DNA of 64,000 nt, taken from assembly GCA_029573725.1 (NCBI GenBank), contig JAKQDQ010000042.1:312777-376776 (forward strand). Reading direction: 5' to 3'. The translations under genes were made by a program, and so were the position numbers. Each line of letters opens with the position of its first letter. The first letter of the stretch is position 1. The stretch is from Verrucomicrobiota bacterium (GTDB lineage Bacteria; Verrucomicrobiota; Verrucomicrobiia; Limisphaerales; JADLHS01). Shown piece after piece: positions 1-64,000 of the stretch. The notes under the pieces are model-generated. The model saw only the letters and a program-made list of their open reading frames with translations. It was not told the origin of the DNA and searched no databases.

Positions 1-765
1 ACCAGCGGTCTGGGCGTGGATAAGATTGAGGGCGCCAGCGCCTACCGGCCCCTGTTTGGGGAAGGCACGTTGGCCGGGAAAATCAAAGCGACGGCTTTTG
101 AGCGGCTGGCGCTGATTCCCAGCGAGGTGGATCTGTGCGGGGCCGACGTGGAGCTGGCGCGTTCGGAAAACCATCTGCAGCGGCTCCGGCTGGCGCTGCA
201 GCCGGTGCGTGAGTCGGAGCAGTACGATTTGATTCTGATTGACTGCCCGCCATCCCTCGGGATTTTGACCCTGAACGCCTTTGTGGCGGCCGACGGGGTG
301 CTGGTGCCGCTGCAATGCGAGTATTACGCGCTGGAAGGAATTTCCTTGATGAGCAAAATCCTCGGGCAGTTGCGCGAAGCGGGCGTGAATCCGACCCTCG
401 ACATCTTCGGCGTGGTGATGACGATGTTTGATGCGCGCACCAAGCTGTCGCGCGAAGTCGTGGATGAAGTGCGCAGCTTGCTCGGAGCGCGGGTATTTGA
501 GACGGTCATTCCCCGGAGCACGAAACTGGCCGAAGCGCCGAGCTTCGGCCAGCCCATCATTTACTACGACCAGTACAGTGCCAGCGCGGCCGCTTACGAA
601 GTGCTGGCCGGGGAGGTGGCGCGGCGTTTGGCCGGAAGTCCGGTGCCGGAACCGCAGCCGGAGGGGGCCGCTCCGTCGGGGAACGGAGCGGAGGCCGCGG
701 ACGTGGCGGGGGAGGGCGCGTCGCACCCGGCCCGATCACCGCGGACGACACGGGCCGGGGAATAA
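1..765 (+). CDS. parA: ParA/Soj family chromosome-partitioning ATPase (5' end outside window)
   Basis: The frame is open from the first base, so the start and the Walker A loop lie upstream; a GTG at 16 is internal. What remains shows the ParA hallmarks: a Walker B stretch YDLILIDCPPSLGILTLNAF around residues 70-90 of the visible part, then VPLQCEYYALEGI and the helical dimer/DNA-binding half. The family are deviant Walker ATPases that bind nucleoid DNA and position ParB-parS or other cargo at the cell centre or poles. The last 45 or so residues are a Pro/Gly/Ala/Glu-rich tail beyond the normal ParA end and are probably disordered. No parB follows on this side; the next gene is a flavin reductase 44 bases on. 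The family call is certain; chromosomal ParA as against another MinD/ParA paralogue is likely but rests only on the C-terminal part. Confidence 0.88.
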   Translation, partial: TSGLGVDKIEGASAYRPLFGEGTLAGKIKATAFERLALIPSEVDLCGADVELARSENHLQRLRLALQPVRESEQYDLILIDCPPSLGILTLNAFVAADGVLVPLQCEYYALEGISLMSKILGQLREAGVNPTLDIFGVVMTMFDARTKLSREVVDEVRSLLGARVFETVIPRSTKLAEAPSFGQPIIYYDQYSASAAAYEVLAGEVARRLAGSPVPEPQPEGAAPSGNGAEAADVAGEGASHPARSPRTTRAGE

Positions 766-809
766 CTTTACAGAATTCGCGGATTTCTTAATCTCGCGGG
801 ACTTTTTTT

Positions 810-1526
810 ATGGCGCGTGAACCTGTTGCAATGCTGATTGAAACCGTGACCACGGAATTGCCGGATACCAAAACCATCCGGCTGCGATGGCCGGAAGGGC
901 ATGATCCGGCATTCCTGACAGGCCAATTCATCACGGTGTATTGGCCGGATGCGCCCCACTACAAACGCGCCTACTCGTTGTCCTCCTGCGCACTGGACCG
1001 GGGGGCGTATGAAGTCACCGTGAAGCGCGACGGCAAGATGGGCACGCGGATCGTGGATTGGGCCAAGGCCGGGGACAAGTTGTTTGTCCTGCCACCGACA
1101 GGCCGGTTTTTGCCGGTCTTCGAGCCCGACAAACATCTGGTGTGCATCGCCGGCGGCTCTGGCGTGACGCCGTTTCGCGCGTTTGCGCGGGAAGCCGCCC
1201 GGCGCAAACTGGAAACGCGGATCACGGTGCTGTACAGCGTGCGCACCACCAACGACATCATTTTCAAACAGGAGTTCCACGAACTGGCCCTCGCCAATCC
1301 CAACTTTAATTTCTACGTCACCTGCACCCGCTTGAGCGCGGAAGATCCCTGGGAAGGACGTCGGGGGCGGATCGATGCCGCATGGATCAAGGAACACATT
1401 CACGATCTGCCCAATACGGTTTTCTACGCCTGCGGCCCCAATGCGCTGGTCGAGGCCACCGAAGAACTGGTGTTGCACGGGTTGCAGGTGCCCAAGACGC
1501 AAATGAAAACGGAAAAGTGGGGCTGA
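810..1526 (+). CDS. Ferredoxin-NADP reductase-type FAD/NAD(P)H oxidoreductase
   Basis: This 238-residue protein has the two-domain FNR fold. An N-terminal FAD barrel carries the RAYSLSS flavin motif near residue 54, and an NAD(P)-binding domain carries GGSGVTPFRAFAREA near residues 113-127 and the YACGPNALV motif near residue 208. It stops after the NAD domain, so there is no plant-type 2Fe-2S domain. It would pass electrons between NAD(P)H and a separate partner, such as a ferredoxin or an oxygenase component, that is not in the window. ATG 810 has no clear Shine-Dalgarno; ATG 831 is an alternative that leaves the barrel intact. It lies 73 bases before gcvT and may be co-transcribed with it. 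The substrate is unknown. Confidence 0.87.
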   Translation: MAREPVAMLIETVTTELPDTKTIRLRWPEGHDPAFLTGQFITVYWPDAPHYKRAYSLSSCALDRGAYEVTVKRDGKMGTRIVDWAKAGDKLFVLPPTGRFLPVFEPDKHLVCIAGGSGVTPFRAFAREAARRKLETRITVLYSVRTTNDIIFKQEFHELALANPNFNFYVTCTRLSAEDPWEGRRGRIDAAWIKEHIHDLPNTVFYACGPNALVEATEELVLHGLQVPKTQMKTEKWG

Positions 1527-1599
1527 ACGGGCACGGAGCAGGGCGGCCCCGCCGCTGCTGCCGCTGCCCCGGACGTTTCTGCTTCAATTCGCGGTCTGG

Positions 1600-2766
1600 A
1601 TGCCGCATCCTGCAGGCATGCTCAAACGCACGGTACTGTACGACCGGCATCAGCAGGCCGGCGGCAAACTCATCGAGTTCGGCGGCTGGGAAATGCCCGT
1701 CCACTACACCTCGATCATGGATGAACATACTGCGGTGCGCAATGCGGCGGGGGTTTTCGACATTTCGCACATGGGCGAAATCACGGTGCATGGCGCCGCC
1801 GCGGAAGCCTTCCTCAACCACGTTTTTACCAATGACGTGCGCAAGCTCACTCCGGGGCTGGGACAATACACCTTGATGTGCAACGAGCAGGGCGGAGTGT
1901 TGGACGACCTGTATGTCTATCAACTTTCCGCAGGAGTCTATCTCCTCGTGGTCAACGCCTCCCGCACGGAGGCAGATGTGGCGTGGCTGCAGGCGCAGGC
2001 GGCAAACTTTCCATCCCCGGGCGGGGATTTGAATTTGACGGACGCTTCGCACAATTATGCCGCGGTTGCCGTGCAGGGGCCGCGCGTGCAGGAATTCATC
2101 AATGACTGCATTCCGGGCGCTTCCCTTTCCGCCAAGCGGGTCGCCAGTGTCACTCATCTGAAAAAGAACGAGATCGGGGGATTCCCGTTCCAGACGGGGA
2201 GCGTATTGGTGTCGCGGACCGGTTATACTGGTGAGGATGGATTCGAAATCATGGGTGAGGGGCCGGCCATCCGGCAGGTCTGGGAAACCGTGCTGGCGCG
2301 CGGGGTCGCCAGCGGCATCAAACCCTGCGGGCTGGGCGCGCGCGACACTTTGCGGACGGAAGTTTGCTACCCGTTGTATGGCCATGAACTGGACGCCGAC
2401 ACCACGCCCATCGAGGCGGGACTGGGCTTCTTTGTGGCATTGGACAAAGGAGAGTTCATTGGCCGGAGCCTTCTGGCGGAGCAAAAGGCGCACGGGGTGA
2501 AGAAGCGGTGCGTCGCCTTCAAACTTACCGGAAAAGCCGCCCCGCCGCGTCCGGGTTATCCGATTTGGATCCACGGTGCCGTGGTGGGCCAGGTGGTCAG
2601 CGGCACGCAAAGTCCATCGTTGGGAGTCGGCATCGGGTTGGGTTATGTACCTCCCGATCAGGCCGGCGCGGGAACGCCCATCGAGATTGAAGCCCGGGGC
2701 CGGCGCGCCCCCGGAGTGATTGTGCGCAAGCCCATTTATCAACGCGATCCGGTCAGGGCGGAATGA
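1600..2766 (+). CDS. gcvT: Glycine cleavage system T protein (aminomethyltransferase)
   Basis: The 388-residue product matches GcvT throughout: an N-terminal LKRTVLYDRHQQAGGK block, GGWEMPVHYTSI, FDISHMGEITVHG, NDVRKLTPGLGQYTLMCNEQ, the folate-site region SRTGYTGEDGFEIMG, and a C-terminal barrel with PLYGHELDADTTPIEAGLG. It transfers the methylene carbon of the H-protein-bound aminomethyl group to tetrahydrofolate, releasing ammonia, in the cytoplasm. ATG 1600 is listed, but ATG 1618 (MLKRT) matches the usual family N-terminus and is an equally good start; neither has a strong ribosome-binding site. The partner genes gcvH and gcvP are not in the window. There is no room for a glycine riboswitch in the 73 bases upstream. 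Confidence 0.95.
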   Translation: MPHPAGMLKRTVLYDRHQQAGGKLIEFGGWEMPVHYTSIMDEHTAVRNAAGVFDISHMGEITVHGAAAEAFLNHVFTNDVRKLTPGLGQYTLMCNEQGGVLDDLYVYQLSAGVYLLVVNASRTEADVAWLQAQAANFPSPGGDLNLTDASHNYAAVAVQGPRVQEFINDCIPGASLSAKRVASVTHLKKNEIGGFPFQTGSVLVSRTGYTGEDGFEIMGEGPAIRQVWETVLARGVASGIKPCGLGARDTLRTEVCYPLYGHELDADTTPIEAGLGFFVALDKGEFIGRSLLAEQKAHGVKKRCVAFKLTGKAAPPRPGYPIWIHGAVVGQVVSGTQSPSLGVGIGLGYVPPDQAGAGTPIEIEARGRRAPGVIVRKPIYQRDPVRAE

Positions 2767-2824
2767 GGCGGGGACACGTGGAGACAGGCGGCGCCGGGGG
2801 GGGCGAAACTTTTTGAGATCGCGC

Positions 2825-2854
2825 TTGCTTCGCCTTGCGGGGAAACCGTATAAG
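2825..2854 (+). promoter_or_regulatory. Predicted sigma70-type promoter of the LamG gene
   Basis: The elements TTGCTT (2825-2830) and TATAAG (2849-2854) are separated by 18 bases. Transcription would be expected to begin about seven bases after the -10 element, at or next to the GTG at 2863, so the mRNA may be leaderless. If translation instead starts at ATG 2929, the leader would be about 68 bases. This is a prediction from sequence only. Confidence 0.45.
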
Positions 2855-2862
2855 TCGCGACC

Positions 2863-4230
2863 GTGAACTGTGAAAACCTGTTTTGGCAACCAGTCAGTCA
2901 ACGGGCGGGAGCTTCCGGGTGGACCCGCATGACCCGGGGGCTGCAGATTTTCGGTTGGGGCATGGCGCTGATGCTCCTGGTCGCAACGGCGCATGGGGAG
3001 GTGGTGGAGAACCGGGTTTTGGAACTGGACGGCAGCGGCAGTTACGTCGAATTGCCGCCGGACATTTTCCGGGATTTGCAGGAGGTTACGGTCGAGGTTT
3101 GGACCAAGTGGGCCCGGTTCAACCGATACTCACGGGTGTTTGAATTCGGGGCGGCGCAAAACTCGATGAGTCTGTTCAATCACGGGACCGAGGCGGACCT
3201 GCGTTTCAACCTTTACCCCACCTTCATGGCGGACAGCCGGACCGACCGGTTCAACTACGTCGCCCGCGCCAGTGGCGTCTTGCGGAGCAATGAATGGATG
3301 CACATTGCGACGGTGGCCGGTCCGGGCGGCATGAAGCTTTATGTCAACGGCGAAATTGTGGCCTTGAGCACCAACGCGGCGTGTCTGGCAAGTATTGCGC
3401 GCACGCAGACCAATCTGCTGGGGCGGGGGCTGACCCGGAATCCGTCCGACCAGGATTTTTGCGGGCAACTGGATGAGTTGCGCGTTTGGAATTACCAGCG
3501 GACGCCGGAGCAGATCCGCAAAAACATGAACCGACGGGTGACGGGACACGAAGCCGGCCTGGTGGGGTTGTGGAATTTCGATGATGGCCGGGCAAACGAC
3601 GCGACCGCCCGGGCGAACCACGGTAAGTTAATCGGCCGCGCCCAGGTGGTGGTCCCCGACTTTCCGGGCGGCCTGGAGTTGATTGCCAGCGAATTGGTGG
3701 CGGCCCAGTCGGCCCCACACCTCCGGACCGATGGGCCCGGGGTCTCCTCGCGCACCATTGTGTACGGCGGGATTGCCGGGGCGTTGGGGTTGATCCTTGC
3801 GCTGTCCGTTTGGGGGGTGTGGCTGTTGCGGCGGTCGCGTGGTGTTGCGCTCGCCCGCACGGAGGGGACTTCCACCACGCTCCTGCCGCTGGCGCAGGGG
3901 ACCGCTTCGAATGTCAAGGAGCAGGCGCTGGCGGAACTGACCGAGTTCGCCAAGCAGAGCCTGGTGCAGGGGCTGTATTCCCAGCGCAACGCGTTGTTGG
4001 AGACGCAGCACAAGGCCCAGCAGGAGCTGGCGGAGTTGGAAGCGCGGTTTGTGGCGCTGAAACTGCCGGACCGCATTCAGGCTTACGAAAAGCGCATTGC
4101 GGAACTGGAATGCGAACTGGAATCGCGAACCGGCGAGCTGCGTGAACTGACGAAGGCCACCCTGGCCTTGTTGCGCCGCAAAGTGGCGGAAGAACGCGAG
4201 GTGGAGCGCGGCTCGCAGCGCTTCAATTAG
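2863..4230 (+). CDS. LamG-domain membrane protein with C-terminal coiled coil
   Basis: The 455-residue protein has a signal-like segment (GLQIFGWGMALMLLVATAHG, residues 26-45) and then a concanavalin/LamG-type jelly roll of about 200 residues, with VEVWTKWARF, GMKLYVNGEIV, DELRVWNYQRTPEQI and GLWNFDDGRANDAT. A single membrane segment near residues 300-320 is followed by a basic stop and a Glu/Gln/Leu-rich coiled coil to the end. The predicted topology is sugar-binding domain outside and coiled coil inside. GTG 2863 fits the promoter geometry, while ATG 2929 would give a cleaner signal peptide. The neighbours (gcvT, a convergent deacetylase) say nothing about function. A surface-sensing or scaffold role is only a guess; no exact family was recognised beyond LamG. 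Confidence 0.72.
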   Translation: MNCENLFWQPVSQRAGASGWTRMTRGLQIFGWGMALMLLVATAHGEVVENRVLELDGSGSYVELPPDIFRDLQEVTVEVWTKWARFNRYSRVFEFGAAQNSMSLFNHGTEADLRFNLYPTFMADSRTDRFNYVARASGVLRSNEWMHIATVAGPGGMKLYVNGEIVALSTNAACLASIARTQTNLLGRGLTRNPSDQDFCGQLDELRVWNYQRTPEQIRKNMNRRVTGHEAGLVGLWNFDDGRANDATARANHGKLIGRAQVVVPDFPGGLELIASELVAAQSAPHLRTDGPGVSSRTIVYGGIAGALGLILALSVWGVWLLRRSRGVALARTEGTSTTLLPLAQGTASNVKEQALAELTEFAKQSLVQGLYSQRNALLETQHKAQQELAELEARFVALKLPDRIQAYEKRIAELECELESRTGELRELTKATLALLRRKVAEEREVERGSQRFN

Positions 4231-4246
4231 GATTTTCCGGCGCCGG

Positions 4247-5122
4247 CTAACTGGCCAGTTGCCGGCCGGCCAGCCCCTTCAAGTAGGCAAAGATCAACTC
4301 GGGCAGGGCGTTGCTATAACCTCCTTCCAGCAGGCTGAGCATAGGTGCGCCGCTGCGCCGCAATTCCAGCCCCAGCCAATGGAAATCCTTCCCCAGAAGC
4401 GGGCTGTTCGCCAGCGGGTCGTGCGCGTAAGCGTCAAAGCCCGCAGAAACGACAATGAGGTCCGGACGGAACGCGCACAAATCGTCCAACGCTTCACCCA
4501 ACACCGCGCGATAGATTTCACGTGAGCTGTGCGGGGCCACCGGATAGTTGAAGCAATTGGTGCCGGCCCTGGCGGCGCCCGTGCCCGGGTAGCACGGATA
4601 TTCGTGAACGGAGAAAAAGCCGGTGCCGGGGAGATCACGGAGGAATTCTTCCGTGCCGTTCCCGTGATGAACATCGAAATCAAACACCGCCACGCGACCC
4701 ACCCCCTGCTGGCGCGCCTGGTGCGTGGCGATGGCGGCGTTGTTCAAATAACAAAAACCCATTGGGTGCTGATGGGTGGCGTGGTGACCGGGAGGACGCA
4801 TCAGGCTGAAGACTGGCTGGCCGGCACGCGCGTGTTCCAGCGCCAGCAGCGCCGCGCCGGCAGACAAGCGCGCCACCGATTCGATTTGGGGAAACCACGG
4901 CGTGTCCGCATCAAAGTCCCGGGCGGCACGCAGCCGGCCCAGATATGCCGCCGAATGGGTTCGCAGGAGGATTTCATCAGGAATGGGTTCGGGCGTGAGC
5001 CAGGTGATATCCAGTTCCGTCTGGGCGCGCAGCCTCGCCACGGTGGCGGTAATGCGCTCCGGCCGCTCGGGGTGACCGTGGCTCTCGTAACCCGTACAGC
5101 GATCATCGGTAATAACGTACAC
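4247..5122 (-). CDS. Class II HDAC-like / acetylpolyamine amidohydrolase family deacetylase
   Basis: The product, about 291 residues, has the arginase/deacetylase fold signatures: GHPERPERITAT at the N-terminus, RPPGHHATHQHPMGFCYLNN with the tandem histidines, FDFDVHHGNGTEEFL with zinc ligands Asp and His, and SAGFDAYAHDPLA with the third zinc-ligand Asp. These enzymes are zinc-dependent amidohydrolases acting on acetyl-lysine, acetylpolyamines or related amides; the substrate here is unknown. The start is uncertain. The frame runs back to 5224, only 9 bases from the divergent aroC start and without family similarity, so GTG 5122, where homology begins (VYVITDDRCTGYE), is preferred. The intervening hundred bases then form the shared promoter region. 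Confidence 0.88.
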   Translation of the reverse strand: MYVITDDRCTGYESHGHPERPERITATVARLRAQTELDITWLTPEPIPDEILLRTHSAAYLGRLRAARDFDADTPWFPQIESVARLSAGAALLALEHARAGQPVFSLMRPPGHHATHQHPMGFCYLNNAAIATHQARQQGVGRVAVFDFDVHHGNGTEEFLRDLPGTGFFSVHEYPCYPGTGAARAGTNCFNYPVAPHSSREIYRAVLGEALDDLCAFRPDLIVVSAGFDAYAHDPLANSPLLGKDFHWLGLELRRSGAPMLSLLEGGYSNALPELIFAYLKGLAGRQLAS

Positions 5123-5198
5123 CCCTTGATGAAATGAAAAGAAACGCGCATCGTCACGCGGAAATCCACGCCGTGTGGCCGCGGGAACGCGACCACGT

Positions 5199-5227
5199 TT
5201 GACCCGGCCGGGCTTTTTCCGCACACT
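5199..5227 (+). promoter_or_regulatory. Predicted promoter of aroC
   Basis: TTGACC (5199-5204) and a weak -10 CACACT (5222-5227) are separated by 17 bases. The -10 ends six bases before the aroC ATG, so a transcript would start at or within a base or two of the start codon. No Shine-Dalgarno precedes the ATG. The -35 is good and the -10 poor. Confidence 0.35.
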
Positions 5228-5233
5228 CGGCGC

Positions 5234-6313
5234 ATGGCGAATTCATTCGGCACACTGTTTCGGGTCACCACCTGGGGCGAGTCGCACGGCGCGGGCATCG
5301 GCGTGGTCGTGGATGGTTGCCCGCCCCGATTGAAGCTGACCGAAACTGACATTCAGCCGGATCTGGATCGGCGGCGTCCGGGGCAGTCGCCCATCGTCTC
5401 GCCGCGCAAGGAGTCCGATGCCGTGCAGATTCTTTCCGGTGTGTTTGAGGGGCGGACTTTGGGCACGCCGATTGCCCTGTGGGTGAAGAATACCGATCAA
5501 CGCCCGGAAGCTTATCAGGAGATGGCGGAGAAGTTTCGCCCCTCCCACGCCGATTACACCTATCAGGCCAAATTTGGCATTCGCGCATGGCCCGGCGGCG
5601 GCCGTACCAGCGCGCGGGAAACGGTGGGCCGGGTGGCGGCGGGCGCAATTGCCCGAAAAATTTTGCGCGACAAGTTCGGCGTGGAGGTGCTGGCGTGCGT
5701 GTCGCAGGTGCAGGCGTTGGCCGCCAAAGTGGACGTGGAAACCCTGAACTTTGCCGATATCGAATCCAACCTGATGCGTTGTCCAGACCCGGTCATCGCT
5801 CAAAAGATGATCCAGCTGGTCGAAGCAGTGCGCAGCCGGGGAAATACCGTCGGCGGAATCATCACCGGCGTGGCGCGCGGGGTGCCGCCGGGCTGGGGTG
5901 AACCGGTGTTTGATCGGCTGGAGGCCGATTTGGGAAAGGCCATGCTGAGCCTGCCGGCGACCAAGGGATTCGAGGTGGGCAGCGGTTTTGGCGGGGTGAC
6001 GTTAACCGGATTGGAACACAACGATCCGTTCCGCATGCTGGACGGCCGGGTGCGCACCACGACCAATCGTTCGGGGGGAATTCAAGGCGGGATCAGCAAC
6101 GGGGAGACGATTTATTTCCGCGTCGCCTTCAAGCCGGTGGCCACGGTGATGCACGAACAGGAGACGGTTTCCACCCGGTTCGAAAACACCACCCTCAAGG
6201 GGCGGGGCCGGCATGATCCTTGTGTGTTGCCGCGCGCGGTTCCCCTGGTCGAAGCCATGACGGCGTTGGTGTTGGTGGATCATGCGTTGCGGCACAAGGC
6301 GCAGTGCGGCTGA
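5234..6313 (+). CDS. aroC: Chorismate synthase
   Basis: The 359-residue protein is full length for chorismate synthase, which converts 5-enolpyruvylshikimate-3-phosphate to chorismate with reduced FMN, the last step of the shikimate pathway. The signatures are visible: [20 protein letters not shown] at the N-terminus, [37 protein letters not shown] with GRTSARET, and the C-terminal [13 protein letters not shown] followed by [18 protein letters not shown]. The gene stands alone, divergent from the deacetylase gene and convergent with lpxA, whose stop lies only 8 bases away. Confidence 0.97.
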
Positions 6314-6321
6314 CGGGACGG

Positions 6322-7089
6322 TCAGTGGGTGATCCCGCGCCCGCTCGTGGCGACGAATTCGAGGAGGTGTTGCACTTCGGGGGCCGCCGGCACTTCCGCC
6401 CGCACCTTTTCCAGGGCGTTGGCCGTGGTCAGCCCTTCCCGGAACAAAATTTTGCACGCCTGCCGCAGCGCCTTTTGCGTGGCTTCACTGACGCCGTGGC
6501 GCTCCAGTCCGATTTTGTTGATGGTGCGAATTTGTGCGGGGCTGCCGTCGCCCAACATGAAAGGCGGCATGTCCTGGCGGATCTTCGAGCAGCCCCCGAT
6601 CATCGCCAGCTTGCCGACCCGGCAAAATTGATGCACCGCCACGTAGCCGCCCAGCACGGCGTGATCCTCCACCACGACATGGCCCGCCAGCCCGGCAAAG
6701 TTGGACATGATGATGTGGTCGCCCAACTGGCAGTCATGCGCAATATGCGTGTAGGCCAGGAGATTGTTGTATGAACCAATGCGGGTGGCGACGCCTTCGT
6801 CCGTGGCGCTGTGCACCGTGACTCCTTCGCGGATGGTGTTGTGGTCGCCAATTTCCACCCGCGTCACGCCCCCCTTCCATTTCAAATCCTGGGAGCGCAG
6901 GCCCAGGCTGGCGAAGGGGAAAATTTCGTTGTTTCGGCCCAGGCGAATATGGCCGTCAAGGACCACATGCGAATGGAGTTTGCAGCCGCGGCCCAGTTCG
7001 ACGTGCGGCCCGAGGACGCAATACGGTCCGATCTCGCACTCCGCACCGATGCGGGCGGCCGAATGGATGACGGCGGTGGGATGAATCAT
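6322..7089 (-). CDS. lpxA: Acyl-ACP:UDP-N-acetylglucosamine O-acyltransferase (LpxA)
   Basis: The 255-residue protein consists of left-handed beta-helix hexapeptide repeats from residue 1 to about 190 and a C-terminal helical domain. The catalytic histidine lies in AYTHIAHDC near residue 121, and the GGCSKIRQDMPPF and NKIGLERHGVS regions match LpxA. It catalyses the first step of lipid A synthesis in the cytoplasm. It begins 10 bases after the lpxC/fabZ stop on the same strand, forming a compact lipid A operon. This places the organism among LPS-type diderms. Confidence 0.96.
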   Translation of the reverse strand: MIHPTAVIHSAARIGAECEIGPYCVLGPHVELGRGCKLHSHVVLDGHIRLGRNNEIFPFASLGLRSQDLKWKGGVTRVEIGDHNTIREGVTVHSATDEGVATRIGSYNNLLAYTHIAHDCQLGDHIIMSNFAGLAGHVVVEDHAVLGGYVAVHQFCRVGKLAMIGGCSKIRQDMPPFMLGDGSPAQIRTINKIGLERHGVSEATQKALRQACKILFREGLTTANALEKVRAEVPAAPEVQHLLEFVATSGRGITH

Positions 7090-7099
7090 GGGCAGGGTT

Positions 7100-8449
7100 T
7101 TACAGCGCGATGGGCGAGATCATGAAGGTTACCTCGGCCTCGCTCGTCACTTCTCCGTTCACCTTGCAAACGCCCTTGGCCTTGCCGATCTTGCCGCGCA
7201 GCTTGGTCATTTCCACTTCAATGATCAACACGTCGCCCGGCACCACGGGGCGGCGCCACTTGACGTTGTCCGCCGCCATGAAATACGCCGTTTGGGCGGA
7301 GGTTTCCCCCTGTTTGAGCATGAACAAGCCGGCCACTTGCGCCATCGCCTCCAGTTGCAGGACTCCCGGCATGATCGGGTGCCCCGGGAAATGGCCCTGG
7401 AAAAAGGGTTCGTTGATGGAAACGCATTTCAATCCGGTGACCGAGTTGCCTTCGATGGACAGGATCCGGTCCACAAGGAGAAACGGATACCGGTGGGGCA
7501 GCCATTTCATCAGCTGGTCAATATCCACCGCCCCACTGCCGGAAGGGGGAATCTCCGCCGGAACCGCCGGTTTGGCCGGAGCGGGAGGCGGCACAAAGGT
7601 CTGGGCGGCGCGCAGGGGCTTTTGCATCTGGAGGACGATCTGCCGCGCGAGTTCGCAGTTCCCGGTGTGACTTGGCTTGACGGCGATCAGGTGTCCGCGG
7701 ATCGGTTTGCCCACGAGGGAGAGGTCGCCCACGATGTCGAGCATCTTGTGGCGAACAAACTCGTTGGCGTACCGCAACGGCTCGGTCGTCAGCACCGCGT
7801 CATCCCGGATGACCACCGCATTTTCCAGGCTGCCGCCCTTGATCAACCCGTTTTTGATGAGATACTCGATTTCCTCGAAAAAACAGAAGGTGCGGGCGTT
7901 GGCCAGCTCGTGCTCCCAGGTTTTGGGCGTCAAATGCGTGCTGAAGAATTGCGTGAACCGTCCGTCCCGGTCCGCGCTGGTGCAGGTGATCTTGAAGTGT
8001 TCGTCGGGCACCAGCGTCATCGTGGTTTCCCCGGCTTCAATTTGAATCGGGTCGGTCACGGTGTACGTCTCGCGCATTTCGTCCTGCGTGATGATTCCCG
8101 CCGTCTGCACCATGCGGCAAAACTCCCTCGCGCTGCCGTCGGCGATCGGGGGCTCATTGGCGTCGATTTCGACGACCGCGTTGTCCACGCCGGCTCCGGC
8201 CAGGGCGGCCAGAACGTGTTCCACGGTGTGAATTTTGATGTTGCCCCGGGCCAGGGTGGTGGACCGGTTGGTTTCCGCCACGTTTTCCACCCGGGCTTCA
8301 ATCTCCGGTTGTCCCTCCAAATCGGTGCGGCGGAATCGAATGCCCGAGTTCGCCGCCGCGGGCTGAAAGGTCAGGTTCACCCGGTTGCCGCTGTGCAGGC
8401 CGATCCCGGAGAAACTGGCGGGACGATTCAAAGTCTGCTGGTGTAGCAC
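7100..8449 (-). CDS. lpxC/fabZ: Bifunctional UDP-3-O-acyl-GlcNAc deacetylase / 3-hydroxyacyl-ACP dehydratase (LpxC-FabZ fusion)
   Basis: The product is about 449 residues. Residues 1-300 are LpxC, with GIGLHSG, the zinc-site IHTVEHVLAALAG and FVRHKMLDIVGDLSL. A short Pro/Ala linker (PPPAPAKPAVPAEIPPSG) leads to FabZ, with HRYPFLLVDRI, FFQGHFPGHPIMPGVLQLEA and the catalytic His and Glu. LpxC makes the committed step of lipid A synthesis; FabZ dehydrates 3-hydroxyacyl-ACP and competes for the same acyl pool. The fusion is known from Bacteroidota, Verrucomicrobiota and relatives. The frame is open for another 400 bases upstream, but homology begins at GTG 8449 (VLHQQTLNRPASFSGIG), which sits six bases after a predicted -10. 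lpxA follows. Confidence 0.94.
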   Translation of the reverse strand: MLHQQTLNRPASFSGIGLHSGNRVNLTFQPAAANSGIRFRRTDLEGQPEIEARVENVAETNRSTTLARGNIKIHTVEHVLAALAGAGVDNAVVEIDANEPPIADGSAREFCRMVQTAGIITQDEMRETYTVTDPIQIEAGETTMTLVPDEHFKITCTSADRDGRFTQFFSTHLTPKTWEHELANARTFCFFEEIEYLIKNGLIKGGSLENAVVIRDDAVLTTEPLRYANEFVRHKMLDIVGDLSLVGKPIRGHLIAVKPSHTGNCELARQIVLQMQKPLRAAQTFVPPPAPAKPAVPAEIPPSGSGAVDIDQLMKWLPHRYPFLLVDRILSIEGNSVTGLKCVSINEPFFQGHFPGHPIMPGVLQLEAMAQVAGLFMLKQGETSAQTAYFMAADNVKWRRPVVPGDVLIIEVEMTKLRGKIGKAKGVCKVNGEVTSEAEVTFMISPIAL

Positions 8450-8455
8450 GGGCAA

Positions 8456-8485
8456 ATTGAAACAAAACCGCGTCGCGCTTGGCAA
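8456..8485 (-). promoter_or_regulatory. Predicted promoter of lpxC/fabZ
   Basis: Read on the minus strand, TTGCCA (8485-8480) and TTCAAT (8461-8456) are separated by 18 bases. The -10 ends six bases before the GTG at 8449 and there is no Shine-Dalgarno, which is the geometry of a leaderless message. It supports GTG 8449 as the start. Confidence 0.42.
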
Positions 8486-8537
8486 GTGAGAGAATCGACC
8501 GCGCCGGGATGCGCCGGATTTCCTCTCACGCGCGTTC

Positions 8538-8565
8538 TTGCTGTCTCGTGCGCCTCCGTTAGACT
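8538..8565 (+). promoter_or_regulatory. Possible promoter of the ABC exporter, with a leader of about 220 bases
   Basis: TTGCTG (8538-8543) and TAGACT (8560-8565) are separated by 16 bases. The predicted start near 8572 leaves an untranslated leader of about 218 bases before the exporter ATG at 8790. Open frames in that leader have no family resemblance. Nothing else was recognised in the 340 bases between the divergent lpxC/fabZ and exporter starts. Confidence 0.33.
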
Positions 8566-8789
8566 GCCCGCATGTGGGGTAAAGTGGCGCCGATCGTGAT
8601 CCTGTGCGGAAGCTGGAATGTCTCATCCGTGTCCTCCGGGCAGGGGAGACGGCGAAATGCCGCGGCGCCGGCAAAGTGGGTGGGGCCGGGTGGAGGGCGC
8701 GGCGTGCCCCATGTACACGCGCCGGGACGCCCGGATCAGCCGAAGCTGCGAAATCAACGGGCGGACGCCTGGTTTCCCGGGTAATTTCC

Positions 8790-10676
8790 ATGTCGCCTCC
8801 CCGTCGCGCTTTGGAATCCAACTTTGCCGCCCGCAAGCGTTCCACCATGGAAGTTTTGCGCCGGGTGGCGGTCTATCTGGCGCCGTACCCGTGGCTGGCG
8901 TTCGGGACGGTGCTGGCGGCGGTGTTATCGCTGCTGGCCTCGTTTGCCTTTCCCAAACTGACCCAGTTTGCCATTGACGAGGTGATTGGCCAGAAGCAGG
9001 GCCAGTGGTTGGCGCCGGCGATGATTGGCCTGCTGGGCGCGTTTCTGCTGCGGGATGTTTTCAACAGTGCGCGGATTCTCATCAATAATCAACTTGAGCA
9101 AAATGTCATTTTCGACATGCGCCGGGCGGTTTATGCGCGGTTGCAGCGGCTGCCCATCGGTTACTTCGATCAGCGGGCGACCGGAGATCTGTTGACGCGC
9201 ATCATCGAGGACGTCAACGCGGTGGAGCGCGTGTTGATTGACGGTTTGGAACAGGGCGTGGTGGCGCTCTTCAGCGTCATTGGGGTGGCGGCGTTCTTGT
9301 TTTATATGAACCCGGTGCTGGCCCTGGTGGCGATGGCTCCCATGCCGGTGCTGGCCGGGGGCGCACTTTGGTACACGCTCACGGCCCACCGGCGTTACCG
9401 CCGGCAACGCGAGGCTTCGAGCGCGATGAATGCGTTGCTCATGGACAACCTCCAGGGCATCCGCCAGATCAAGGCGTTCAATCGGCAGGGGCATGAAGAC
9501 GACCGGTTTGGGCAGCGTGCGGCGGCGATGCGCCGCGCCCAGCTGGGGATCATGCGGATTTGGGCGATTTACGGCCCCAGCATGGGTTTTGCCGGCGCGG
9601 TGGGGTACGCGCTGGTGTTGTGGGTGGGCGGGAGCTTCACGATTGCGGGCCAGATGACGTCCGGCGAGCTGGTCGGCTTCCTGTTGTTTCTGCACATGTT
9701 CTACGCGCCCATTGGGCAGTTGCATAGTTTGAATCAAATGCTGCAGAGTGCGCGCGCGGCCGGCGAGCGGGTCTTCGATGTTCTGGATGCGCCGCCCGAA
9801 CGCCAGCAGCAAACCCGCCGGCGAGCCTTGTCCCAGCCGGTGCGCGGAGCGGTGGTTTATGACGATGTGAGCTTCCAGTATGACGCCGGGCCGGCCGGAG
9901 GGGGAGTCCACCTCCCCGGCGTCGTCAACGAAGCTGCGCCACCATCGGGTGCAAAACCCCACGTGTTAAAGCGCATTTCGCTGCAAGCGCAACCGGGGGA
10001 GATGATCGCGCTGGTGGGCCCGACGGGGGCCGGCAAGTCCTCGCTGGTCAATTTGCTGCCGGCGTTTTATGAGCCGACGGCCGGACGCATTTTGGTGGAT
10101 GGCCAGGACATCAGTGAGGTTGCGCTCGCCTCACTCCGCGAGCATATCAGCGTTGTGAGCCAGGAGCCGTTTTTGTTCAACGGCACGATTCGCGAGAACA
10201 TTCAGTATGGAAAACTGGCGGCCACGGAGGCGGAGCTGCTCGTGGCCACCCGGGCGGCCAATTGTCACGAGTTCATTCAGCGGCTGCCGCATGGTTTTGA
10301 GACGGCCGTCGGCGAGCGCGGGGTCAAATTGAGCGTGGGGGAAAAGCAGCGCGTCAGCATCGCACGTGCCTTGTTGAAGAACGCGCCGATTCTGATCCTC
10401 GATGAAGCCACCGCCAGTGTGGATACGGCCACGGAACGGCTGATCCAGGAGGCGCTCGAGCATTTGATGCGCGGGCGCACCAGTTTTGTGATTGCGCACC
10501 GGCTTAGCACGATCCGGAATGCCGATCAGATCCTGGTGCTGCGTCACGGTGAAATCGTCGAGCGCGGCCGGCACGAGGCATTGCTGCAAGCCGGCGGACT
10601 GTACGCCCGGCTCGCGCAGATCCAAAGCATCGCGACCGTGGAGGAAGGATTTGGCGAGATGGAAATGACGTCGTAA
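8790..10676 (+). CDS. MsbA/MdlB-type ABC exporter, fused permease and ATPase
   Basis: The product, about 628 residues, has an N-terminal six-helix ABC transmembrane domain (residues 20-330) and a C-terminal ATPase with Walker A VGPTGAGKSSLVN, Q-loop SQEPFLFNGTI, signature LSVGEKQRVSIARALL, Walker B ILILDEATASVD and the H-loop FVIAHRLST. It would act as a homodimer in the inner membrane. Its position opposite the lipid A operon makes a lipid A/lipid flippase role (MsbA-like) attractive, but sequence alone cannot separate that from drug or peptide export. An insertion of about 30 Gly/Pro/Ala-rich residues lies just before the first ATPase strand. ATG 8790 is chosen over an upstream GTG at 8604 because the earlier residues lack similarity; ATG 8847 is also possible. 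Confidence 0.92.
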   Translation: MSPPRRALESNFAARKRSTMEVLRRVAVYLAPYPWLAFGTVLAAVLSLLASFAFPKLTQFAIDEVIGQKQGQWLAPAMIGLLGAFLLRDVFNSARILINNQLEQNVIFDMRRAVYARLQRLPIGYFDQRATGDLLTRIIEDVNAVERVLIDGLEQGVVALFSVIGVAAFLFYMNPVLALVAMAPMPVLAGGALWYTLTAHRRYRRQREASSAMNALLMDNLQGIRQIKAFNRQGHEDDRFGQRAAAMRRAQLGIMRIWAIYGPSMGFAGAVGYALVLWVGGSFTIAGQMTSGELVGFLLFLHMFYAPIGQLHSLNQMLQSARAAGERVFDVLDAPPERQQQTRRRALSQPVRGAVVYDDVSFQYDAGPAGGGVHLPGVVNEAAPPSGAKPHVLKRISLQAQPGEMIALVGPTGAGKSSLVNLLPAFYEPTAGRILVDGQDISEVALASLREHISVVSQEPFLFNGTIRENIQYGKLAATEAELLVATRAANCHEFIQRLPHGFETAVGERGVKLSVGEKQRVSIARALLKNAPILILDEATASVDTATERLIQEALEHLMRGRTSFVIAHRLSTIRNADQILVLRHGEIVERGRHEALLQAGGLYARLAQIQSIATVEEGFGEMEMTS

Positions 10677-10687
10677 ATTCCGCAGAG

Positions 10688-10900
10688 ATGGAACCGTTTG
10701 GCAAATCTTTGGTTCTGGCCGGGCTGTTATTGGTCGTCATTGGGGCGTTGTTGTGGTCGGGGTGGGGGCGGGGCTGGCTGGGCCAGTTGCCCGGGGATAT
10801 TCGCATCGAGCGGGAGCACGGCAGTTTTTATTTTCCCATCGTCACCTGCCTGCTTCTCAGCGCGCTCATCTCCATATTGCTGTGGTTGTTTCGGAAATAA
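10688..10900 (+). CDS. DUF2905 family small membrane protein
   Basis: This 70-residue protein has two hydrophobic segments (residues 6-25 and 50-67) flanking LGQLPGDIRIEREHGSFYFP, the characteristic core of DUF2905. The function of the family is unknown. It starts 11 bases after the exporter gene and is likely to be co-transcribed with it. The length is normal for the family. Confidence 0.85.
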   Translation: MEPFGKSLVLAGLLLVVIGALLWSGWGRGWLGQLPGDIRIEREHGSFYFPIVTCLLLSALISILLWLFRK

Positions 10901-11016
10901 TCGGCGGCTGCGGGCGGTTGCGGGTTGCGATTTTTGCGGCCGGGTGCCCGCGCGGCGGCCGGCCACCCGCCACTAAAAATCTTGCCGGCTAGCCGGGTTT
11001 AACGGAGTATTTTGCC

Positions 11017-11409
11017 GTGGAAACGACACAACTCCTGCAGTACCTCGGGGTGCTGGTGCTCTTCGTGCTCGCGTTGGCCGCCACTGGCGGCATGATTGCG
11101 ATCTCCAATTTAATCGGTAAAAAGGGCGGGCGCAGCCGGATCAAGGACACCGCCTACGAATGCGGCATGCTCCCGGTCGGTGGCGGCACCACGCGCATGT
11201 CCATGAAGTTTTATCTCGTGGCAATGCTGTTCATCCTGTTCGACATCGAGGTGATTTTCATGTATCCGTGGGCGGTGGTGTACCGGGCGATGCTTGAGGA
11301 TGCGGCCACGCGCAATCTCATCCTGGGTGCGATGCTGTCGTTTCTCGGGATCCTGACGGTTGGTTACGTTTATGCGCTGAAGAAGGGGGCTTTCCATTGG
11401 CGCAGTTGA
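11017..11409 (+). CDS. nuoA: NADH-quinone oxidoreductase subunit A
   Basis: The 130-residue protein is NuoA/ND3: a first helix at 8-30, the conserved loop KDTAYECGMLPVGG with its invariant Cys, then MKFYLVAMLFILFDIEVIFMYPWAVVYR and a third helix. It is part of the membrane arm of complex I near the quinone site. Translation starts at GTG 11017 behind a GGAG motif (11003-11006). Unusually, no nuoB or other complex I gene follows; the next gene is convergent rsmE. The remaining subunits must be elsewhere, or this is a second, isolated copy. A perfect 12-bp palindrome (10985-10996) lies just upstream. Confidence 0.93.
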   Translation: METTQLLQYLGVLVLFVLALAATGGMIAISNLIGKKGGRSRIKDTAYECGMLPVGGGTTRMSMKFYLVAMLFILFDIEVIFMYPWAVVYRAMLEDAATRNLILGAMLSFLGILTVGYVYALKKGAFHWRS

Positions 11410-11490
11410 GAACTGCAATCCGCCCTCAAGGCCAATTTACCCCCGGAAGCAACGCGATCCCGCCGCAAGGTCGCTTCCGATCGGAAAAGT

Positions 11491-12303
11491 TCACGCAGGC
11501 TCCCCGCCCGGTCCCGTCCGGGATGGCCATCCTGTCGCCTCCGGAGGTTGCCCCCGCTGCAGTTCATAATTGAGAACCGCCAGGCTCGCAATGGCGGCCG
11601 TGTCGCTGCGTAAAATCAGGCGGCCGAGCGTGATGGGACGGTAGCCGTGCGCTTGCAGCAGCGTCATTTCCTCCGGTGAAAAATCGCCTTCCGGCCCGAT
11701 CCAGATGCCGGCCGTTGCCGGCATGCGCTGCTGTTTGGCTGTAAAGCTCCGCAACTGTCCCCGCAAGTCATGGTGTGCTTCGGCCAGGGAAGCCACCAGC
11801 GGCAGATCGAAAGTTTCCTGTCGCGCCAGAAACTCCTCCAGCCGGGCGACCGGCTCGATCCGTGGCAACCAGGGAGAGCCGCATTGTTTGATCGCTTCCA
11901 GGGCGATCGGACGCAGTTTGTCCGCTTTGTCCGTCGCCGCCTGAATCCGGCCGTCCAAAGCAACCACCGTGCGCGCGGAGAGGATCGGTACAATCCGCGC
12001 CGCCCCGAGTTCCGTGGCCTTTTGCACAATGTAGTCCATTGCCTTTCCCTTGGGGATGGCTTGGAGCAGCGTGATTTGGCAGGGCAGGCGGGGGCAGAAA
12101 GTTTTCTGCCGGATTCGCAGACTGACCCCGTCCCGGGCCACCGTTTCGATGTCGCAAGTGAAGACGTGGCCCGCACCATCCAGGACCCTGACCGTTTCAC
12201 CGGGTTGCACCCGGAGGACGCGCGCGGCGTGATGCGCCTCACTCCCGGTCAGCTCGATCCGGGCGGCCAGGCACAGTTCCGGTGGCGCATAAAAACGGCG
12301 CAT
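11491..12303 (-). CDS. rsmE: 16S rRNA (uracil1498-N3)-methyltransferase
   Basis: The 270-residue protein has an N-terminal PUA-like domain (MRRFYAPPEL, GSEAHHAARVLR, RVLDGAGHVFTCDI) and a C-terminal SPOUT knot with QKATELGAARIVPILSARTV and the SAM-binding IWIGPEGDFSPEEMTLL. RsmE methylates U1498 of 16S rRNA in the assembled small subunit. It is the last gene of grpE-dnaJ-rsmE, starting 11 bases after dnaJ. The arrangement of dnaJ next to rsmE is common in bacteria. The C-terminal PSRTGPGGEPA tail is slightly extended. Confidence 0.94.
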   Translation of the reverse strand: MRRFYAPPELCLAARIELTGSEAHHAARVLRVQPGETVRVLDGAGHVFTCDIETVARDGVSLRIRQKTFCPRLPCQITLLQAIPKGKAMDYIVQKATELGAARIVPILSARTVVALDGRIQAATDKADKLRPIALEAIKQCGSPWLPRIEPVARLEEFLARQETFDLPLVASLAEAHHDLRGQLRSFTAKQQRMPATAGIWIGPEGDFSPEEMTLLQAHGYRPITLGRLILRSDTAAIASLAVLNYELQRGQPPEATGWPSRTGPGGEPA

Positions 12304-12314
12304 GGCGGAAGCAG

Positions 12315-13448
12315 TCAGCGGAACCAGCGTTTGGCTTTTTCAAAGAAGCCGGCGCTGATGGGGTTCACCTGTTCGTCACACGCCGCGGCAAACTCCTGCA
12401 ATTTGTTTTTCTGTGCGCTGCTCAGGCGCGTGGGCACTTCCACGTTGATCTTCACATGCAGATCGCCGTGGCCGTAGCCTTGCAGATTTTTGATGCCCTT
12501 GCCGCGCAGGCGAAACAGCGTGCCCGGCTGGGTGCCGGCGGGGATTTTGATGGTCGCCTTTTCGCCCAGCGTGGGCACTTGAATTTCCGCCCCCAGGGTT
12601 GCCTGCACGAAACTGATCGGCACCTCGCAGAGCAGGTCATCCTCCTCGCGCTGAAAAATATCGTGCGGTTTGACGTGCAACACGACGTATAGATCGCCCG
12701 CCGGCCCGCCGCGCAAACCGCTCTCGCCATTCCCCGAGGAGCGGAGGCGTGAACCGGCATCCACACCGGCGGGAATGCGCAGCGTGATTTTGCTGGTGCG
12801 GTCTTTTCGCCCCGAACCACTGCAGCCACGGCACGGCTTTTCAATGATCCGGCCGGCGCCCTGGCATTTGGGACAGGTCTGCGCAATGCTGAAAATCCCG
12901 CGCGAAGCAATGACCTGACCCCGTCCATTGCAGGTATCACAGGGGCGGATTTTTGCGCCCGGTTCGCTCCCCGTGCCGTTGCACTTGTCGCAGCGATCCG
13001 GTTTGGTGATGGAAATTTCCTTTTCGCAACCCAACGCGGCTTCCTCGAAGGTGATCTCCAGGTCGTAGCGCAGGTCATTGCCGCGTTGCGGCCCGGAGGG
13101 GTCCGACCGGGTTCCGCCTCCGAAAAATTGTTCGAAAATGCTCCCGCCGTCGCCGCCAAAGACGTCACGGAAGATGTCAAACGGGTCATGAAAACCGCCG
13201 CCGCGCCCGGCGCGCGCCCGGGCGTCAAAGGCGTCCGGGCCGTATTGATCATAGGCGGCGCGTTTTTGCGGATCACTCAGGACCTCGTATGCCTCCCCGA
13301 GTTCCTTGAATTTTTCCTCGGCGTGCCGGTCGCCGGGGTTTTTATCGGGATGATATTTGACTGCCAGCCGGCGGTAGGATTTCTTGATGCCCTCGGCGGT
13401 CTCCTGTCGGCTGACTTCCAAAATTTCGTAATAATCGCGCTTGGCCAT
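12315..13448 (-). CDS. dnaJ: Chaperone protein DnaJ
   Basis: The 377-residue, full-length type I DnaJ has a J domain with the HPD motif in [10 protein letters not shown] (residues 30-39), a Gly/Phe-rich stretch ([14 protein letters not shown]), and four zinc-finger repeats ([32 protein letters not shown]). Two substrate-binding beta domains follow, with [14 protein letters not shown]. It delivers clients to DnaK and stimulates its ATPase in the cytosol. It follows grpE by 30 bases. dnaK is not in the window, and no CIRCE element was seen upstream of the operon. Confidence 0.97.
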
Positions 13449-13478
13449 GGCCGGGAAGCAGTTTCCGTCACGCCGCTG

Positions 13479-14069
13479 TCAGGCGTTGCCTTCCGGCCGC
13501 TTGGCGACGACAACCATGGCAGGACGCAGGAGCCGTTCGCGCAACTTGTAGCCCTTGCGCAATTGTTGCAGGACGTGACCATCCGCCACGGCTGCCGTTT
13601 CCTGCAGGGAGATTGCCTCGTGCAAGGTTGGGTCGAACGGCTGGCCGGTGGCGTCCACTTCTTGAAGTCCGGCTTCCATCAGGGTGTTCTTCAGCTGGGT
13701 ATGGATCAGCTGGACGCCCTCGGTCAAGGCCTTGATATCCGCAGGGCCGGCGCTCTGGGTGGCCTGCGTGGCCTTCTCAAAGGCGTCAAGAATGGGCATG
13801 AATTTTTCCAGCAAACCTTCGTTGGCGTAACGGATGGCTTCCTGTTTTTCCCGCACGGCGCGTTTCTTGAAATTCTCGAAATCCGCCGTGGTGCGGAGCA
13901 GACGGTCCCAGTGTTCCTGTGCCTTGGCCGCCCGCGCTTCGAGATCGGAGATTTGTTGCGGTGAGAGCGTTTCGGTCGCGGTGTTCGCCACGGCCTCCGT
14001 GCCGGGGGGCGCCCCGGCCGCTGCTTCGGAATTGGTGGTGTCAGGAGCTTCTTCTTCGATCTTTTTCAT
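13479..14069 (-). CDS. grpE: Nucleotide exchange factor GrpE
   Basis: The 196-residue protein has an acidic, Ala-rich N-terminus, a long helix (LEARAAKAQEHWDRLLRTTA), the core DFENFKKRAVREKQEAIRYA, MPILDAFEKA and a C-terminal beta domain (DPTLHEAI and VLQQLRKGYKLRERLLRPA). GrpE exchanges ADP on DnaK. ATG 14069 (MKKIEEEAP) is chosen; the frame continues 76 codons further without similarity. It is the first gene of grpE-dnaJ-rsmE and is preceded by a good promoter match. Confidence 0.95.
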   Translation of the reverse strand: MKKIEEEAPDTTNSEAAAGAPPGTEAVANTATETLSPQQISDLEARAAKAQEHWDRLLRTTADFENFKKRAVREKQEAIRYANEGLLEKFMPILDAFEKATQATQSAGPADIKALTEGVQLIHTQLKNTLMEAGLQEVDATGQPFDPTLHEAISLQETAAVADGHVLQQLRKGYKLRERLLRPAMVVVAKRPEGNA

Positions 14070-14109
14070 TCCAAATCCGGGCGCATTTTGCAAGGCAACC
14101 CGGACCCGC

Positions 14110-14139
14110 ATCTTAGCCGAATTCCAACGCGTGGCGCAA
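14110..14139 (-). promoter_or_regulatory. Predicted promoter of grpE-dnaJ-rsmE
   Basis: On the minus strand, TTGCGC (14139-14134) and TAAGAT (14115-14110) are separated by 18 bases, giving a leader of about 35 bases before grpE. The same -10 sequence, TAAGAT, precedes araB. No heat-shock CIRCE inverted repeat is visible in the 255 bases between grpE and murQ. Confidence 0.45.
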
Positions 14140-14324
14140 CTTGATTGCGTTCCGTTTGGAATCCGGCCCGCCATGCGGTGGTTTCTCCCTCGTCGTCCCG
14201 GTGGGCTGCCCACCGGGGGCGGGCCGGGCTTGCCGGGCCCGGGCAGAACTGGAAAAATAGGCCAATGCAGAGCGCCAGACGCAGAAAAACCGCCCATCTG
14301 CCACCGGTTTTGCCCGACGCGGTG

Positions 14325-15179
14325 ATGGGCGTCATCCGCACCTCAAAACCGTCGCCAACGGAGCAGCGGAATCCGCGCTCGCGACATTTGGATCGTCTGC
14401 CGATCCGGGCGGCGGTGGAACTGATGCTGACCGAGGAAGCCAAGGTAACCCGGAAGTTGTTGCGGCAAACCGCCCGGCTGACGCGGGCGGTCGGTATGGT
14501 GGCGCGTGCGTTTCGTCACGGGGGCCGGTTGATTTATGTGGGGGCGGGGACCAGCGGGCGACTGGGTGTGCTGGACGCGAGCGAGTGCCCGCCGACTTTC
14601 CGGACTGATCCGGCGATGGTGCAAGGGATTATTGCCGGGGGAGAGAAAGCTCTGCGTGTCGCGGTGGAGGGCGCGGAGGATGATTCCGGCGCCGGGGCCA
14701 AATCCATCCAACGGTGTCGCGTTTCCCGCCCCGACGTGGTGGTGGGGATTGCCGCCAGCGGGATGACGCGATTTGTCTGGGGGGCGCTGCACGAAGCAAA
14801 GCGACGCGGGGCGAAAACGGTGTTGATCTGTTTCAACCCGTATCTGGTCATTCCACCGCGTTATCGTCCGAGCCTGGTTTTGGCGACGGATTTGGGACCG
14901 GAAGTATTAACCGGTTCGACCCGGCTGAAAGCCGGCACCGCCACCAAGCTGATCTTGAATCTGTTGACCACGCTGGCGCTGGTGCGGACGGGCAGGGTGC
15001 TGAGCAACTTGATGGTGGAGATGAACCCGAGCAATGCCAAATTGCGCCAGCGCGCGATCGGAATTGTGCAGGCGCTTACCGGCGACGATGCCGCCACGGC
15101 GCGCGCGGCCCTGGTGAAACACCGCTGGGTGATCAGGGCGGCGGTGGGCCGCCCGCCACGCCACCGGCGATCTGGGTGA
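14325..15179 (+). CDS. murQ: N-acetylmuramic acid 6-phosphate etherase (MurQ-like)
   Basis: The product, about 284 residues, has the SIS-domain MurQ hallmarks: TEQRNPRSRHLDRLP at the N-terminus, YVGAGTSGRLGVLDASECPP around residue 80, EVLTGSTRLKAGTATKLILN around residue 200, and the NPSNAKLRQRAIGIV region. MurQ cleaves the lactyl ether of MurNAc-6-phosphate to GlcNAc-6-phosphate and lactate in peptidoglycan recycling. One oddity is IAASGMTRFV where most MurQ proteins have ASGRTPYV. The C-terminal helix region is also shorter than usual and ends in a basic tail. GTG 14322 and ATG 14325 are adjacent candidate starts. The last 47 bases overlap the 3' end of the convergent Yip1-like gene. Confidence 0.86.
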   Translation: MGVIRTSKPSPTEQRNPRSRHLDRLPIRAAVELMLTEEAKVTRKLLRQTARLTRAVGMVARAFRHGGRLIYVGAGTSGRLGVLDASECPPTFRTDPAMVQGIIAGGEKALRVAVEGAEDDSGAGAKSIQRCRVSRPDVVVGIAASGMTRFVWGALHEAKRRGAKTVLICFNPYLVIPPRYRPSLVLATDLGPEVLTGSTRLKAGTATKLILNLLTTLALVRTGRVLSNLMVEMNPSNAKLRQRAIGIVQALTGDDAATARAALVKHRWVIRAAVGRPPRHRRSG

Positions 15180-15819
15180 CAATCTTTTCGACCTCGGGGA
15201 GGCGGCCCAGGAAGAATTGCCAGGTGAGCAACCGCCACAAACCGAAGACGATCACCGCCGTCAAACTGGTCATGACATACAGGCCAAAGGCATGCGGCGG
15301 ATCGGGCCGGAGCAGGCAGGGCAGCCCGGTGTAGATCACGCCGATGGTCAGCACCATGCCGATGGCCCAGGGAATCCAGGGGAAAAGGCCGTTCCACATG
15401 TCCAGCAGGCGCCAACAAAAGAACGGGAGCACGCCGTATCCCATGGCGGTAAACGCCTGGGTGAAGGTCGAGCGCCGATGGAACGTGCTGGAGTAGGCGC
15501 GTGCCGCCGCCGCCAGCAGGAATACGAGCCCGACATACACCAGGCTGATGGTGATTTCCACCGTAACGGCCTCAGGGACGGTGTAAATTTTGACGTGCTT
15601 GTTGCCGGCGCCATGCGATTTGCCCCAGTGCGTGAGCGCGTATCCCTCTGCGAACGACGTCAGAAGAATCAAGGGCAGGACATGCAGCAGGAAAATATAG
15701 AGTACGCTTCGGTTGGCGACCGCGATGTTATTCCACGTGGTCACGGGCCGAAAAATCAGCAAAAACGCCTTAATCATGGCTGGCCAGAATATCGGATGGT
15801 GCAGAATTTTTTCAATCAA
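15133..15819 (-). CDS. Yip1-family integral membrane protein
   Basis: The 228-residue, strongly hydrophobic protein has about five membrane segments (roughly residues 40-60, 95-113, 128-150, 150-168 and 185-205). The opening AFLLIFRPVTTWNNIA and the later YGVLPFFCWRLL resemble the bacterial Yip1/DUF1282 family, whose function is unknown. The C-terminus (GGVAGGPPPP) is encoded by bases that are also the end of murQ on the other strand. It is divergent from the division gene at 15885. Confidence 0.68.
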   Translation of the reverse strand: MIEKILHHPIFWPAMIKAFLLIFRPVTTWNNIAVANRSVLYIFLLHVLPLILLTSFAEGYALTHWGKSHGAGNKHVKIYTVPEAVTVEITISLVYVGLVFLLAAAARAYSSTFHRRSTFTQAFTAMGYGVLPFFCWRLLDMWNGLFPWIPWAIGMVLTIGVIYTGLPCLLRPDPPHAFGLYVMTSLTAVIVFGLWRLLTWQFFLGRLPEVEKIVTQIAGGVAGGPPPP

Positions 15820-15884
15820 ATACCCGGAGACCAGCCGTCATCTTCTTGCTTCCGTTGCGCGCCAAAGCGTGTTTTACTCGCGGC

Positions 15885-16202
15885 GTGAACGGAGTGGATA
15901 GCATTTGGGACAAGCTCACGCGCGTGGTGATTGGTTTGCTCCTGATCGCGTTTCTGGTGGTCGTTGGCATATCGTACCTGCCGTTGATCCGCCAGAATGA
16001 AGCGATGCGCGGCGAGGTGCTCCAGCTGGACCGGCAAATTTCCGAGCAAACGGCGGAGCAGCGGCGGTTGAGCGCGGCAATCCAACAAAGCAACGATCCC
16101 AAAGCGGTGGAGCGATTGGTGCGGGAGAAATTTGGCTACGCCAGGCCCGGGGAAACCGTCATTCACTTCGAGGAGGGCACCAATACCGGCCGCGCTCCGT
16201 GA
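15885..16202 (+). CDS. Septum formation initiator (FtsB/DivIC family)
   Basis: The product, about 105 residues, has a short cytoplasmic N-terminus, one membrane helix (residues 13-33), a heptad-rich coiled coil (MRGEVLQLDRQISEQTAEQR), and the typical tail VERLVREKFGYARPGETVIHF. The family bridges FtsL and FtsQ at the divisome. Its length is normal. GTG 15885 is the preferred start because the helix follows directly; GTG 15894 is possible, and neither has a clear ribosome-binding site. It is convergent with frr, 17 bases away. Confidence 0.85.
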   Translation: MNGVDSIWDKLTRVVIGLLLIAFLVVVGISYLPLIRQNEAMRGEVLQLDRQISEQTAEQRRLSAAIQQSNDPKAVERLVREKFGYARPGETVIHFEEGTNTGRAP

Positions 16203-16219
16203 AGACGTGTCTGGCGGAG

Positions 16220-16780
16220 CTAGACCGTCAGCAATTCCTTTTCCTTGGCCGCCAGATGTTTGTCAATTTTGGCCGTGTATTCGTCGGTTAACTTTTGCAG
16301 TTCCTTTTCCGTTTGCTTGACGTCGTCCTCGGTCACCCCGCTGTCGTGCGCGGATTTTTTGATTTGTTCCATGGCGTCGCGGCGAATGTGCCGGATGGCG
16401 ATGCGGCCGTCCTCGGCCATTTTCTTGATGATTTTGACGAATTCCATCCGGCGCTCCTGGCTGAGTTCAGGGAAGAAGATGCGGAGGACTTTGCCTTGCA
16501 CCGCCGGGGAAAGGCCGAGGTTCGCCTTTTGAATCGCCTTTTCGATGTGCGGCAGGGTGGAAACATCCCATGGCTGCACGGTCAACGTGCGTGGTTCGGG
16601 TGTGGTGATGCTGGCCAGTTCGCGGATGCGCATCTGCGAGCCGTAGGTTTCCACCAGGATGTTTTCGACGAGCGACGCCGAGGCCTTGCCGGTGCGCACA
16701 CTGGCAAATTCGTTCAGGGCCGACTGCTCGGATTTTTCCATCCTCTCTTCAGCGGTCAATAAAATTTCGTCAAGCGCCAT
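16220..16780 (-). CDS. frr: Ribosome recycling factor
   Basis: The 186-residue, full-length RRF opens with MALDEILLTAEERMEKSEQSA and shows VRTGKASASLVENILVETYG, PWDVSTLPHIEKAIQKANLG, RIFFPELSQERRMEFVKIIK and RHIRRDAMEQIKK. It splits post-termination ribosomes together with EF-G. In many genomes frr follows pyrH and tsf, but here the upstream region (16781-16933) is intergenic, after the end of thrC. Confidence 0.96.
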   Translation of the reverse strand: MALDEILLTAEERMEKSEQSALNEFASVRTGKASASLVENILVETYGSQMRIRELASITTPEPRTLTVQPWDVSTLPHIEKAIQKANLGLSPAVQGKVLRIFFPELSQERRMEFVKIIKKMAEDGRIAIRHIRRDAMEQIKKSAHDSGVTEDDVKQTEKELQKLTDEYTAKIDKHLAAKEKELLTV

Positions 16781-16933
16781 GGGCTGAAATTACCAAATCC
16801 CGTGCGGATGTATAGGCCTGGTTTTGGCGGAGGGTGGTTTCCGGAAAGCGCAACAGGAGAGGCGGGGGAGGGGCTTCTTCAATTCGTGCGCCAGTTGAAA
16901 TTGGCCATGGGCGGCGAGTGGGAAGACCGCCCA

Positions 16934-18316
16934 TCAGGGGTGGGTTTTCGCCGTGGGGTGGTCCGCGTAGTGTCCAATGAGGTAGTCGCGAAATTGGTCG
17001 TAATCGGGTGTCAGGCGGTCGAAGTCCTCAGCCAGCTGGATTTGCGCGGCCATGCGCGGCGGCACATCGGGCGACCAGCCGAAGGCCTTTTGAATTTCTT
17101 CGGGGAATTTGGCGGGATTGGCGGTTTCGAGAATGACCGCAGGCCGTCCCTCGAGCGCTTCGGTTTGCAACCAGTCCTGGAAGCCCTGCCAGGCCACCGC
17201 GCCATGGGGCTCGAGCAGAAGTTGGTGCTTGTGCCAGAAATCTAGGAAGGCCGCGCGGGTGCGCGCATCGCTAACGGAGCTCGAGAACAAGTCGCGTCGC
17301 ATCCGCGCCAGATCCGGCGCGCGATGAATGGTCCCGGCTTCATCCATCTGGCCGCCATAAACCGCAATCAGGCGGGCCAGATTGCTGGGATGCCCCACAT
17401 TCATCGCGTTGGAGAGGGAATTACGGGAGGGGACGATCTTGGCATAATGTCCCGTGGCGAGATACCGGGGGAAGGCGTCATTGTCGTTGACGGAGGCGAT
17501 GATTTTTTTGACCGGCAAGCCCATCTCCCGTGCGACGATGGCTCCCATCATGTCGCCGAAGTTCCCGCTGGGGATCGAAAACACCATGGGTTCGCCCGCC
17601 GGAGCCAACCGCGACGCGGCATAAAAATAATAGACGCTCTGCGGCAGCAGCCGGCCGATGTTGATCGAGTTGGCGGAGGAAAGCGGGAGTGATTTCAGCG
17701 CGGGATCGGCGAAGGCGCGTTTCACCATCGCCTGGCAGTCGTCGAACTTTCCATCAATGGCAATGGTGCGGATGTTCCCGGCCAGCGTTGTCATGAGTTT
17801 GCGCTGGCTCACGCTGACTTCCGCGAACGGAAACAACACGAGCACGCGGATGCCGGGAATGTTGTGGAAGGCGTGCGCCACGGCCGAGCCCGTGTCGCCG
17901 CTGGTGGCGGTCAAAATAATCAATTGCCGCCCGTCCTGGCGCAGGAAGAAGCCCATCAGACGCGACATCATTTGCGCGGCGAAATCCTTGAAGGAGGCGG
18001 TGGGCCCCTGATCCAGGCGCATCAGGTGGACACGATCGCCAATTTTTTCAAGGGGGACTTCAAAGTCGTAGGCCGCCTGGCACATCGCCGCCAACGTGGC
18101 GTCGGGCACGACGTCGCGCGTGTACTGTGCGAGCACGCGAAACGCGATTTCCGCATAGGGCAGGGCCGTAAAGGCGGCGATTTCCGCGCGGGTCAGTTGC
18201 GGAAAGGTTTCCGGGAGGTACAGACCGCGATCCGGCGCCAGCCCGTGCAGGACGGCACTGCGCAGGTCCACGGCGGGCGAACGGCCGTTGGTGCTGTGGA
18301 ATAAAAGCGCGGCCAT
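16934..18316 (-). CDS. thrC: Threonine synthase
   Basis: The 460-residue PLP enzyme of the long threonine synthase class has an N-terminal cap (STNGRSPAVDLRSAVLHGLA, DRGLYLPETFPQLT), the PLP lysine at about residue 110 in QGPTASFKDFAAQM, TATSGDTGSAVAHAF, and SIPSGNFGDMMGAIVAREMG. It converts O-phosphohomoserine to threonine. Its ATG overlaps the hom stop codon by one base (TAATG), so translation is probably coupled. Homoserine kinase (thrB) is not adjacent. Confidence 0.96.
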   Translation of the reverse strand: MAALLFHSTNGRSPAVDLRSAVLHGLAPDRGLYLPETFPQLTRAEIAAFTALPYAEIAFRVLAQYTRDVVPDATLAAMCQAAYDFEVPLEKIGDRVHLMRLDQGPTASFKDFAAQMMSRLMGFFLRQDGRQLIILTATSGDTGSAVAHAFHNIPGIRVLVLFPFAEVSVSQRKLMTTLAGNIRTIAIDGKFDDCQAMVKRAFADPALKSLPLSSANSINIGRLLPQSVYYFYAASRLAPAGEPMVFSIPSGNFGDMMGAIVAREMGLPVKKIIASVNDNDAFPRYLATGHYAKIVPSRNSLSNAMNVGHPSNLARLIAVYGGQMDEAGTIHRAPDLARMRRDLFSSSVSDARTRAAFLDFWHKHQLLLEPHGAVAWQGFQDWLQTEALEGRPAVILETANPAKFPEEIQKAFGWSPDVPPRMAAQIQLAEDFDRLTPDYDQFRDYLIGHYADHPTAKTHP

Positions 18317-19623
18317 TACTCAAAATTCTCCACCCGGAACACGGCGGGTTTTCCGGTGATCACCGGCAAGCGGGTGATCTGCAGCAACGCCCGGTGCATG
18401 GCGGCGTGGCTGGCGTCATGCGTCATCAGAATCAAGGGCACGAAATTGCCGGGATGTCCCTCGGGCTGGATCACCGAGGCAATGCCGATTTTTGCACGCG
18501 CCAGAATCGCCGCGATTTTGGCCAGCACCCCGGGCTGGTCCACGGCGCTGAGACGCAGATAATAACGGGAGATGATTTCGGCGATCGGCCGGATGCGGCC
18601 GGAGCGCGCGTGTGCGTTGAAGGGCGGCACGCGGAGGTGCGTGCCGAGCTTCAAATCCAGCGCGGCGTCGGCCACATCACTCAACACGGCACTGGCGGTG
18701 GCATCTTTGCCGGCGCCACGACCGTAGAACAGGGTGTCGCCCACCACGTCGCCGCGCACAAAGCAGGCGTTGAACACGCCGTTCACACTGGCCAGCACGT
18801 GCGAGTGGGGAATGAGGGTCGGCTGGACGGAAACCTGCACACCACCTTTGCGGTCGGACAACCTTTTGGCAATGCCCAGCAGCTTGATGGTGTAGCCCAG
18901 TTTATTGGCGAACCGCATGTCGATTTGCGACACGTTGCGGATGCCCTCGGTGTGGATCCGGTCCGCGGGCACCCAAAACCCATGGGCAAGGGACGCGAGA
19001 ATTCCGGTCTTGTGCTGGGCATCCTTGCCCTCAATGTCGAGATCGGGCGGAGTCTCCGCGTAGCCCTGTTTTTGCGCATCCGCCAGCACCTCGGCAAAAT
19101 CGGCCCCCTCCTGTTGCATGCGGGACAGGATGTAGTTGCACGTGCCGTTGACGATGCCGTAGATGGCGGGAAATTGATTGGCGACCAGGCCTTCGCGCAG
19201 GCATTTGATGATGGGAATGCCTCCACACACGCTGGCTTCGTAATACAGGTTGGCGCCGGTCCGGGCCGCCGCGGCAAACAATTCCGGCCCGCAGGCGCTC
19301 AGCAGGGCCTTGTTGGCGGTGACCACCGTTTTTCCCTGTCGCAAAGCCGCAAGCACCATGGTGCGCGCAATCCCCGTTCCACCAACCAGCTCGATGACAA
19401 TCTGCACCTGCGGGTCATTGACCACTGCCTGCCAGTCGGTGGTGAGCAAGGGGGCGGGAATCGGGTACGGCCGGGGTTCATCGAAGGATTTGACGGCAAT
19501 TTTGCAAAACCTGATTTTTACGCCCAGCCGCGCCGCCATCACCCGACCATTATGTTTCCAGGCGTGATAGACGCCGCTGCCGACGGTGCCGCCGCCCAAC
19601 ATCCCGATATTTACCTGCTGCAT
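18316..19623 (-). CDS. hom: Homoserine dehydrogenase
   Basis: The 435-residue protein has an NAD(P)-binding N-terminus (GMLGGGTVGSGVYHAW), a catalytic domain with TANKALLS, YEASVCGGIPIIK, NGTCNYILSRM and DIEGKDAQHKTGILASLAHG, and a C-terminal ACT domain (about residues 350-430, LRLSAVDQPGVLAKIAAIL). The ACT domain suggests feedback control by threonine. The enzyme reduces aspartate semialdehyde to homoserine. It is translationally coupled to thrC. There is no fused aspartate kinase. Confidence 0.96.
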   Translation of the reverse strand: MQQVNIGMLGGGTVGSGVYHAWKHNGRVMAARLGVKIRFCKIAVKSFDEPRPYPIPAPLLTTDWQAVVNDPQVQIVIELVGGTGIARTMVLAALRQGKTVVTANKALLSACGPELFAAAARTGANLYYEASVCGGIPIIKCLREGLVANQFPAIYGIVNGTCNYILSRMQQEGADFAEVLADAQKQGYAETPPDLDIEGKDAQHKTGILASLAHGFWVPADRIHTEGIRNVSQIDMRFANKLGYTIKLLGIAKRLSDRKGGVQVSVQPTLIPHSHVLASVNGVFNACFVRGDVVGDTLFYGRGAGKDATASAVLSDVADAALDLKLGTHLRVPPFNAHARSGRIRPIAEIISRYYLRLSAVDQPGVLAKIAAILARAKIGIASVIQPEGHPGNFVPLILMTHDASHAAMHRALLQITRLPVITGKPAVFRVENFE

Positions 19624-19735
19624 AGTAAGCCTTCAGCTTGCCGGGACACGTCCGTTGGGACAATTCAATTTTGGCCGCCGTGCCATGATCGTGGCGCCAT
19701 GACGCATTGGCAGACGGACAGTTGCATGTCCGAGG

Positions 19736-19771
19736 GCAAAACAAAGGAGGCAACCGCCGGGGTTGCCTCCT
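19736..19771 (-). terminator. Rho-independent terminator of the rpsP-khpA-trmD-rplS operon
   Basis: An 11-bp perfect stem (19745-19755 paired with 19761-19771, core GGAGGCAACC) with a five-base loop is followed, on the minus strand, by a T-rich tail (TTTGTTTTG, 19744-19736). It lies 18 bases beyond the rplS stop and separates this operon from hom. Confidence 0.85.
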
Positions 19772-19788
19772 GAAAAATTTGCTTCCAG

Positions 19789-20430
19789 CTAGACGCGGCG
19801 TCCGCCTTTGAGTTCTTCCTTGAGTTTCGCGAAGGCGTCCCAATCGCCTTTGGCCGCCAACGCCGCCTGCTCCGGCCAGGTTGTCGGATCCCACTGCTTC
19901 AAGTGTTCGCCGCCCGCGGCGAGAATTTCCTTCAGGCGCTCCACCGGGGTGGCCGCGACCGCCGCGAACGTGTGGAGGCCGGCAGCGTTCAGCGCGGCGG
20001 CAATCTTGGGGCCCACGCCCTCGATTTCGGTCAGATCCTCCTGCCGGGCGGCGGCGGCGGTCTGGCCGGCCGGCGACTTGAGGGTTTTCTCCTTCACCAG
20101 GGTGGCCGCCTTGCCCAGCCGGTGCCGCAGGTAGGTCAGCTTGGCCCGGCGCACCGTCCCCGCGCGTTCCACCACAATTTTGTCCACGCGTGGGGAGTGC
20201 AGAGGGAAGATGCGCTCCACGCCTTCGCCGTAGCTGATGCGGCGCACGGTGAAGGTTTCGTTCAGTCCGCGCCCGCGCTTGCCGATGACCACGCCGGCAA
20301 ACACCTGAATGCGCTCCTTGTCGCCTTCCACCACCTTGGTGTGTACCTTGACGGTGTCCCCCACGCCAAATTTGGCGCTGTTTTTGCGAAATTGTTCCGA
20401 ATGAATTTTATCCAACAATGCCTGGTTCAT
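19789..20430 (-). CDS. rplS: Ribosomal protein L19 with C-terminal helix-hairpin-helix extension
   Basis: The first 116 residues of this 213-residue protein are L19 ([58 protein letters not shown] and [11 protein letters not shown]). Typical L19 ends there. A linker rich in Ala and Gln (residues 117-131) leads to an 80-residue module with a helix-hairpin-helix core ([20 protein letters not shown], residues 132-151) and a second helical half ending [17 protein letters not shown], as in DUF4332-like modules. L19 sits at the subunit interface, so the extension would project from the 50S or bind RNA. ATG 20430 overlaps the trmD stop (ATGA). It is the last gene before the operon terminator. Confidence 0.94.
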
Positions 20431-21131
20431 AAACTGTCTTTCGTTTTGCTCGCCTGCTTGTGCTTGCGAATTAAATCCGGCCGCTGCTGCTGCGTTCGTT
20501 GTTGCGCCTGCGCCAGCCGCCATCTGGCGATTTCCGCATGATGCCCCGAAATCAAAATTTCCGGCACCTTCATGCCGCGAAACTCCACCGGCCGCGTCCA
20601 TTGCGGATATTCCAGTCCGCCGGTGCTGAACGATTCTTCCGTTGCGCTGGCCGCATCGCCCAACACACCGGGAAGCAGTCGCGTCACGGCATCCACCACC
20701 ACCATCGCGGGCAGCGCGCCGTTGGTCAGCACGTAATCGCCAATCGAAATTTCGTCATCCGCCAGCGCTTCCCGGATGCGCTCGTCAAACCCTTCATAAT
20801 GGCCCGTCACGATTAGCAGATGCGATTCCTGCGCCAGTTCAGCCGCAAGCGTCTGGTCGAACTTTCGTCCCGCCGGCGACATCAAAATTACGCGCGTGTT
20901 CGCGCCGCGCAAACTCTCCACGGCCGCAAAAATCGGCTCCGGCTTCAACAGCATTCCCGGGCCGCCCCCGAACGGACGGTCATCCACCGTCTTGTGCCGG
21001 TCCGTGGCCCAGTCGCGCAGCTGGTGCAGCCGCAATTCCAGCAAGCCAGCCTGCCGCGCGCGCTTAAGGATGCTCTCATCCAACGGGCCGGCAAACATCG
21101 CCGGGAACAGTGTGAGCACCTCAATTTTCAT
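20427..21131 (-). CDS. trmD: tRNA (guanine37-N1)-methyltransferase
   Basis: The 234-residue SPOUT methyltransferase has [50 protein letters not shown] and [20 protein letters not shown]. It methylates G37 of tRNAs and so prevents frameshifting. Where most TrmD proteins read LSGGELPA, this one reads LTNGALPA, a change in the knot loop that could be a lineage variant. It is the third gene of rpsP-khpA-trmD-rplS; rimM, which usually precedes it, is missing. The stop overlaps the rplS start. Confidence 0.95.
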
Positions 21132-21158
21132 GCTCAGGCCAGCCGGAGCGGAACCCGA

Positions 21159-21407
21159 TCAGGGTTGCGGCCGTGCGTCTTCCACAATCTCCAGCGTGCA
21201 GCGAATCCCCTTTTTGGCGCTACCCGCCGTCAGCAGCGAACGAATCGCGTTGATGGTCTGTCCCTGCCGTCCAATCACCTTGCCCACATCCTGCGGGTCC
21301 AGGCGTAATTCGTAAATCGTCTGTCCGCTGCGCTCCTTGGGGGTGATGGTCACCGCTGCGGGATTTTGCACCAGCCCCTTTACCACGTATTCGAGGAACG
21401 CTTGCAT
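21159..21407 (-). CDS. khpA: KH-domain RNA-binding protein (KhpA/YlqC family)
   Basis: The 82-residue single-KH protein opens with FLEYVVKGLVQNPAAVTI and contains KVIGRQGQTINAIRSLL, which holds the G-x-x-G loop. KhpA binds RNA, with KhpB in Gram-positives, and its gene lies between rpsP and rimM/trmD in many bacteria, as it does here without rimM. The length is normal. It starts 81 bases after rpsP and ends 27 bases before trmD. Confidence 0.93.
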   Translation of the reverse strand: MQAFLEYVVKGLVQNPAAVTITPKERSGQTIYELRLDPQDVGKVIGRQGQTINAIRSLLTAGSAKKGIRCTLEIVEDARPQP

Positions 21408-21436
21408 TGGCTTTGCTGTTGAGTCGGATTCAAATC

Positions 21437-21452
21437 CCGGCGCTTGCGCCGG
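21437..21452. other. Intercistronic GC hairpin between rpsP and khpA
   Basis: A perfect 7-bp inverted repeat (CCGGCGC, TT, GCGCCGG) lies in the 81-base rpsP-khpA spacer. There is no T tract, so it is unlikely to terminate transcription. It could slow RNase or attenuate expression of downstream genes relative to rpsP. Confidence 0.4.
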
Positions 21453-21488
21453 CCCAACCCGGGGTCAGACGCGGGCTGATCGGGGACC

Positions 21489-21737
21489 TTATGCCGCCGC
21501 CCGCTCCGCTTTCTTGATGAAGCTGGCCACCGTGTCACTCGGCTGCGCACCCCTGCCCAACCAATACTTGGTGCGGTCCAGGTTGAGTTTCACATTGTCG
21601 CCCTTGAGCTGGGGTTGGTACGTGCCGATTTCCTCCAAAAATTTGCCATCCCGCGGGCTGCGGCTGTCGGCCACGACAATGCGATACACCGGATTGTTTT
21701 TGCACCCGATGCGTTTCATGCGGATTCTAACTGCCAT
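21489..21737 (-). CDS. rpsP: Ribosomal protein S16
   Basis: The 82-residue S16 starts [20 protein letters not shown] and contains [20 protein letters not shown] and a C-terminal [16 protein letters not shown]. The frame extends 28 codons upstream, but ATG 21737 is the family start. It is the first gene of the operon; the 309 bases up to divergent araB must hold both promoters. A possible minus-strand -35/-10 pair (TTGCAA, 17 bases, TAGTCT) lies between about 21815 and 21845 but is weak. Confidence 0.95.
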
Positions 21738-21984
21738 AAATTTGTTTTGTTGGCTGCCCCGGTCGGTTTTGACTGCTCTTGGCGAGGCGCTCCCCAAAAT
21801 GGGAGTGGCAAGACTAGACATGTCCCTTCAGCCTTGCAAGCACTCATTTGGAGCAATTTTGCCGCCTCCAGCCGCCGGAAACGACCCACCGGGGCCGGTG
21901 GCGGTTGGCTTCCCGGATTCGACATCCTGGGGGACGGTTGCTGACTTCTCCGAAGGGCGGCGCCGGCAATCGCCGAATGAGCGT

Positions 21985-22012
21985 TTGCAGATGCGGTCAA
22001 GACTTGTAAGAT
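21985..22012 (+). promoter_or_regulatory. Predicted promoter of araB operon
   Basis: TTGCAG (21985-21990) and TAAGAT (22007-22012) are separated by 16 bases, giving a leader of about 28 bases before araB. The -10 is identical to that before grpE. No operator-like inverted repeat for an arabinose regulator was found in 21738-22046, and nothing else was recognised in that stretch. Confidence 0.42.
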
Positions 22013-22046
22013 TCCCCGACTTTGCTTCACTGCGTCTGGAAATCTT

Positions 22047-23723
22047 ATGAGCGAGCGATACACCATCGGACTGGACTACGGCACAAACTCGGTGCGCGCC
22101 CTCGTCGTCAACACCGCCAATGGCCAGGAGGTTGCCACGGCGGTTTGGAAATATCAGCACGGCACGGACGGGGTGATGCTGTCTCATGATCCGAATCTCG
22201 CCCGCCAGCACCCGGCGGATTACGTCCGGGGCGCAGCGATCACGCTGAAGCAGGTGGTGCAGATTGCGCGGAAAAAAGTGCGCGGTTTCAAACCGGAACA
22301 GGTCATCGGCCTCGGGGTGGACACCACCGGCAGCACCCCGTTGCCGGTGGATGCGCAGGGGCGACCGCTGGCCTTCGATCCGCGTTTTGCGAACCACCCC
22401 GCCGCCATGGCGTGGTTGTGGAAGGACCACACCAGCATTGCGGAGGCCGCTGAGATCACGGAGCTCGCCCGCAGGCGCAGGCCCAAATATCTCGCCAAAT
22501 GCGGTGGCGTTTATTCCAGCGAATGGTTTTTCAGCAAAATCCTGCATTGCCGGCGCACGGCGCCGAAGGTGTTTGCGGCCGCGCACAGCTGGGTGGAATG
22601 CGCCGACTGGGTGCCGGCCATGTTGACCGGCAGCGAAGCGCCGGACCGTTTGCAGATCGGGATTTGTGCCGCCGGACACAAGGCCATGTTCAACGCCGCG
22701 TGGGGGGGATACCCCGATGCCGGATTTCTTGCGCAGTTGGATCCCCAACTGGGCCTCCTGCGTTCGCGCCTGCCCAAGCGCGCGGGCACGATCGCCCAGG
22801 CCGCCGGCCGATTGACGGCTGCCTGGGCGCAGCGCACGGGGCTGCCCGCGGGACTTCCGGTGGCGGTCGGCGCCCTGGATGCCCATCTGGGCGCGGTCGG
22901 TTCCGGCATCGCTCCGGGGGCCTTGGTGAAAATCATCGGCACAAGCACATGCGATATGATGGTCGTGCCAGGCGGGAAGCCACTGGCGGATGTGCCGGGG
23001 CTTTGCGGCATCGTCAGCGGAAGCATTTTGCCCGGTTACCATGGACTGGAGGCGGGTCAGTCCGCCGTCGGCGACATTTTCAACTGGTTCGTGAATTACC
23101 TGCAGCCCGGCGGCCGGCAATCCGGCGGGCACGAGGCGCTCACGGCGGCGGCCGCCCGATTGCGGCCGGGTGAATCGGGGCTGCTGGCGCTCGACTGGAA
23201 CAACGGCAACCGCACGGTGCTGGTGGATCAACGGTTGACCGGCCTGTTGCTGGGGCAGACTCTCTACACGACGCCGGCGGAGATTTACCGCGCCCTCATT
23301 GAAGCGACGGCCTTTGGCGCGCTGACCATCATCAACCGGCTCGAAGCATACGGCGTGAAGGTCCGGCACATCATCAACTGTGGCGGCATTGCCGAGAAGA
23401 ATCCGGTGGTGATGCAGATTTATGCGGACGTGACGGGCCGGCCGATGCGGGTGTCGCGCTCGGCGCAGACCTGTGCCCTGGGCGCGGCCATCGCCGGAGC
23501 GGTGGTGGCGGGCGCGTATCCGAATTGCGAAGCCGCGCAACGCGCGATGACCGGCCTCAAGCCGGGGGGCTTCAAACCCGGCAGGACGGCGCACGCGATC
23601 TATCGCGAGCTCTACACCCACTACAAAAAATTGCATGACGTGTTCGGCACCAAGAACTGGAAGGGGAATTTGTACGACGTGATGAAGGGACTCCTGGCAA
23701 TCCGAGGCCGGGTGAGAAAATGA
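22047..23723 (+). CDS. araB: Ribulokinase
   Basis: The 558-residue FGGY-family kinase has the araB pattern: TIGLDYGTNSVRALVVNT at the N-terminus, GLGVDTTGSTPLPVD, WLWKDHTSIAEAAEI, YSSEWFFSKILH, EGGQ-like EAGQSAVGDIFNWFV and the ATP-site GTSTCDMMVV. It phosphorylates L-ribulose at O5 in L-arabinose catabolism. araA and araD are absent here. The stop overlaps the start of a nucleotide kinase gene (ATGA), an unusual partner. Confidence 0.94.
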   Translation: MSERYTIGLDYGTNSVRALVVNTANGQEVATAVWKYQHGTDGVMLSHDPNLARQHPADYVRGAAITLKQVVQIARKKVRGFKPEQVIGLGVDTTGSTPLPVDAQGRPLAFDPRFANHPAAMAWLWKDHTSIAEAAEITELARRRRPKYLAKCGGVYSSEWFFSKILHCRRTAPKVFAAAHSWVECADWVPAMLTGSEAPDRLQIGICAAGHKAMFNAAWGGYPDAGFLAQLDPQLGLLRSRLPKRAGTIAQAAGRLTAAWAQRTGLPAGLPVAVGALDAHLGAVGSGIAPGALVKIIGTSTCDMMVVPGGKPLADVPGLCGIVSGSILPGYHGLEAGQSAVGDIFNWFVNYLQPGGRQSGGHEALTAAAARLRPGESGLLALDWNNGNRTVLVDQRLTGLLLGQTLYTTPAEIYRALIEATAFGALTIINRLEAYGVKVRHIINCGGIAEKNPVVMQIYADVTGRPMRVSRSAQTCALGAAIAGAVVAGAYPNCEAAQRAMTGLKPGGFKPGRTAHAIYRELYTHYKKLHDVFGTKNWKGNLYDVMKGLLAIRGRVRK

Positions 23724-24460
23724 GCCGCACCGTCCAAGCCGCGAAGATGGCGCGGCGCGCAGCGAGATGCGCGGTGGCGCTCTTCGGTCCGCCGGGCAGC
23801 GGCAAGACCACGATCGTCCGGTCGCTCACCGTGAAGCCCTCGCTGACGGTGGTCGAGACGGGCAATTTGTTGGAGCGTGAAATTCGGCTGGGCACGGACA
23901 TCGGCAAACGCATCCGGCGCGACAAGGCCGCTGGAAAACTGGTGTCCACCGAACTGGTCAGGACCGTGATTCAGGCGCGTCTGGAAAGGGTCAATACCGA
24001 CCTGGTCCTGTTTGACGGCTTCCCGCGCCATTTGGGACAATCGGGAGTTTTTTTTGATCTGTTAAGTGAGCATCAACTGAAACTGTGCCTGGTTGGGGTT
24101 CTGACTTTGAAGCTCTCAACGGCTCTCAAACGCATCGCCGGCCGCCGCGTCTGTTCGGAGTGCAGCCACCTGTATAACTTGCAGACGAATCCGCCGTTGC
24201 AGGCGGGAATTTGCGATCACTGCGGCAGCCGGCTCATGAGACGGGCGGAAGACGACCCGGCGACCATTCGTTCGCGGTTTGCCACCTTCCGCCGGGAAAC
24301 CCTGCCGGTCATCCGCCAGTTCAAACGCGATTATCCCGGCCAATGTTGGGAGCCGGCCGAGTCGTCCGACAGTGCCGTGTTGGCCGCCGAATTCAGCCGG
24401 CGCTTGAATTTTCTCCGACCGGGCCAAAAGGCGGCTGCGACCCGGCGGGCCGGAAACTGA
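23720..24460 (+). CDS. Adenylate-kinase-like nucleoside monophosphate kinase with zinc-finger lid
   Basis: The 246-residue protein has a P-loop ALFGPPGSGKTTIVRSL (the usual Adk has GPPGAGKGT), an NMP-binding region (ETGNLLEREIRLGTDIGKRI), DLVLFDGFPRHLGQSG, a lid with four cysteines in two C-x2-C pairs (RVCSECSHLY and ICDHCGSRL), and DPATIRSRFATFRRETLPVI. A zinc lid is typical of Gram-positive-type Adk. N- and C-terminal basic and Ala-rich extensions are present. The start overlaps the araB stop, so it may be a dedicated rather than the housekeeping Adk. The substrate base is unclear. Confidence 0.83.
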   Translation: MSRTVQAAKMARRAARCAVALFGPPGSGKTTIVRSLTVKPSLTVVETGNLLEREIRLGTDIGKRIRRDKAAGKLVSTELVRTVIQARLERVNTDLVLFDGFPRHLGQSGVFFDLLSEHQLKLCLVGVLTLKLSTALKRIAGRRVCSECSHLYNLQTNPPLQAGICDHCGSRLMRRAEDDPATIRSRFATFRRETLPVIRQFKRDYPGQCWEPAESSDSAVLAAEFSRRLNFLRPGQKAAATRRAGN

Positions 24461-24479
24461 GTGGCTTTTGCGTTCGGGT

Positions 24480-26123
24480 GTGGATCTTCAACAACAGATC
24501 ACGTTGATTTCGCAACTGCTGGGCGGCGGCGGTTTGTTTTTGCTGGGGGTGTTCCTCATCACTGACGGATTAAAGACGGCCGCCGGTGCCGCGCTGCGGC
24601 GGGTGCTGATCCGGTTCACCGCCAAACCGGTGGCGGCCTTCCTCTCCGGGGCGGGCATCACCGTGCTGGCCCAATCTTCCAGTGCCACGACCCTGGCCAC
24701 CATCGGTTTTGTCAGCGCCGGCATTTTAACCTTCTCGCAATCACTCGGGATCATCCTCGGTGCCAGCCTGGGCACCACCAGCACGGGCTGGCTGGTGGCG
24801 CTGGCGGGCCTCAAATTCGGCATTGGCAAGCTGGCATTTCCGCTGGTGGGGTTGGGGGCCGTGTTGCGGTTGGTGGTGCGCGGACGCAAAGCCGGGATCG
24901 CCCTGGCGGTGGCGGGCTTTGGCGTGATGTTTGTGGGAATCGAGGTCCTGCAGACGGGGTTGGCTCCGCTCTCAACCTCCTTTTCTCCCGCCGACCTGCC
25001 GCAGGGCAACATGGCGGGACGCGTGTTGCTTGTAGTCGCCGGCATTGTCTTGACGGTGTTCACCCAATCTTCGGCGACGGCGGTGGCGATGACGCTGACG
25101 GCATTTCACTCCGGCATGATTGATCTGGATCAGGGCACGGCATTGGTCATTGGCGCGAGCATCGGCACCACCTCCACTTCCGCCCTGGTGGCGATTGGCG
25201 CCACGGCTTCCGTCAAACGCACGGCGCTGGCGCACATCCTGTTCAGTCTGGCCGCCGGACTGCTGGCGTTCCTGCTGGTCCCGTTGTTTATCTGGGGAGT
25301 GCGTTGGGCGGAGCAGCACTTTCACCTGCAATTCGGCGCGGTGATTTTGGCGGCGTTTCATTCGGGTTTCACCCTGCTGGCCGGATTGTTGTTCCTCCCG
25401 AAGGTGCAGGCGTTTGGTGATCTGGTGGAACGACTGATTCCCGAGCGCGGCCCGGCTTTGACCCGGCACCTGGACGCCTCCCTGGTGGAGGTGCCCGAGG
25501 TGGCCATTGAAGCCGTGCGGCGAACCTTGCGGGAGGTTTTTGCCGAAATCCTCGCCACGCTGGATCGCGCCATCAACCAGAATATCCGGCCCAACGCCGG
25601 ACGGCTGACGGTCACGTTGACGGCCTTGCAAGAAACCCGCCGTTTCCTGGGACTGATCCCTTTTTCCGCGTCTCCGGCCGATCACCAGAATACCCGCGCT
25701 TCCATTTTTCATGCCCTGGACCATTTATTCCGCCTGGCGATTGCCGCAAAAGATGACTTTGAACCCGATGCGTTCGGGGATGAGCCGCGGGTGCAGGATT
25801 CCAAACGCATGGTGGTGGAGCTCCTGGGCCGGGTGCAACCCGTGCCGCCGGGCGGATCCGCCGGTTTCGCCGACGCGCCGTTGCAGCGACTCTCACAGAC
25901 CCTGGCCGAACGCCGCCGTCGGGGCCGCGCCAGTCTGCTGGAGGACAGCGCCCGGGGGGTGATTGAATCGGACCAGGCCCTGCACGCGCTTGACGGTTTG
26001 CGACAGCTGGACACCATTGGCTACCACATTTGGCGGATTGCGCACCATTTGAACGCCGAGGTTCGCGGCCGTACCGATGCGGCGGAGGCGGCGCGCGATG
26101 TGGATGAATTTCAGGCGGATTGA
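24480..26123 (+). CDS. Na+/phosphate cotransporter family protein (NptA-like) with PhoU-like tail
   Basis: The product is about 547 residues. The first 320 form two inverted repeats of the Na/Pi-cotransporter family, each with a Gln-Ser-Ser motif: ITVLAQSSSATTLATIGF near residue 63 and LTVFTQSSATAVAMTLTAF near residue 196. Each is followed by a LGTTSTGW or IGTTSTSA loop. About 10 membrane segments are predicted. The C-terminal 200 residues are helical and PhoU-like. It would import phosphate with sodium, or act as a regulated channel. GTG 24480 (VDLQQQITLISQLLGG) is the likely start; TTG 24468 is also in frame. It lies 19 bases after the nucleotide kinase gene. Confidence 0.88.
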   Translation: MDLQQQITLISQLLGGGGLFLLGVFLITDGLKTAAGAALRRVLIRFTAKPVAAFLSGAGITVLAQSSSATTLATIGFVSAGILTFSQSLGIILGASLGTTSTGWLVALAGLKFGIGKLAFPLVGLGAVLRLVVRGRKAGIALAVAGFGVMFVGIEVLQTGLAPLSTSFSPADLPQGNMAGRVLLVVAGIVLTVFTQSSATAVAMTLTAFHSGMIDLDQGTALVIGASIGTTSTSALVAIGATASVKRTALAHILFSLAAGLLAFLLVPLFIWGVRWAEQHFHLQFGAVILAAFHSGFTLLAGLLFLPKVQAFGDLVERLIPERGPALTRHLDASLVEVPEVAIEAVRRTLREVFAEILATLDRAINQNIRPNAGRLTVTLTALQETRRFLGLIPFSASPADHQNTRASIFHALDHLFRLAIAAKDDFEPDAFGDEPRVQDSKRMVVELLGRVQPVPPGGSAGFADAPLQRLSQTLAERRRRGRASLLEDSARGVIESDQALHALDGLRQLDTIGYHIWRIAHHLNAEVRGRTDAAEAARDVDEFQAD

Positions 26124-26149
26124 CGCCGGCGCGCTCCCGGCCGTAACGG

Positions 26150-27571
26150 CTATTGTGCCGCAGTCGTATGTTCCTGCCACCCGCCGCCCAGCGCCTGGTA
26201 AAGGTTGATCAGGTTGAACGCGCGGGCATAACGCGCGCGAATCAAATTCTGCTGGGCCTGGTACAGCGCCTGTTGCGCCGTCAACACGTTGAGGTAGCTG
26301 TCCACCCCATGACGAAAACGGGCCTCGGCCAGCTCAAATCGCCGTTGCTCGGCCTGCACCAGCCCTTGATGCGCATCGCGCTGGGTCTGGATGGTCTTTT
26401 GCATCGCGAGCGTATCCGCCACTTCGCGAAAGGCGGTCTGAATGGCGTGCTGATAATTTTGCACCTGAATCAACCGGGTCACCCTGGCCGCGTCCAGCCC
26501 CGCCTGCATGGTGCCGAGGGCGAAGATGGGCCACTGCAGCTGCGGGGCAAAACTCCAGACGCGCGAACCGGGCACGAACAAGTTTTCCAGGTCCGTGCTG
26601 GAAAAACCCAGCGTGCCCGTAAGCGTGATGGTGGGGAAGAACGCCGCGCGCGCGGCGCCAATCACGGCGTTGGCGGCTTTTAATTCATGTTCGGCGGCCA
26701 GAATATCCGGACGCCGCTGCAGCAAATCGGACGGTAATCCGGGGGGCACCGCGGGCAGGCCCAGTTGCGCGGCAAAGGGGGCCGGCGCGGGCAGGTCCGC
26801 CGGCAGGGGGCGACCCACGAGCAGGACCAGGTAATTTTCCTGCAGAGCCAGCTGCTGCTCGAGACCGGCCTCGTTCACCCGCGCCGTTTCCACCTGCGCT
26901 TCCGCCATGCGGAGGTCCAGTTCGGAAACCGTGCCGATGTCATAGCTGGTCCGGGTCAAGTCATAGGCCTGGCGGACCGCCGCCAGGGTTTGGCGCGCCA
27001 CGTCCAGTTGTTCAGTCAGTTCGCGTTTCGTCAAGTACGCTCCGCTGACTTCGGTGATCAGTGCGATTTGCGCGCTCCGCTGGGTTTCCTGAGCGGCAAA
27101 GTATTTTTCCAAGGCCTCCGCTTTGAGGCTGCGCACCCGGCCAAACAGGTCCACTTCGTAGCTGGCCATGCCGAGATTGACGTAATACTGGCTGTAAGTA
27201 ACCGGCCCTCCCGCGCCGGCGAATCCGTTCGCCACCCGCTGGCGCGAGCCGCCCGCGTTGAGATTCACGACTGGAATCAGTTCGTTCCGCTGAATCCGGT
27301 AGCGCGCCTGATATTCCGCCACGTTCAGCAGGGCCAGGCGCAGGTTGGAGTTGTTGGTCAAGGCCAGTTCAATCAACCGCTGCAATTGCGCATCGCGGAA
27401 GAAATCGCGCCACCCGATCTCAGCGGCGACCGGGGCGTTGCTTCCGGCGGCCGCCTCCGCGCCCGCTTGCGGCCAGGCCTCTGCGATGGCGGGTTGGGGC
27501 CGCTCATATCGCGGCGTCATGGTGCAGCCTGCCAGAACCGCCAGCCCGAGGCACAACAGCAATTTATTCAT
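26150..27571 (-). CDS. RND efflux outer-membrane factor lipoprotein (NodT/OprM family)
   Basis: The 473-residue protein has a lipoprotein signal ([16 protein letters not shown], lipobox LAGC at residues 13-16) and two outer-membrane efflux repeats. The alpha-helical tunnel pattern includes [60 protein letters not shown] and [20 protein letters not shown]. It forms the outer-membrane duct for the adjacent pump. The strong Shine-Dalgarno AAGGAGG ends 8 bases before ATG 27571 and decides the start. It overlaps the end of the pump gene by eight bases. It is the last gene of the efflux operon and convergent with the Na/Pi gene. Confidence 0.94.
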
Positions 27572-30500
27572 CCGGACCGCCTCCTTTCCCCGGCGCGCCA
27601 CCGGCCGGGACCGGGGGAAGGGCCGGCGCGGTCGCGAGAGGTTTCCGGCGCTTGAACAGCCGGCGCACGACAACGTAGAACACGGGGACCAAAAAGATTG
27701 CCAGCACCGTGGCGGTGATCATGCCGCCCACAACGCCCGTGCCAATGTCGTGCCGGCTGGCCGCACCGGCTCCCGTACTCAACGCGAGCGGCAGAACCCC
27801 CAGAATGAAGGCCAGCGAGGTCATCAGGATGGGACGGAGACGCTGGCGCGCGGCCATCAGCGTCGCCTCGATCAGATCGCGCCCTTCCGCTTCCAGGTCC
27901 TTGGCGAACTCGACGATGAGAATCGCATTCTTCGCTGAGAGGCCGATGATGACCAGCAATCCCACCTTGAAGAACACGTCGTTGGGCAACCCGCGCAACT
28001 CGGCGCCCAGCAAGGCGCCCAGGATGCCGAGCGGCACCACCAGCATGACGGAAATCGGAATGGACCAGCTTTCATAAAGTGCCGCCAGGGCGAGGAACAC
28101 CACCAGCATCGAAAGCAACAACAGCAGCGGCGCCTCCCGGGAGGAGCGCAATTGTTCGAAGGATTGCCCCGTCCATTCGTACCCGATGCCTTCCGGCAAC
28201 TGCTGCGCCAGGCGTTCCATGGCTTCCATGGATTGACCGATGCTCACGCCCGGCGGGGCCGAACCGATGATTTCCAGCGACGGGAAGCCGTTGTAGTGTT
28301 GCAGGGCCGGCGAGCCGCTGATCCAGCGGGTGGAGACGAGTTCCGCCAGCGGGACCATGGCGCCGTTGCGACTGCGGACGTAGGCGGTGCCCAGGTCCTG
28401 CGGCAGCATGCGGTAGGGCGCGTCCAACTGGGCGATCACCCGCTGCACCCGGTTGCCGTTGACGAAGTTGTTGATGTAATACGAGCCGAAGCTCGCGGTC
28501 AGGGTGGCGTTCAAATCCGCCAGCGAGACGCCCAAGGCCTCGGCTTTTGTCTGATCCACATCCATCTTGAGCTGGGGGGTGTCTTCCAGCGCCTGCATTT
28601 GCAGCTGGGTGATGTGGGGCTCCTTGGCCGCCAGGGCGAACAACTGCTCCTTGGCTTCCATCAATTTCGCGTGCCCCAGGCCCGCTTGATCCTGGAGTTC
28701 AAAATCGAACCCGGAGGCCACCCCGAGTTCCGGGATGGGCGGGGGGTTCAACGGGAAGATGATGGCCTCCGGAATCTGGCTGAACGCGCCGAACGCCCGG
28801 TTGATGAGGGCTTGCACCGAATGTTGCGCGCCGCGCCGTTCCCGCCAGGGCTTCAATCGCACCCAGGAAATGCCCGCATTTTGGCCCTGACCGCTGAAGC
28901 TGAAACCCGCCACCGCAATCATGTCCTCGACCTCGGGCTGTGCGAGATAAAACTTTTCGAGCTGTTCGAACACCGCAAGGGTGCGTTCGGTAGAGGAACC
29001 CACCGGCAGGACGACGTTGGTGATGAGATACCCCTGATCTTCCGAGGGCAGAAATGCCGAGGGCAACCGCCAGAACAACCAGACCACGACCGCGACAATC
29101 CCGAGGTAGAGCAGCAGATACCGCGGGGCATGTTTCAAAATGCGTTTGACGCGTCCTTCGTACCGGTGCGTGGCGGCGTTGAATTGGCGGTTGAACCAGC
29201 CCCAAAAGCCCCGCTTCTCGACGTGGTGACCTGCCTGCACCGATTTGAGCAACGCCGCGCACAAGGCCGGGGTCAGCGACATCGCCAGGAAGACGGAGAA
29301 GATCATGGACGCGACCAGCGTCAGGGAAAATTGCCGGTAAATCGCGCCCACGGAGCCGCCAAAGAAGGCCATGGGAATAAAGACCGCCGTCAGCACGAGG
29401 GAAATGGCAATGAGCGCGCCGGTGATTTGCTCCATCGCCTTGCGCGTGGCTTCGCGCGCCGGCAGCCCCTCCTCGCTCATGATGCGCTCGACGTTTTCCG
29501 TCACCACGATGGCGTCATCCACCAGGATGCCGATGGCGAGCACCATGCCGAACAGGGTCAGGACGTTGATGGAAAAGCCCATCGCATACATGATGGCGAA
29601 CGTCCCCAGCAACGCCACCGGGATCACCATCGTGGCAATGAAGGCCGTGCGGATGCTTTGCAGGAAGAAATAGATGATCAAAAAGACCAGAAAAATGGCT
29701 TCGAGCAGGGTTTTGATCACTTCCTTGATCGATTCCTGAATGAATTCCGTCGAGTCGTAGGGATAGGTGACCTTGATCCCCGGGGAAAAAATTCGGCAAG
29801 CTGCTTGACGCGCAGGCGCACCGCGTCGGCCGTGGCCAGCGCGTTGGCTCCCGGCGCCAGACGGATGCCAATGGCCGCCGCGGGGCGGCCATTCACGCGG
29901 GTCTGGGTGACGTAGGTCGCTCCGGCCAGTTCCACCCGGGCGACGTCACGCAAATGCACCCGCGAGCCGTCCGGGTTCACGCGCAACAGGATGTTTCCAA
30001 ACTCCTCGGGAGTGGTCAGCGTGGTCTGTCCCTGCAACGTGACGTTGATTTCCTGCCCCTTCACCGCGGGCAACATGCCGATCTGCCCGACCGGGACCTG
30101 GGCGTTTTGCGCCTGAACGGCCGCGATGATGTCGCCGGCGGTCAGTTGGTATTCCAGGAGTTTTTCCGGGTTCATCCAGATGCGCATGGCGTACTCGGTG
30201 CCGAACAAATTCGCCTCGCCCACGCCGGTAACGCGGCTGATGGGATCAAGCAGGGTGGTGGCGATGAAATTGCCCAGCTCGATGTGGTTCATCGTATTGT
30301 TCGTGGAGGACAACGCGAAAAACATGAGGTAATTCCGCGTGGACTTGGTCACCACGATGCCCTGCTGCTGCACGGTCATCGGCAGACTGGGCACGGCCAG
30401 CTGCAGTTTGTTCTGGACCTGCACCTGGGCAATGTCGGGATCGGTGCCGGATTCAAAGTACAATGTCACGGTGGCCTGGCCGCTGGCGCTGCTGCTGGAC

Positions 30501-30736
30501 GACATGTAGAGCAGGTGGTCCAGTCCATTCATCCGCTGTTCAATCACGGAGGTGACCGTGTCTTGCACCGTTTGCGCCGATGCGCCCGCATACGTGGCGG
30601 TGATGGAAATGGAGGGCGGCGCCACGTTCGGATATTGCGCCACGGGCAGGCGGGTGATCGCCATGATCCCCGCCAGCATGATGAAAATCGAAACGACCCA
30701 GGCGAAAACCGGACGGTCAATGAAGAATTTTGCCAT
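27564..30736 (-). pseudogene. RND multidrug efflux permease (AcrB/MexB, HAE1 family), single-base frameshift
   Basis: The two halves match one pump. The first, from ATG 30736 (MAKFFIDRPVFAWVVSIFIM), runs through the first porter subdomains to LAEFF; the second, in another frame, continues from [17 protein letters not shown] to the end. The break lies near 29782-29785, in a run that reads TTTTTT CCCC GGGG on the minus strand; one further C would give the conserved FFPPGIK and restore about 1057 residues, the normal size. TM4 residues ([17 protein letters not shown]) and all twelve membrane segments are otherwise intact, and no other lesion is seen. The pump would exchange drug for protons across the inner membrane. 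A homopolymer sequencing error is as likely as a real mutation. It lies 17 bases after the adaptor and overlaps the outer-membrane factor. Confidence 0.9.
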
Positions 30737-30753
30737 GACGCGGTTCCTTGCCC

Positions 30754-31962
30754 CTACTTCCCACGCGCCACCGTGACCGTGTTTGTCTTGATGCCCGCGG
30801 GTGGGTGCGGCTGGACTTCCATTCCGGGCCGCGCCTTTTGCAGCCCTGCCACCACCACGTGGTCTCCGGCTTTCAAGCCGCTCCGGATTACCCATTGGCC
30901 GCCCACCGCCGCGCCCAGTTGCACTGGTTGCACTTGCACAATGTTATTGCTGTCCACCAGCAGCACACTGGCCTGGCTGTCCGCGCCGATGGTCACCGCG
31001 CGCTGCGGCACCAGCATCGCCTCCGGCGCGACCGCCTGTTCGATCTGGCCCATGACAAACATGCCGGGCAGCAGCCAGTTTTCCGGATTGGGAAATTCGG
31101 CGCGGAGCGTGATCATGCCGCTGCTCGCGTCCACCGAGATGTCGGAGAACAGCAACTTGCCCGCATGCGGATAGACCGACCCGTCGGGCAGCAGCAGCGT
31201 CACCCGGGCTTCGCCCGAGGGCAGGCTTTGCAATTGGCCGGCCTCCATCTGGCGGCGCAACTGCATCACCTGCCGCGCGGATTCGGTAAAGTCGAAATAG
31301 ATGGGGTCCATCTGCTGGATCACCGCCATTTCGGTCGCGCCCATCTGGCTGACCAGGGCGCCCTCGGTGACCAGCGCCGAACCGATCCGGCCCGAAATTG
31401 GCGCGGTCACCCGGCAATAACCCAGATTGATCTGCGCGGTCTGCAGGGCGGCTTTCGCCGCCATGACGCTGGCCTTGCCCTGCGCGACGGCGGAAACGGC
31501 GTTGTCGTAATCCTGTTTGCTGACGGCATTGATCCGCATCAGCGGTTCGTAGCGATCCGCCAGTTGCTGCGCCTGCAGCAAATTGGCTTCCGCCCGGGCC
31601 AGGCTCGCGGCGGCGCTGTCGTGAGCCGCCTGGAACGGCGCCGGGTCGATCTGGTAAAGCAACTCCCCCGCTTTGACGTTGGCGCCCTGGCTGAATTTCC
31701 GCTCCAGCACCACGCCATCCACGCGGGCGCGCACTTGGGCGATGCGCACCGGATCAATGCGACCGGGCAGGGTATTGGTCAGCGCCAGATTTCGGGAGGT
31801 GACAGTGAAGATTTCCACCTTGGGAGGCGGGGAGGACGTTTGTGTTCCCGCGGGTTGGTCGTGGCATCCCGTCAGCCATCCCAGCGTCAGCAGCAGGCTC
31901 ATCGTGCTGCCGCGGAGACCGGAGACGCAACCGGATAATCGGACAAGGTATTTCAGCTTCAT
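30754..31962 (-). CDS. RND efflux periplasmic adaptor (AcrA/MexA family) lipoprotein
   Basis: The 402-residue protein has a lipoprotein signal with lipobox LTGC (Cys near residue 33), a barrel/lipoyl half (LPGRIDPVRIAQVRARVDGV, VKAGELLYQIDPAPF), a coiled-coil hairpin of about 80 residues, LGYCRVTAPISGRIGSALVT, and a membrane-proximal domain with LLPGMFVMGQIEQAV and VPQRAVTIG. It links the pump to the outer-membrane factor. ATG 31962 is given; ATG 31902 would shorten the signal to a minimum. It lies 44 bases after tetR and 17 before the pump. Confidence 0.94.
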   Translation of the reverse strand: MKLKYLVRLSGCVSGLRGSTMSLLLTLGWLTGCHDQPAGTQTSSPPPKVEIFTVTSRNLALTNTLPGRIDPVRIAQVRARVDGVVLERKFSQGANVKAGELLYQIDPAPFQAAHDSAAASLARAEANLLQAQQLADRYEPLMRINAVSKQDYDNAVSAVAQGKASVMAAKAALQTAQINLGYCRVTAPISGRIGSALVTEGALVSQMGATEMAVIQQMDPIYFDFTESARQVMQLRRQMEAGQLQSLPSGEARVTLLLPDGSVYPHAGKLLFSDISVDASSGMITLRAEFPNPENWLLPGMFVMGQIEQAVAPEAMLVPQRAVTIGADSQASVLLVDSNNIVQVQPVQLGAAVGGQWVIRSGLKAGDHVVVAGLQKARPGMEVQPHPPAGIKTNTVTVARGK

Positions 31963-32006
31963 GTGGTATAGCAGCAGGTGGATTCAGATTCGGCGCGGTA
32001 CGTTCC

Positions 32007-32705
32007 TCAATTCCATTCCTCCTTGAAGGCCTGCATCAAGGCCGGGGGATCGTAATGGGTGGCGATGGCCTGCTCAGTCAATCCCATGCCGCGCAAGGCA
32101 AACCAGAGCGCCTGGTTCAACAACTCCGCGCGCGCGGTGCGGTAATCTATCGCCGTCTTTTCCGGCAGGTGCATCACGGCCAGCCAGGCGGCGACGTGAT
32201 GCGCAAACCGGACGCGATTCCCCACGGTGGCCGAGCCGTTGACCGCCTCTCCGGCGGCAATGGCCGCTTCCAGACAGGCTTCCATCCGCGCGCAGAACCG
32301 GGCGAAGCGGTTGCGGTACAGCAGGCGGGCAAACGTGCCGTCTTCCAGAAGACTGTTCAGCATCAGGCGGAAATGGGTGTCCACTTTGACCTCACCCAGC
32401 GTTTGGCGCAGAAGGAGCGAACGCATCAGGTAGTAGGTCAGTTGCACGAGGGTGGCGGTGGAAGCGGGCAGGCGGGAAAGCCGTTCCACCGCGGGATCGG
32501 CGCTCTGACAGCAAAAATTCTGGATCGTCTCATACAACGCCTCCTTGCTGGGGAAATGCCGGTACAGCAACGGCTCCGAAACGTCGGCGGCGCGGGCCAG
32601 CTCGCGCGTCGTTGTCGCGGCGAAGCCCTTGTGCGCAAACAACGGCATGGCTGCGCGGACAATGGCGCGTTTCCGATCTTCAGCGGTAATGCGTGAGGAG
32701 CGCAT
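32007..32705 (-). CDS. TetR/AcrR family repressor of the efflux operon
   Basis: The 232-residue protein has an N-terminal helix-turn-helix (residues 10-57: IVRAAMPLFAHKGFAATTTR and ADVSEPLLYRHFPSKEALYE) and a ligand-binding helical C-terminal domain. It is first in the operon tetR-adaptor-pump-outer-membrane factor and presumably represses itself and the pump until a toxic ligand binds. A perfect inverted repeat over its promoter is the probable operator. There is no Shine-Dalgarno, and the promoter places the RNA start at the ATG, so the message is probably leaderless. The ligand is unknown. Confidence 0.92.
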   Translation of the reverse strand: MRSSRITAEDRKRAIVRAAMPLFAHKGFAATTTRELARAADVSEPLLYRHFPSKEALYETIQNFCCQSADPAVERLSRLPASTATLVQLTYYLMRSLLLRQTLGEVKVDTHFRLMLNSLLEDGTFARLLYRNRFARFCARMEACLEAAIAAGEAVNGSATVGNRVRFAHHVAAWLAVMHLPEKTAIDYRTARAELLNQALWFALRGMGLTEQAIATHYDPPALMQAFKEEWN

Positions 32706-32711
32706 TTGCCG

Positions 32712-32735
32712 GCAAGTTAGTGATTGCTAACTTGC
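32712..32735. promoter_or_regulatory. Probable TetR operator (perfect 9-6-9 inverted repeat)
   Basis: GCAAGTTAG (32712-32720), six bases, CTAACTTGC (32727-32735). It is centred seven to thirty bases upstream of the tetR ATG, covers the -10 and most of the promoter spacer, and is the right size and symmetry for a TetR-family dimer pair. Assignment to this repressor is by position. Confidence 0.8.
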
Positions 32736-32742
32736 TCGTCAA
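32714..32742 (-). promoter_or_regulatory. Promoter of the tetR-efflux operon
   Basis: On the minus strand, TTGACG (32742-32737), a spacer of exactly 17 bases, and TAACTT (32719-32714). Eight bases separate the -10 from the ATG at 32705, so transcription should begin at or one or two bases before the start codon. The operator overlaps both the spacer and the -10. Confidence 0.65.
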
Positions 32743-33400
32743 AGAAATTATTCTTCCGTGCGCGGCAGTGAAGCACGAGGGGGCCGGACCGGTATGCGGC
32801 GGTATCGCCTGTCCGGGACTGATGCCGCAACCCGGAAGTCGCCCCCCGGTCGGCCGGGCGCGCAGGAGGCGGATTGCGCGCGCCTCGCGTCCGGGCGGCA
32901 GCCGCAAGCGCCGCCGGACGAGGGGCTCCGGAGGCGGACCCCGGCTTGCGTTATTTCCGCGACCACCTATGCTCCATCCGCACACTGGTGTGCAGACCGG
33001 TCCGCGCAGCTCACCACCGCCATGGCGGGAGCCTGCCGTGGAAGGCGGGAGCGCAACCATTATTTCCCAGCTTCAATCCGCCGGGAAAATCATTTGCGAA
33101 CGAACCGTGGCGACAGAACGAATCAAGGCACCGAGGTTGGACGCCGGCCGCATTCCGGGTGTGGCTTGTGGGAACGGGCTCCTACGCCGGCAAACCGCGT
33201 CTGCGGTTTGCCGGTGTCCCGGGCCGGCGTGGCCGGCGATCCGCACCGGTCGCGCACGCGTTCGATGAACGTGCCGGCGCGCCGCCCGTTTCCCCCACAA
33301 AATGCACCGTCAGCCGATGAGCCTGGTCCCCGTTTTTCAAAATGTCCCTTTTCAAGGAGGGATCAAACTGAAACCATCCACAAGAGTTGAGGGCGGCTGA
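32743..33400. other. About 660 bases without a recognisable gene
   Basis: Several open frames cross this stretch on both strands, but all are rich in Arg, Pro and Gly and resemble no family. It holds a strong hairpin (33184-33217). A good Shine-Dalgarno AAGGAGG (33354-33360) has no usual start codon at the right distance; a CTG at 33368 would open only ten codons, ending directly before the antiporter ATG. No promoter was assigned. Confidence 0.5.
33184..33217. repeat. Long perfect hairpin in intergenic region
   Basis: A 12-bp perfect stem (33187-33198, CCGGCAAACCGC, with 33203-33214) around the loop GTCT extends to 15 bp with one G-T pair (33184-33217). There is no T tract on either side, so it is not a simple terminator. 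It could be a dispersed palindromic element or part of a structured RNA. Confidence 0.6.
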
Positions 33401-35701
33401 ATGGGGATGTCGGGCATTGATTTCATTCAAGATTTGGGGCTGGTGATGCTGGTGGCGGCGATGGTGGGCTGGCTGTGCCAGCGCATCGGGCTGCCGGTCG
33501 TGATCGGCTACATTACCGCTGGAATTTTGATCGGCCCCCACACCCATTCGTACGCGCTGATTCGCAGCCCGGACCGGATCCAGTCACTTGCGCAAATTGG
33601 CCTGGTCTTTCTCATTTTCAGCATCGGCCAGGGCATCAAATTGCAACGCCTGCGCAAAGTCGGCATTCCGTTGGTGCTGGCCACCGTGTTGATTGCGGCG
33701 CTGGTGCTCATCGGTTGCCGCGTGCTTGGCACTGCGCTGGACTGGCCGAGCACCCAGAGCCTGGTTCTCGCCGGCATGCTGATGGTTTCCAGCACGGCGG
33801 TATTGGGGAAAAGCCTGCGGGAGGCCAACGCACTCCACACGCGGTTTGGTCAAACCGCCCTCACGGTGACGGCATTGGACGACATGGTAGCCGTGGTCAC
33901 CCTGACGGTGCTGTCGTCCCTGGTCGAGGTTGGCCAAACCGATGCCGCAGTAGTCTTCGGTACGGTGCTGCGGTTGAAGGCCGTCATCGTGACCCTGGTC
34001 GTGGGGGCGCTGCTGCTCGTGCCGCCGTTGTTGAAGCGCTTGAGCCACGGGGTCGCCCCCGAGATTCGTTCGTTGACGATTGTGGGGCTGTTGCTGGCGA
34101 TGGCTTTGGTTTCCGCCAAGGCGGGATTTTCTCCGGCCTTGGGGGCGTTTTTGCTGGGGGCGATTGTTTCCTCCACGGGCCGCGGGGAGCAAGTGGATCA
34201 AGTGCTTGGCGGATTGAGCGACGTTTTCGGGCCGGTTTTTTTTGTGGCGATCGGGATGCTGTTTGATTTCAAACTGGTGGTGGACGTCTGGCCGCTGGTG
34301 GTGGGCATCTTCCTGGTGGCGGTGCTGTGGCGCACCCTTGCCGCCACGGGCGCATTGCTGCTGGTGGGGCAGCCCATGCGGGACGCCGCGCGGGCCGCGT
34401 TGTGCCTCACCCCGATTGGCGAGTTTTCCCTGATCATTGCCCTGACGGGCGTTCAAGGGAAACTGGTGCCGGAATGGTTCTACGCGCTGGGCATCGGCGT
34501 CTGTTTGCTGACATCCCTGGCGACACCGCTGTTGATCCGGCGATCGGGCGGTTTCGGCGTCTGGATGGAGCGCCGGCAGCCGCGATTTCTGGCGGAGGGC
34601 ATTGGTTTTTACCATGAATGGTTCGAGCGCTTGAAACATCGCGGCGCCGGCAGCCTGACCTGGAAGTTGCTTGCCCCACGGGTGGTTCAAATTGCCCTGC
34701 TGATCTTGTTTTGTTCCGGGCTGCTGTTCTTTGCGCAGCCGCTTTACCAAATGACGGGCAAATGGCTGGACACGGACTGGGGCACGGCGGGCCGGCTGGC
34801 GGTCGCCTGGAGCATCGGGTTTGGCATGGTTTTGCTGGCACCGCTCATTGCGTTATGGCGGAACGTGGATGCGGTGGCCATGATCTGCGCCGAGTCCGCC
34901 ACCCAGGGACATGCGCGGCGCGCGGTGTTGCGGCCGTTGTTTGCACGCAGTCTGAAAGGCGCCGCGGCATTCGGGTTATTGTTGTGGTTTTCCGCGCTGA
35001 TACCTTATGGGTTGTTTCCGTGGTGGGGCTGGGTGATGCTGGTCGTCGTGTTTGTTTTGATGACCAGTCTGTTTTGGCGGCGCTTGATCCGGTTGCACAG
35101 CCGGTTCGAAATTGAGTTGCGCCGTCAACTGGCCGACTCGCCCTTCACCGATGGCCGGCCGGTCCTGGCCGGATGGTCGGGAGCGGACAATCGCTGGGGA
35201 CTGAATCTGGCGGAATGTGTCCTTCCCGAAATCTCCCAAGCGGTGGGCAAATCCATTGCCACGCTGCCGTTGCGTCCGCAGTTCGCCTGCACCATTGTCA
35301 GCATTGAACGCCAGGGCATCACCATCTCCAATCCGGCCGCGGAGATCATGCTCTTTCCCCATGACAAAGTCCTGCTGCTGGGGCAGGACGAGAATTTGCG
35401 TCAGGCGGAAAACTGGTTGTGTTCGGCAGCCCCGCCGGATGCGCATCCAGTGGACGCGCCGACCCTGGCGGATTTGGGGCTGGAGCAATTGACGGTGCCG
35501 GCCACCTCCCGGTGTGTGGGCAAGTCCCTGGGCGAACTGGCGCTGAATACGCGGTTCGGAGTGCAGATTGTGGCGATTGAACGCGACCAAAGGCCGATAT
35601 TAAATCCCAATCGTTTTGAATCCTTGCAGCCCGGCGACCAGCTGCTGGTGCTGGGCGTTCCGGAACGCGTCAACGAAATGGCGTTCTGGCTCGCCAACTG
35701 A
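33401..35701 (+). CDS. CPA2-type cation:proton antiporter with two TrkA-C domains
   Basis: Residues 1-380 of this 766-residue protein are a Na+/H+ exchanger-like core (LGLVMLVAAMVGWLCQRIGL, GYITAGILIGPHT, TALDDMVAVVTL, ALGAFLLGAIVSS), as in KefB/YbaL. The usual NAD-binding RCK_N domain is absent. Instead three or four further membrane segments (about 430-570) and then two TrkA-C modules follow (about 605-675 and 690-766; SIATLPLRPQFACTIVSIER and LGELALNTRFGVQIVAIERD). TrkA-C modules bind small ligands and gate transport. Likely it moves K+ or Na+ against protons. A GAGGG motif seven bases before ATG 33401 supports that start. Confidence 0.88.
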   Translation: MGMSGIDFIQDLGLVMLVAAMVGWLCQRIGLPVVIGYITAGILIGPHTHSYALIRSPDRIQSLAQIGLVFLIFSIGQGIKLQRLRKVGIPLVLATVLIAALVLIGCRVLGTALDWPSTQSLVLAGMLMVSSTAVLGKSLREANALHTRFGQTALTVTALDDMVAVVTLTVLSSLVEVGQTDAAVVFGTVLRLKAVIVTLVVGALLLVPPLLKRLSHGVAPEIRSLTIVGLLLAMALVSAKAGFSPALGAFLLGAIVSSTGRGEQVDQVLGGLSDVFGPVFFVAIGMLFDFKLVVDVWPLVVGIFLVAVLWRTLAATGALLLVGQPMRDAARAALCLTPIGEFSLIIALTGVQGKLVPEWFYALGIGVCLLTSLATPLLIRRSGGFGVWMERRQPRFLAEGIGFYHEWFERLKHRGAGSLTWKLLAPRVVQIALLILFCSGLLFFAQPLYQMTGKWLDTDWGTAGRLAVAWSIGFGMVLLAPLIALWRNVDAVAMICAESATQGHARRAVLRPLFARSLKGAAAFGLLLWFSALIPYGLFPWWGWVMLVVVFVLMTSLFWRRLIRLHSRFEIELRRQLADSPFTDGRPVLAGWSGADNRWGLNLAECVLPEISQAVGKSIATLPLRPQFACTIVSIERQGITISNPAAEIMLFPHDKVLLLGQDENLRQAENWLCSAAPPDAHPVDAPTLADLGLEQLTVPATSRCVGKSLGELALNTRFGVQIVAIERDQRPILNPNRFESLQPGDQLLVLGVPERVNEMAFWLAN

Positions 35702-35760
35702 TCGGGCAGGTTTTTCTTGAGTTAAATTTCAAATCATCAACAAATCATGGCAACGTAATT

Positions 35761-36165
35761 ATGAATCCTCGAGTCATTTACATCACGGACGCGGACATGC
35801 GGCGGCTGCAACCGCTGGTGGAGAACATGAAAAAATCGCGCGACGATCTGCGACAATTGCAGACTGAACTGGAGAATGCGCACGTGGTAGCTCCCCAGGC
35901 AGTGCCGGCCGATGTCATCACCATGAATTCCAAAGTCCGCCTGCGCGACCTGGAAGCCAACGAAGATCTGATCTACACGCTGGTGTTTCCCGAGCAGGCC
36001 AACATTGAGCAGGGACGCATCTCGGTGGTCGCCCCGATTGGCACCGCCATGCTGGGGTATCGCGTCGGTGATGAGTTCCAATGGGAGGTTCCCGGCGGGA
36101 CGGCGCGCATGAAGGTGGAGGAGATCCTGTATCAACCGGAAGCCGCCGGCGATTACCACCTGTAA
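35761..36165 (+). CDS. rnk: Rnk-like nucleoside diphosphate kinase regulator (GreA/GreB C-terminal fold)
   Basis: The 134-residue protein has a short N-terminal helical part (MRRLQPLVENMKKSRDDLRQ), then the FKBP-like GreA/B C-terminal fold with ITMNSKVRLRDLEANEDLIY, VFPEQANIEQGRISVVAPIG and AMLGYRVGDEFQWEVPGG. Its length and order match Rnk, which binds RNA polymerase near the secondary channel but lacks the long Gre coiled coil. It is monocistronic, 59 bases after the antiporter gene. Confidence 0.9.
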   Translation: MNPRVIYITDADMRRLQPLVENMKKSRDDLRQLQTELENAHVVAPQAVPADVITMNSKVRLRDLEANEDLIYTLVFPEQANIEQGRISVVAPIGTAMLGYRVGDEFQWEVPGGTARMKVEEILYQPEAAGDYHL

Positions 36166-36513
36166 ATTTCACCGCGGTTCAGGCGCCGGACGGCCCTTGG
36201 CCCTCGGATGCGGCGCCGTCCGACGACCCCGGACTTCACGGGGAGGTCTGCGTCATGATGGGGCGCCGCGATTCCGCTGAATGGCCCGCTCCCGCGGCGG
36301 CCGTTCGAGGGGGGGTAAAATGCGCTGCGTGGGGGGTGACGGGGCAGTCGGGAAATCGAAACTGCGCCCCATGCGTTGCCGGAGCCGGGTTGCGCGCACC
36401 TGGCGGCAAACCGGACCCGTGCTGGCGACGCGGCAGGGATTGATCTGCCCAGCCACCGTCCGGCGTCGGGCGGTCCTTGAGACCCGCCGGGAAGGATGCG
36501 AAATGAGGGGCAG
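36166..36513. other. Intergenic stretch between rnk and the convergent oxidoreductase
   Basis: No gene was recognised. An 8-bp inverted repeat (36187-36194 with 36215-36222, CGGACGGC/GCCGTCCG) lies 22 bases after the rnk stop and may help end its transcript, but it lacks a T tract. The open frames here are Arg/Pro-rich and have no family resemblance. Confidence 0.4.
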
Positions 36514-37953
36514 TCACCCGGCGACGGTAGCGCCAGTGGTTCCGAGCAGCTTGTGGATGACTTCGGCAGCGGTGTAACTGTCGGCGCCGGATCGGGCAAA
36601 TTGAGCCACGTTCGCCACGTCGTTGCCCGCGGTCAGCAACGCGGGCTCGATTCCGTCATGACGGATCTGCCCCAGCCCCACCGTGGCTACCAGGCCGTTG
36701 CAAACGCACTTGCGCCCCACCGTGTCTTTGATGTCGCCACCCTTGCGTACGTAGTCTTCGACCGGCTCGGCGGGGCAACGATATCCCACCGTGCCGTCGG
36801 GCTTGCGGTAGGCATGCCGCAGGTAGCCCAGATCACAAATACGAACCCGTTTCGCGTAGGTGGCGGCTTCACTCAAAGTATCCGCCACCTGCACCACTTT
36901 GAACGGAAAACCCGTCGGCGACGCCAGCGGGTCGGTGAAGACGCGGCCGGCGCCATTCCGGCTGAGGCGAATGACCTCGCGCTTTAACTCCGGGGTGATG
37001 CCGGATTCATCGCAGAAGGCGAACGCGGTGCCCACCTGGACGCCGGCGGCGCCGAGTTGCCGCGCTTCCGCCAATTTGCCGGGGCGACCATACGAGCCGG
37101 CGAGCCAGAAGGGCAAGCCCAAGGCGCGGATTTTGGCGAGGTCCGGCACGTCGCGCTCGCCATAAACGGGCTCGCCGGCGGCGTTCAGTTGCAATGGGCC
37201 GCGCGGCGGGGCGTTGTGGCCGCCGGCAGTTTCGCCTTCCACCACGAAACCGTCCACCTGGCCGTTGGACTTCTTGGCCAGGGTGATCGCCAGCGTGGCC
37301 GAAGCGACGATCCCAAAGAATTGCGGCCGCTTCGGTGGCGGCAGCTCGGCGCCCCGCAGAAACTCGCGGGGGTCAAACCGGCAGACGAACTCTTCGCCAG
37401 CCCGCGCGCCCACCACGTCAACTTTGATCTGGGCCGGCTCGTTCCGGGCGAGCTGATCAAGGACGCCCGGAATGGTCCGCGGAATGCCCGCGCCCATCAA
37501 CACGTAATCCACGCCCGCCAGCATGGCTCCGTACAGTGAAGCCACCGTGGGAAACTGGATTTTCTCCAACAGATTGAGTCCCACGACGCCGGCATGTCCC
37601 TCCTTGGCCAGGAAGACTTCGACGAAGTTGGCCACCAGGGTCAATTCGTCCAGCTTGCGTCCGGGAGCGATGCGGGGCATGGGCACCGATGCGAACCGCG
37701 TCTGATCCATTTTGCCTGTGGGCTGAAAGTAATCTGCCAGGACCTGGGCAGCGAGCGCGGGGACGGGAAAATGGTTCAAGGCGTGCCGCATCCTTCCGTC
37801 CGCATCACCCAGTTGCAAACGCCGCGCCAGCACCACGGCCAGAGCCGTTCCGGAGACCACTCCCAGTTGCCCCAATTGAGATACAGTGCGGGCCAGACGC
37901 CAGTTGGAAACGGCGGCTCCCATTCCACCTAGAATGATTTGAGGGGTGATCAT
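36514..37953 (-). CDS. Nitronate monooxygenase-like FMN-dependent TIM-barrel oxidoreductase
   Basis: The product, about 479 residues, has NMO/2-nitropropane dioxygenase signatures: an N-terminal PQIILGGMGAAVSNWRLART, FVVEGETAGGHN with the family's His, and the FMN-phosphate site FWLAGSYGRPGKLAEARQLG with AAGVQVGTAFAFCDESG. It would oxidise nitronates or, as in the related FabK/PfaD branch, act as an enoyl reductase. It is about 120 residues longer than classical NMO; the extra C-terminal part has a run of cysteines (RICDLGYLRHAY, YRCPAEPVEDY, RKCVCNGL). ATG 37953 (MITPQIILGG) is preferred to an upstream in-frame start at 37980. It stands alone. Confidence 0.84.
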   Translation of the reverse strand: MITPQIILGGMGAAVSNWRLARTVSQLGQLGVVSGTALAVVLARRLQLGDADGRMRHALNHFPVPALAAQVLADYFQPTGKMDQTRFASVPMPRIAPGRKLDELTLVANFVEVFLAKEGHAGVVGLNLLEKIQFPTVASLYGAMLAGVDYVLMGAGIPRTIPGVLDQLARNEPAQIKVDVVGARAGEEFVCRFDPREFLRGAELPPPKRPQFFGIVASATLAITLAKKSNGQVDGFVVEGETAGGHNAPPRGPLQLNAAGEPVYGERDVPDLAKIRALGLPFWLAGSYGRPGKLAEARQLGAAGVQVGTAFAFCDESGITPELKREVIRLSRNGAGRVFTDPLASPTGFPFKVVQVADTLSEAATYAKRVRICDLGYLRHAYRKPDGTVGYRCPAEPVEDYVRKGGDIKDTVGRKCVCNGLVATVGLGQIRHDGIEPALLTAGNDVANVAQFARSGADSYTAAEVIHKLLGTTGATVAG

Positions 37954-39143
37954 GTTACGCGCGTTTCGACCAGCCCCCACGTCGCCCCGGACCAGTCATT
38001 AGAAGGCATCGGCGCTTTCACGCCGGGTTCGATGGCCGGCTGCGTCCCGCGTTTTCCCATCTTGCCGGCGCGGATGGCGGGCCGGAGCTGGAGATTGTGC
38101 CATTTCATCCCGAACCTCGTGTGGAGCCGGTCCGGGGGAATTGCCTCTTTTGCTTCAATTGGTGGTTCCTGCATGACACAACCAGGGGCGGGAGAGCGGA
38201 ATTCCATTGGTGGACAACAGGATTGGGCGGGAACACGCTCCGCAGTCAAAGCTTTCGGTCGGGCGAATCGGGACGACGACCGGGCAGTTGGGGGAATTTT
38301 AGCGATTGCGACCTCCGCGGAAATTGCTGCGGTGGGTGCGTTCGGTTTGCGGGCGGGCGGTGCGGTCGCACCATGTTCCGCAGAGGCGGGCCAGATTTTC
38401 GCTGGGGGCGTCACATTCCCAGGTCGTGATGCGCGGAATTGGGACGGCGTGACGCACGGCGGCCGCCGGAGGCATGGTGGGGCGGGCACCGCTGCGGAGG
38501 CGGTTCAGGGGGCAGTGCAGCAGCGGGTTGGCCGGTATCCGCAGGTCATGCGCCGGCATGCTGCCTTGTGGGTCGGATTTCGTGCTGTTCCAGCGGATTT
38601 TTCGCGCGCACCATTGGTTCATTCAATTTTTTCCAGTCTTCGGCCACCCATTGCCTTCTCAAAGACTGTTCCCGGTTGCCGGGTCTAAAATCATCACTGA
38701 ACCATGTTCACCTGAAGATTCACCACGTCTTGATCGTGAAATGCTGTTGAGCAGACGGGTCACAACATGCCTGGTTTCCAGCCGGTGGCAATGAATATCC
38801 GCAACTATCTTTGCGTTGGGCCACTAGCAGAGCTCATGATTCTCGGATCACGGAGAAATGAACGCAACAATTGGGCATCAGATCGGAGATGTATTGACCC
38901 GGCCAGCCTGAATCCTTGAATCAATACCGTGGGGCGCTCATCCGGTGTCAAACCTTTGTCATGCGTGAGGCTGCCGGGATTGATCGCCCGATCGTTGACG
39001 TTACGGCTTGCCCTTCCTCGATCCATCGTGGCGATGCGGCGACCCAGTGGAGCCGAAGCGGCCTCGGAAGCCGGGATTCATGATGAAGGCGATGGGCGCG
39101 CTTCCATTTTCAAAAGTGGCAGCCGGGAAGGCTTGGGAACCTT
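37954..39143. other. About 1.2 kb without a convincing gene
   Basis: Both strands carry open frames, but none resembles a family or has a ribosome-binding site, and composition drifts from GC-rich (37954-38600) to more mixed (38600-39000). A plus-strand segment at 39008-39143 reads as a basic peptide with protein-like character (DPVEPKRPRKPGF, MMKAMGALPFSKVAAGKAW), then runs into the antisense of the next gene. It may be a decayed or repeated element. Confidence 0.4.
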
Positions 39144-42100
39144 TTACGGGTTTACCGTCGGCGCGGCCAGCCGGAAGAAGGCCGTCCCGGGGCTGTCGTT
39201 GGTCCAACGAAGCCAGTCACCATCCAAACTGGGTGTGGTGGAAACACGTTCCCAAGAAGCAGTCGCATCCAGTGTCGCGGCGCGTTCCAGAAAGTATTCA
39301 CTGGCAACGCTGGGCCATTGCAACACGATGGTGGCCGGTGGATTCCAATGAATCTGCAACCAGGCCGTGGCGGGCACCTTGACCTCGACTTCGGCCACGG
39401 TCGGCACCTGTAAAATGAGCCAGCCTTGCGACGACGAATACGCATGGGGCGCAGAAAGAGAAACGGCCTGCCCATTGATCCGCACCTGTGGAGTTTGGCG
39501 GATTCCATTGAGCAACAACCAATGCGGCGACGTTGACCAACCTTGTACCGTAAAGCGAAAACCATCCGATCGCTCCTCCAAATCGGTCAATTGTCCGGCC
39601 GCATGGACGCGCACCCCGAAACGGCGCAACACTTGATAATCATAAACCGGGCGCGAGCCAAAGTATTGCCAGCTTTGTGAAAGCGCGGTGGCCGGATTAA
39701 TGGCGGGAGCGTGGCGAGATTGAAGGCGCAGTGTAAAGCTGTCCGGCAATAATCCCTGCCGCGCCGGTTCATCGTTGCGATAGACCTGCTGCACAGCGGA
39801 GGCCACGATGGAATCCGCCAAGGCGGTCCACGGTCCGGACGAGTCATAACGAGCCAGCCGGTAGAGCGCATTGCCGTAAACCAGACCGCACCATTGCACG
39901 GGCAATCCAATCCACAGTGGCGCCACCCAGCCAGTCGCGCCCAGCACCGCAATGCTCGCCCCCACTCCCACCGGTCCGGTCGTGACCGGATCAAGATAGA
40001 CGAAAGGAACTCCCGTCCACGCCCAATAGCGGGCCCGGTCCAGCAACGTGATGTCTCCAGTCAGTTCATAACCCAGCGTGTAGGCGCGGACCAGCCGGGC
40101 GGCGGCCAGCACATCCGGAGTATGCAAGGGAATCTCCCAGGTCTGGGCGCCGCGGGGCACGGTTCGGTCGAACTTGGAGAGCGCGCGAAGGTGCAGCAAG
40201 CCGTTGGTTAGCAGCGGGCGATCTCCGGTGAGCAGCGCGATTTCCAATAACCGCGCCACCACCCCGCCCACCAGACCGTTGGCCTCTTTGGACCAGTGGG
40301 TCTGGCTGTAGTCCGGCCCGGCGGCCGGGGCTTCATAGAGGATCACGCCCGGGCCTTGAAATCGCTGCAGCAGTTGCTCCCCCTGGGTGCGGGCGCTGTT
40401 CACATTTTCGGCCACCGCACCGTAAACCAGTGGCGCGGTTGGATGCCAGACGTGTCCCAGGCCGCTCAGCACGTAATGCTCCGGGGAGACGGCAGCGATG
40501 GCGGCCGAGGCCAGCGTGCGCAGTTGGTTGGACAGGGTCGTGTCTTGCACGCCGCCGGCCAGCCAGTCGAGCCAGACTGCAGCTTCGGCGGAGGGGACGG
40601 CGACAAACCCGGAAGCATCCGCATGCCGAAACAGATTTTCTTCACGAATGGCGGAATCAAGCCAGCCGTTCGCTTCCAACTGATTGAAGCTGGTCTCGTT
40701 CAGGTCCGGGGTCGGCGGCGTGATCGTCCCGTGCAGTTCCACGTATTTTTGGATGGCCGGCACCACACTTTCACCCGCGCCACCCAGTAATTTGGCGCGC
40801 AGCACCAAAGGTTCATTCGCGGCCAATCCCCGGCCACCGTACGGGAGCAAATTCCCTTCATCGCGATTCAACCCATCGGAACCGGGGCAAATGATCCCCA
40901 GCAAATGCCCCCCGGAATGGAACTGGCGATCCGGGGAATCAAAGGCGGGCGCAAAGTCGGAATCGGTTTCCCACGTAACACCGAGATAACGTCCCTGCGC
41001 CTGCAAGGCCATGAGTGGAAACGTGAGTTTGACGGCGTCCGGAACCAAGCGCCGCGCACCATAGCCGCGCACATCTGCTTCCGAACTGCTGGGTTCATTT
41101 TCCAGGTATTCCACGCCGCTCAACAACGCCTGATTTTTGTTCGTGCCGAACGTGTCCGTTCCCGCCAACAAACAGAGCATGGGTAGAAAAATTACTTCAC
41201 GATTGGTATTCACCGTGACCGATGTTTCAATTTCGATGACCCCGCCCGTGGACGCACGAAACGCCTGGGAAAAGCTCCATTGCCCGCCGTCGGGATCCAT
41301 CAACGTGGTTTCAGCAACCAAACGGTCATTGACCATTTGCACCGTTGCGCTCGCGCTGGCGCCGTCCAACGCCACCCAGCGTGCCTGCTGATTGTCGAGA
41401 TAGCCCAGCAACGCATTGGGATAACCCGCTGCGAACGATTGGCCTTCCACTTCCACTTGAAACATTCCCGGCCCACCGGGCGCATGGCGGATCCGCAATC
41501 CCGCCGAAGTTACGGAGAGGGCGGATTCGTCGGGTTGCGGTTGGAGAGGCGTCGGCCAGGCCGGTGGAGTGATTTCCGGGCGCGGTTCGAACCACAGCCG
41601 TTCCACCAGACAATTCCCGTTGTCGCCCGGCGGATCAAAACGCAAACGGTAGCCAGAGCCGAGCGCTGGACAGCGCGCTTTAACCTCAGTCCAAACTCCC
41701 GCCGGCACGTCGAATCGCACGGAGTCCTCCTCGGTCGGTCCCGTTTGATAATAAAATACCTGCGCCATTCCGGCGGTGTCCGATTTAAGCCGCAAGTGCA
41801 TCCAGAGCGGGGTGTCGGCTGGATAATTTCGCACCGGACCGCGCACGTAGGGATCGTCACCACCGATTTCGATCTTCAACCCTTCCGGTGTTGGCGTTAA
41901 AGCGGCGATGGCGTGCCAAGCCTCCCAAGCCGTCACATCGGGCCGGGTGCGAAAATCAAAATCAGGTAATGCGCTGCGTTCCTCGAAACGCACGGCCGCA
42001 AACGTGGCGCTGCCGCTTTGACCGGGCGGATCAATCCGCAGACGATAGTTTGCGCCCAGCGGCGGCACGGCGAGACGCACTTGCACCCATTCGCCCGACG

Positions 42101-42437
42101 GCACTGCGGCCTGCACGGAATTGGCTTCAGAGGCGCCACCGTTGGCGGGAAAGTAGAACACTTGCAAAACGCCGCCGACTTCCGAATGCAACCAAACGCG
42201 CAGCCACAACGGTTGTCCATCCGGATAATCGCGGGCCGGTCCGGCGAAGTAAGGGTCGGCACCGCTGATGTCCGCGCGCAGCCCTTCCGGCGTGGCCACC
42301 AATGCACTGAGATCGTGCTGTGCGGTCCACCCTTGTCTTCCGGCCGGCGTCGTGAAATCAAATTCCGGCAACGCGGCTGGCAACCGGCACGCGAAGGCCA
42401 ATACAATAATCGTTCCGAACAGTTTGATCCGATTCAT
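39144..42437 (-). CDS. Large exported protein with duplicated N-terminal beta module, putative carbohydrate-active
   Basis: The 1097-residue protein has a signal peptide (residues 1-22, LFGTIIVLAFACRLPAAL). Two successive copies of a module of about 130 residues follow (about 23-150 and 155-285), each with FDF, TPEGL, DPY, GP-R-YP, PLW and LRIDPPG/LRFDPPG motifs. The middle (about 300-850) looks like a beta-sandwich followed by a helical-barrel half, with LGVTWETDSDFAPAFDSPDR and ANGLVGGVVARLLEIALLTG. The C-terminus is an Ig-like module ending TAFFRLAAPTVNP, a pattern common in Verrucomicrobiota exported proteins. The start overlaps the stop of the broken pseudopilin upstream (ATGA), and GH16 lies before that, so a polysaccharide-processing role is inferred; no catalytic motif was identified. 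Confidence 0.75.
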   Translation of the reverse strand: MNRIKLFGTIIVLAFACRLPAALPEFDFTTPAGRQGWTAQHDLSALVATPEGLRADISGADPYFAGPARDYPDGQPLWLRVWLHSEVGGVLQVFYFPANGGASEANSVQAAVPSGEWVQVRLAVPPLGANYRLRIDPPGQSGSATFAAVRFEERSALPDFDFRTRPDVTAWEAWHAIAALTPTPEGLKIEIGGDDPYVRGPVRNYPADTPLWMHLRLKSDTAGMAQVFYYQTGPTEEDSVRFDVPAGVWTEVKARCPALGSGYRLRFDPPGDNGNCLVERLWFEPRPEITPPAWPTPLQPQPDESALSVTSAGLRIRHAPGGPGMFQVEVEGQSFAAGYPNALLGYLDNQQARWVALDGASASATVQMVNDRLVAETTLMDPDGGQWSFSQAFRASTGGVIEIETSVTVNTNREVIFLPMLCLLAGTDTFGTNKNQALLSGVEYLENEPSSSEADVRGYGARRLVPDAVKLTFPLMALQAQGRYLGVTWETDSDFAPAFDSPDRQFHSGGHLLGIICPGSDGLNRDEGNLLPYGGRGLAANEPLVLRAKLLGGAGESVVPAIQKYVELHGTITPPTPDLNETSFNQLEANGWLDSAIREENLFRHADASGFVAVPSAEAAVWLDWLAGGVQDTTLSNQLRTLASAAIAAVSPEHYVLSGLGHVWHPTAPLVYGAVAENVNSARTQGEQLLQRFQGPGVILYEAPAAGPDYSQTHWSKEANGLVGGVVARLLEIALLTGDRPLLTNGLLHLRALSKFDRTVPRGAQTWEIPLHTPDVLAAARLVRAYTLGYELTGDITLLDRARYWAWTGVPFVYLDPVTTGPVGVGASIAVLGATGWVAPLWIGLPVQWCGLVYGNALYRLARYDSSGPWTALADSIVASAVQQVYRNDEPARQGLLPDSFTLRLQSRHAPAINPATALSQSWQYFGSRPVYDYQVLRRFGVRVHAAGQLTDLEERSDGFRFTVQGWSTSPHWLLLNGIRQTPQVRINGQAVSLSAPHAYSSSQGWLILQVPTVAEVEVKVPATAWLQIHWNPPATIVLQWPSVASEYFLERAATLDATASWERVSTTPSLDGDWLRWTNDSPGTAFFRLAAPTVNP

Positions 42438-42838
42438 TCCTTGAACTTTATGATGATTCCGTTAGTGGTGCGCAACGTGATCGTTTCCACATGTTCATCG
42501 AAGAGAGCGATGTTGCCCCGCCACTCGGATGCCGTTTCCCATGACGCCACCCGAGATCATAAGTGCCGTCGGACGCGCGCCCCAGCCAGATTACCGCGGG
42601 ATGATTCAACTCATACGAAACATCCGTCACACCGAGCGTTTGCGCGGGTTCACGAATCGAAGCCAGCGTCACTGTTTTCGGGCTGGTGACCGCGGGCGGA
42701 AAACCAACCAGCGAGGACTGATTCATCGCGTAACTGATGCGCCAGGGATTGCCCGGCATGCCGGATTGGTACTCGCGGGAAGTGCACCAGTGATTTTCCC
42801 GCAACCGCGCCGGGCACGGATAGATGCCCCGGGCAAAA
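42434..42838 (-). pseudogene. Remnant of an H-X9-DG type (pseudo)pilin, truncated and frameshifted
   Basis: After the GH16 stop, the minus strand reads YPCPARLRENHWC, then a C-terminal pseudopilin-like stretch (ISYAMNQSSLVGFPPAV, TLASIREPAQTLGVTDVSYE, ASDGTYDLG). It changes frame near 42520-42535 and goes on as SWETASEWRGNIALFDEHVE with TITLRTTNGIIIKFKE to a stop overlapping the next gene. The GNIALFDEHVETI end is the usual N-x-x-F-x-DGHVE core with Gly to Glu. The N-terminal methylated helix is missing. Such pseudopilins are often encoded beside exported carbohydrate-active proteins in Verrucomicrobiota. Recognition is by pattern only; one missing base explains the frame change. Confidence 0.66.
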
Positions 42839-43612
42839 TCACTTGAAATCATAAACGCGCACATAATCCACCTCGAAGTAATCCGGAAGCTGGGCGGATT
42901 TGATGTCGCCCGCCCACATGCCGATTTCATTGGTGAGTTTGAGAAACTCGGGCACTTGCGAGACGCCACCCGCGTCGCTACGCCAGACTTCCTTGCCATC
43001 CACGTAAAAGACGTATTCCGTCGGCAGCCACAATAGTCCATACGTGTGAAAACCTTCCGTTGTTTCCGGCAGGGAAAATTTGTATCCGGCGGATTTGTGA
43101 TCCTTGCCGTAACCGTCCCAGTGAAGATTGCAGGTCAGCCGGCCATCGCGCCACGGCATTTCCACGATGTCAATCTCCGTGCCGTCTCGTCCGCCCTCGC
43201 CCACCTGCCCCACACCGTCGCACATCATCCAGAAAGCCGACCAATGACCTGGCTGTCGGGGCATTTTGCAGCGGGCTTCAAAATAACCGAAGGCGTGCTC
43301 GAACTTGCCGCGCGTGTTGACCGCGCCGCAGGTGTAACGGTCACCATCGCGCCGGGTGCGCAACAGCAGGCTCCCCCGCCCGTTCACGTAAGCATCGTCC
43401 TGAACCCAAAATCCGTCACGACGTTTCCAGTCGCCGAGCCGATTCCACTTTGTCTCGTCGAGTTGCTCACCTGCAAATTCATCATGCCAGATCAACTTCC
43501 ACTCCTTGCCGGCAGGCGCGGGTGGCAGGAACGCCTGGTTCTTTTGGGTCAAACTGGAGCAGCCCGAAGCCAAAGCGACGGAGAGCAGGGTGACGTAACG
43601 ACGGAATTTCAT
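42839..43612 (-). CDS. GH16 family glycoside hydrolase, lipoprotein
   Basis: The product, about 257 residues, has a lipoprotein signal (lipobox LASGC, Cys 18) and the GH16 jelly-roll: KLIWHDEFAGEQLDETKWNR, FGYFEARCKMPRQPGHWSAF, the catalytic EIDIVE (nucleophile Glu146, acid/base Glu151), NLHWDGYGKDHKSAGYKF, LWLPTEYVFYVDGKEV, and a C-terminal DYFEVDYVRVYDF. The family cuts beta-1,3/1,4-glucans and marine galactans such as agar, porphyran and carrageenan; the subfamily was not resolved. ATG 43612 gives the lipoprotein signal; the frame extends 14 codons upstream. It is the first gene of a minus-strand group that continues with the pseudopilin remnant and the 1097-residue protein. Confidence 0.93.
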   Translation of the reverse strand: MKFRRYVTLLSVALASGCSSLTQKNQAFLPPAPAGKEWKLIWHDEFAGEQLDETKWNRLGDWKRRDGFWVQDDAYVNGRGSLLLRTRRDGDRYTCGAVNTRGKFEHAFGYFEARCKMPRQPGHWSAFWMMCDGVGQVGEGGRDGTEIDIVEMPWRDGRLTCNLHWDGYGKDHKSAGYKFSLPETTEGFHTYGLLWLPTEYVFYVDGKEVWRSDAGGVSQVPEFLKLTNEIGMWAGDIKSAQLPDYFEVDYVRVYDFK

Positions 43613-43709
43613 AAGTGCTGCCTCAGCGTAGGCCGGGGTTTGCTGGCCATGCAAGCTTTACGGGCCATGCCCGATAAAATCTGTTCGTTGAGTGGCTGGT
43701 GAGCGCGGT

Positions 43710-46505
43710 TTAATCGCCTGCATGAAGCGCGCGCAGTTCGAACGGATACAGCTCCAGCCACACCTTGCCTTCATTGGCCGCCAGTGTTCGTCCACTGACT
43801 AATTCCGTCAACTCACCCTTGTCCGCCAGTTGAAGCGCGACGGCTTTTTTAGCGATCCAACCCGTGTTGACGATGGCGTAATACGTGCCGTGTTTCGGTG
43901 TATGAATGGCGCGCACCACCACTTCCGCGTCGTCGCTCGCGCCCGCCAGCCGCTCGCTGGGCAGCGCCGGCAGGGCGAGGAAATTGGCGTTGAACTCGCG
44001 CACGTAGCGCGGGAAACCGCGGCCCAAATTGCTGCCCAGCAAATAGCCCAGCAGCGTCGGGTCGCCGTTGGCCACAGCCACCGCCTCGGCCATCATGCAC
44101 GCCGGCCCCGCGTATTCCACGTCCGCGACGAAATACCCCAGCAATGGCTGGTCCTGGCGGTCAAACAGCATGTCCTCGTTCAAGGTGTAATGCCGGATGG
44201 CAGCCAGGCCCGCCGGCCCGCGGAACGCGTCGAAGGTCAGGGGCGACGCCACTGTGTAGAGCCGGTTGAACCCGTGGGTCAGCAACACGCCCGGGGTGTC
44301 GCGGTATCGTTCCGGATCGGCGGGTGGTCGGGAGTGCGGCCATTCCCATTGCCCCCAGTTCAAGGGCGCCGACTCCAGCGCTTGGAGATAGAGTTTCTCG
44401 CGCACGACGCGTTCGACCGGGATCGGCACGACTGGTTTGTTTTCGGGCCGTTGCTCCGGTGCGGCGAGAATTTTCTGCCACGCTTCCACGTCGTCGGTGA
44501 CGATGCGTTTCTCCCAGGTGGGGAAGTTTGGTCCGGGTTCGCCGGCCTCCGTGGTGTAGAGCACCAGCGCCTCGGGCAGGCCGCGTTGGCGGAGATAGTC
44601 CCGGATGCCGAGGAGAAACTCGCGCCGCTTGCCGAACCACCACGCCTCGTAGCGTCGCAAGAGCGCCGGGTCCGCGATGAGATCGGCGCGTGACACGGCT
44701 TTGTTTCCGTTGGCCTCGCGGGCAAAGCGTTCGCGCGTGGCGTTCGCGAAGCCCATGGGCAGTTGTCCGCGCGGACGCAGCCAGACGCCGAGGAATCGCG
44801 CCTGGTCTTCGAGCCGGACCACCGTCAGGTCCAGCATCTTCTGGAAATCGGCGGCCGTGTCCGGGTCGGTGATGTCAGCGTTCGCATTCTCCGCCCAGGT
44901 GATGTGCGTGTAAGCGTCGTCACGGGTCAGGGGCCGGGCGCGGCGCTGGTAGCCGAGTCCGTGATCGCCCCGGCTGCCGGCGTATTCGTAATAGGGCAAC
45001 AGGCTAAAGCCGCATTCGCCCATCAGCGCCACGATTTGCGCCCACAAATCCTTGGTGTGGCCGTTGTAATGCACCCAGTCGTTCCCCCCGTAAGGTGTCG
45101 GATCCCAATGCTGACAGGCGCCGAATTCCAGGAGGTCCTTGGTGTAGGTGTTCAGTCCGAGAAAGCGCATCTGATTCGCTTTGTACCGATACCAATCCAG
45201 CCGCTCCCGCACTCCGCGTTCGGTTTCCTTGTTGCTTTCCATCACGCCATCGGACATTTCCTCGCGCCAGAAAATGTGGCGCTGCGGCAGGGGCGCGGGC
45301 GGCAGACGCAGCGGTTGTGCGAGGGCCGCTTCATTTTTCACTTCGTAGAGTCGGAGACGTGACACGGCCGGGCCGCGCGAGGTGGGGTCATTCGCCCGGG
45401 AAAACTGGGCGATGGCCACGTCGAAACCCTCGTCGGCAGTGAGCGGACGCTCGCCCGCGCCCCGAAGGAACGCGAGGTCCGGAAACCGGTCGTGCAGGTT
45501 GAAATAGAGCGTCCAGGTCTCGTAGCGACCCGACAACGGCAGGCGCAGCGACTCCGGGTTGTTGTTGACGTATTTGGCATGGAGCGCATCGCCGATGGTC
45601 GTGCCGGTATGAAAACCGCGCGAGCTCTCGTTACCGCCGTTCCTCACGATCACACTGCGCGGTTGATCCTCGGGATATTCGACCGACAGCACATAGGCCG
45701 CGCCCGGCTTGAGCAGCTTCCATTTGCCCAGGCGGAACGCCATGTAGCTGGCGGCGCCGGCGGTGGGCGGCAGCACACGACAGGGCCGGCCCAGGATGGT
45801 TTCAACGCGGCTGACTCCCGCCGGGCTTTCGCGAAATTGGTGACCCGGCTCGGCGGCGGCGCAATCCACCTCGTCCACGAGCCGCACGCGACCAAACGGC
45901 GGCAGTTCCACCCAGGGCCGTCGCGCCAGTTCCTCGCGGGCCTGCTGGATTGCCCGGTCCCGTTCGGCGCGTTCCTGCGCTTCCGCCGCCCTTCGCGCCA
46001 GCAACGCCGCGTACGCCTCGGGCGTAAATTCGTAAAGCGCAATCTCGGCGAAGTTCGCGCCCGAGGACTTGAGTTCGATTTTCAACCAGCGCGTTGTGAC
46101 TTCAAGCGGCACGCGCGCCCAGTGCCGGTATTCGCGGCAGTCGTAGTTGGTGATTGTCTGCCAGTGGTCCGGCTCGCCGGCGGCGATGTCGAATTCTCCC
46201 TCGTTGTTCGTGTCGAAGACCCACAGCGCCGAGAGCCGATGCGGTTGCCCGAGGTCAATCGTGGCGCTGTAAGGGAACTCCTTCCAGTATTGCGACGAAA
46301 TCTTCCACCCATTGGTGGCGGCGTGCTGCGGCGGATCTCCAATGGCGGCCTGCTCGTCAATCAGGCCGGAGAAGTCCGCGCGCTCGGAGCTGCTGCGGAT
46401 CATCTCCGGCCGCAAAGTGACCCGCAGTTCCTGGGCAACCGCCGCGCAGATCCACAACGGCAGCACCAGTCCAAGCAGGGCGAGAGGGAAGCGGATGAGT
46501 TGCAT
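43710..46505 (-). CDS. Exported glycosidase-like protein with N-terminal discoidin-like domain
   Basis: The product, about 931 residues, has a signal peptide (residues 1-24, FPLALLGLVLPLWICAAVAQ) and a discoidin/F5-8-like segment (about 40-170; YSATIDLGQPHRLSALWVFD, HWARVPLEVTTRWLKIELKS). A charged helix of about 40 residues (ARRAAEAQERAERDRAIQQA) and a beta domain follow, then a probable TIM barrel (about 420-800; RFLGLNTYTKDLLEFGACQH, CGFSLLPYYEYAGSRGDHGL, ALVLYTTEAGEPGPNFPTWE) and a C-terminal beta domain. The layout is that of a secreted glycoside hydrolase, but I could not place it in a family. ATG 46505 is preferred because the signal follows. Divergent from the FAD oxidoreductase gene. 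Confidence 0.72.
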   Translation of the reverse strand: MQLIRFPLALLGLVLPLWICAAVAQELRVTLRPEMIRSSSERADFSGLIDEQAAIGDPPQHAATNGWKISSQYWKEFPYSATIDLGQPHRLSALWVFDTNNEGEFDIAAGEPDHWQTITNYDCREYRHWARVPLEVTTRWLKIELKSSGANFAEIALYEFTPEAYAALLARRAAEAQERAERDRAIQQAREELARRPWVELPPFGRVRLVDEVDCAAAEPGHQFRESPAGVSRVETILGRPCRVLPPTAGAASYMAFRLGKWKLLKPGAAYVLSVEYPEDQPRSVIVRNGGNESSRGFHTGTTIGDALHAKYVNNNPESLRLPLSGRYETWTLYFNLHDRFPDLAFLRGAGERPLTADEGFDVAIAQFSRANDPTSRGPAVSRLRLYEVKNEAALAQPLRLPPAPLPQRHIFWREEMSDGVMESNKETERGVRERLDWYRYKANQMRFLGLNTYTKDLLEFGACQHWDPTPYGGNDWVHYNGHTKDLWAQIVALMGECGFSLLPYYEYAGSRGDHGLGYQRRARPLTRDDAYTHITWAENANADITDPDTAADFQKMLDLTVVRLEDQARFLGVWLRPRGQLPMGFANATRERFAREANGNKAVSRADLIADPALLRRYEAWWFGKRREFLLGIRDYLRQRGLPEALVLYTTEAGEPGPNFPTWEKRIVTDDVEAWQKILAAPEQRPENKPVVPIPVERVVREKLYLQALESAPLNWGQWEWPHSRPPADPERYRDTPGVLLTHGFNRLYTVASPLTFDAFRGPAGLAAIRHYTLNEDMLFDRQDQPLLGYFVADVEYAGPACMMAEAVAVANGDPTLLGYLLGSNLGRGFPRYVREFNANFLALPALPSERLAGASDDAEVVVRAIHTPKHGTYYAIVNTGWIAKKAVALQLADKGELTELVSGRTLAANEGKVWLELYPFELRALHAGD

Positions 46506-46621
46506 GATCGATACGTGTCGCGCACAGCGTGCCGCATGTCGCCGGGCTCCGTCAACCCGGCCGCGGCGGACCGCGTCTTTGCACGCTCGACAGCCCGCCG
46601 CCGATCCCGTCATGATGGCGC

Positions 46622-49312
46622 ATGGCAAGCATGGGGCGGGTGATTGCTGGTTTCGCGTGTTCCACCGCGGTGATGGCCGGGGCGGCCACGGTGGTGGAAT
46701 CGGATATTTGTGTGTATGGAGGCACCTCCGGGGGGATCGCGGCGGCAGTGCAGGCCACCCGGATGGGCAGGACCGTTTCGCTGGCGGTGTTCAACACGCA
46801 TTTGGGCGGGCTGACCACGGGCGGGCTGGGGGCCACGGATGTTGGCAACATCGGCTCCATCGGTGGCGTGGCGCGCGAATTTTATCAACGCATCGGCCGG
46901 CGCTATCAACAGGCGGAACGGTTCAATTTTGAACCCCACGTGGCCCGCGCGGTGTACACGGACTGGCTGGCGGAAATTGGCGTGACGCCGCGCTGGAATC
47001 AGCGGCTCCAGGCGGTGGAGAAGGACGGGGAACGCATCACGCAGCTGACGATGGAAGACGGCACGGTGTACCGCGCCAAAATGTTCATTGACGCCACCTA
47101 CGAAGGCGACCTGATGGCGCTGGCCGGCGTGAGCTTCACTTTTGGGCGGGAGGGCACGAATGTTTACGGTGAATCGCTGAATGGGATCCGCGCCGAAACA
47201 CCCTTTCACCAGTTCACCGTGCCGGTGGACCCCTACGTGGTGCCGGGCGATCCGGCGAGCGGGTTGCTGCCGTTCATCCAGGCCGGGGAGGGCGGCGTTC
47301 CCGGGGAGGGCGATCACCGCATTCAAGCGTTCAATTACCGGCTGTGTTTCACGCAAAATCCGACGAACAAGCTGCCACATGCGGTGCCACCGAATTATGA
47401 CCCGGCACAATACGAACTGCTGGGCCGGCTGCTGGAGGCGCGGGTGGCTGCGGGCGAAACGCTGACCATCCACCAGTTTTTTGGCGTGATCAACATGCCC
47501 AACGGGAAGACGGACATGAACAACAACGGCGCGTTCTCCACGGACTTCATCGGCATGAATTACACCTACCCGACCAACACCTACGCCGCCCGGGAGGCGA
47601 TGGACCGCGCCCATCTCGAATATGTGCAGGGGCTGGTGTATTATCTGGCCACGAGCCCGCGTGCCCCCGCCTCCCTGCGCGCGCAGATGCTCAGCTGGGG
47701 ACCGTGCCGGGATGAATGGCCGGAAACCGGCGGGTATTCGCCGCAAATCTACGTGCGTGAAGCGCGACGCCTGGTCAGTGATTACGTGATGACCCAGGCC
47801 GATTGCCAGAGCGCCCGCCAGGCGGCGGATTCCATCTGCCTCGGTTCCTACAACATGGATTCGCACAACTGTCAGCGCGTGGTGCAGCACGGTTGGGTGC
47901 GGAATGAGGGCGACGTGCAGGTGCGCGCGCCCGTCCCGTATCCGATCGCCTACCGGTCCATCGTGCCGCGGGTGGGGGAATGTGAAAACCTGTTCGTTAC
48001 TTTCGCCATTGCCGCCAGCCACATCGCGTTCGGTTCGACCCGGATGGAGCCGGTTTTCATGATGACGAGCCAGGCCGCGGCCACGGCCGCCGCGTTCGCC
48101 ATTGACGACGCCGTGCCGGTCCAACAGGTCTCCTATGCCAAGCTCGCGCTGCAACTGCGGGCCGACGGACAAATTCTCGCCTGGGGCGACCCGGGCGTGG
48201 AGGGGACGGTGCTGGATAACACGGATCCGCGCGTCGTCTTCAGCGGCGTGTGGAGCAACAGCACCTCGGTGCCCGGTTATTGGGGCAACAATTACGCGCA
48301 TGACGGCGACGAACTGAAGGGTCTCAAGATGGCGGTATTTCGTCCCAACCTGCCCGCTGCGGATTCGTATGACGTTTATCTCCGCTGGACGACGCACGCG
48401 AACCGCGCCACCCGGGTGCCGGTGGATATTGTGCATCCGGCCGGGGTGGAAACCGTGTTCGTGGACCAGACCCGGGACAACGGCACCTGGGTGCGTTTGC
48501 TCACCACCAACTTCAACGCCGGAACGAACGGCTATCTGCGGATACGCACGACGGGGACCGGCGGGTTTGTGATTGCCGATGCCGCCCGGTGGGTTCCGGT
48601 TGCCGGGGCGGATCAGCCGTGGGTGCAATTAATCGCCACCGACCCGGTGGCCAGTGAAACGGGGAAGGTGGCCACGTTGTTGTTCAGCCGGCCGGACTTT
48701 GCCACCAACGCCGCGGTCACGGTGCAATATGAATTGAGTGGCCCCGCCCGCAATGGCGTGGATTACGAGGCCTTGCCAGGCAGTTTGGTTTTACCCGCCG
48801 GCGTGGCCCGGGCGCGGGTGATCGTGGCGGCCATCCCCGACGCGATCCCCGAGGGAGACAAGTGGTTGACGGTTACGCTCGCGCCGGGGCCGGGCTACAC
48901 CGTGGGTGCGCTGTCGGCCGCCCAGGTCCGGATTCTTGACGCTCCATTCGATGCGTGGCGGTGGCAGCACTTTTCCGCGCCGGAGCTGGAAGCGCCGGAG
49001 GTGAGCGGCGCGGCGGCGGATCCGGATCAGGATGGAGCCGACAACTGGCACGAGTTCGTTGCGGGCACCCATCCCCGCGATGCAACGAGTGTGTTGCGCG
49101 TGCGGATTGATGCCTCCACCAATACGGCGGAACTCCAATTTTCAGCGGCAACCAATCGCGCGCTCACCCTGCAGTACTGCGATCGGTTGCCGACAGATAC
49201 ATGGCAGGATTTGACCAACATCGCGCCCGCCACGGTCGAGCGGATCATTATTTACACCGACGTGCTTCCGCCCGGTTTGACCAATCGTTATTATCGCGTC
49301 CGTGTGCCTTGA
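46622..49312 (+). CDS. Exported FAD-dependent oxidoreductase with golvesin-like and Calx-beta modules
   Basis: The 896-residue protein has a signal peptide (to about residue 21) and an FAD-dependent oxidoreductase of the PF12831 type: Rossmann loop DICVYGGTSGGIAAAVQATR, THLGGLTTGGLGATDVG, MFIDATYEGDLMALAGVSF, RRLVSDYVMTQADCQ and IAASHIAFGSTRMEPVFMM. After residue 530 come a golvesin-like beta domain (RVVFSGVWSNSTSVPGYWGN, YDVYLRWTTHANRATRVPVD, FVIADAARWVPV), a Calx-beta repeat (about 670-775; GPARNGVDYEALPGSLVLPA), and a C-terminal thrombospondin-3-like piece (DPDQDGADNWHEFVAGTHP) with a short beta tail. Such proteins are frequent in Planctomycetota and Verrucomicrobiota near sugar genes; the substrate is unknown. 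ATG 46631 is an alternative start. Confidence 0.87.
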   Translation: MASMGRVIAGFACSTAVMAGAATVVESDICVYGGTSGGIAAAVQATRMGRTVSLAVFNTHLGGLTTGGLGATDVGNIGSIGGVAREFYQRIGRRYQQAERFNFEPHVARAVYTDWLAEIGVTPRWNQRLQAVEKDGERITQLTMEDGTVYRAKMFIDATYEGDLMALAGVSFTFGREGTNVYGESLNGIRAETPFHQFTVPVDPYVVPGDPASGLLPFIQAGEGGVPGEGDHRIQAFNYRLCFTQNPTNKLPHAVPPNYDPAQYELLGRLLEARVAAGETLTIHQFFGVINMPNGKTDMNNNGAFSTDFIGMNYTYPTNTYAAREAMDRAHLEYVQGLVYYLATSPRAPASLRAQMLSWGPCRDEWPETGGYSPQIYVREARRLVSDYVMTQADCQSARQAADSICLGSYNMDSHNCQRVVQHGWVRNEGDVQVRAPVPYPIAYRSIVPRVGECENLFVTFAIAASHIAFGSTRMEPVFMMTSQAAATAAAFAIDDAVPVQQVSYAKLALQLRADGQILAWGDPGVEGTVLDNTDPRVVFSGVWSNSTSVPGYWGNNYAHDGDELKGLKMAVFRPNLPAADSYDVYLRWTTHANRATRVPVDIVHPAGVETVFVDQTRDNGTWVRLLTTNFNAGTNGYLRIRTTGTGGFVIADAARWVPVAGADQPWVQLIATDPVASETGKVATLLFSRPDFATNAAVTVQYELSGPARNGVDYEALPGSLVLPAGVARARVIVAAIPDAIPEGDKWLTVTLAPGPGYTVGALSAAQVRILDAPFDAWRWQHFSAPELEAPEVSGAAADPDQDGADNWHEFVAGTHPRDATSVLRVRIDASTNTAELQFSAATNRALTLQYCDRLPTDTWQDLTNIAPATVERIIIYTDVLPPGLTNRYYRVRVP

Positions 49313-49351
49313 CCGGCCGGGGCGCACCTCCCCGGAACCCCATCTGCCTCC

Positions 49352-50941
49352 ATGACCCCGCTGACCAGTGAAACCACTCCCGCCCCACCGGGCGCGCGCC
49401 GCAGCCCGACAACGTTCGGGCGCGCTTTCTGGGTGCTCAACTCCATCGAAATGTGGGAACGCCTGGCGTTCTACAACCTGCGCGTGATGGCGCCGATCTA
49501 TATCATGCAGGCGGACAATCCGGGCGGACTGCATTTGACCGCGGCGGACAAAGGGACGATCTACGCCTGGTGGGCGGCGTTCCAATCCCTGCTGCCCATT
49601 GTCACTGGCGGTTATGCGGATCGGTTTGGCTACAAACGCACGTTGGGCTTTGCGTTGACCCTGATGTTGCTGGGGTACCTGATGATTGCCTTTTTGCGCG
49701 ATGTGGGATTCGTGAGCAATTATTTGGGTTTTTTCCTCGGTATCATGGTGCTGGCCACGGGCACGGCTTTTTTTAAGCCAAGCCTCCAGGGCTCGCTCGC
49801 GCACCATTTGCCGCGCGAAAAATCCTCGGTGGGCTGGAGTATCTTCTACTGGATCGTCAACGTCGGCGCGTTTATTGGACATTACCTGCCCACGATCATG
49901 TTGGGGCTGAGCGTTTTGCTGCCGGGGTGGTTGCACGCTGCGGCACATTCGCCGGGCGCCTGGCGCAATCTCTTTCTGGCTTCCGCCGTATTCACCTCGT
50001 TCAACCTGTGCCTGCTGTTTTTCGTGGCCGACGTGCCCAGCGGAGCGTCCAAAACGGAAACCATTCTGCAGGTGCTGCGGCGGACATTGCGGGACGTGAT
50101 GGAACCCCGCCTGCTGGCCTGGCTGGCCATCATGTCGTGCTTCTGGTTGATGATGTATCAACTGTGGGACTTGCAGCCCAACTTTATTGCCGATTGGGTG
50201 GACAGCGGGTCGCTGGCGACAGGCCTGAACTGGCTGCCGGCGGGGTTGTATGCGGCGCTGGTGGAGGACACGCCGCGTGGACCGATGATTCCGCAGCAAA
50301 TTCTGCTGAGCGCCAATGCGTTGTTCATCATTCTGGGGGTCGTGGGCGTGGGCTGGTTGACGCGCCGGTTGCGGACGCTTACCGCGATGCTGATCGGCAT
50401 GGGCATGGCCACGCTGGGGATTTTGGTGGCCGGCTGGACCATGAACGCCTGGATTCTGGTGCTGGGCATTTTCTTCTTTTCCCTGGGCGAGATGGCCACC
50501 GGACCGAAGAAAATCGAATATCTTTCCTTGATTGCGCCGCCGGGCAAAAAGGGCCTCTATCTGGGGTACGCCAATATTCCCGTGGGCATCGGCGTGTACG
50601 TCGGCTCAAAACTCGCCGGCCACGTCTATGGTCACTACGGCGAGAAGGCGATGCTGGCGCTGCGGTATCTGGCGGAGAAAACGCCGTTCGGCGCCGACAA
50701 GGGTTGGCACGGTGACATGTCGCAGTTGGAAACCACGCTCGGCATAGCGCGGACGGAAGCGATGCATCAATTGCAGCAAATCACGGGGCTGGATCCCGTG
50801 GCCGCCACCCGGATGCTTTGGGAGACTTACCACCCGCAGGTCAGTGTCTGGGTGCCGTTTGCCTTGATCGGGGTGGCGGCGGCGATGGCCCTCTGGTTTT
50901 TCGGTCGTGCCGCCCGGAAATGGAAGGACATGGATGCCTGA
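49352..50941 (+). CDS. POT-family (MFS) transporter
   Basis: The 529-residue protein has 12-14 membrane segments with POT/PTR features: FWVLNSIEMWERLAFYNLRV (the E-x-x-E-R-like helix 1), TIYAWWAAFQSLLPIVTGGY, ADRFGYKRTLGFALTLMLLG, TGTAFFKPSLQGSLAHHLPR and IFYWIVNVGAFIGHYLPTIM. A periplasmic loop and ENAL-like C-terminal helices follow. POT members import di- and tripeptides, nitrate or amino acids with protons. This one is diverged (ERLAFYN for ERFSYYG), so the substrate is open. It follows the FAD oxidoreductase by 39 bases and may be its operon partner, importing a breakdown product. Confidence 0.83.
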   Translation: MTPLTSETTPAPPGARRSPTTFGRAFWVLNSIEMWERLAFYNLRVMAPIYIMQADNPGGLHLTAADKGTIYAWWAAFQSLLPIVTGGYADRFGYKRTLGFALTLMLLGYLMIAFLRDVGFVSNYLGFFLGIMVLATGTAFFKPSLQGSLAHHLPREKSSVGWSIFYWIVNVGAFIGHYLPTIMLGLSVLLPGWLHAAAHSPGAWRNLFLASAVFTSFNLCLLFFVADVPSGASKTETILQVLRRTLRDVMEPRLLAWLAIMSCFWLMMYQLWDLQPNFIADWVDSGSLATGLNWLPAGLYAALVEDTPRGPMIPQQILLSANALFIILGVVGVGWLTRRLRTLTAMLIGMGMATLGILVAGWTMNAWILVLGIFFFSLGEMATGPKKIEYLSLIAPPGKKGLYLGYANIPVGIGVYVGSKLAGHVYGHYGEKAMLALRYLAEKTPFGADKGWHGDMSQLETTLGIARTEAMHQLQQITGLDPVAATRMLWETYHPQVSVWVPFALIGVAAAMALWFFGRAARKWKDMDA

Positions 50942-50953
50942 ACCGGCCCCGGC

Positions 50954-50973
50954 GCGCGCCGTCAGGGGCGCGC
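50954..50973. other. GC hairpin between convergent genes
   Basis: A 7-bp perfect stem (GCGCGCC, GTCAGG, GGCGCGC) lies 12 bases after the transporter stop. There is no T tract on the plus strand, so termination function is doubtful. It could act as a weak barrier between the converging transporter and the giant-protein operon. Confidence 0.35.
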
Positions 50974-51062
50974 AAAATCGCCGGGGATCAGTTCCCGCAC
51001 CGCGCTCACGATCAACGGTTCGACGCCCTCTGGTTTGATCGTGCGGAGAGGAGGGACGAGCC

Positions 51063-54000
51063 TCACTTCAAACTCAGGGACAGTCGCCAGAACGCGGCGT
51101 CGGCCCCGGGATCCCTTGTGGCCACGATGCGGAAATATCCGCCACCCACATTCTCGACAACAGCAAATTGTTCCCACCAAGCGCCGCCGAGTGCGGGAAC
51201 GGTCTGTAATTTGAAATTAATGAACTGCGCATACGCGGGCGGAAAGTGCCACGTGAGTTGCACCGTGGTTTCATTCACCGCGGCAATCTCCACGGCGGGC
51301 AACCCGAGTTGCGCCGGCGGATAATTCCCGGGCGACCACGGGTCGCTGCCATCGAGATAACTTTGCAACAACGTGTAACCGCCGCCGAGGTCCGCAAAGG
51401 GATCATTACCGGGCGCTCCGAAGAACAGTCGCTCCCAATCATCATCTAACAGGTTGCCGTCACTGTCGGTCGCGGAAGGCAACGGCACACTGGTGACGCG
51501 CGTTTGCGCCTCGTTGCCGATGCGGACGACTTCGAGCGTTTCAGTGGCACACGCACTCGCCGGTACATCCGCAAAGCCCAACACCTGCAATGCCAGGCCG
51601 GGCACGACGTGAAACGCATTTGGAAAGCGATACGGCCGGCCGTTTGCATCCACGAGCGCAACGGTGTTGCCGAAAGCAAACCGATCCAGAATCGTGCAGT
51701 TCAAACCGACAGAATCCGCCCGCACCCGCAAGTCGCGCGTCACCACCGGGCGGGATGATGGCATATTCAGCAGGGAGTCCAAGCCCTGCAATGCTGCTGT
51801 GTAATCCTCGACGGTCAACGGCGTGAGGGTCGCGCCGATTTCCGGTGGCAGCCCACCGACCCAGTCATTGCGATACGCTGACGGCATCACGCCGGTGGCG
51901 AGGAACTCGCGCAAGGCCTCCAGCGGTCCTGGGAATGCGCCCGGAAACACGCCCCCCCAGCGCGCACTGATGCGATACACATCCAGCGTGACGGCGCGCA
52001 ACGCCACCAGCTTGTTATCGCTGGATTCACGCAAGGCCATGCGCATCGTCTTGATGACTTCCCCCAGCAGATGCCCCGTGTCTGATGGCGAACGATACCG
52101 TTCCAGTTCTTCCAGTTGCTCAGGGGTGGGCAGCACGCGACCGGTGGCCACGCCATTCGTCGGGATCGGTGTGGCCGGCTCGGAACTGCGATACGCCGTG
52201 AGCGTGAGCCGATTTGGATTCGCGTTGCCGGGCGTCGGCAGATAGCTCGCGGGCAATACGCCGCGCATCACGAAGCGCCGCGTGATCCATTGCTCGAAGA
52301 CCAATGTGAGCGTGGTTTCCAACGGATCAATCGTCGCTCCCACACTCGGCGGAGGGTTCGTCTGGTAAAATTGAATGGCCGCCGCCTTCCACGCCGCTGC
52401 TTCCGTTGCATCGGAACCACCGCCGTAGGGATGCACGAACGTCACCGCGCTGGACGCCGGCAACACCACGAGGCCCGCCAGTTCGCGACCTTGAAAAAGT
52501 GAACCTGCGCTGTACGGCGGAACAAAATCCAGGGCGAACGACGGTGAACTCGCCGCCACGGTGACGCGCGACCGCCCGGCGCGACCAATGCCGCGCAACC
52601 AAGCCGCCGTCTGGTTCGCCCCAAAGTAGCCCCAGTGCTCCGCCAGGTTGGAATCGAGCGCCTGGCCACTGACATCATAAACCGTGATGTGATTGCCAGG
52701 ATTAGGTTGTCCGTCCGGCAACGCATGTCCGGCGACCAGCGTCGGGACGCTGGCGGTAGTCAGTCCGTCGTGTGACCATGGACGCACATGCAACTCCAGC
52801 GCCGTGCCCGAAGTGTGACGCAACGGCACGCCGGTGTTTTCGAGCAGAATTTGCAGGTAGTTCAGCGTGTTGCCCGGATTATTATTCGCCGCGCGATCCG
52901 GCAACTCGGCGGGGTTAAATCCCAACCCCAATTTCACGTAATCCGGAATCCCATCGTCCAGCGTGCTGAGTTGCCCGGCGGGACTGTTGAAACGGTACCA
53001 CACGTCCAGGACCGCCGTGCGCGCGACACCCGCAGTGGCGTACGCCTGCAACCGCGTGTCGCGATGCAGCCAGATTGGCTGCGTATAAGCCTGCCACGCC
53101 GCGCCGGCTTGGGTGCGAAACACGATGCTGAAACCGGCCGGCGCGATGAGCGTCACCGCCACGCCCTCGTTAAATGTGCCGGGCAACGGCGTGGGTTTGA
53201 CCGCACCCGCCGCCACGCCCGACGCCGCGTCGAGGGGAAACACGGAGAGTTGCGGCTCGAACTGGCTCGCGAGCACATGCGTCGCCCCGCCCGGCGCGGC
53301 GCCAAAACTCACTGCGGCGGGTTGCGCCAGACCGCTCAACTCGTCCGAGAAAGTTTCGCCGGTTGCGGACACTGGCGGCCCGAGCCACGGTGAAGACGAC
53401 CAGTCATGGGAGCGTTGCCGACTCAGCACCCGCGCGTTGGGCGCGACAAACGGCTCGCCGGAATACACCAGCACGTGCCCGGCGCCGCTCACTTCCGACA
53501 CCGGCGCGAGCGTCGTCGTGTTCACCAGATCGTAATTCCCCGTGCCGCTGTTGAATTTGTAACTGCGCGCGGTGCGGGAACGTTCCGTGACCCCAGGTCC
53601 GGAGAGCAGTTGAAACCCATTCGCGCCATTCGGCAGCGCCACCACGCTGGTGAACACTTCACCTGCAGGCGGCGTGAACGTGGCGCTGTTCGTTCCGTCC
53701 GGCGTGTGACGCAACACCGCCTGCGAGCCCTCCGCCGCAATCACCAACAGCCGCGCGGTGTTGTCGGCCGCCACCACCGCGATGCGACCGATGGCGAATC
53801 CCGCGGGCTGGCTGACCGGCGCCCCGGCGGCATAGTTGACGCCATCAAACGTGAGCGGATGCACCTGATAGGTGCCCGCGCCGGGCACATAGGTGACCAG
53901 TTGCGCGAGTGGCCCGGCAAACGGGCTGAGCACAAATTGTCCATCAACCGGCAGTGACGGAACCGTGAGTCGCAGTGGCGAACCGGCTTCATTCAACGCC

Positions 54001-54725
54001 CGCACGCGCAGCAACGACGTACCCACCGTGACCCGTTCGTAATAGGCGACTTGATGGGTCGCGCCGTTCGCCAGGAGCACGCGGGTGGCTTGTTCGTAAC
54101 TGCGATCGGAGTTTTGGCCCAGCAAGGTGTGCGTGGTGAAGGCCGAGCCGCCACCGTTGATGAACAGGCGCACAATGTTCTCGGTCGCGCCGTTCCAGGT
54201 CGAACTTAACAGCAAATCCTCCAGGGCACTCGTGCCGGTGATTTGTCCGGCGGCGAGCGAAAACGGACCGATCATGCCCGGCGGAATCCAATCACTCAAT
54301 TGCGGCATCGCACCGGAGCCATTGATCCCGACCAGTTTCACACGGCCTGACTCCGGCGCGGTGAGCGCCAGCGTGTCACGCGTCGTCACAAGCAAGCGCC
54401 CGGCCGTCACGCCCGTGATGTTGTAAATGCCCGCGGCCAGACCGGGCGTCCATTCCAGCGCGCCGGAGTTGTCGAGTTGGAAGCCCGCTCGCACCGTGCC
54501 CGTCCCGCGATCAATGAGAACCACATCCGCACGCCCATCGCCATCGAGGTCCGCGTAACCGGTGGCTTCCACCGGCCCGACGTGAAATTGCGTTGGCGGA
54601 AGCGGTGACTGGGCCAGCGCCACGATCCGTGGGAAGAGCCAGCAGAGCAGCAACAGCTCGAGAAGCGCGAAACGCGCGAACCGTCCAACGGACCGGCGAC
54701 AGGACCGTCGCCCGCCTCGGGGCAT
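51063..54725 (-). CDS. Giant exported protein 3 (FG-GAP-like, chitobiase-like Ig and TSP3-like segments)
   Basis: The product, about 1220 residues, has a basic N-terminus and signal peptide (FARFALLELLLLCWLFPRIV). An FG-GAP/VCBS-like segment follows (TGYADLDGDGRADVVLIDRG, with a second weaker one near LEDLLLSSTWNGATENIVRL). Near residues 510-600 is a chitobiase C-terminal-like Ig module (PGTFNEGVAVTLIAPAGFSI, WLHRDTRLQAYATAGVARTA). Then come a TSP3-like stretch (LSTLDDGIPDYVKLGLGFNP), a long mixed region, a second such stretch (SDGNLLDDDWERLFFGAPG), and a closing FN3-like module ending DAAFWRLSLSLK. It is the last of three giant genes. ATG 54725 suits the signal; ATG 54869 overlaps the previous stop (TGATG) and would add 48 basic residues. 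Function unknown. Confidence 0.72.
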   Translation of the reverse strand: MPRGGRRSCRRSVGRFARFALLELLLLCWLFPRIVALAQSPLPPTQFHVGPVEATGYADLDGDGRADVVLIDRGTGTVRAGFQLDNSGALEWTPGLAAGIYNITGVTAGRLLVTTRDTLALTAPESGRVKLVGINGSGAMPQLSDWIPPGMIGPFSLAAGQITGTSALEDLLLSSTWNGATENIVRLFINGGGSAFTTHTLLGQNSDRSYEQATRVLLANGATHQVAYYERVTVGTSLLRVRALNEAGSPLRLTVPSLPVDGQFVLSPFAGPLAQLVTYVPGAGTYQVHPLTFDGVNYAAGAPVSQPAGFAIGRIAVVAADNTARLLVIAAEGSQAVLRHTPDGTNSATFTPPAGEVFTSVVALPNGANGFQLLSGPGVTERSRTARSYKFNSGTGNYDLVNTTTLAPVSEVSGAGHVLVYSGEPFVAPNARVLSRQRSHDWSSSPWLGPPVSATGETFSDELSGLAQPAAVSFGAAPGGATHVLASQFEPQLSVFPLDAASGVAAGAVKPTPLPGTFNEGVAVTLIAPAGFSIVFRTQAGAAWQAYTQPIWLHRDTRLQAYATAGVARTAVLDVWYRFNSPAGQLSTLDDGIPDYVKLGLGFNPAELPDRAANNNPGNTLNYLQILLENTGVPLRHTSGTALELHVRPWSHDGLTTASVPTLVAGHALPDGQPNPGNHITVYDVSGQALDSNLAEHWGYFGANQTAAWLRGIGRAGRSRVTVAASSPSFALDFVPPYSAGSLFQGRELAGLVVLPASSAVTFVHPYGGGSDATEAAAWKAAAIQFYQTNPPPSVGATIDPLETTLTLVFEQWITRRFVMRGVLPASYLPTPGNANPNRLTLTAYRSSEPATPIPTNGVATGRVLPTPEQLEELERYRSPSDTGHLLGEVIKTMRMALRESSDNKLVALRAVTLDVYRISARWGGVFPGAFPGPLEALREFLATGVMPSAYRNDWVGGLPPEIGATLTPLTVEDYTAALQGLDSLLNMPSSRPVVTRDLRVRADSVGLNCTILDRFAFGNTVALVDANGRPYRFPNAFHVVPGLALQVLGFADVPASACATETLEVVRIGNEAQTRVTSVPLPSATDSDGNLLDDDWERLFFGAPGNDPFADLGGGYTLLQSYLDGSDPWSPGNYPPAQLGLPAVEIAAVNETTVQLTWHFPPAYAQFINFKLQTVPALGGAWWEQFAVVENVGGGYFRIVATRDPGADAAFWRLSLSLK

Positions 54726-54868
54726 GGGAAGGTGCTCCCTGCACCGCAGGGCAAATTGTCCAACCTGACGGTTCATGGGATTTTCAAACCCTGTGTTTCC
54801 CGTCCCGACGGCTCTGCCGCGCCGCCGGTCTGGCTTTCGAATCTGGAGGATAGATTGCCTGGCATTCA

Positions 54869-57800
54869 TCACAGTTCGACGTCGTTGGTCACGAGCACTT
54901 CTTCGATCTCGCCCGTGACGGGGTGCAGCAGCATGAGGTAATAGCGATACTTTGCCCGCCCCACGATGGGTTGGGTGTCCAACACGTACAGATAGCCGGG
55001 ATCGGCTGGCGTGGCGCTCGCGCCGTTGGGTTGTTTCACATGGACAAACGGATCGTAAATCGTGTAACCGCCGGAACTCGTCGCCCACGCGATGGCTTCC
55101 ATGCGCGGTGACACCTGCGAAATATCGCCGGGCACTTGGGGCCAGAGCGCACTGGGTACTTGTGTCCGATACAGCACAAACGGCGTCAACCGGCGCGGCT
55201 CCCCGCTGCCGAGCCGCACATATACCTTCTGCAAGGGGTCGGTGACATCGGTGGTGGTCAGCAGGAAACGCGAGTTCTCCACGTCATGCGTGATGCGGCC
55301 CACCAGTTCGCCGATGCGCACCATGCCGCCGCCCCAAATCGGATTCGACTCAGCGACAATGTTTGGATGAAAGCTGGCGGCCGGCATCGTGGGCGGCAGT
55401 TTGCGCGAAGGCCAGGGCACGTCCGGCCCGACGTATTCCTGCGGGGGCGACCAGGTAAAGCGTTGCTTGTTGCTGCGCGGCGTTTGCCCGCCGGTCACCG
55501 TGGTGCCGCGCACATAGATGTCCAGTTCAGCATCCACCGCCAGCGGAACTTCCACTTGGAACGAAGAACCGTTGCCAAAGCCATCCCGCAAATCCGGCGT
55601 GACATAGCGCCGGTAGGATTTCAGTCCGATCATGATGTTGTCCTGATAAGTCAAACCCGGCACGGTGCCGTCAGGAATGGGGGGCAGCCCGCTAATGAGC
55701 ACTTGGAAGCTGCGCAAGCCCCACCGCGGCGCGAACCATTGAATGCGCGCGACGGGATTGGTTTCACCGCCAAGCGGTCGCACCGGCGCGAGGACCGGCG
55801 CGGGGGGGGCAAATTTGAAATTCAATCCCACACAACCCAGTGGTGTGAGTGGACCGGGATTGCCGTGCCGGTCAAACGCCTGCACAAAGAAACATGCCTC
55901 GCCTGCATAGAGCGGCATGGAGGTCCAGAGATTCACAATCGGTGTGTTGGTGTCGAACGTGCCGGAATCCTCGCGCAGCAACGTGAGCGGACCGTCATCC
56001 ACGCGGAAATAGAGTTTGTATTGCGTCATGTCCGGCAGCGGCAGGAACGAGACTTCCAGGCCATTGTCCGTTTGGCCTTCCACCTCCGGCGGCACGGGCA
56101 CATGCGCTTCGCACGGACGCCGACCCGATGCCAAATCCACCAGCCCGGTTTCGTAATGGACGCTGACGTCCACCGTCACCACCGCGCCGACGTTGGTGGC
56201 GGGAGCGGGCAGATTTACCGTGTATTGCGGCGTTTCAAATCCACTGCCCGCCAGCGTGCCGACGCGCGCCCGCAACCAGACCGAAAAACCCTCCGCCTGG
56301 GGCACGTACGTCAGGCGCAGCGGCAGGAACATCTCCCCCGGTTCAAATTCAAACCGCCCCACCTGCACACTCGACGTGCCCAGACCCCAGTCCAATTCCA
56401 CCCAACCCAGATTCGGGTCCTGGTTTGTCCGCACGAACACCACGTCCACCGTGATATAGGTCGGAATCACGGGACCGGTCGAGGGGTATTGTCCCTCCAC
56501 GAGCCGCCGGCCAAACTCCGCGACCGGTTCAGCACACTGAATGACCAGCCCGCCTTCCGGCGAACCCGGCCCGGTGCGATCTCGCAGCACTCCTGCCACG
56601 GGCGGACTGTGCCCAGAAATGTTCCCGCCAAAGGGTGGCGTGGCGCAGGCGACGGCATTCGTCGTGTCGTCCACCGCGCGCACGGTGTACCAATACGTCT
56701 TCGCGCAATCCGCCGGCGCACTGGGTGAACCCGGGCCATTGTCGAGGAATGAAAACTCCGTTGCATTTCCCGTGTGGGGCACGGTGCCGACGAGATTGGC
56801 GAGCGGGTTGCCGCCGAGCGCAGTGAGTTGCGCGGTGCTTTCCCAGCGATACACGGCGTAAAGCGTCGTGGCCTTGTCTTCCTCCGGCGGATTCGCCGCC
56901 CACCGCACCCGCAAATGCTGCTGGGGCGTGCCGGGATTCTGATAATCATTGTCCACCCGCAACACCTTCGGTACGCGCGGCGGCAACCGGCTGCAAAATG
57001 TGCCCAACACCCCGGGCGATACCGCCCCGTCGCGACCCAGCAAGTCGCACGCGGTGACGAAGTAATAATACTGATCGCCGTTCTTTGGCGGAGGCGCGGT
57101 GGGATGGCCGGGAAACCGGCTGCCATGATCCGCCACAAACTGCACGGTGTGATCACTCGTCGCCGCTTCCACGGCATCCAACGTGCGACCCGGCAGCACG
57201 GGTGCTTGATTCACGCGTCCGACCGGCCCCAGCGGATTGAGCGCCTGACTGACGAGCGTCGCCGCCGCCGGCGGGGTGTTGTGCCAGTTGTTGGCCTCGG
57301 CGTGATTTCGGCTCACGCGCCAGACATTGAAACCGTGCTGCGCGAGGGAAAGTCGCCGCAATGCGGATGGACTGTCCCACCGCAGCGGAATGGCGAGATC
57401 CGTCGTGGCAGGCCGGTTCGGATCTGGCGGGGCGATTTGCACCGTGCTGGGCGCGGGCAACGTCAGCGGCGCGGCGGCGTTCACCGTCACGCGGCCCAGT
57501 ACCGCTTCATCCGGCGCGGTCGGCGAGGGGCGATACCGAATCTCAAACGTGACCGGACCACTCGGGGGAATCGGCACCGCGTGCCCGGTCCCGAGGGCCA
57601 TGGCCAGCGACGGAAACGTGCGCGCGGCGAGTTGCAGTGCGCCGAGTAATTCCGGTTTGTCCGCCACGCCTTGAATCACTGCCGACGCAATTTCGGCATC
57701 GGACAAACTGGTGTGTGGCACGAGTTCCTCGAACAACTCGGTCAACGCTGTGCGCAGGGCGGCGGAATTTTCCCCGAGCGCACTTCGGGCGCGATCCTGC

Positions 57801-58273
57801 AAACTGCCAATGGCCGCGGCCGACGTCTGCACGCGCACGACGGCTTCAAGGCGATAATTACCGGGTGCATCCGGCAGGCCGTCCTTGCGCCAGACGGACC
57901 AATTGCGCGGGGCGAACAAATCCAACGCCGTCGAGCGCCAGTGGAGATATGCCCAATGCTGGCCGTTGGCTTGCGTGGTGAGGCCGACGGTATAAACCAT
58001 CGGCTCTGCGCCCTGCGCGAGCGCGGGGGTTGCCCGGAACAGGATTCCAGCCACCAACATCAACGCAAAAACAAGTGTTTGCCCTCCGGATTGGCAGCAA
58101 CCGACGCAAGTCGGCTCCAACCTCTTCGGGGATTCAGGTGGAGCGGACCCATGTCCACTGCCACAGGGGACATGCTGAGGGCGGGCGATGAACCCACTTT
58201 TCGGTTTCATCGTGACTGCCCCGGAAACTCGCGCCGCCGGCGCTGCATTCAAATGGTTCATCCCCAGTTTCAT
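54869..58273 (-). CDS. Giant exported protein 2 (fibronectin III-like modules)
   Basis: The 1134-residue protein has a hydrophobic signal at residues 66-87 (TLVFALMLVAGILFRATPAL), unusually far from the start. A helical piece (ARSALGENSAALRTALTELF, DAEIASAVIQGVADKPELLG) is followed by a series of FN3-like modules from about residue 200 to 1130 (HLRVRWAANPPEEDKATTLY, YWYTVRAVDDTTNAV, DMTQYKLYFRVDDGPLTLLR, RYYLMLLHPVTGEIEEVLVT). ATG 58273 overlaps the stop of the upstream giant gene (ATGA). The first 60 codons carry two DNA hairpins (58101-58114 and 58150-58174), so they may be leader rather than coding sequence. No enzyme motif was seen. It probably works with its two neighbours as a surface assembly. 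Confidence 0.72.
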   Translation of the reverse strand: MKLGMNHLNAAPAARVSGAVTMKPKSGFIARPQHVPCGSGHGSAPPESPKRLEPTCVGCCQSGGQTLVFALMLVAGILFRATPALAQGAEPMVYTVGLTTQANGQHWAYLHWRSTALDLFAPRNWSVWRKDGLPDAPGNYRLEAVVRVQTSAAAIGSLQDRARSALGENSAALRTALTELFEELVPHTSLSDAEIASAVIQGVADKPELLGALQLAARTFPSLAMALGTGHAVPIPPSGPVTFEIRYRPSPTAPDEAVLGRVTVNAAAPLTLPAPSTVQIAPPDPNRPATTDLAIPLRWDSPSALRRLSLAQHGFNVWRVSRNHAEANNWHNTPPAAATLVSQALNPLGPVGRVNQAPVLPGRTLDAVEAATSDHTVQFVADHGSRFPGHPTAPPPKNGDQYYYFVTACDLLGRDGAVSPGVLGTFCSRLPPRVPKVLRVDNDYQNPGTPQQHLRVRWAANPPEEDKATTLYAVYRWESTAQLTALGGNPLANLVGTVPHTGNATEFSFLDNGPGSPSAPADCAKTYWYTVRAVDDTTNAVACATPPFGGNISGHSPPVAGVLRDRTGPGSPEGGLVIQCAEPVAEFGRRLVEGQYPSTGPVIPTYITVDVVFVRTNQDPNLGWVELDWGLGTSSVQVGRFEFEPGEMFLPLRLTYVPQAEGFSVWLRARVGTLAGSGFETPQYTVNLPAPATNVGAVVTVDVSVHYETGLVDLASGRRPCEAHVPVPPEVEGQTDNGLEVSFLPLPDMTQYKLYFRVDDGPLTLLREDSGTFDTNTPIVNLWTSMPLYAGEACFFVQAFDRHGNPGPLTPLGCVGLNFKFAPPAPVLAPVRPLGGETNPVARIQWFAPRWGLRSFQVLISGLPPIPDGTVPGLTYQDNIMIGLKSYRRYVTPDLRDGFGNGSSFQVEVPLAVDAELDIYVRGTTVTGGQTPRSNKQRFTWSPPQEYVGPDVPWPSRKLPPTMPAASFHPNIVAESNPIWGGGMVRIGELVGRITHDVENSRFLLTTTDVTDPLQKVYVRLGSGEPRRLTPFVLYRTQVPSALWPQVPGDISQVSPRMEAIAWATSSGGYTIYDPFVHVKQPNGASATPADPGYLYVLDTQPIVGRAKYRYYLMLLHPVTGEIEEVLVTNDVEL
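58101..58174. other. Two hairpins at the 5' end of giant gene 2
   Basis: CCGAC-GCAA-GTCGG (58101-58114) and CATGTCC with GGACATG (58150-58156 with 58168-58174) are perfect stems of five and seven base pairs. They lie inside the annotated N-terminal extension of giant protein 2, between the coupled ATG and the signal peptide. They could control translation or mark a mobile palindromic insert. Confidence 0.45.
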
Positions 58274-61200
58274 TTCACACTCGGTTTGCTGCCATTGGAT
58301 TTGCCGCCGCCAGTTTCAGCGGAGATTTTCACCGTGCGCGACGCTTCCACGCACAGCGGACAGACCCCGATTTCCACATACACCCGGCCCTGGCCGGTGA
58401 GTTTGAACTTCGAACCTTGCTTCAGCCCGGCCATGTTGAGCTCGCCGCCCAGACTCAACATGCACAACGCATCACCGGACACCAACAACTTGCCGCGCGC
58501 GCCATAGGTCGGCCCTTCGACAAAGTAGAAAATCCCCAGGCCCATGCCGGCGTTGACGCGGAAGAAACACGTCGCCGGAATACCGAGCATCGCCTCGGAC
58601 ACGGGAATGTGCGCCTCGCCATAAACATACGCGCCGGTGAACGTCGGATTCGGCTGGCCCAGCGCGCCCGCCGCGAACAGGTCCCACATCATGATCGGCG
58701 CGAGCGAACAGGTGCGCCCAAAGAAGATGCCGCCCTTGGCCTTGTAACTGTTGAACCGCAATCCCAAGGCGGCGGACAAATAATTCTCCTCGGCCCCAAA
58801 CGCCACCGCCACGGCAAGATCCGTAATCGAGAACGCCTCAAAAGAAACCTCGCCCGCCGTCTTCTGCACCGAACCAGCGAAACCGATGGGCTGTAATTTC
58901 CCCTGCGGCGTGATGGCGAACGAAAACTTGGTGTTGATGTCCGCCCGTAAATCCGGACTCAGAAAATCGAACGGCACATTGACCGCGCCCAGGATGACTT
59001 CCGCCGCATCCATCCCCGCCACGCCGCACGGGGAATCGTCCGCGCCGGACTGGTATTGATTGATCTCCATGAACGCGTTGAACGTGGTCTTTTCGGGAAC
59101 GGACCATTGGAACTTCGCGTCCACCCGCACCTGCCGCAGGGCGTCGCCGTTGAAAATGGCGTAACCATCAATGCCCGCGCTCGCCATCGCCGGACCAAAC
59201 AATCCCAGCACATTGCTAAAACCCAGGTCCAGATCCGTGAAGGCCGAGGTCAGCGCGCCCTTCACAATCTCGTTCACCTGGCCAAACGTTGAATCCAGCG
59301 CGCTGCGCAACGCGCCGTTCAAATCAAAGACGCGCTGCTTGATGGTGCTCTGCACGTTGGCGACGTAGGCCGTGGCGTAAAACTTGTCCGTCACACTGCG
59401 TCGCAGTTTTTGTTTCACGACCGTCGTGCTGGCGAGGTTAAACCGGTTGTTGGCGTTGAACGTGCCGAGGTAACTGCGAATGTTGCTGCGGATTTGCTCG
59501 TTGAGCGCGGCAAACTCACTGCTCAACGCGGCGGCCAGCAGGCTGTTGAGTTCCGTCCCGAATTGACCATTCAACGAGGTGCGCACCTGGAACAGCGCCG
59601 TGCGCAGCTCCACACAGGCATTGCGCAGGTCCGCCAACGTCGGCGCGGCGGATTCGAGATGTGGCACGAACAACGCGTCGAGTTCCGCCGCCGCGAGATT
59701 CCCCACCACCGCGGCCAGGTTGCCGCTGACTTCGGCGGCAAGTTCCTCGACGAGGACGCGCACCAAGGTTCGCATGAGCGCCGGGTCCACCGCGCCATTG
59801 ACGCCGGGTCGCAGCAACCCCTGCGGCCCGGTGAAGGTGTCGAGCGCGGCGATGGTTTGATCCAACGCACTGCCCAGTTCGGCGATTTGCGATCCCGGCC
59901 CGCCCCCGAGTTTGCTCCAAATTTGCTGCTCCACCAGCGGGAATGCTCCCGCAAAGTAGTTGGACAACGACGGCGCAGTGCCGCCGACCCAACCCGTGCC
60001 GGTCCATTGCGTCAACAGATGCGCGTGAATCTGATTCGCCAGCGAATCCAAGCTGCTGCCAAGAAATCGTTCGAAGTGTTCCTCCATGCGATCCGCCAGC
60101 AAGCCGTTCATGCGCTCCAAGCCGGTGTTTAAGGAGCCGACCACCGCGCTGCCAAGCGCGTTGCTGATGACCGTGGCCATGCCGGTCGCCTCGCCCACCG
60201 TATCCAAAACGAAGTTCGCAAGGTTCACCTGTGGCAAACCGACCTGGGCGCCGAACCGGACTTCTGCGCGTTCGGCACTGAGATAGGCGATGCGTTGTTC
60301 CATGTTGAGCACCACGAAATCGTCCTTGATCGGCGTCACCGAACGGAACGAACGGGTCGGGAAATCCCAGCGCACCGGGAAATTGAAATCAATCGCGCCG
60401 CCGAGCCATTCCTGTTTGGCGCGCGTGAAGTAAGTCGCGTTGGTGCGGTAGTTCAACAGATTCGCCGCCGTGCTGCCCGGGAAGCCGCGATTGTCGGGAT
60501 CGTGATAACCGTTTTGGAAGAAGCTCTTGCTGCTCCACGTGCCGTTGGCCAGGAAGATTTCCGCATTGCCCCAAACACCAGGATTGTCCGGATTCGCGGG
60601 CGGGCGATGCGACGCCGTTTGCAGATGCGCCGGCAACGCCTCGAAGAACGACACTTTCACGAGGCCGGGCAGATTGATGAACCCTTTTTCCAACGCGCCC
60701 GGGCCGGGATTGGGATGCACGTAATTGGGCGCGTTGCCCAATGTGTTGAAGAACGCCCCAACCGTCGGCGTGACATAATACGTTTCATAACCACTCGCTC
60801 CCGGAGCCGCGCGGCGCGGTCCGCGAACTTTCACTTGGGACGGCGCGAGCAATCGCGAGTCAAGATTCGTCGGCCCGCCGTTGCGCGGAATGAAGTTGCC
60901 ATGCGGAAACACGCCCAGTTTGCCCTGAAACGAATCGCTGACGTGCGCCATGCAGGCATCCACGCCAAGCGCGAGAAAGCCGTTGCCCGGATTGCAGAGT
61001 TGCGCCGGGTCGCGGGTGAATTCAATCGCCGAAACATCCAGCGGCGCCTCCCAGTATTTCGCCACGATGGACTGCGGTCCGTTTTGCACGTCGGCTTTAT
61101 CGAGCGCGCCGTTGCACAGGAACATCAGCCTCTCGAACGCAATGGTGGCATCGGTGGGATACGGGAGATACAGACTGCCCTCCGTGCGGGAATCCACGTT

Positions 61201-63750
61201 TTCGTTCGAAAGGAACGCGAGACCGAAATTGAGGAAGGTGAACTGATAGCCGTTGATGAGCACAAGCTGCGGGGCGGTTTGCACCTTGTCGTGAATGCCC
61301 GAAATGCCGCTCCGGCGGACGTAATACTTCGAGCGGCCTTTCAAATCATACGGGCCGTATTGTCCGCCGCCGAGCGTGCTTTGGCCCAGCAACCCGGAGG
61401 CGGTGATGGAATTGCTCGGGCCGGCACGGAAGTTCATGCCCGCGTAATCGGCGTGTCCCAACCAATACGAGCCGAAGTTCCCCGGCCGCTCGGTTACGTC
61501 GCCGGTGGCGGGATTCGCGCCCGACAGCAGAATAACTCCGGGCCGCCGGTCCTGCGGGAATTCGCCCAGCACATTGTTGTATTGCCCGTGCAGAAAGTGT
61601 CCCGGCCAATGCACACTGCCGCGCGCGAAGGCATCCGTTTGATGCGCGTAACTTCCGAGCGACGGAATCCAGCCCCAGCGCAACGCGAAATCCGGGGTGA
61701 TGTCGCCCACACCCACCAAGCCACCATCGGTGGTGAAGCGCAGTTGCAGATTGTCCGGGTAGAGGAACGCATTGGTTGGCGAAGTCGTGCCGCATCCCGG
61801 TTCAACGCAATCCGCCGAGACCGGCACCGTGACGAATCCCGGCGCCGCGGCAAGATTCAAGTGACTGTCTTCCGTTTGCACCCGGTCGTTGACCACGCGC
61901 ATCAACCCGGTGCCGGAAAGAAATGCCGCGCGTTCGGGAAAATGCGCGACGTGAACCCAGCCCCCATTGCCGCCGAATTCAAACTCCCCCGACAATTCCG
62001 CACCGGCCTTGTAACCCGCCGTCACCACGAAATCCGTCCCCACCCCCGACACCGTGCGCCAATATGCATCGTTGGAGGGCTTGGTTTTGTAAGCGGCGGC
62101 CACGGGCGCATTGGAGAGCGCGGTGTATTGATGCTGTTGCACATGGAAGACGCTCGCAGGACTGAACGTCGGCATCTCGAATCGTCCCAGCAACCGCCGC
62201 CACGTGAGGCTGCTCACCCGCACCGTGGCGGGTTTGGTTTCCTCAGCCACCCAGAGCTGGTTGCCGCCCGGGGGCGTAACCGTGAGGTCCGCCGTCGGCA
62301 ACAATTGCGAGTCCAGTTGATGCGGGCCGTTGAAGATCATCGTACCCTCCAGCCGCCGCGCGTTGTTCGTGGTGGCCCAACCGAAGCCGGCGGGCAAAAT
62401 CACTTCCAACTGTCCCGCCTTCGCCCCGGCGGCATCCAGCGTGAGTTGATTGCGAAAGAATCGCACCCCGTTCATTTCCGCGAGATCAATGCCCGGCGGC
62501 ACCAGCCCGATACTCGAAGGCGAACGACAATACGCCGAGCCATCCGATCGCAGGCCGATGCTGATGGAACCCGGGCCGGCGGTGTAACCGGGAAAACCAT
62601 CCAGCGTCGCGCCGTTGAGCGCGAGGCCCAGCGTGGTGTGAAGGTCCGGACTGACCACTGTTGCGCCGGTGATGGGATTGTTGGTGATCGAGCGAATGGT
62701 CGTCAGCATCGAACCGAATTCAAGTTGGCCATTGAAGTGCAGGAAGCGCAGAAAGCCGGTCGTTCCGGTGGGACCGGCCACATACGTGAACGTGGGGGGA
62801 TCTTCGATGTGTTCGAGCCGCACGCGCAGCCGGTGCGTTTTGCCGACGGAATCCAATTGCACCCCGGGCGCGGGACGGTAGGCAATCTGCCGCGTGAACC
62901 CCACCGTGGCCGGTCGCTGCAGCAACCCGCCACTCCCGGTAAGATATGTCGGCACGGCCGGCGACGGATCGGCGTTAAAGACGCCGCTGGCCAGCGGAAT
63001 GGGCGTCTCCGGCGCGCCGTTTGCGTGGAGTTCAATCACGTATCGCACCAGTACCGTGTTGGTGGCCGGCGACACCGTGGGTTGATCGTAGCGATGCAGG
63101 GTGAAAGTAACGTCGGCAAGCAGGTTGGTTTGCGCGAGATCCGTGTTCGCGAGCCAGCGTTGCGTCAGGGAGGTCGCGGTGAACATGGGCACGACGTTCA
63201 GCGCCGTATCCGAACCCCACGGCCCGCGAAAATGAATGAACGTGCGATTGACGGATTGGTTGGTGCCGAGGAGCGCGCCGCCGCTGGTTTGGTAAACTTC
63301 CGCCTCGACGCGATAGTTCACATAAGGATCAAGTTTGGCAGTGGGAATGAGATTCGTGTTGAAATTCAGGGTGTTCGTGCCAGGCGAGAGAAAGAGCGCC
63401 GATTGCGGTGAGGTCGTAATCGTGGTGGCCCCGCCCTGCAAGGGATGCAATTCCCCGGTGGCCTGGTTGCGCAACCGAAATCGCACGGCCATGGCCGCGC
63501 TGCTCTCCTGCCCCGCGCCAGTTTTCCCCACGATCACCGGCATCCGCACTGGCAGCAGATGGCGGAAATAGTTCGTTTGTCCCCGGGAGGCATCCGAGTC
63601 AATGACGTAACCGGGCGCGGCGTAGTTTGTAATGATCGGCACGCCCATCGAGTACGTGATGGCCGCGCGGGCTGAAATCGCGCCCAAGAGCATTGGCGTC
63701 AGCAACAGACTGGGCAGGGCAATTCCTGTAAAACCTCGCTTACGACGCAT
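58270..63750 (-). CDS. Giant exported protein 1, about 1826 residues, unknown family
   Basis: A signal peptide (residues 1-28, GIALPSLLLTPMLLGAISAR) is followed by about 1100 residues of beta-rich sequence with repeated Thr/Asn/Gly patterns (IAYRPAPGVQLDSVGKTHRL, GVGDITPDFALRWGWIPSLG, YDLKGRSKYYVRRSGISGIH). A helical, coiled-coil-like block of about 320 residues comes next (about 1165-1480; LERMNGLLADRMEEHFERFL, LVRVLVEELAAEVSGNLAAV, LSSEFAALNEQIRSNIRSYL), then a C-terminal domain of about 340 residues (FSITDLAVAVAFGAEENYLS, GIFFGRTCSLAPIMMWDLF, MLGIPATCFFRVNAGMGLGI) ending in a C-P-L-C pair and a Lys/Gly/Ser tail. I recognise no family. ATG 63750 gives the signal; eight codons upstream are in frame. 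First gene of the three-gene cluster; its stop overlaps giant gene 2. Confidence 0.78.
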   Translation of the reverse strand: MRRKRGFTGIALPSLLLTPMLLGAISARAAITYSMGVPIITNYAAPGYVIDSDASRGQTNYFRHLLPVRMPVIVGKTGAGQESSAAMAVRFRLRNQATGELHPLQGGATTITTSPQSALFLSPGTNTLNFNTNLIPTAKLDPYVNYRVEAEVYQTSGGALLGTNQSVNRTFIHFRGPWGSDTALNVVPMFTATSLTQRWLANTDLAQTNLLADVTFTLHRYDQPTVSPATNTVLVRYVIELHANGAPETPIPLASGVFNADPSPAVPTYLTGSGGLLQRPATVGFTRQIAYRPAPGVQLDSVGKTHRLRVRLEHIEDPPTFTYVAGPTGTTGFLRFLHFNGQLEFGSMLTTIRSITNNPITGATVVSPDLHTTLGLALNGATLDGFPGYTAGPGSISIGLRSDGSAYCRSPSSIGLVPPGIDLAEMNGVRFFRNQLTLDAAGAKAGQLEVILPAGFGWATTNNARRLEGTMIFNGPHQLDSQLLPTADLTVTPPGGNQLWVAEETKPATVRVSSLTWRRLLGRFEMPTFSPASVFHVQQHQYTALSNAPVAAAYKTKPSNDAYWRTVSGVGTDFVVTAGYKAGAELSGEFEFGGNGGWVHVAHFPERAAFLSGTGLMRVVNDRVQTEDSHLNLAAAPGFVTVPVSADCVEPGCGTTSPTNAFLYPDNLQLRFTTDGGLVGVGDITPDFALRWGWIPSLGSYAHQTDAFARGSVHWPGHFLHGQYNNVLGEFPQDRRPGVILLSGANPATGDVTERPGNFGSYWLGHADYAGMNFRAGPSNSITASGLLGQSTLGGGQYGPYDLKGRSKYYVRRSGISGIHDKVQTAPQLVLINGYQFTFLNFGLAFLSNENVDSRTEGSLYLPYPTDATIAFERLMFLCNGALDKADVQNGPQSIVAKYWEAPLDVSAIEFTRDPAQLCNPGNGFLALGVDACMAHVSDSFQGKLGVFPHGNFIPRNGGPTNLDSRLLAPSQVKVRGPRRAAPGASGYETYYVTPTVGAFFNTLGNAPNYVHPNPGPGALEKGFINLPGLVKVSFFEALPAHLQTASHRPPANPDNPGVWGNAEIFLANGTWSSKSFFQNGYHDPDNRGFPGSTAANLLNYRTNATYFTRAKQEWLGGAIDFNFPVRWDFPTRSFRSVTPIKDDFVVLNMEQRIAYLSAERAEVRFGAQVGLPQVNLANFVLDTVGEATGMATVISNALGSAVVGSLNTGLERMNGLLADRMEEHFERFLGSSLDSLANQIHAHLLTQWTGTGWVGGTAPSLSNYFAGAFPLVEQQIWSKLGGGPGSQIAELGSALDQTIAALDTFTGPQGLLRPGVNGAVDPALMRTLVRVLVEELAAEVSGNLAAVVGNLAAAELDALFVPHLESAAPTLADLRNACVELRTALFQVRTSLNGQFGTELNSLLAAALSSEFAALNEQIRSNIRSYLGTFNANNRFNLASTTVVKQKLRRSVTDKFYATAYVANVQSTIKQRVFDLNGALRSALDSTFGQVNEIVKGALTSAFTDLDLGFSNVLGLFGPAMASAGIDGYAIFNGDALRQVRVDAKFQWSVPEKTTFNAFMEINQYQSGADDSPCGVAGMDAAEVILGAVNVPFDFLSPDLRADINTKFSFAITPQGKLQPIGFAGSVQKTAGEVSFEAFSITDLAVAVAFGAEENYLSAALGLRFNSYKAKGGIFFGRTCSLAPIMMWDLFAAGALGQPNPTFTGAYVYGEAHIPVSEAMLGIPATCFFRVNAGMGLGIFYFVEGPTYGARGKLLVSGDALCMLSLGGELNMAGLKQGSKFKLTGQGRVYVEIGVCPLCVEASRTVKISAETGGGKSNGSKPSVK

Positions 63751-63893
63751 AATCACGCGGCGGATGCAGCACAAAAATCCTGCTCATGTTTTGTAAATAC
63801 GGAACTTGTTGCCAGCGGTTGCAGAAAATGTAAGGCGAACCGTCCAGTCGTCTGATTCCATTTGCAGTGCGGGGACTTTGCGTGCAATGGGGC

Positions 63894-63920
63894 AAAAACC
63901 CGGGATTGGATACTCCCGGG
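63894..63920 (-). terminator. Rho-independent terminator of the gene entering from the right edge
   Basis: On the minus strand, CCCGGGA (63920-63914), an eight-base loop, TCCCGGG (63905-63899), then TTTTT (63898-63894). It lies 28 bases beyond the stop of the partial gene and upstream of giant gene 1, so it insulates the cluster. The giant-gene promoter must lie in the remaining 140 bases (63751-63893); a TGCAAC / TATTTA pair with 18 bases between them near 63785-63820 is a weak candidate. Confidence 0.75.
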
Positions 63921-63947
63921 CATCGGCTGGCTGAAAAACCTCCCTGC

Positions 63948-64000
63948 CTACCAATCCAGGCCCAGCTTCGCCAGCTCGGCGCGAAGTTCAGGCAGTTGCC
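63948..64000 (-). CDS. C-terminal end of an unidentified minus-strand protein
   Basis: The last 17 codons are visible and read LPELRAELAKLGLDW before a TAG stop (63950-63948). The amphipathic helix and the terminator just downstream mark a real gene end. Seventeen residues are too few to name a family; the rest lies beyond the window. Confidence 0.55.
   Translation of the reverse strand, partial: QLPELRAELAKLGLDW

Follow-up and report, generated by a model that had tools for sequence, protein, structure and literature searches.

The Giant1-5 proteins of Apilactobacillus kunkeei are very large extracellular proteins encoded by consecutive genes, and their predicted role is at the cell surface (PMC12863079). 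The three genes presented here resemble them in these respects. A. kunkeei is a Firmicute, and its giant proteins measure 3,000-8,000 aa.

A second point of comparison is the ECF43 sigma factors paired with Hanks-type kinases (EcfK-PknS, EcfP-PknT). In Xanthomonas and Vibrio, the neighbouring Hanks-type kinase directly phosphorylates and activates the ECF sigma factor (PMC13147305). These pairs and our locus both place an ECF sigma gene beside one for a Ser/Thr kinase, and both lie close to a large machine that is, or in our case may be, at the surface or secreted.

The window is the whole stretch of DNA that was analysed, 64,000 nucleotides from a Verrucomicrobiota bacterium. Near one end it holds three long genes, here called A, B and C, and no description of this trio as a gene module was found in the open-access literature. 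Verrucomicrobiota are abundant in soil, sediment and water, and to our knowledge few multi-gene surface systems have been described for them. The trio is almost never apart, occurs in several orders and in multiple copies, and is linked to a sigma/kinase pair at some loci. It is a strong and testable candidate for attachment to, or recognition of, polymers, surfaces or other organisms. The linkage also makes A, B and C a natural unit for genetics and cryo-EM.

Layout of the locus

The three genes are as follows.

58270-63750, minus strand: gene A, a 1826-aa exported protein, or 1834 aa with the upstream TTG at 63774 (from the reading frame and homologues)
54869-58273, minus strand: gene B, a 1134-aa reading frame, exported; candidate starts at 58273, 58210, 58120 or later
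51063-54869, minus strand: gene C, exported; candidate starts at 54869, 54776 and 54725, the last being best for the signal peptide

A preliminary description of the window had placed three adjacent long minus-strand reading frames here. They are present, with a third-position GC of 0.73-0.76 in all three, which is the bias of coding DNA. It had also called all three proteins exported; signal peptides are indeed found in each, in B and C from the later starts.

The overlaps claimed between the genes are a more mixed case. The TGA stop of A overlaps the ATG of B as ATGA (58273-58270), and TGATG at the end of B gives a 1-base overlap with a possible C start at 54869. These letters are present, but as real coupling they are doubtful, because B and C possibly start further in. 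The first hydrophobic stretch of B, its signal peptide, comes only about 65 residues into the reading frame, and that of C is better fitted by a start at 54725 or 54776. Given these uncertain start codons, the 4-base A/B overlap may not be true coupling in the window. Many homologues have no more than about 10-60 nt between the stop of A and the beginning of conserved B sequence, which means that the tight packing is real at the level of the family. Rfam and tRNA scans of the window gave no matches.

The set of three was confirmed, but the gene set continues past the window edge, which lies 226 bases upstream of the longest A start. There the end of a Ser/Thr kinase gene appears at 63948, with an ECF sigma gene beyond it. 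The features upstream of A, partly in coordinates of the longer locus L098, are:

63894-63921, minus strand: terminator-like hairpin and T-run between the kinase gene and A (RNA fold z -2.4)
L098:11725-14814, with its 3' end at 63948-64000 of the window, minus strand: gene for a WD40-repeat Ser/Thr kinase of 1,029 aa, directly upstream of A
L098:14846-15598, outside the window, same strand as A: ECF sigma gene, beyond the kinase gene

The hairpin between the kinase gene and A suggests that A is probably under its own promoter. A promoter for A was sought, and none was identified.

Linkage, distribution and the neighbouring sigma factor

Of 116 related genomes, 25 have A and 25 have B, the two sets being identical. 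When 84,980 species genomes were scanned with the A profile, 79 loci were found; the scan relied on one peptide pattern, so it may miss distant members elsewhere. All records that name a group name Verrucomicrobiota, and two say only 'bacterium'. The carriers belong to Opitutales, Limisphaerales/Pedosphaera, Kiritimatiellales/Pontiellaceae, Verrucomicrobiaceae and Akkermansiaceae. Roughly one in 15 of 388 sampled genomes of the phylum has a full-length A match. Occurrence is patchy: within the window's own genus, A is present in two examined genomes and absent from four. No relatives were found among plasmids and viral contigs. Weak matches to the C-terminal profile of A in genomes without a full match were confined to the helical block, and were set aside.

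Searching every locus in six frames with A, B and C profiles yielded 86 non-redundant A loci. B is linked in 75 of the 76 that have more than 1 kb of sequence after A. The single locus without it, L121, lies on a short contig where C immediately precedes A, and it resembles the loci ordered B-C-A. Both B and C are present in 61 of 63 A loci with more than 7 kb of sequence. Nearly all loci have the order A-B-C, as the preliminary description had hoped to see in several Verrucomicrobiota. Three have B-C-A (L075, L132, L173), and in one (L174) A is divergent from B and C (C'B'-A). Single, unlinked homologues, which would have spoken against a shared role, were not found.

Genomes with more than one copy (for example G052 and G093) hold whole sets, up to four or five per genome. 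The pairwise identity matrices of the three proteins correlate as well (Spearman 0.74 for A/B, 0.60 for A/C and 0.54 for B/C), and none of 300 permutations came as high. Part of this correlation is due to shared ancestry.

It could be that A, B and C are neighbours through history only, with separate jobs. One Pontiellaceae locus, with a 2,124-aa reading frame between A and B (L112:5829-12203), is in line with this. The patchy distribution is identical however, the linkage is near-universal across several orders, and rearranged loci keep the three together. The linkage nearly refutes the idea, and we give it very little credence. The earlier suggestion that the three act together is upheld by identical genome distribution, near-universal linkage and co-varying divergence: it is very likely that A, B and C work together.

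Several loci deserve separate mention. On one contig (G052:C35) two complete A-B-C sets, L087 and L088, are separated by about 6 kb. L103 and L172 seemed at first to contain A-B fusions, but these were artefacts of how reading frames were picked, with A in another frame; the same goes for apparent losses of B or C in L126, L143 and L174. In L092:7785-14732, one 2,315-aa frame joins A minus its last ~260 residues to B minus its first ~525. This may be a natural fusion, a deletion or an assembly fault. The trio is also seen on contigs labelled Akkermansia muciniphila (L108, L132, L137, L140, L173 and L177). Their sample-style isolate names suggest that these are mislabelled environmental genomes.

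A first set of 31 loci, from 19 genomes, includes 4 with a sigma gene of the same type as that near the window at most 5 kb from the trio; a second set of 33 loci, from 29 further genomes, includes 7, so 11 of 64 overall. About 0.6 and 0.7 (about 1.3 in total) are expected, by a hand estimate from genome densities of about 1.6 such genes per Mb, weighted by the genomes in question. The window's own genome has only three in 4.28 Mb. No such gene is nearby in the other 53 of the 64 loci checked. The enrichment is real, and it is confined to a minority of loci. The position of the sigma gene relative to the trio varies: upstream and divergent, upstream on the same strand, or downstream. At about ten other loci the sigma gene and a kinase gene together adjoin the trio, in differing orientations.

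The gene context typical of ECF43, a sigma gene beside a Hanks-type kinase gene, is found in the window's own genome and at several loci. At the DxxD site of region 2.2, an alignment shows that most of these sigma factors keep the acidic residues (DARD, DAQD, EAED etc.), whereas ECF43 has QTTA in this place. They keep an acidic site that ECF43 lacks, and are therefore not simply ECF43. PADLOC anti-phage models did not match A, B or C at E up to 0.001; the upstream kinase alone matches, and only to generic kinase models.

Predicted architecture of the three proteins

A has no family match in Pfam, NCBIfam or PHROGs (for the window protein, Pfam and NCBIfam were scanned at E up to 1). It was modelled in two parts from alignments of about 80 relatives. 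Mean pLDDT is 89.9 and pTM 0.65 for residues 40-1185, and 84.4 and 0.76 for residues 1140-1834. The predicted parts of A are:

62740-63657, minus strand: N-terminal region of Ig-like beta-sandwich domains, residues 40-345 (model and fold matches)
60235-62736, minus strand: all-beta core, residues 347-1180, where conservation across the family is highest (conservation profile, alignment and model)
59242-60180, minus strand: helical bundle, residues 1199-1511, which the preliminary description had called a helical central block (model)
58312-59187, minus strand: barrel-like beta meander of 15 long antiparallel amphipathic strands, residues 1530-1821 (model)
58351-58362, minus strand: conserved hairpin that immediately precedes the final strand, CPLC here and CPFC as family consensus

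The first ~300 residues are modelled as Ig-like sandwiches (VIA-align Z up to 10.9, with 111 residues aligned at rmsd 2.9). They are weakly similar to the biofilm matrix protein RbmA. A viral structure library gave only weak matches of Ig or tail-fibre type. A profile of the N-terminus found no match in the PDB. In the N-terminal part of 71 homologues, Pfam finds a lectin-like LamG module (Laminin_G_3) in 13, an InhA-like MAM module in 6, Big_5 in 3 and propeller repeats in 2. The N-terminus of A is thus a site where lectin-like, Ig and propeller modules are swapped across homologues. For the core (about residues 350-1180) there are few fold-search rows among the matches listed, where Ig domains dominate, and it carries no claim of a novel fold.

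That A has a helical central block was borne out by the predicted bundle. A membrane-type helix, defined as a 19-residue Kyte-Doolittle window above 1.6, is absent from this block in 76 of 78 members, the threshold being exceeded in only two. The hydrophobic membrane-inserting helices that mark tripartite alpha pore-forming toxins are thus not seen in the block. A sequence search of the PDB with A gave only matches of coiled-coil or apolipoprotein type in the same block, which were taken as an effect of composition.

These helices bear on the idea that the trio is a multi-component complex, toxin-like or injection-like, directed at other cells. A would bind and insert, while its partners B and C would carry receptor-binding modules that can be exchanged. 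Several features would suit this: the three exported proteins are large and encoded together, their binding modules are swapped, A has long helices, and control by the sigma/kinase pair is probably inducible. Weak helical matches to subunits of alpha-pore-forming toxins would suit it too. In Xanthomonas, a type VI system directed at amoebae is driven by a kinase/ECF pair (PMC13147305). The block is without a membrane-type helix in nearly all members however, and its matches include many unrelated coiled coils. By Pfam and NCBIfam, none of the three proteins has a toxin domain or belongs to a Tc or Rhs family, no TcA, TcB or TcC/Rhs domain was found in 32 B and 29 C homologues either, and no variable toxic C-terminus was noted. 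We hold a toxin-like complex to be improbable.

One face of the C-terminal meander is hydrophobic and the other polar, with 7% charged residues on one and 29% on the other. By VIA-align, nearly every one of the nearest structures is a barrel of the outer membrane (MOMP and the Occ porins, for example), with Z up to 13.7, but with an rmsd of 8-10 over about 250 residues. Foldseek gave no significant match for this model (best E 0.012). The meander could be a barrel in the membrane or a curved sheet that faces lipid, the model being proof of neither. Conserved cysteines, which are unusual for a barrel, a charged tail and the high rmsd of the fold matches count against barrel anchoring. The C-x-x-C tail noted earlier is real: it is CPLC in the window protein and CPFC in the family consensus. 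A classical C-terminal aromatic outer-membrane signal was not found in A, which ends in the charged tail.

One alternative is that A carries or stores a lipid or other hydrophobic ligand, with the meander and the helical block forming a hydrophobic cavity, like that of large lipid transfer proteins. The amphipathic strands do have one hydrophobic face, and apolipoprotein B, vitellogenin and lipovitellin are among the low-ranking matches; apoB100, listed amid numerous barrels, reaches Z 13.0 with an rmsd of 8.4. Foldseek probabilities for these matches are only 0.06-0.10 however, and the lectin and propeller modules would be left unexplained. The beta and helical parts of vitellogenin also come in a different order from those of A. 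This alternative is slightly less credible still than the toxin-like one.

It is somewhat easier to imagine a trio that is freely secreted, or that forms a fibre, sheath or extracellular matrix. The meander would then pack on A or B, and there would be no barrel. Modules of Ig, FN3, LamG and TSP3 type are typical of matrix proteins, the Ig region is weakly like RbmA, and A is without the classical outer-membrane C-terminal signal. But the structures closest to the C-terminal model are barrels from membranes and not soluble sheets. On balance such a structure is unlikely, if clearly less so than a toxin or a lipid carrier.

The window's B protein has no family match in Pfam, NCBIfam or PHROGs. 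The preliminary description called it FN3-rich. In favour of this, a profile of residues 428-570 reaches FN3 chains of neogenin at E=0.009; against it, Pfam on 32 B homologues gave only chance hits, with fn3 in none of them. A profile of residues 722-835 found no match. The sequence pattern weakly suggests FN3-like repeats in B.

C contains, on the minus strand, an FG-GAP-like propeller, a chitobiase-like Ig segment and a TSP3-like stretch, and it closes with an F(Y/W)RL module. Two of these could be placed by profile:

54399-54551, minus strand: FG-GAP_3 match, E 1.4e-4, under the curated cut-off
53028-53156, minus strand: CHB_HEX_C-like Ig segment, E 0.08, stronger in homologues

FG-GAP, chitobiase-like Ig and TSP3 segments had been proposed for C before. 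They are found in homologues, but in the window protein the FG-GAP and chitobiase matches stay under the cut-off. Pfam on 29 homologues gives FG-GAP_3 in 17, TSP3_bac in 17 and CHB_HEX_C_1 in 6. The family of the N-terminal propeller varies between members, with PD40 in 8 of the 29 and RCC1-type or SGL-type propellers in single members.

The end of C (51066-51281, minus strand) is a module loosely similar to the ends of two other proteins of the window, finishing F/Y-Y/W/F-R-L/V. These are the neighbouring FAD-dependent oxidoreductase/Golvesin protein (49100-49309, plus strand) and a 1,097-aa exported protein (39147-39362, minus strand). The common module is possibly a sorting or anchoring tail frequent in the group. 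Two further large reading frames of the window (39144-42437 and 43710-46628, both minus strand) begin with signal-like sequences, and Pfam gave nothing for them at E up to 1.

No enzyme family was found by Pfam and NCBIfam scans in A, B, C or the homologues examined, in agreement with the preliminary description, which saw no enzyme motif. Its suggestion of a surface or secreted assembly is plausible, going by the signal peptides and the Ig, lectin and propeller modules together with this lack of enzymes. An invariant scaffold (the core, helical block and barrel-like end of A, together with B) with two exchangeable ends (the A N-terminus and the C propeller), Sec export, no enzyme family and, at some loci, a sigma/kinase pair argue for surface recognition or adhesion.

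Our preferred reading, at a probability of roughly 40%, is an extracytoplasmic recognition or adhesion assembly, anchored in the outer membrane and under sigma/kinase control. A, B and C would be obligate partners in it, so far only in Verrucomicrobiota. A would be the scaffold, made of the conserved all-beta core, the helical bundle and the amphipathic meander. The meander would most likely be a barrel, or a sheet resembling one, that is inserted in the outer membrane or rests on it. The N-terminus of A would point outward with its Ig-like domains, to which many relatives add an exchangeable LamG/MAM or propeller module. B, with its FN3-like repeats, may join or stiffen the assembly, and C may present a second, variable propeller and calcium-binding TSP3 repeats. 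The ECF sigma factor, activated by the adjoining Ser/Thr kinase, would probably switch expression. The whole would serve to recognise, or to stick to, polymers outside the cell, surfaces or other cells. Observed are the genes with their linkage and co-distribution, the export signals, the swapped modules and the adjoining sigma/kinase pair, besides the predicted folds of A. We infer the physical complex, the anchoring in the outer membrane, the ligand binding and the control by the sigma factor.

Comparison with known systems

The trio could be assigned to no named system among those tested, and no test revealed a new mechanism. It is conceivable, if doubtful, that with it comes a new kind of system for recognition or delivery at the surface: a three-protein cell-envelope machine specific to Verrucomicrobiota, with its own fold (core, helical block and barrel-like end of A), recognition modules exchangeable at two positions, and dedicated sigma/kinase control.

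Large lipid transfer proteins such as vitellogenin and apoB also place an amphipathic beta sheet beside a helical domain. The similarity to A is weak and low-ranked however, and the parts come in another order.

Like Tc (ABC) toxins, the trio consists of three large co-encoded proteins, with exchangeable binding modules, a propeller in one and helices in the largest. Unlike them, A, B and C have no Tc/Rhs match and all carry Sec signals, and no toxin domain was seen.

Type V autotransporters and adhesins resemble A in several ways: a signal peptide, a large beta-rich N-terminal part with Ig or lectin modules, a helical part and a barrel-like C-terminus. A differs in having no autotransporter or intimin match in Pfam or NCBIfam at E up to 1, and four divergent homologues also gave none at E up to 0.1. 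It differs further in its large helical bundle, 15 strands, charged tail and conserved cysteines, and in that it is always accompanied by B and C.
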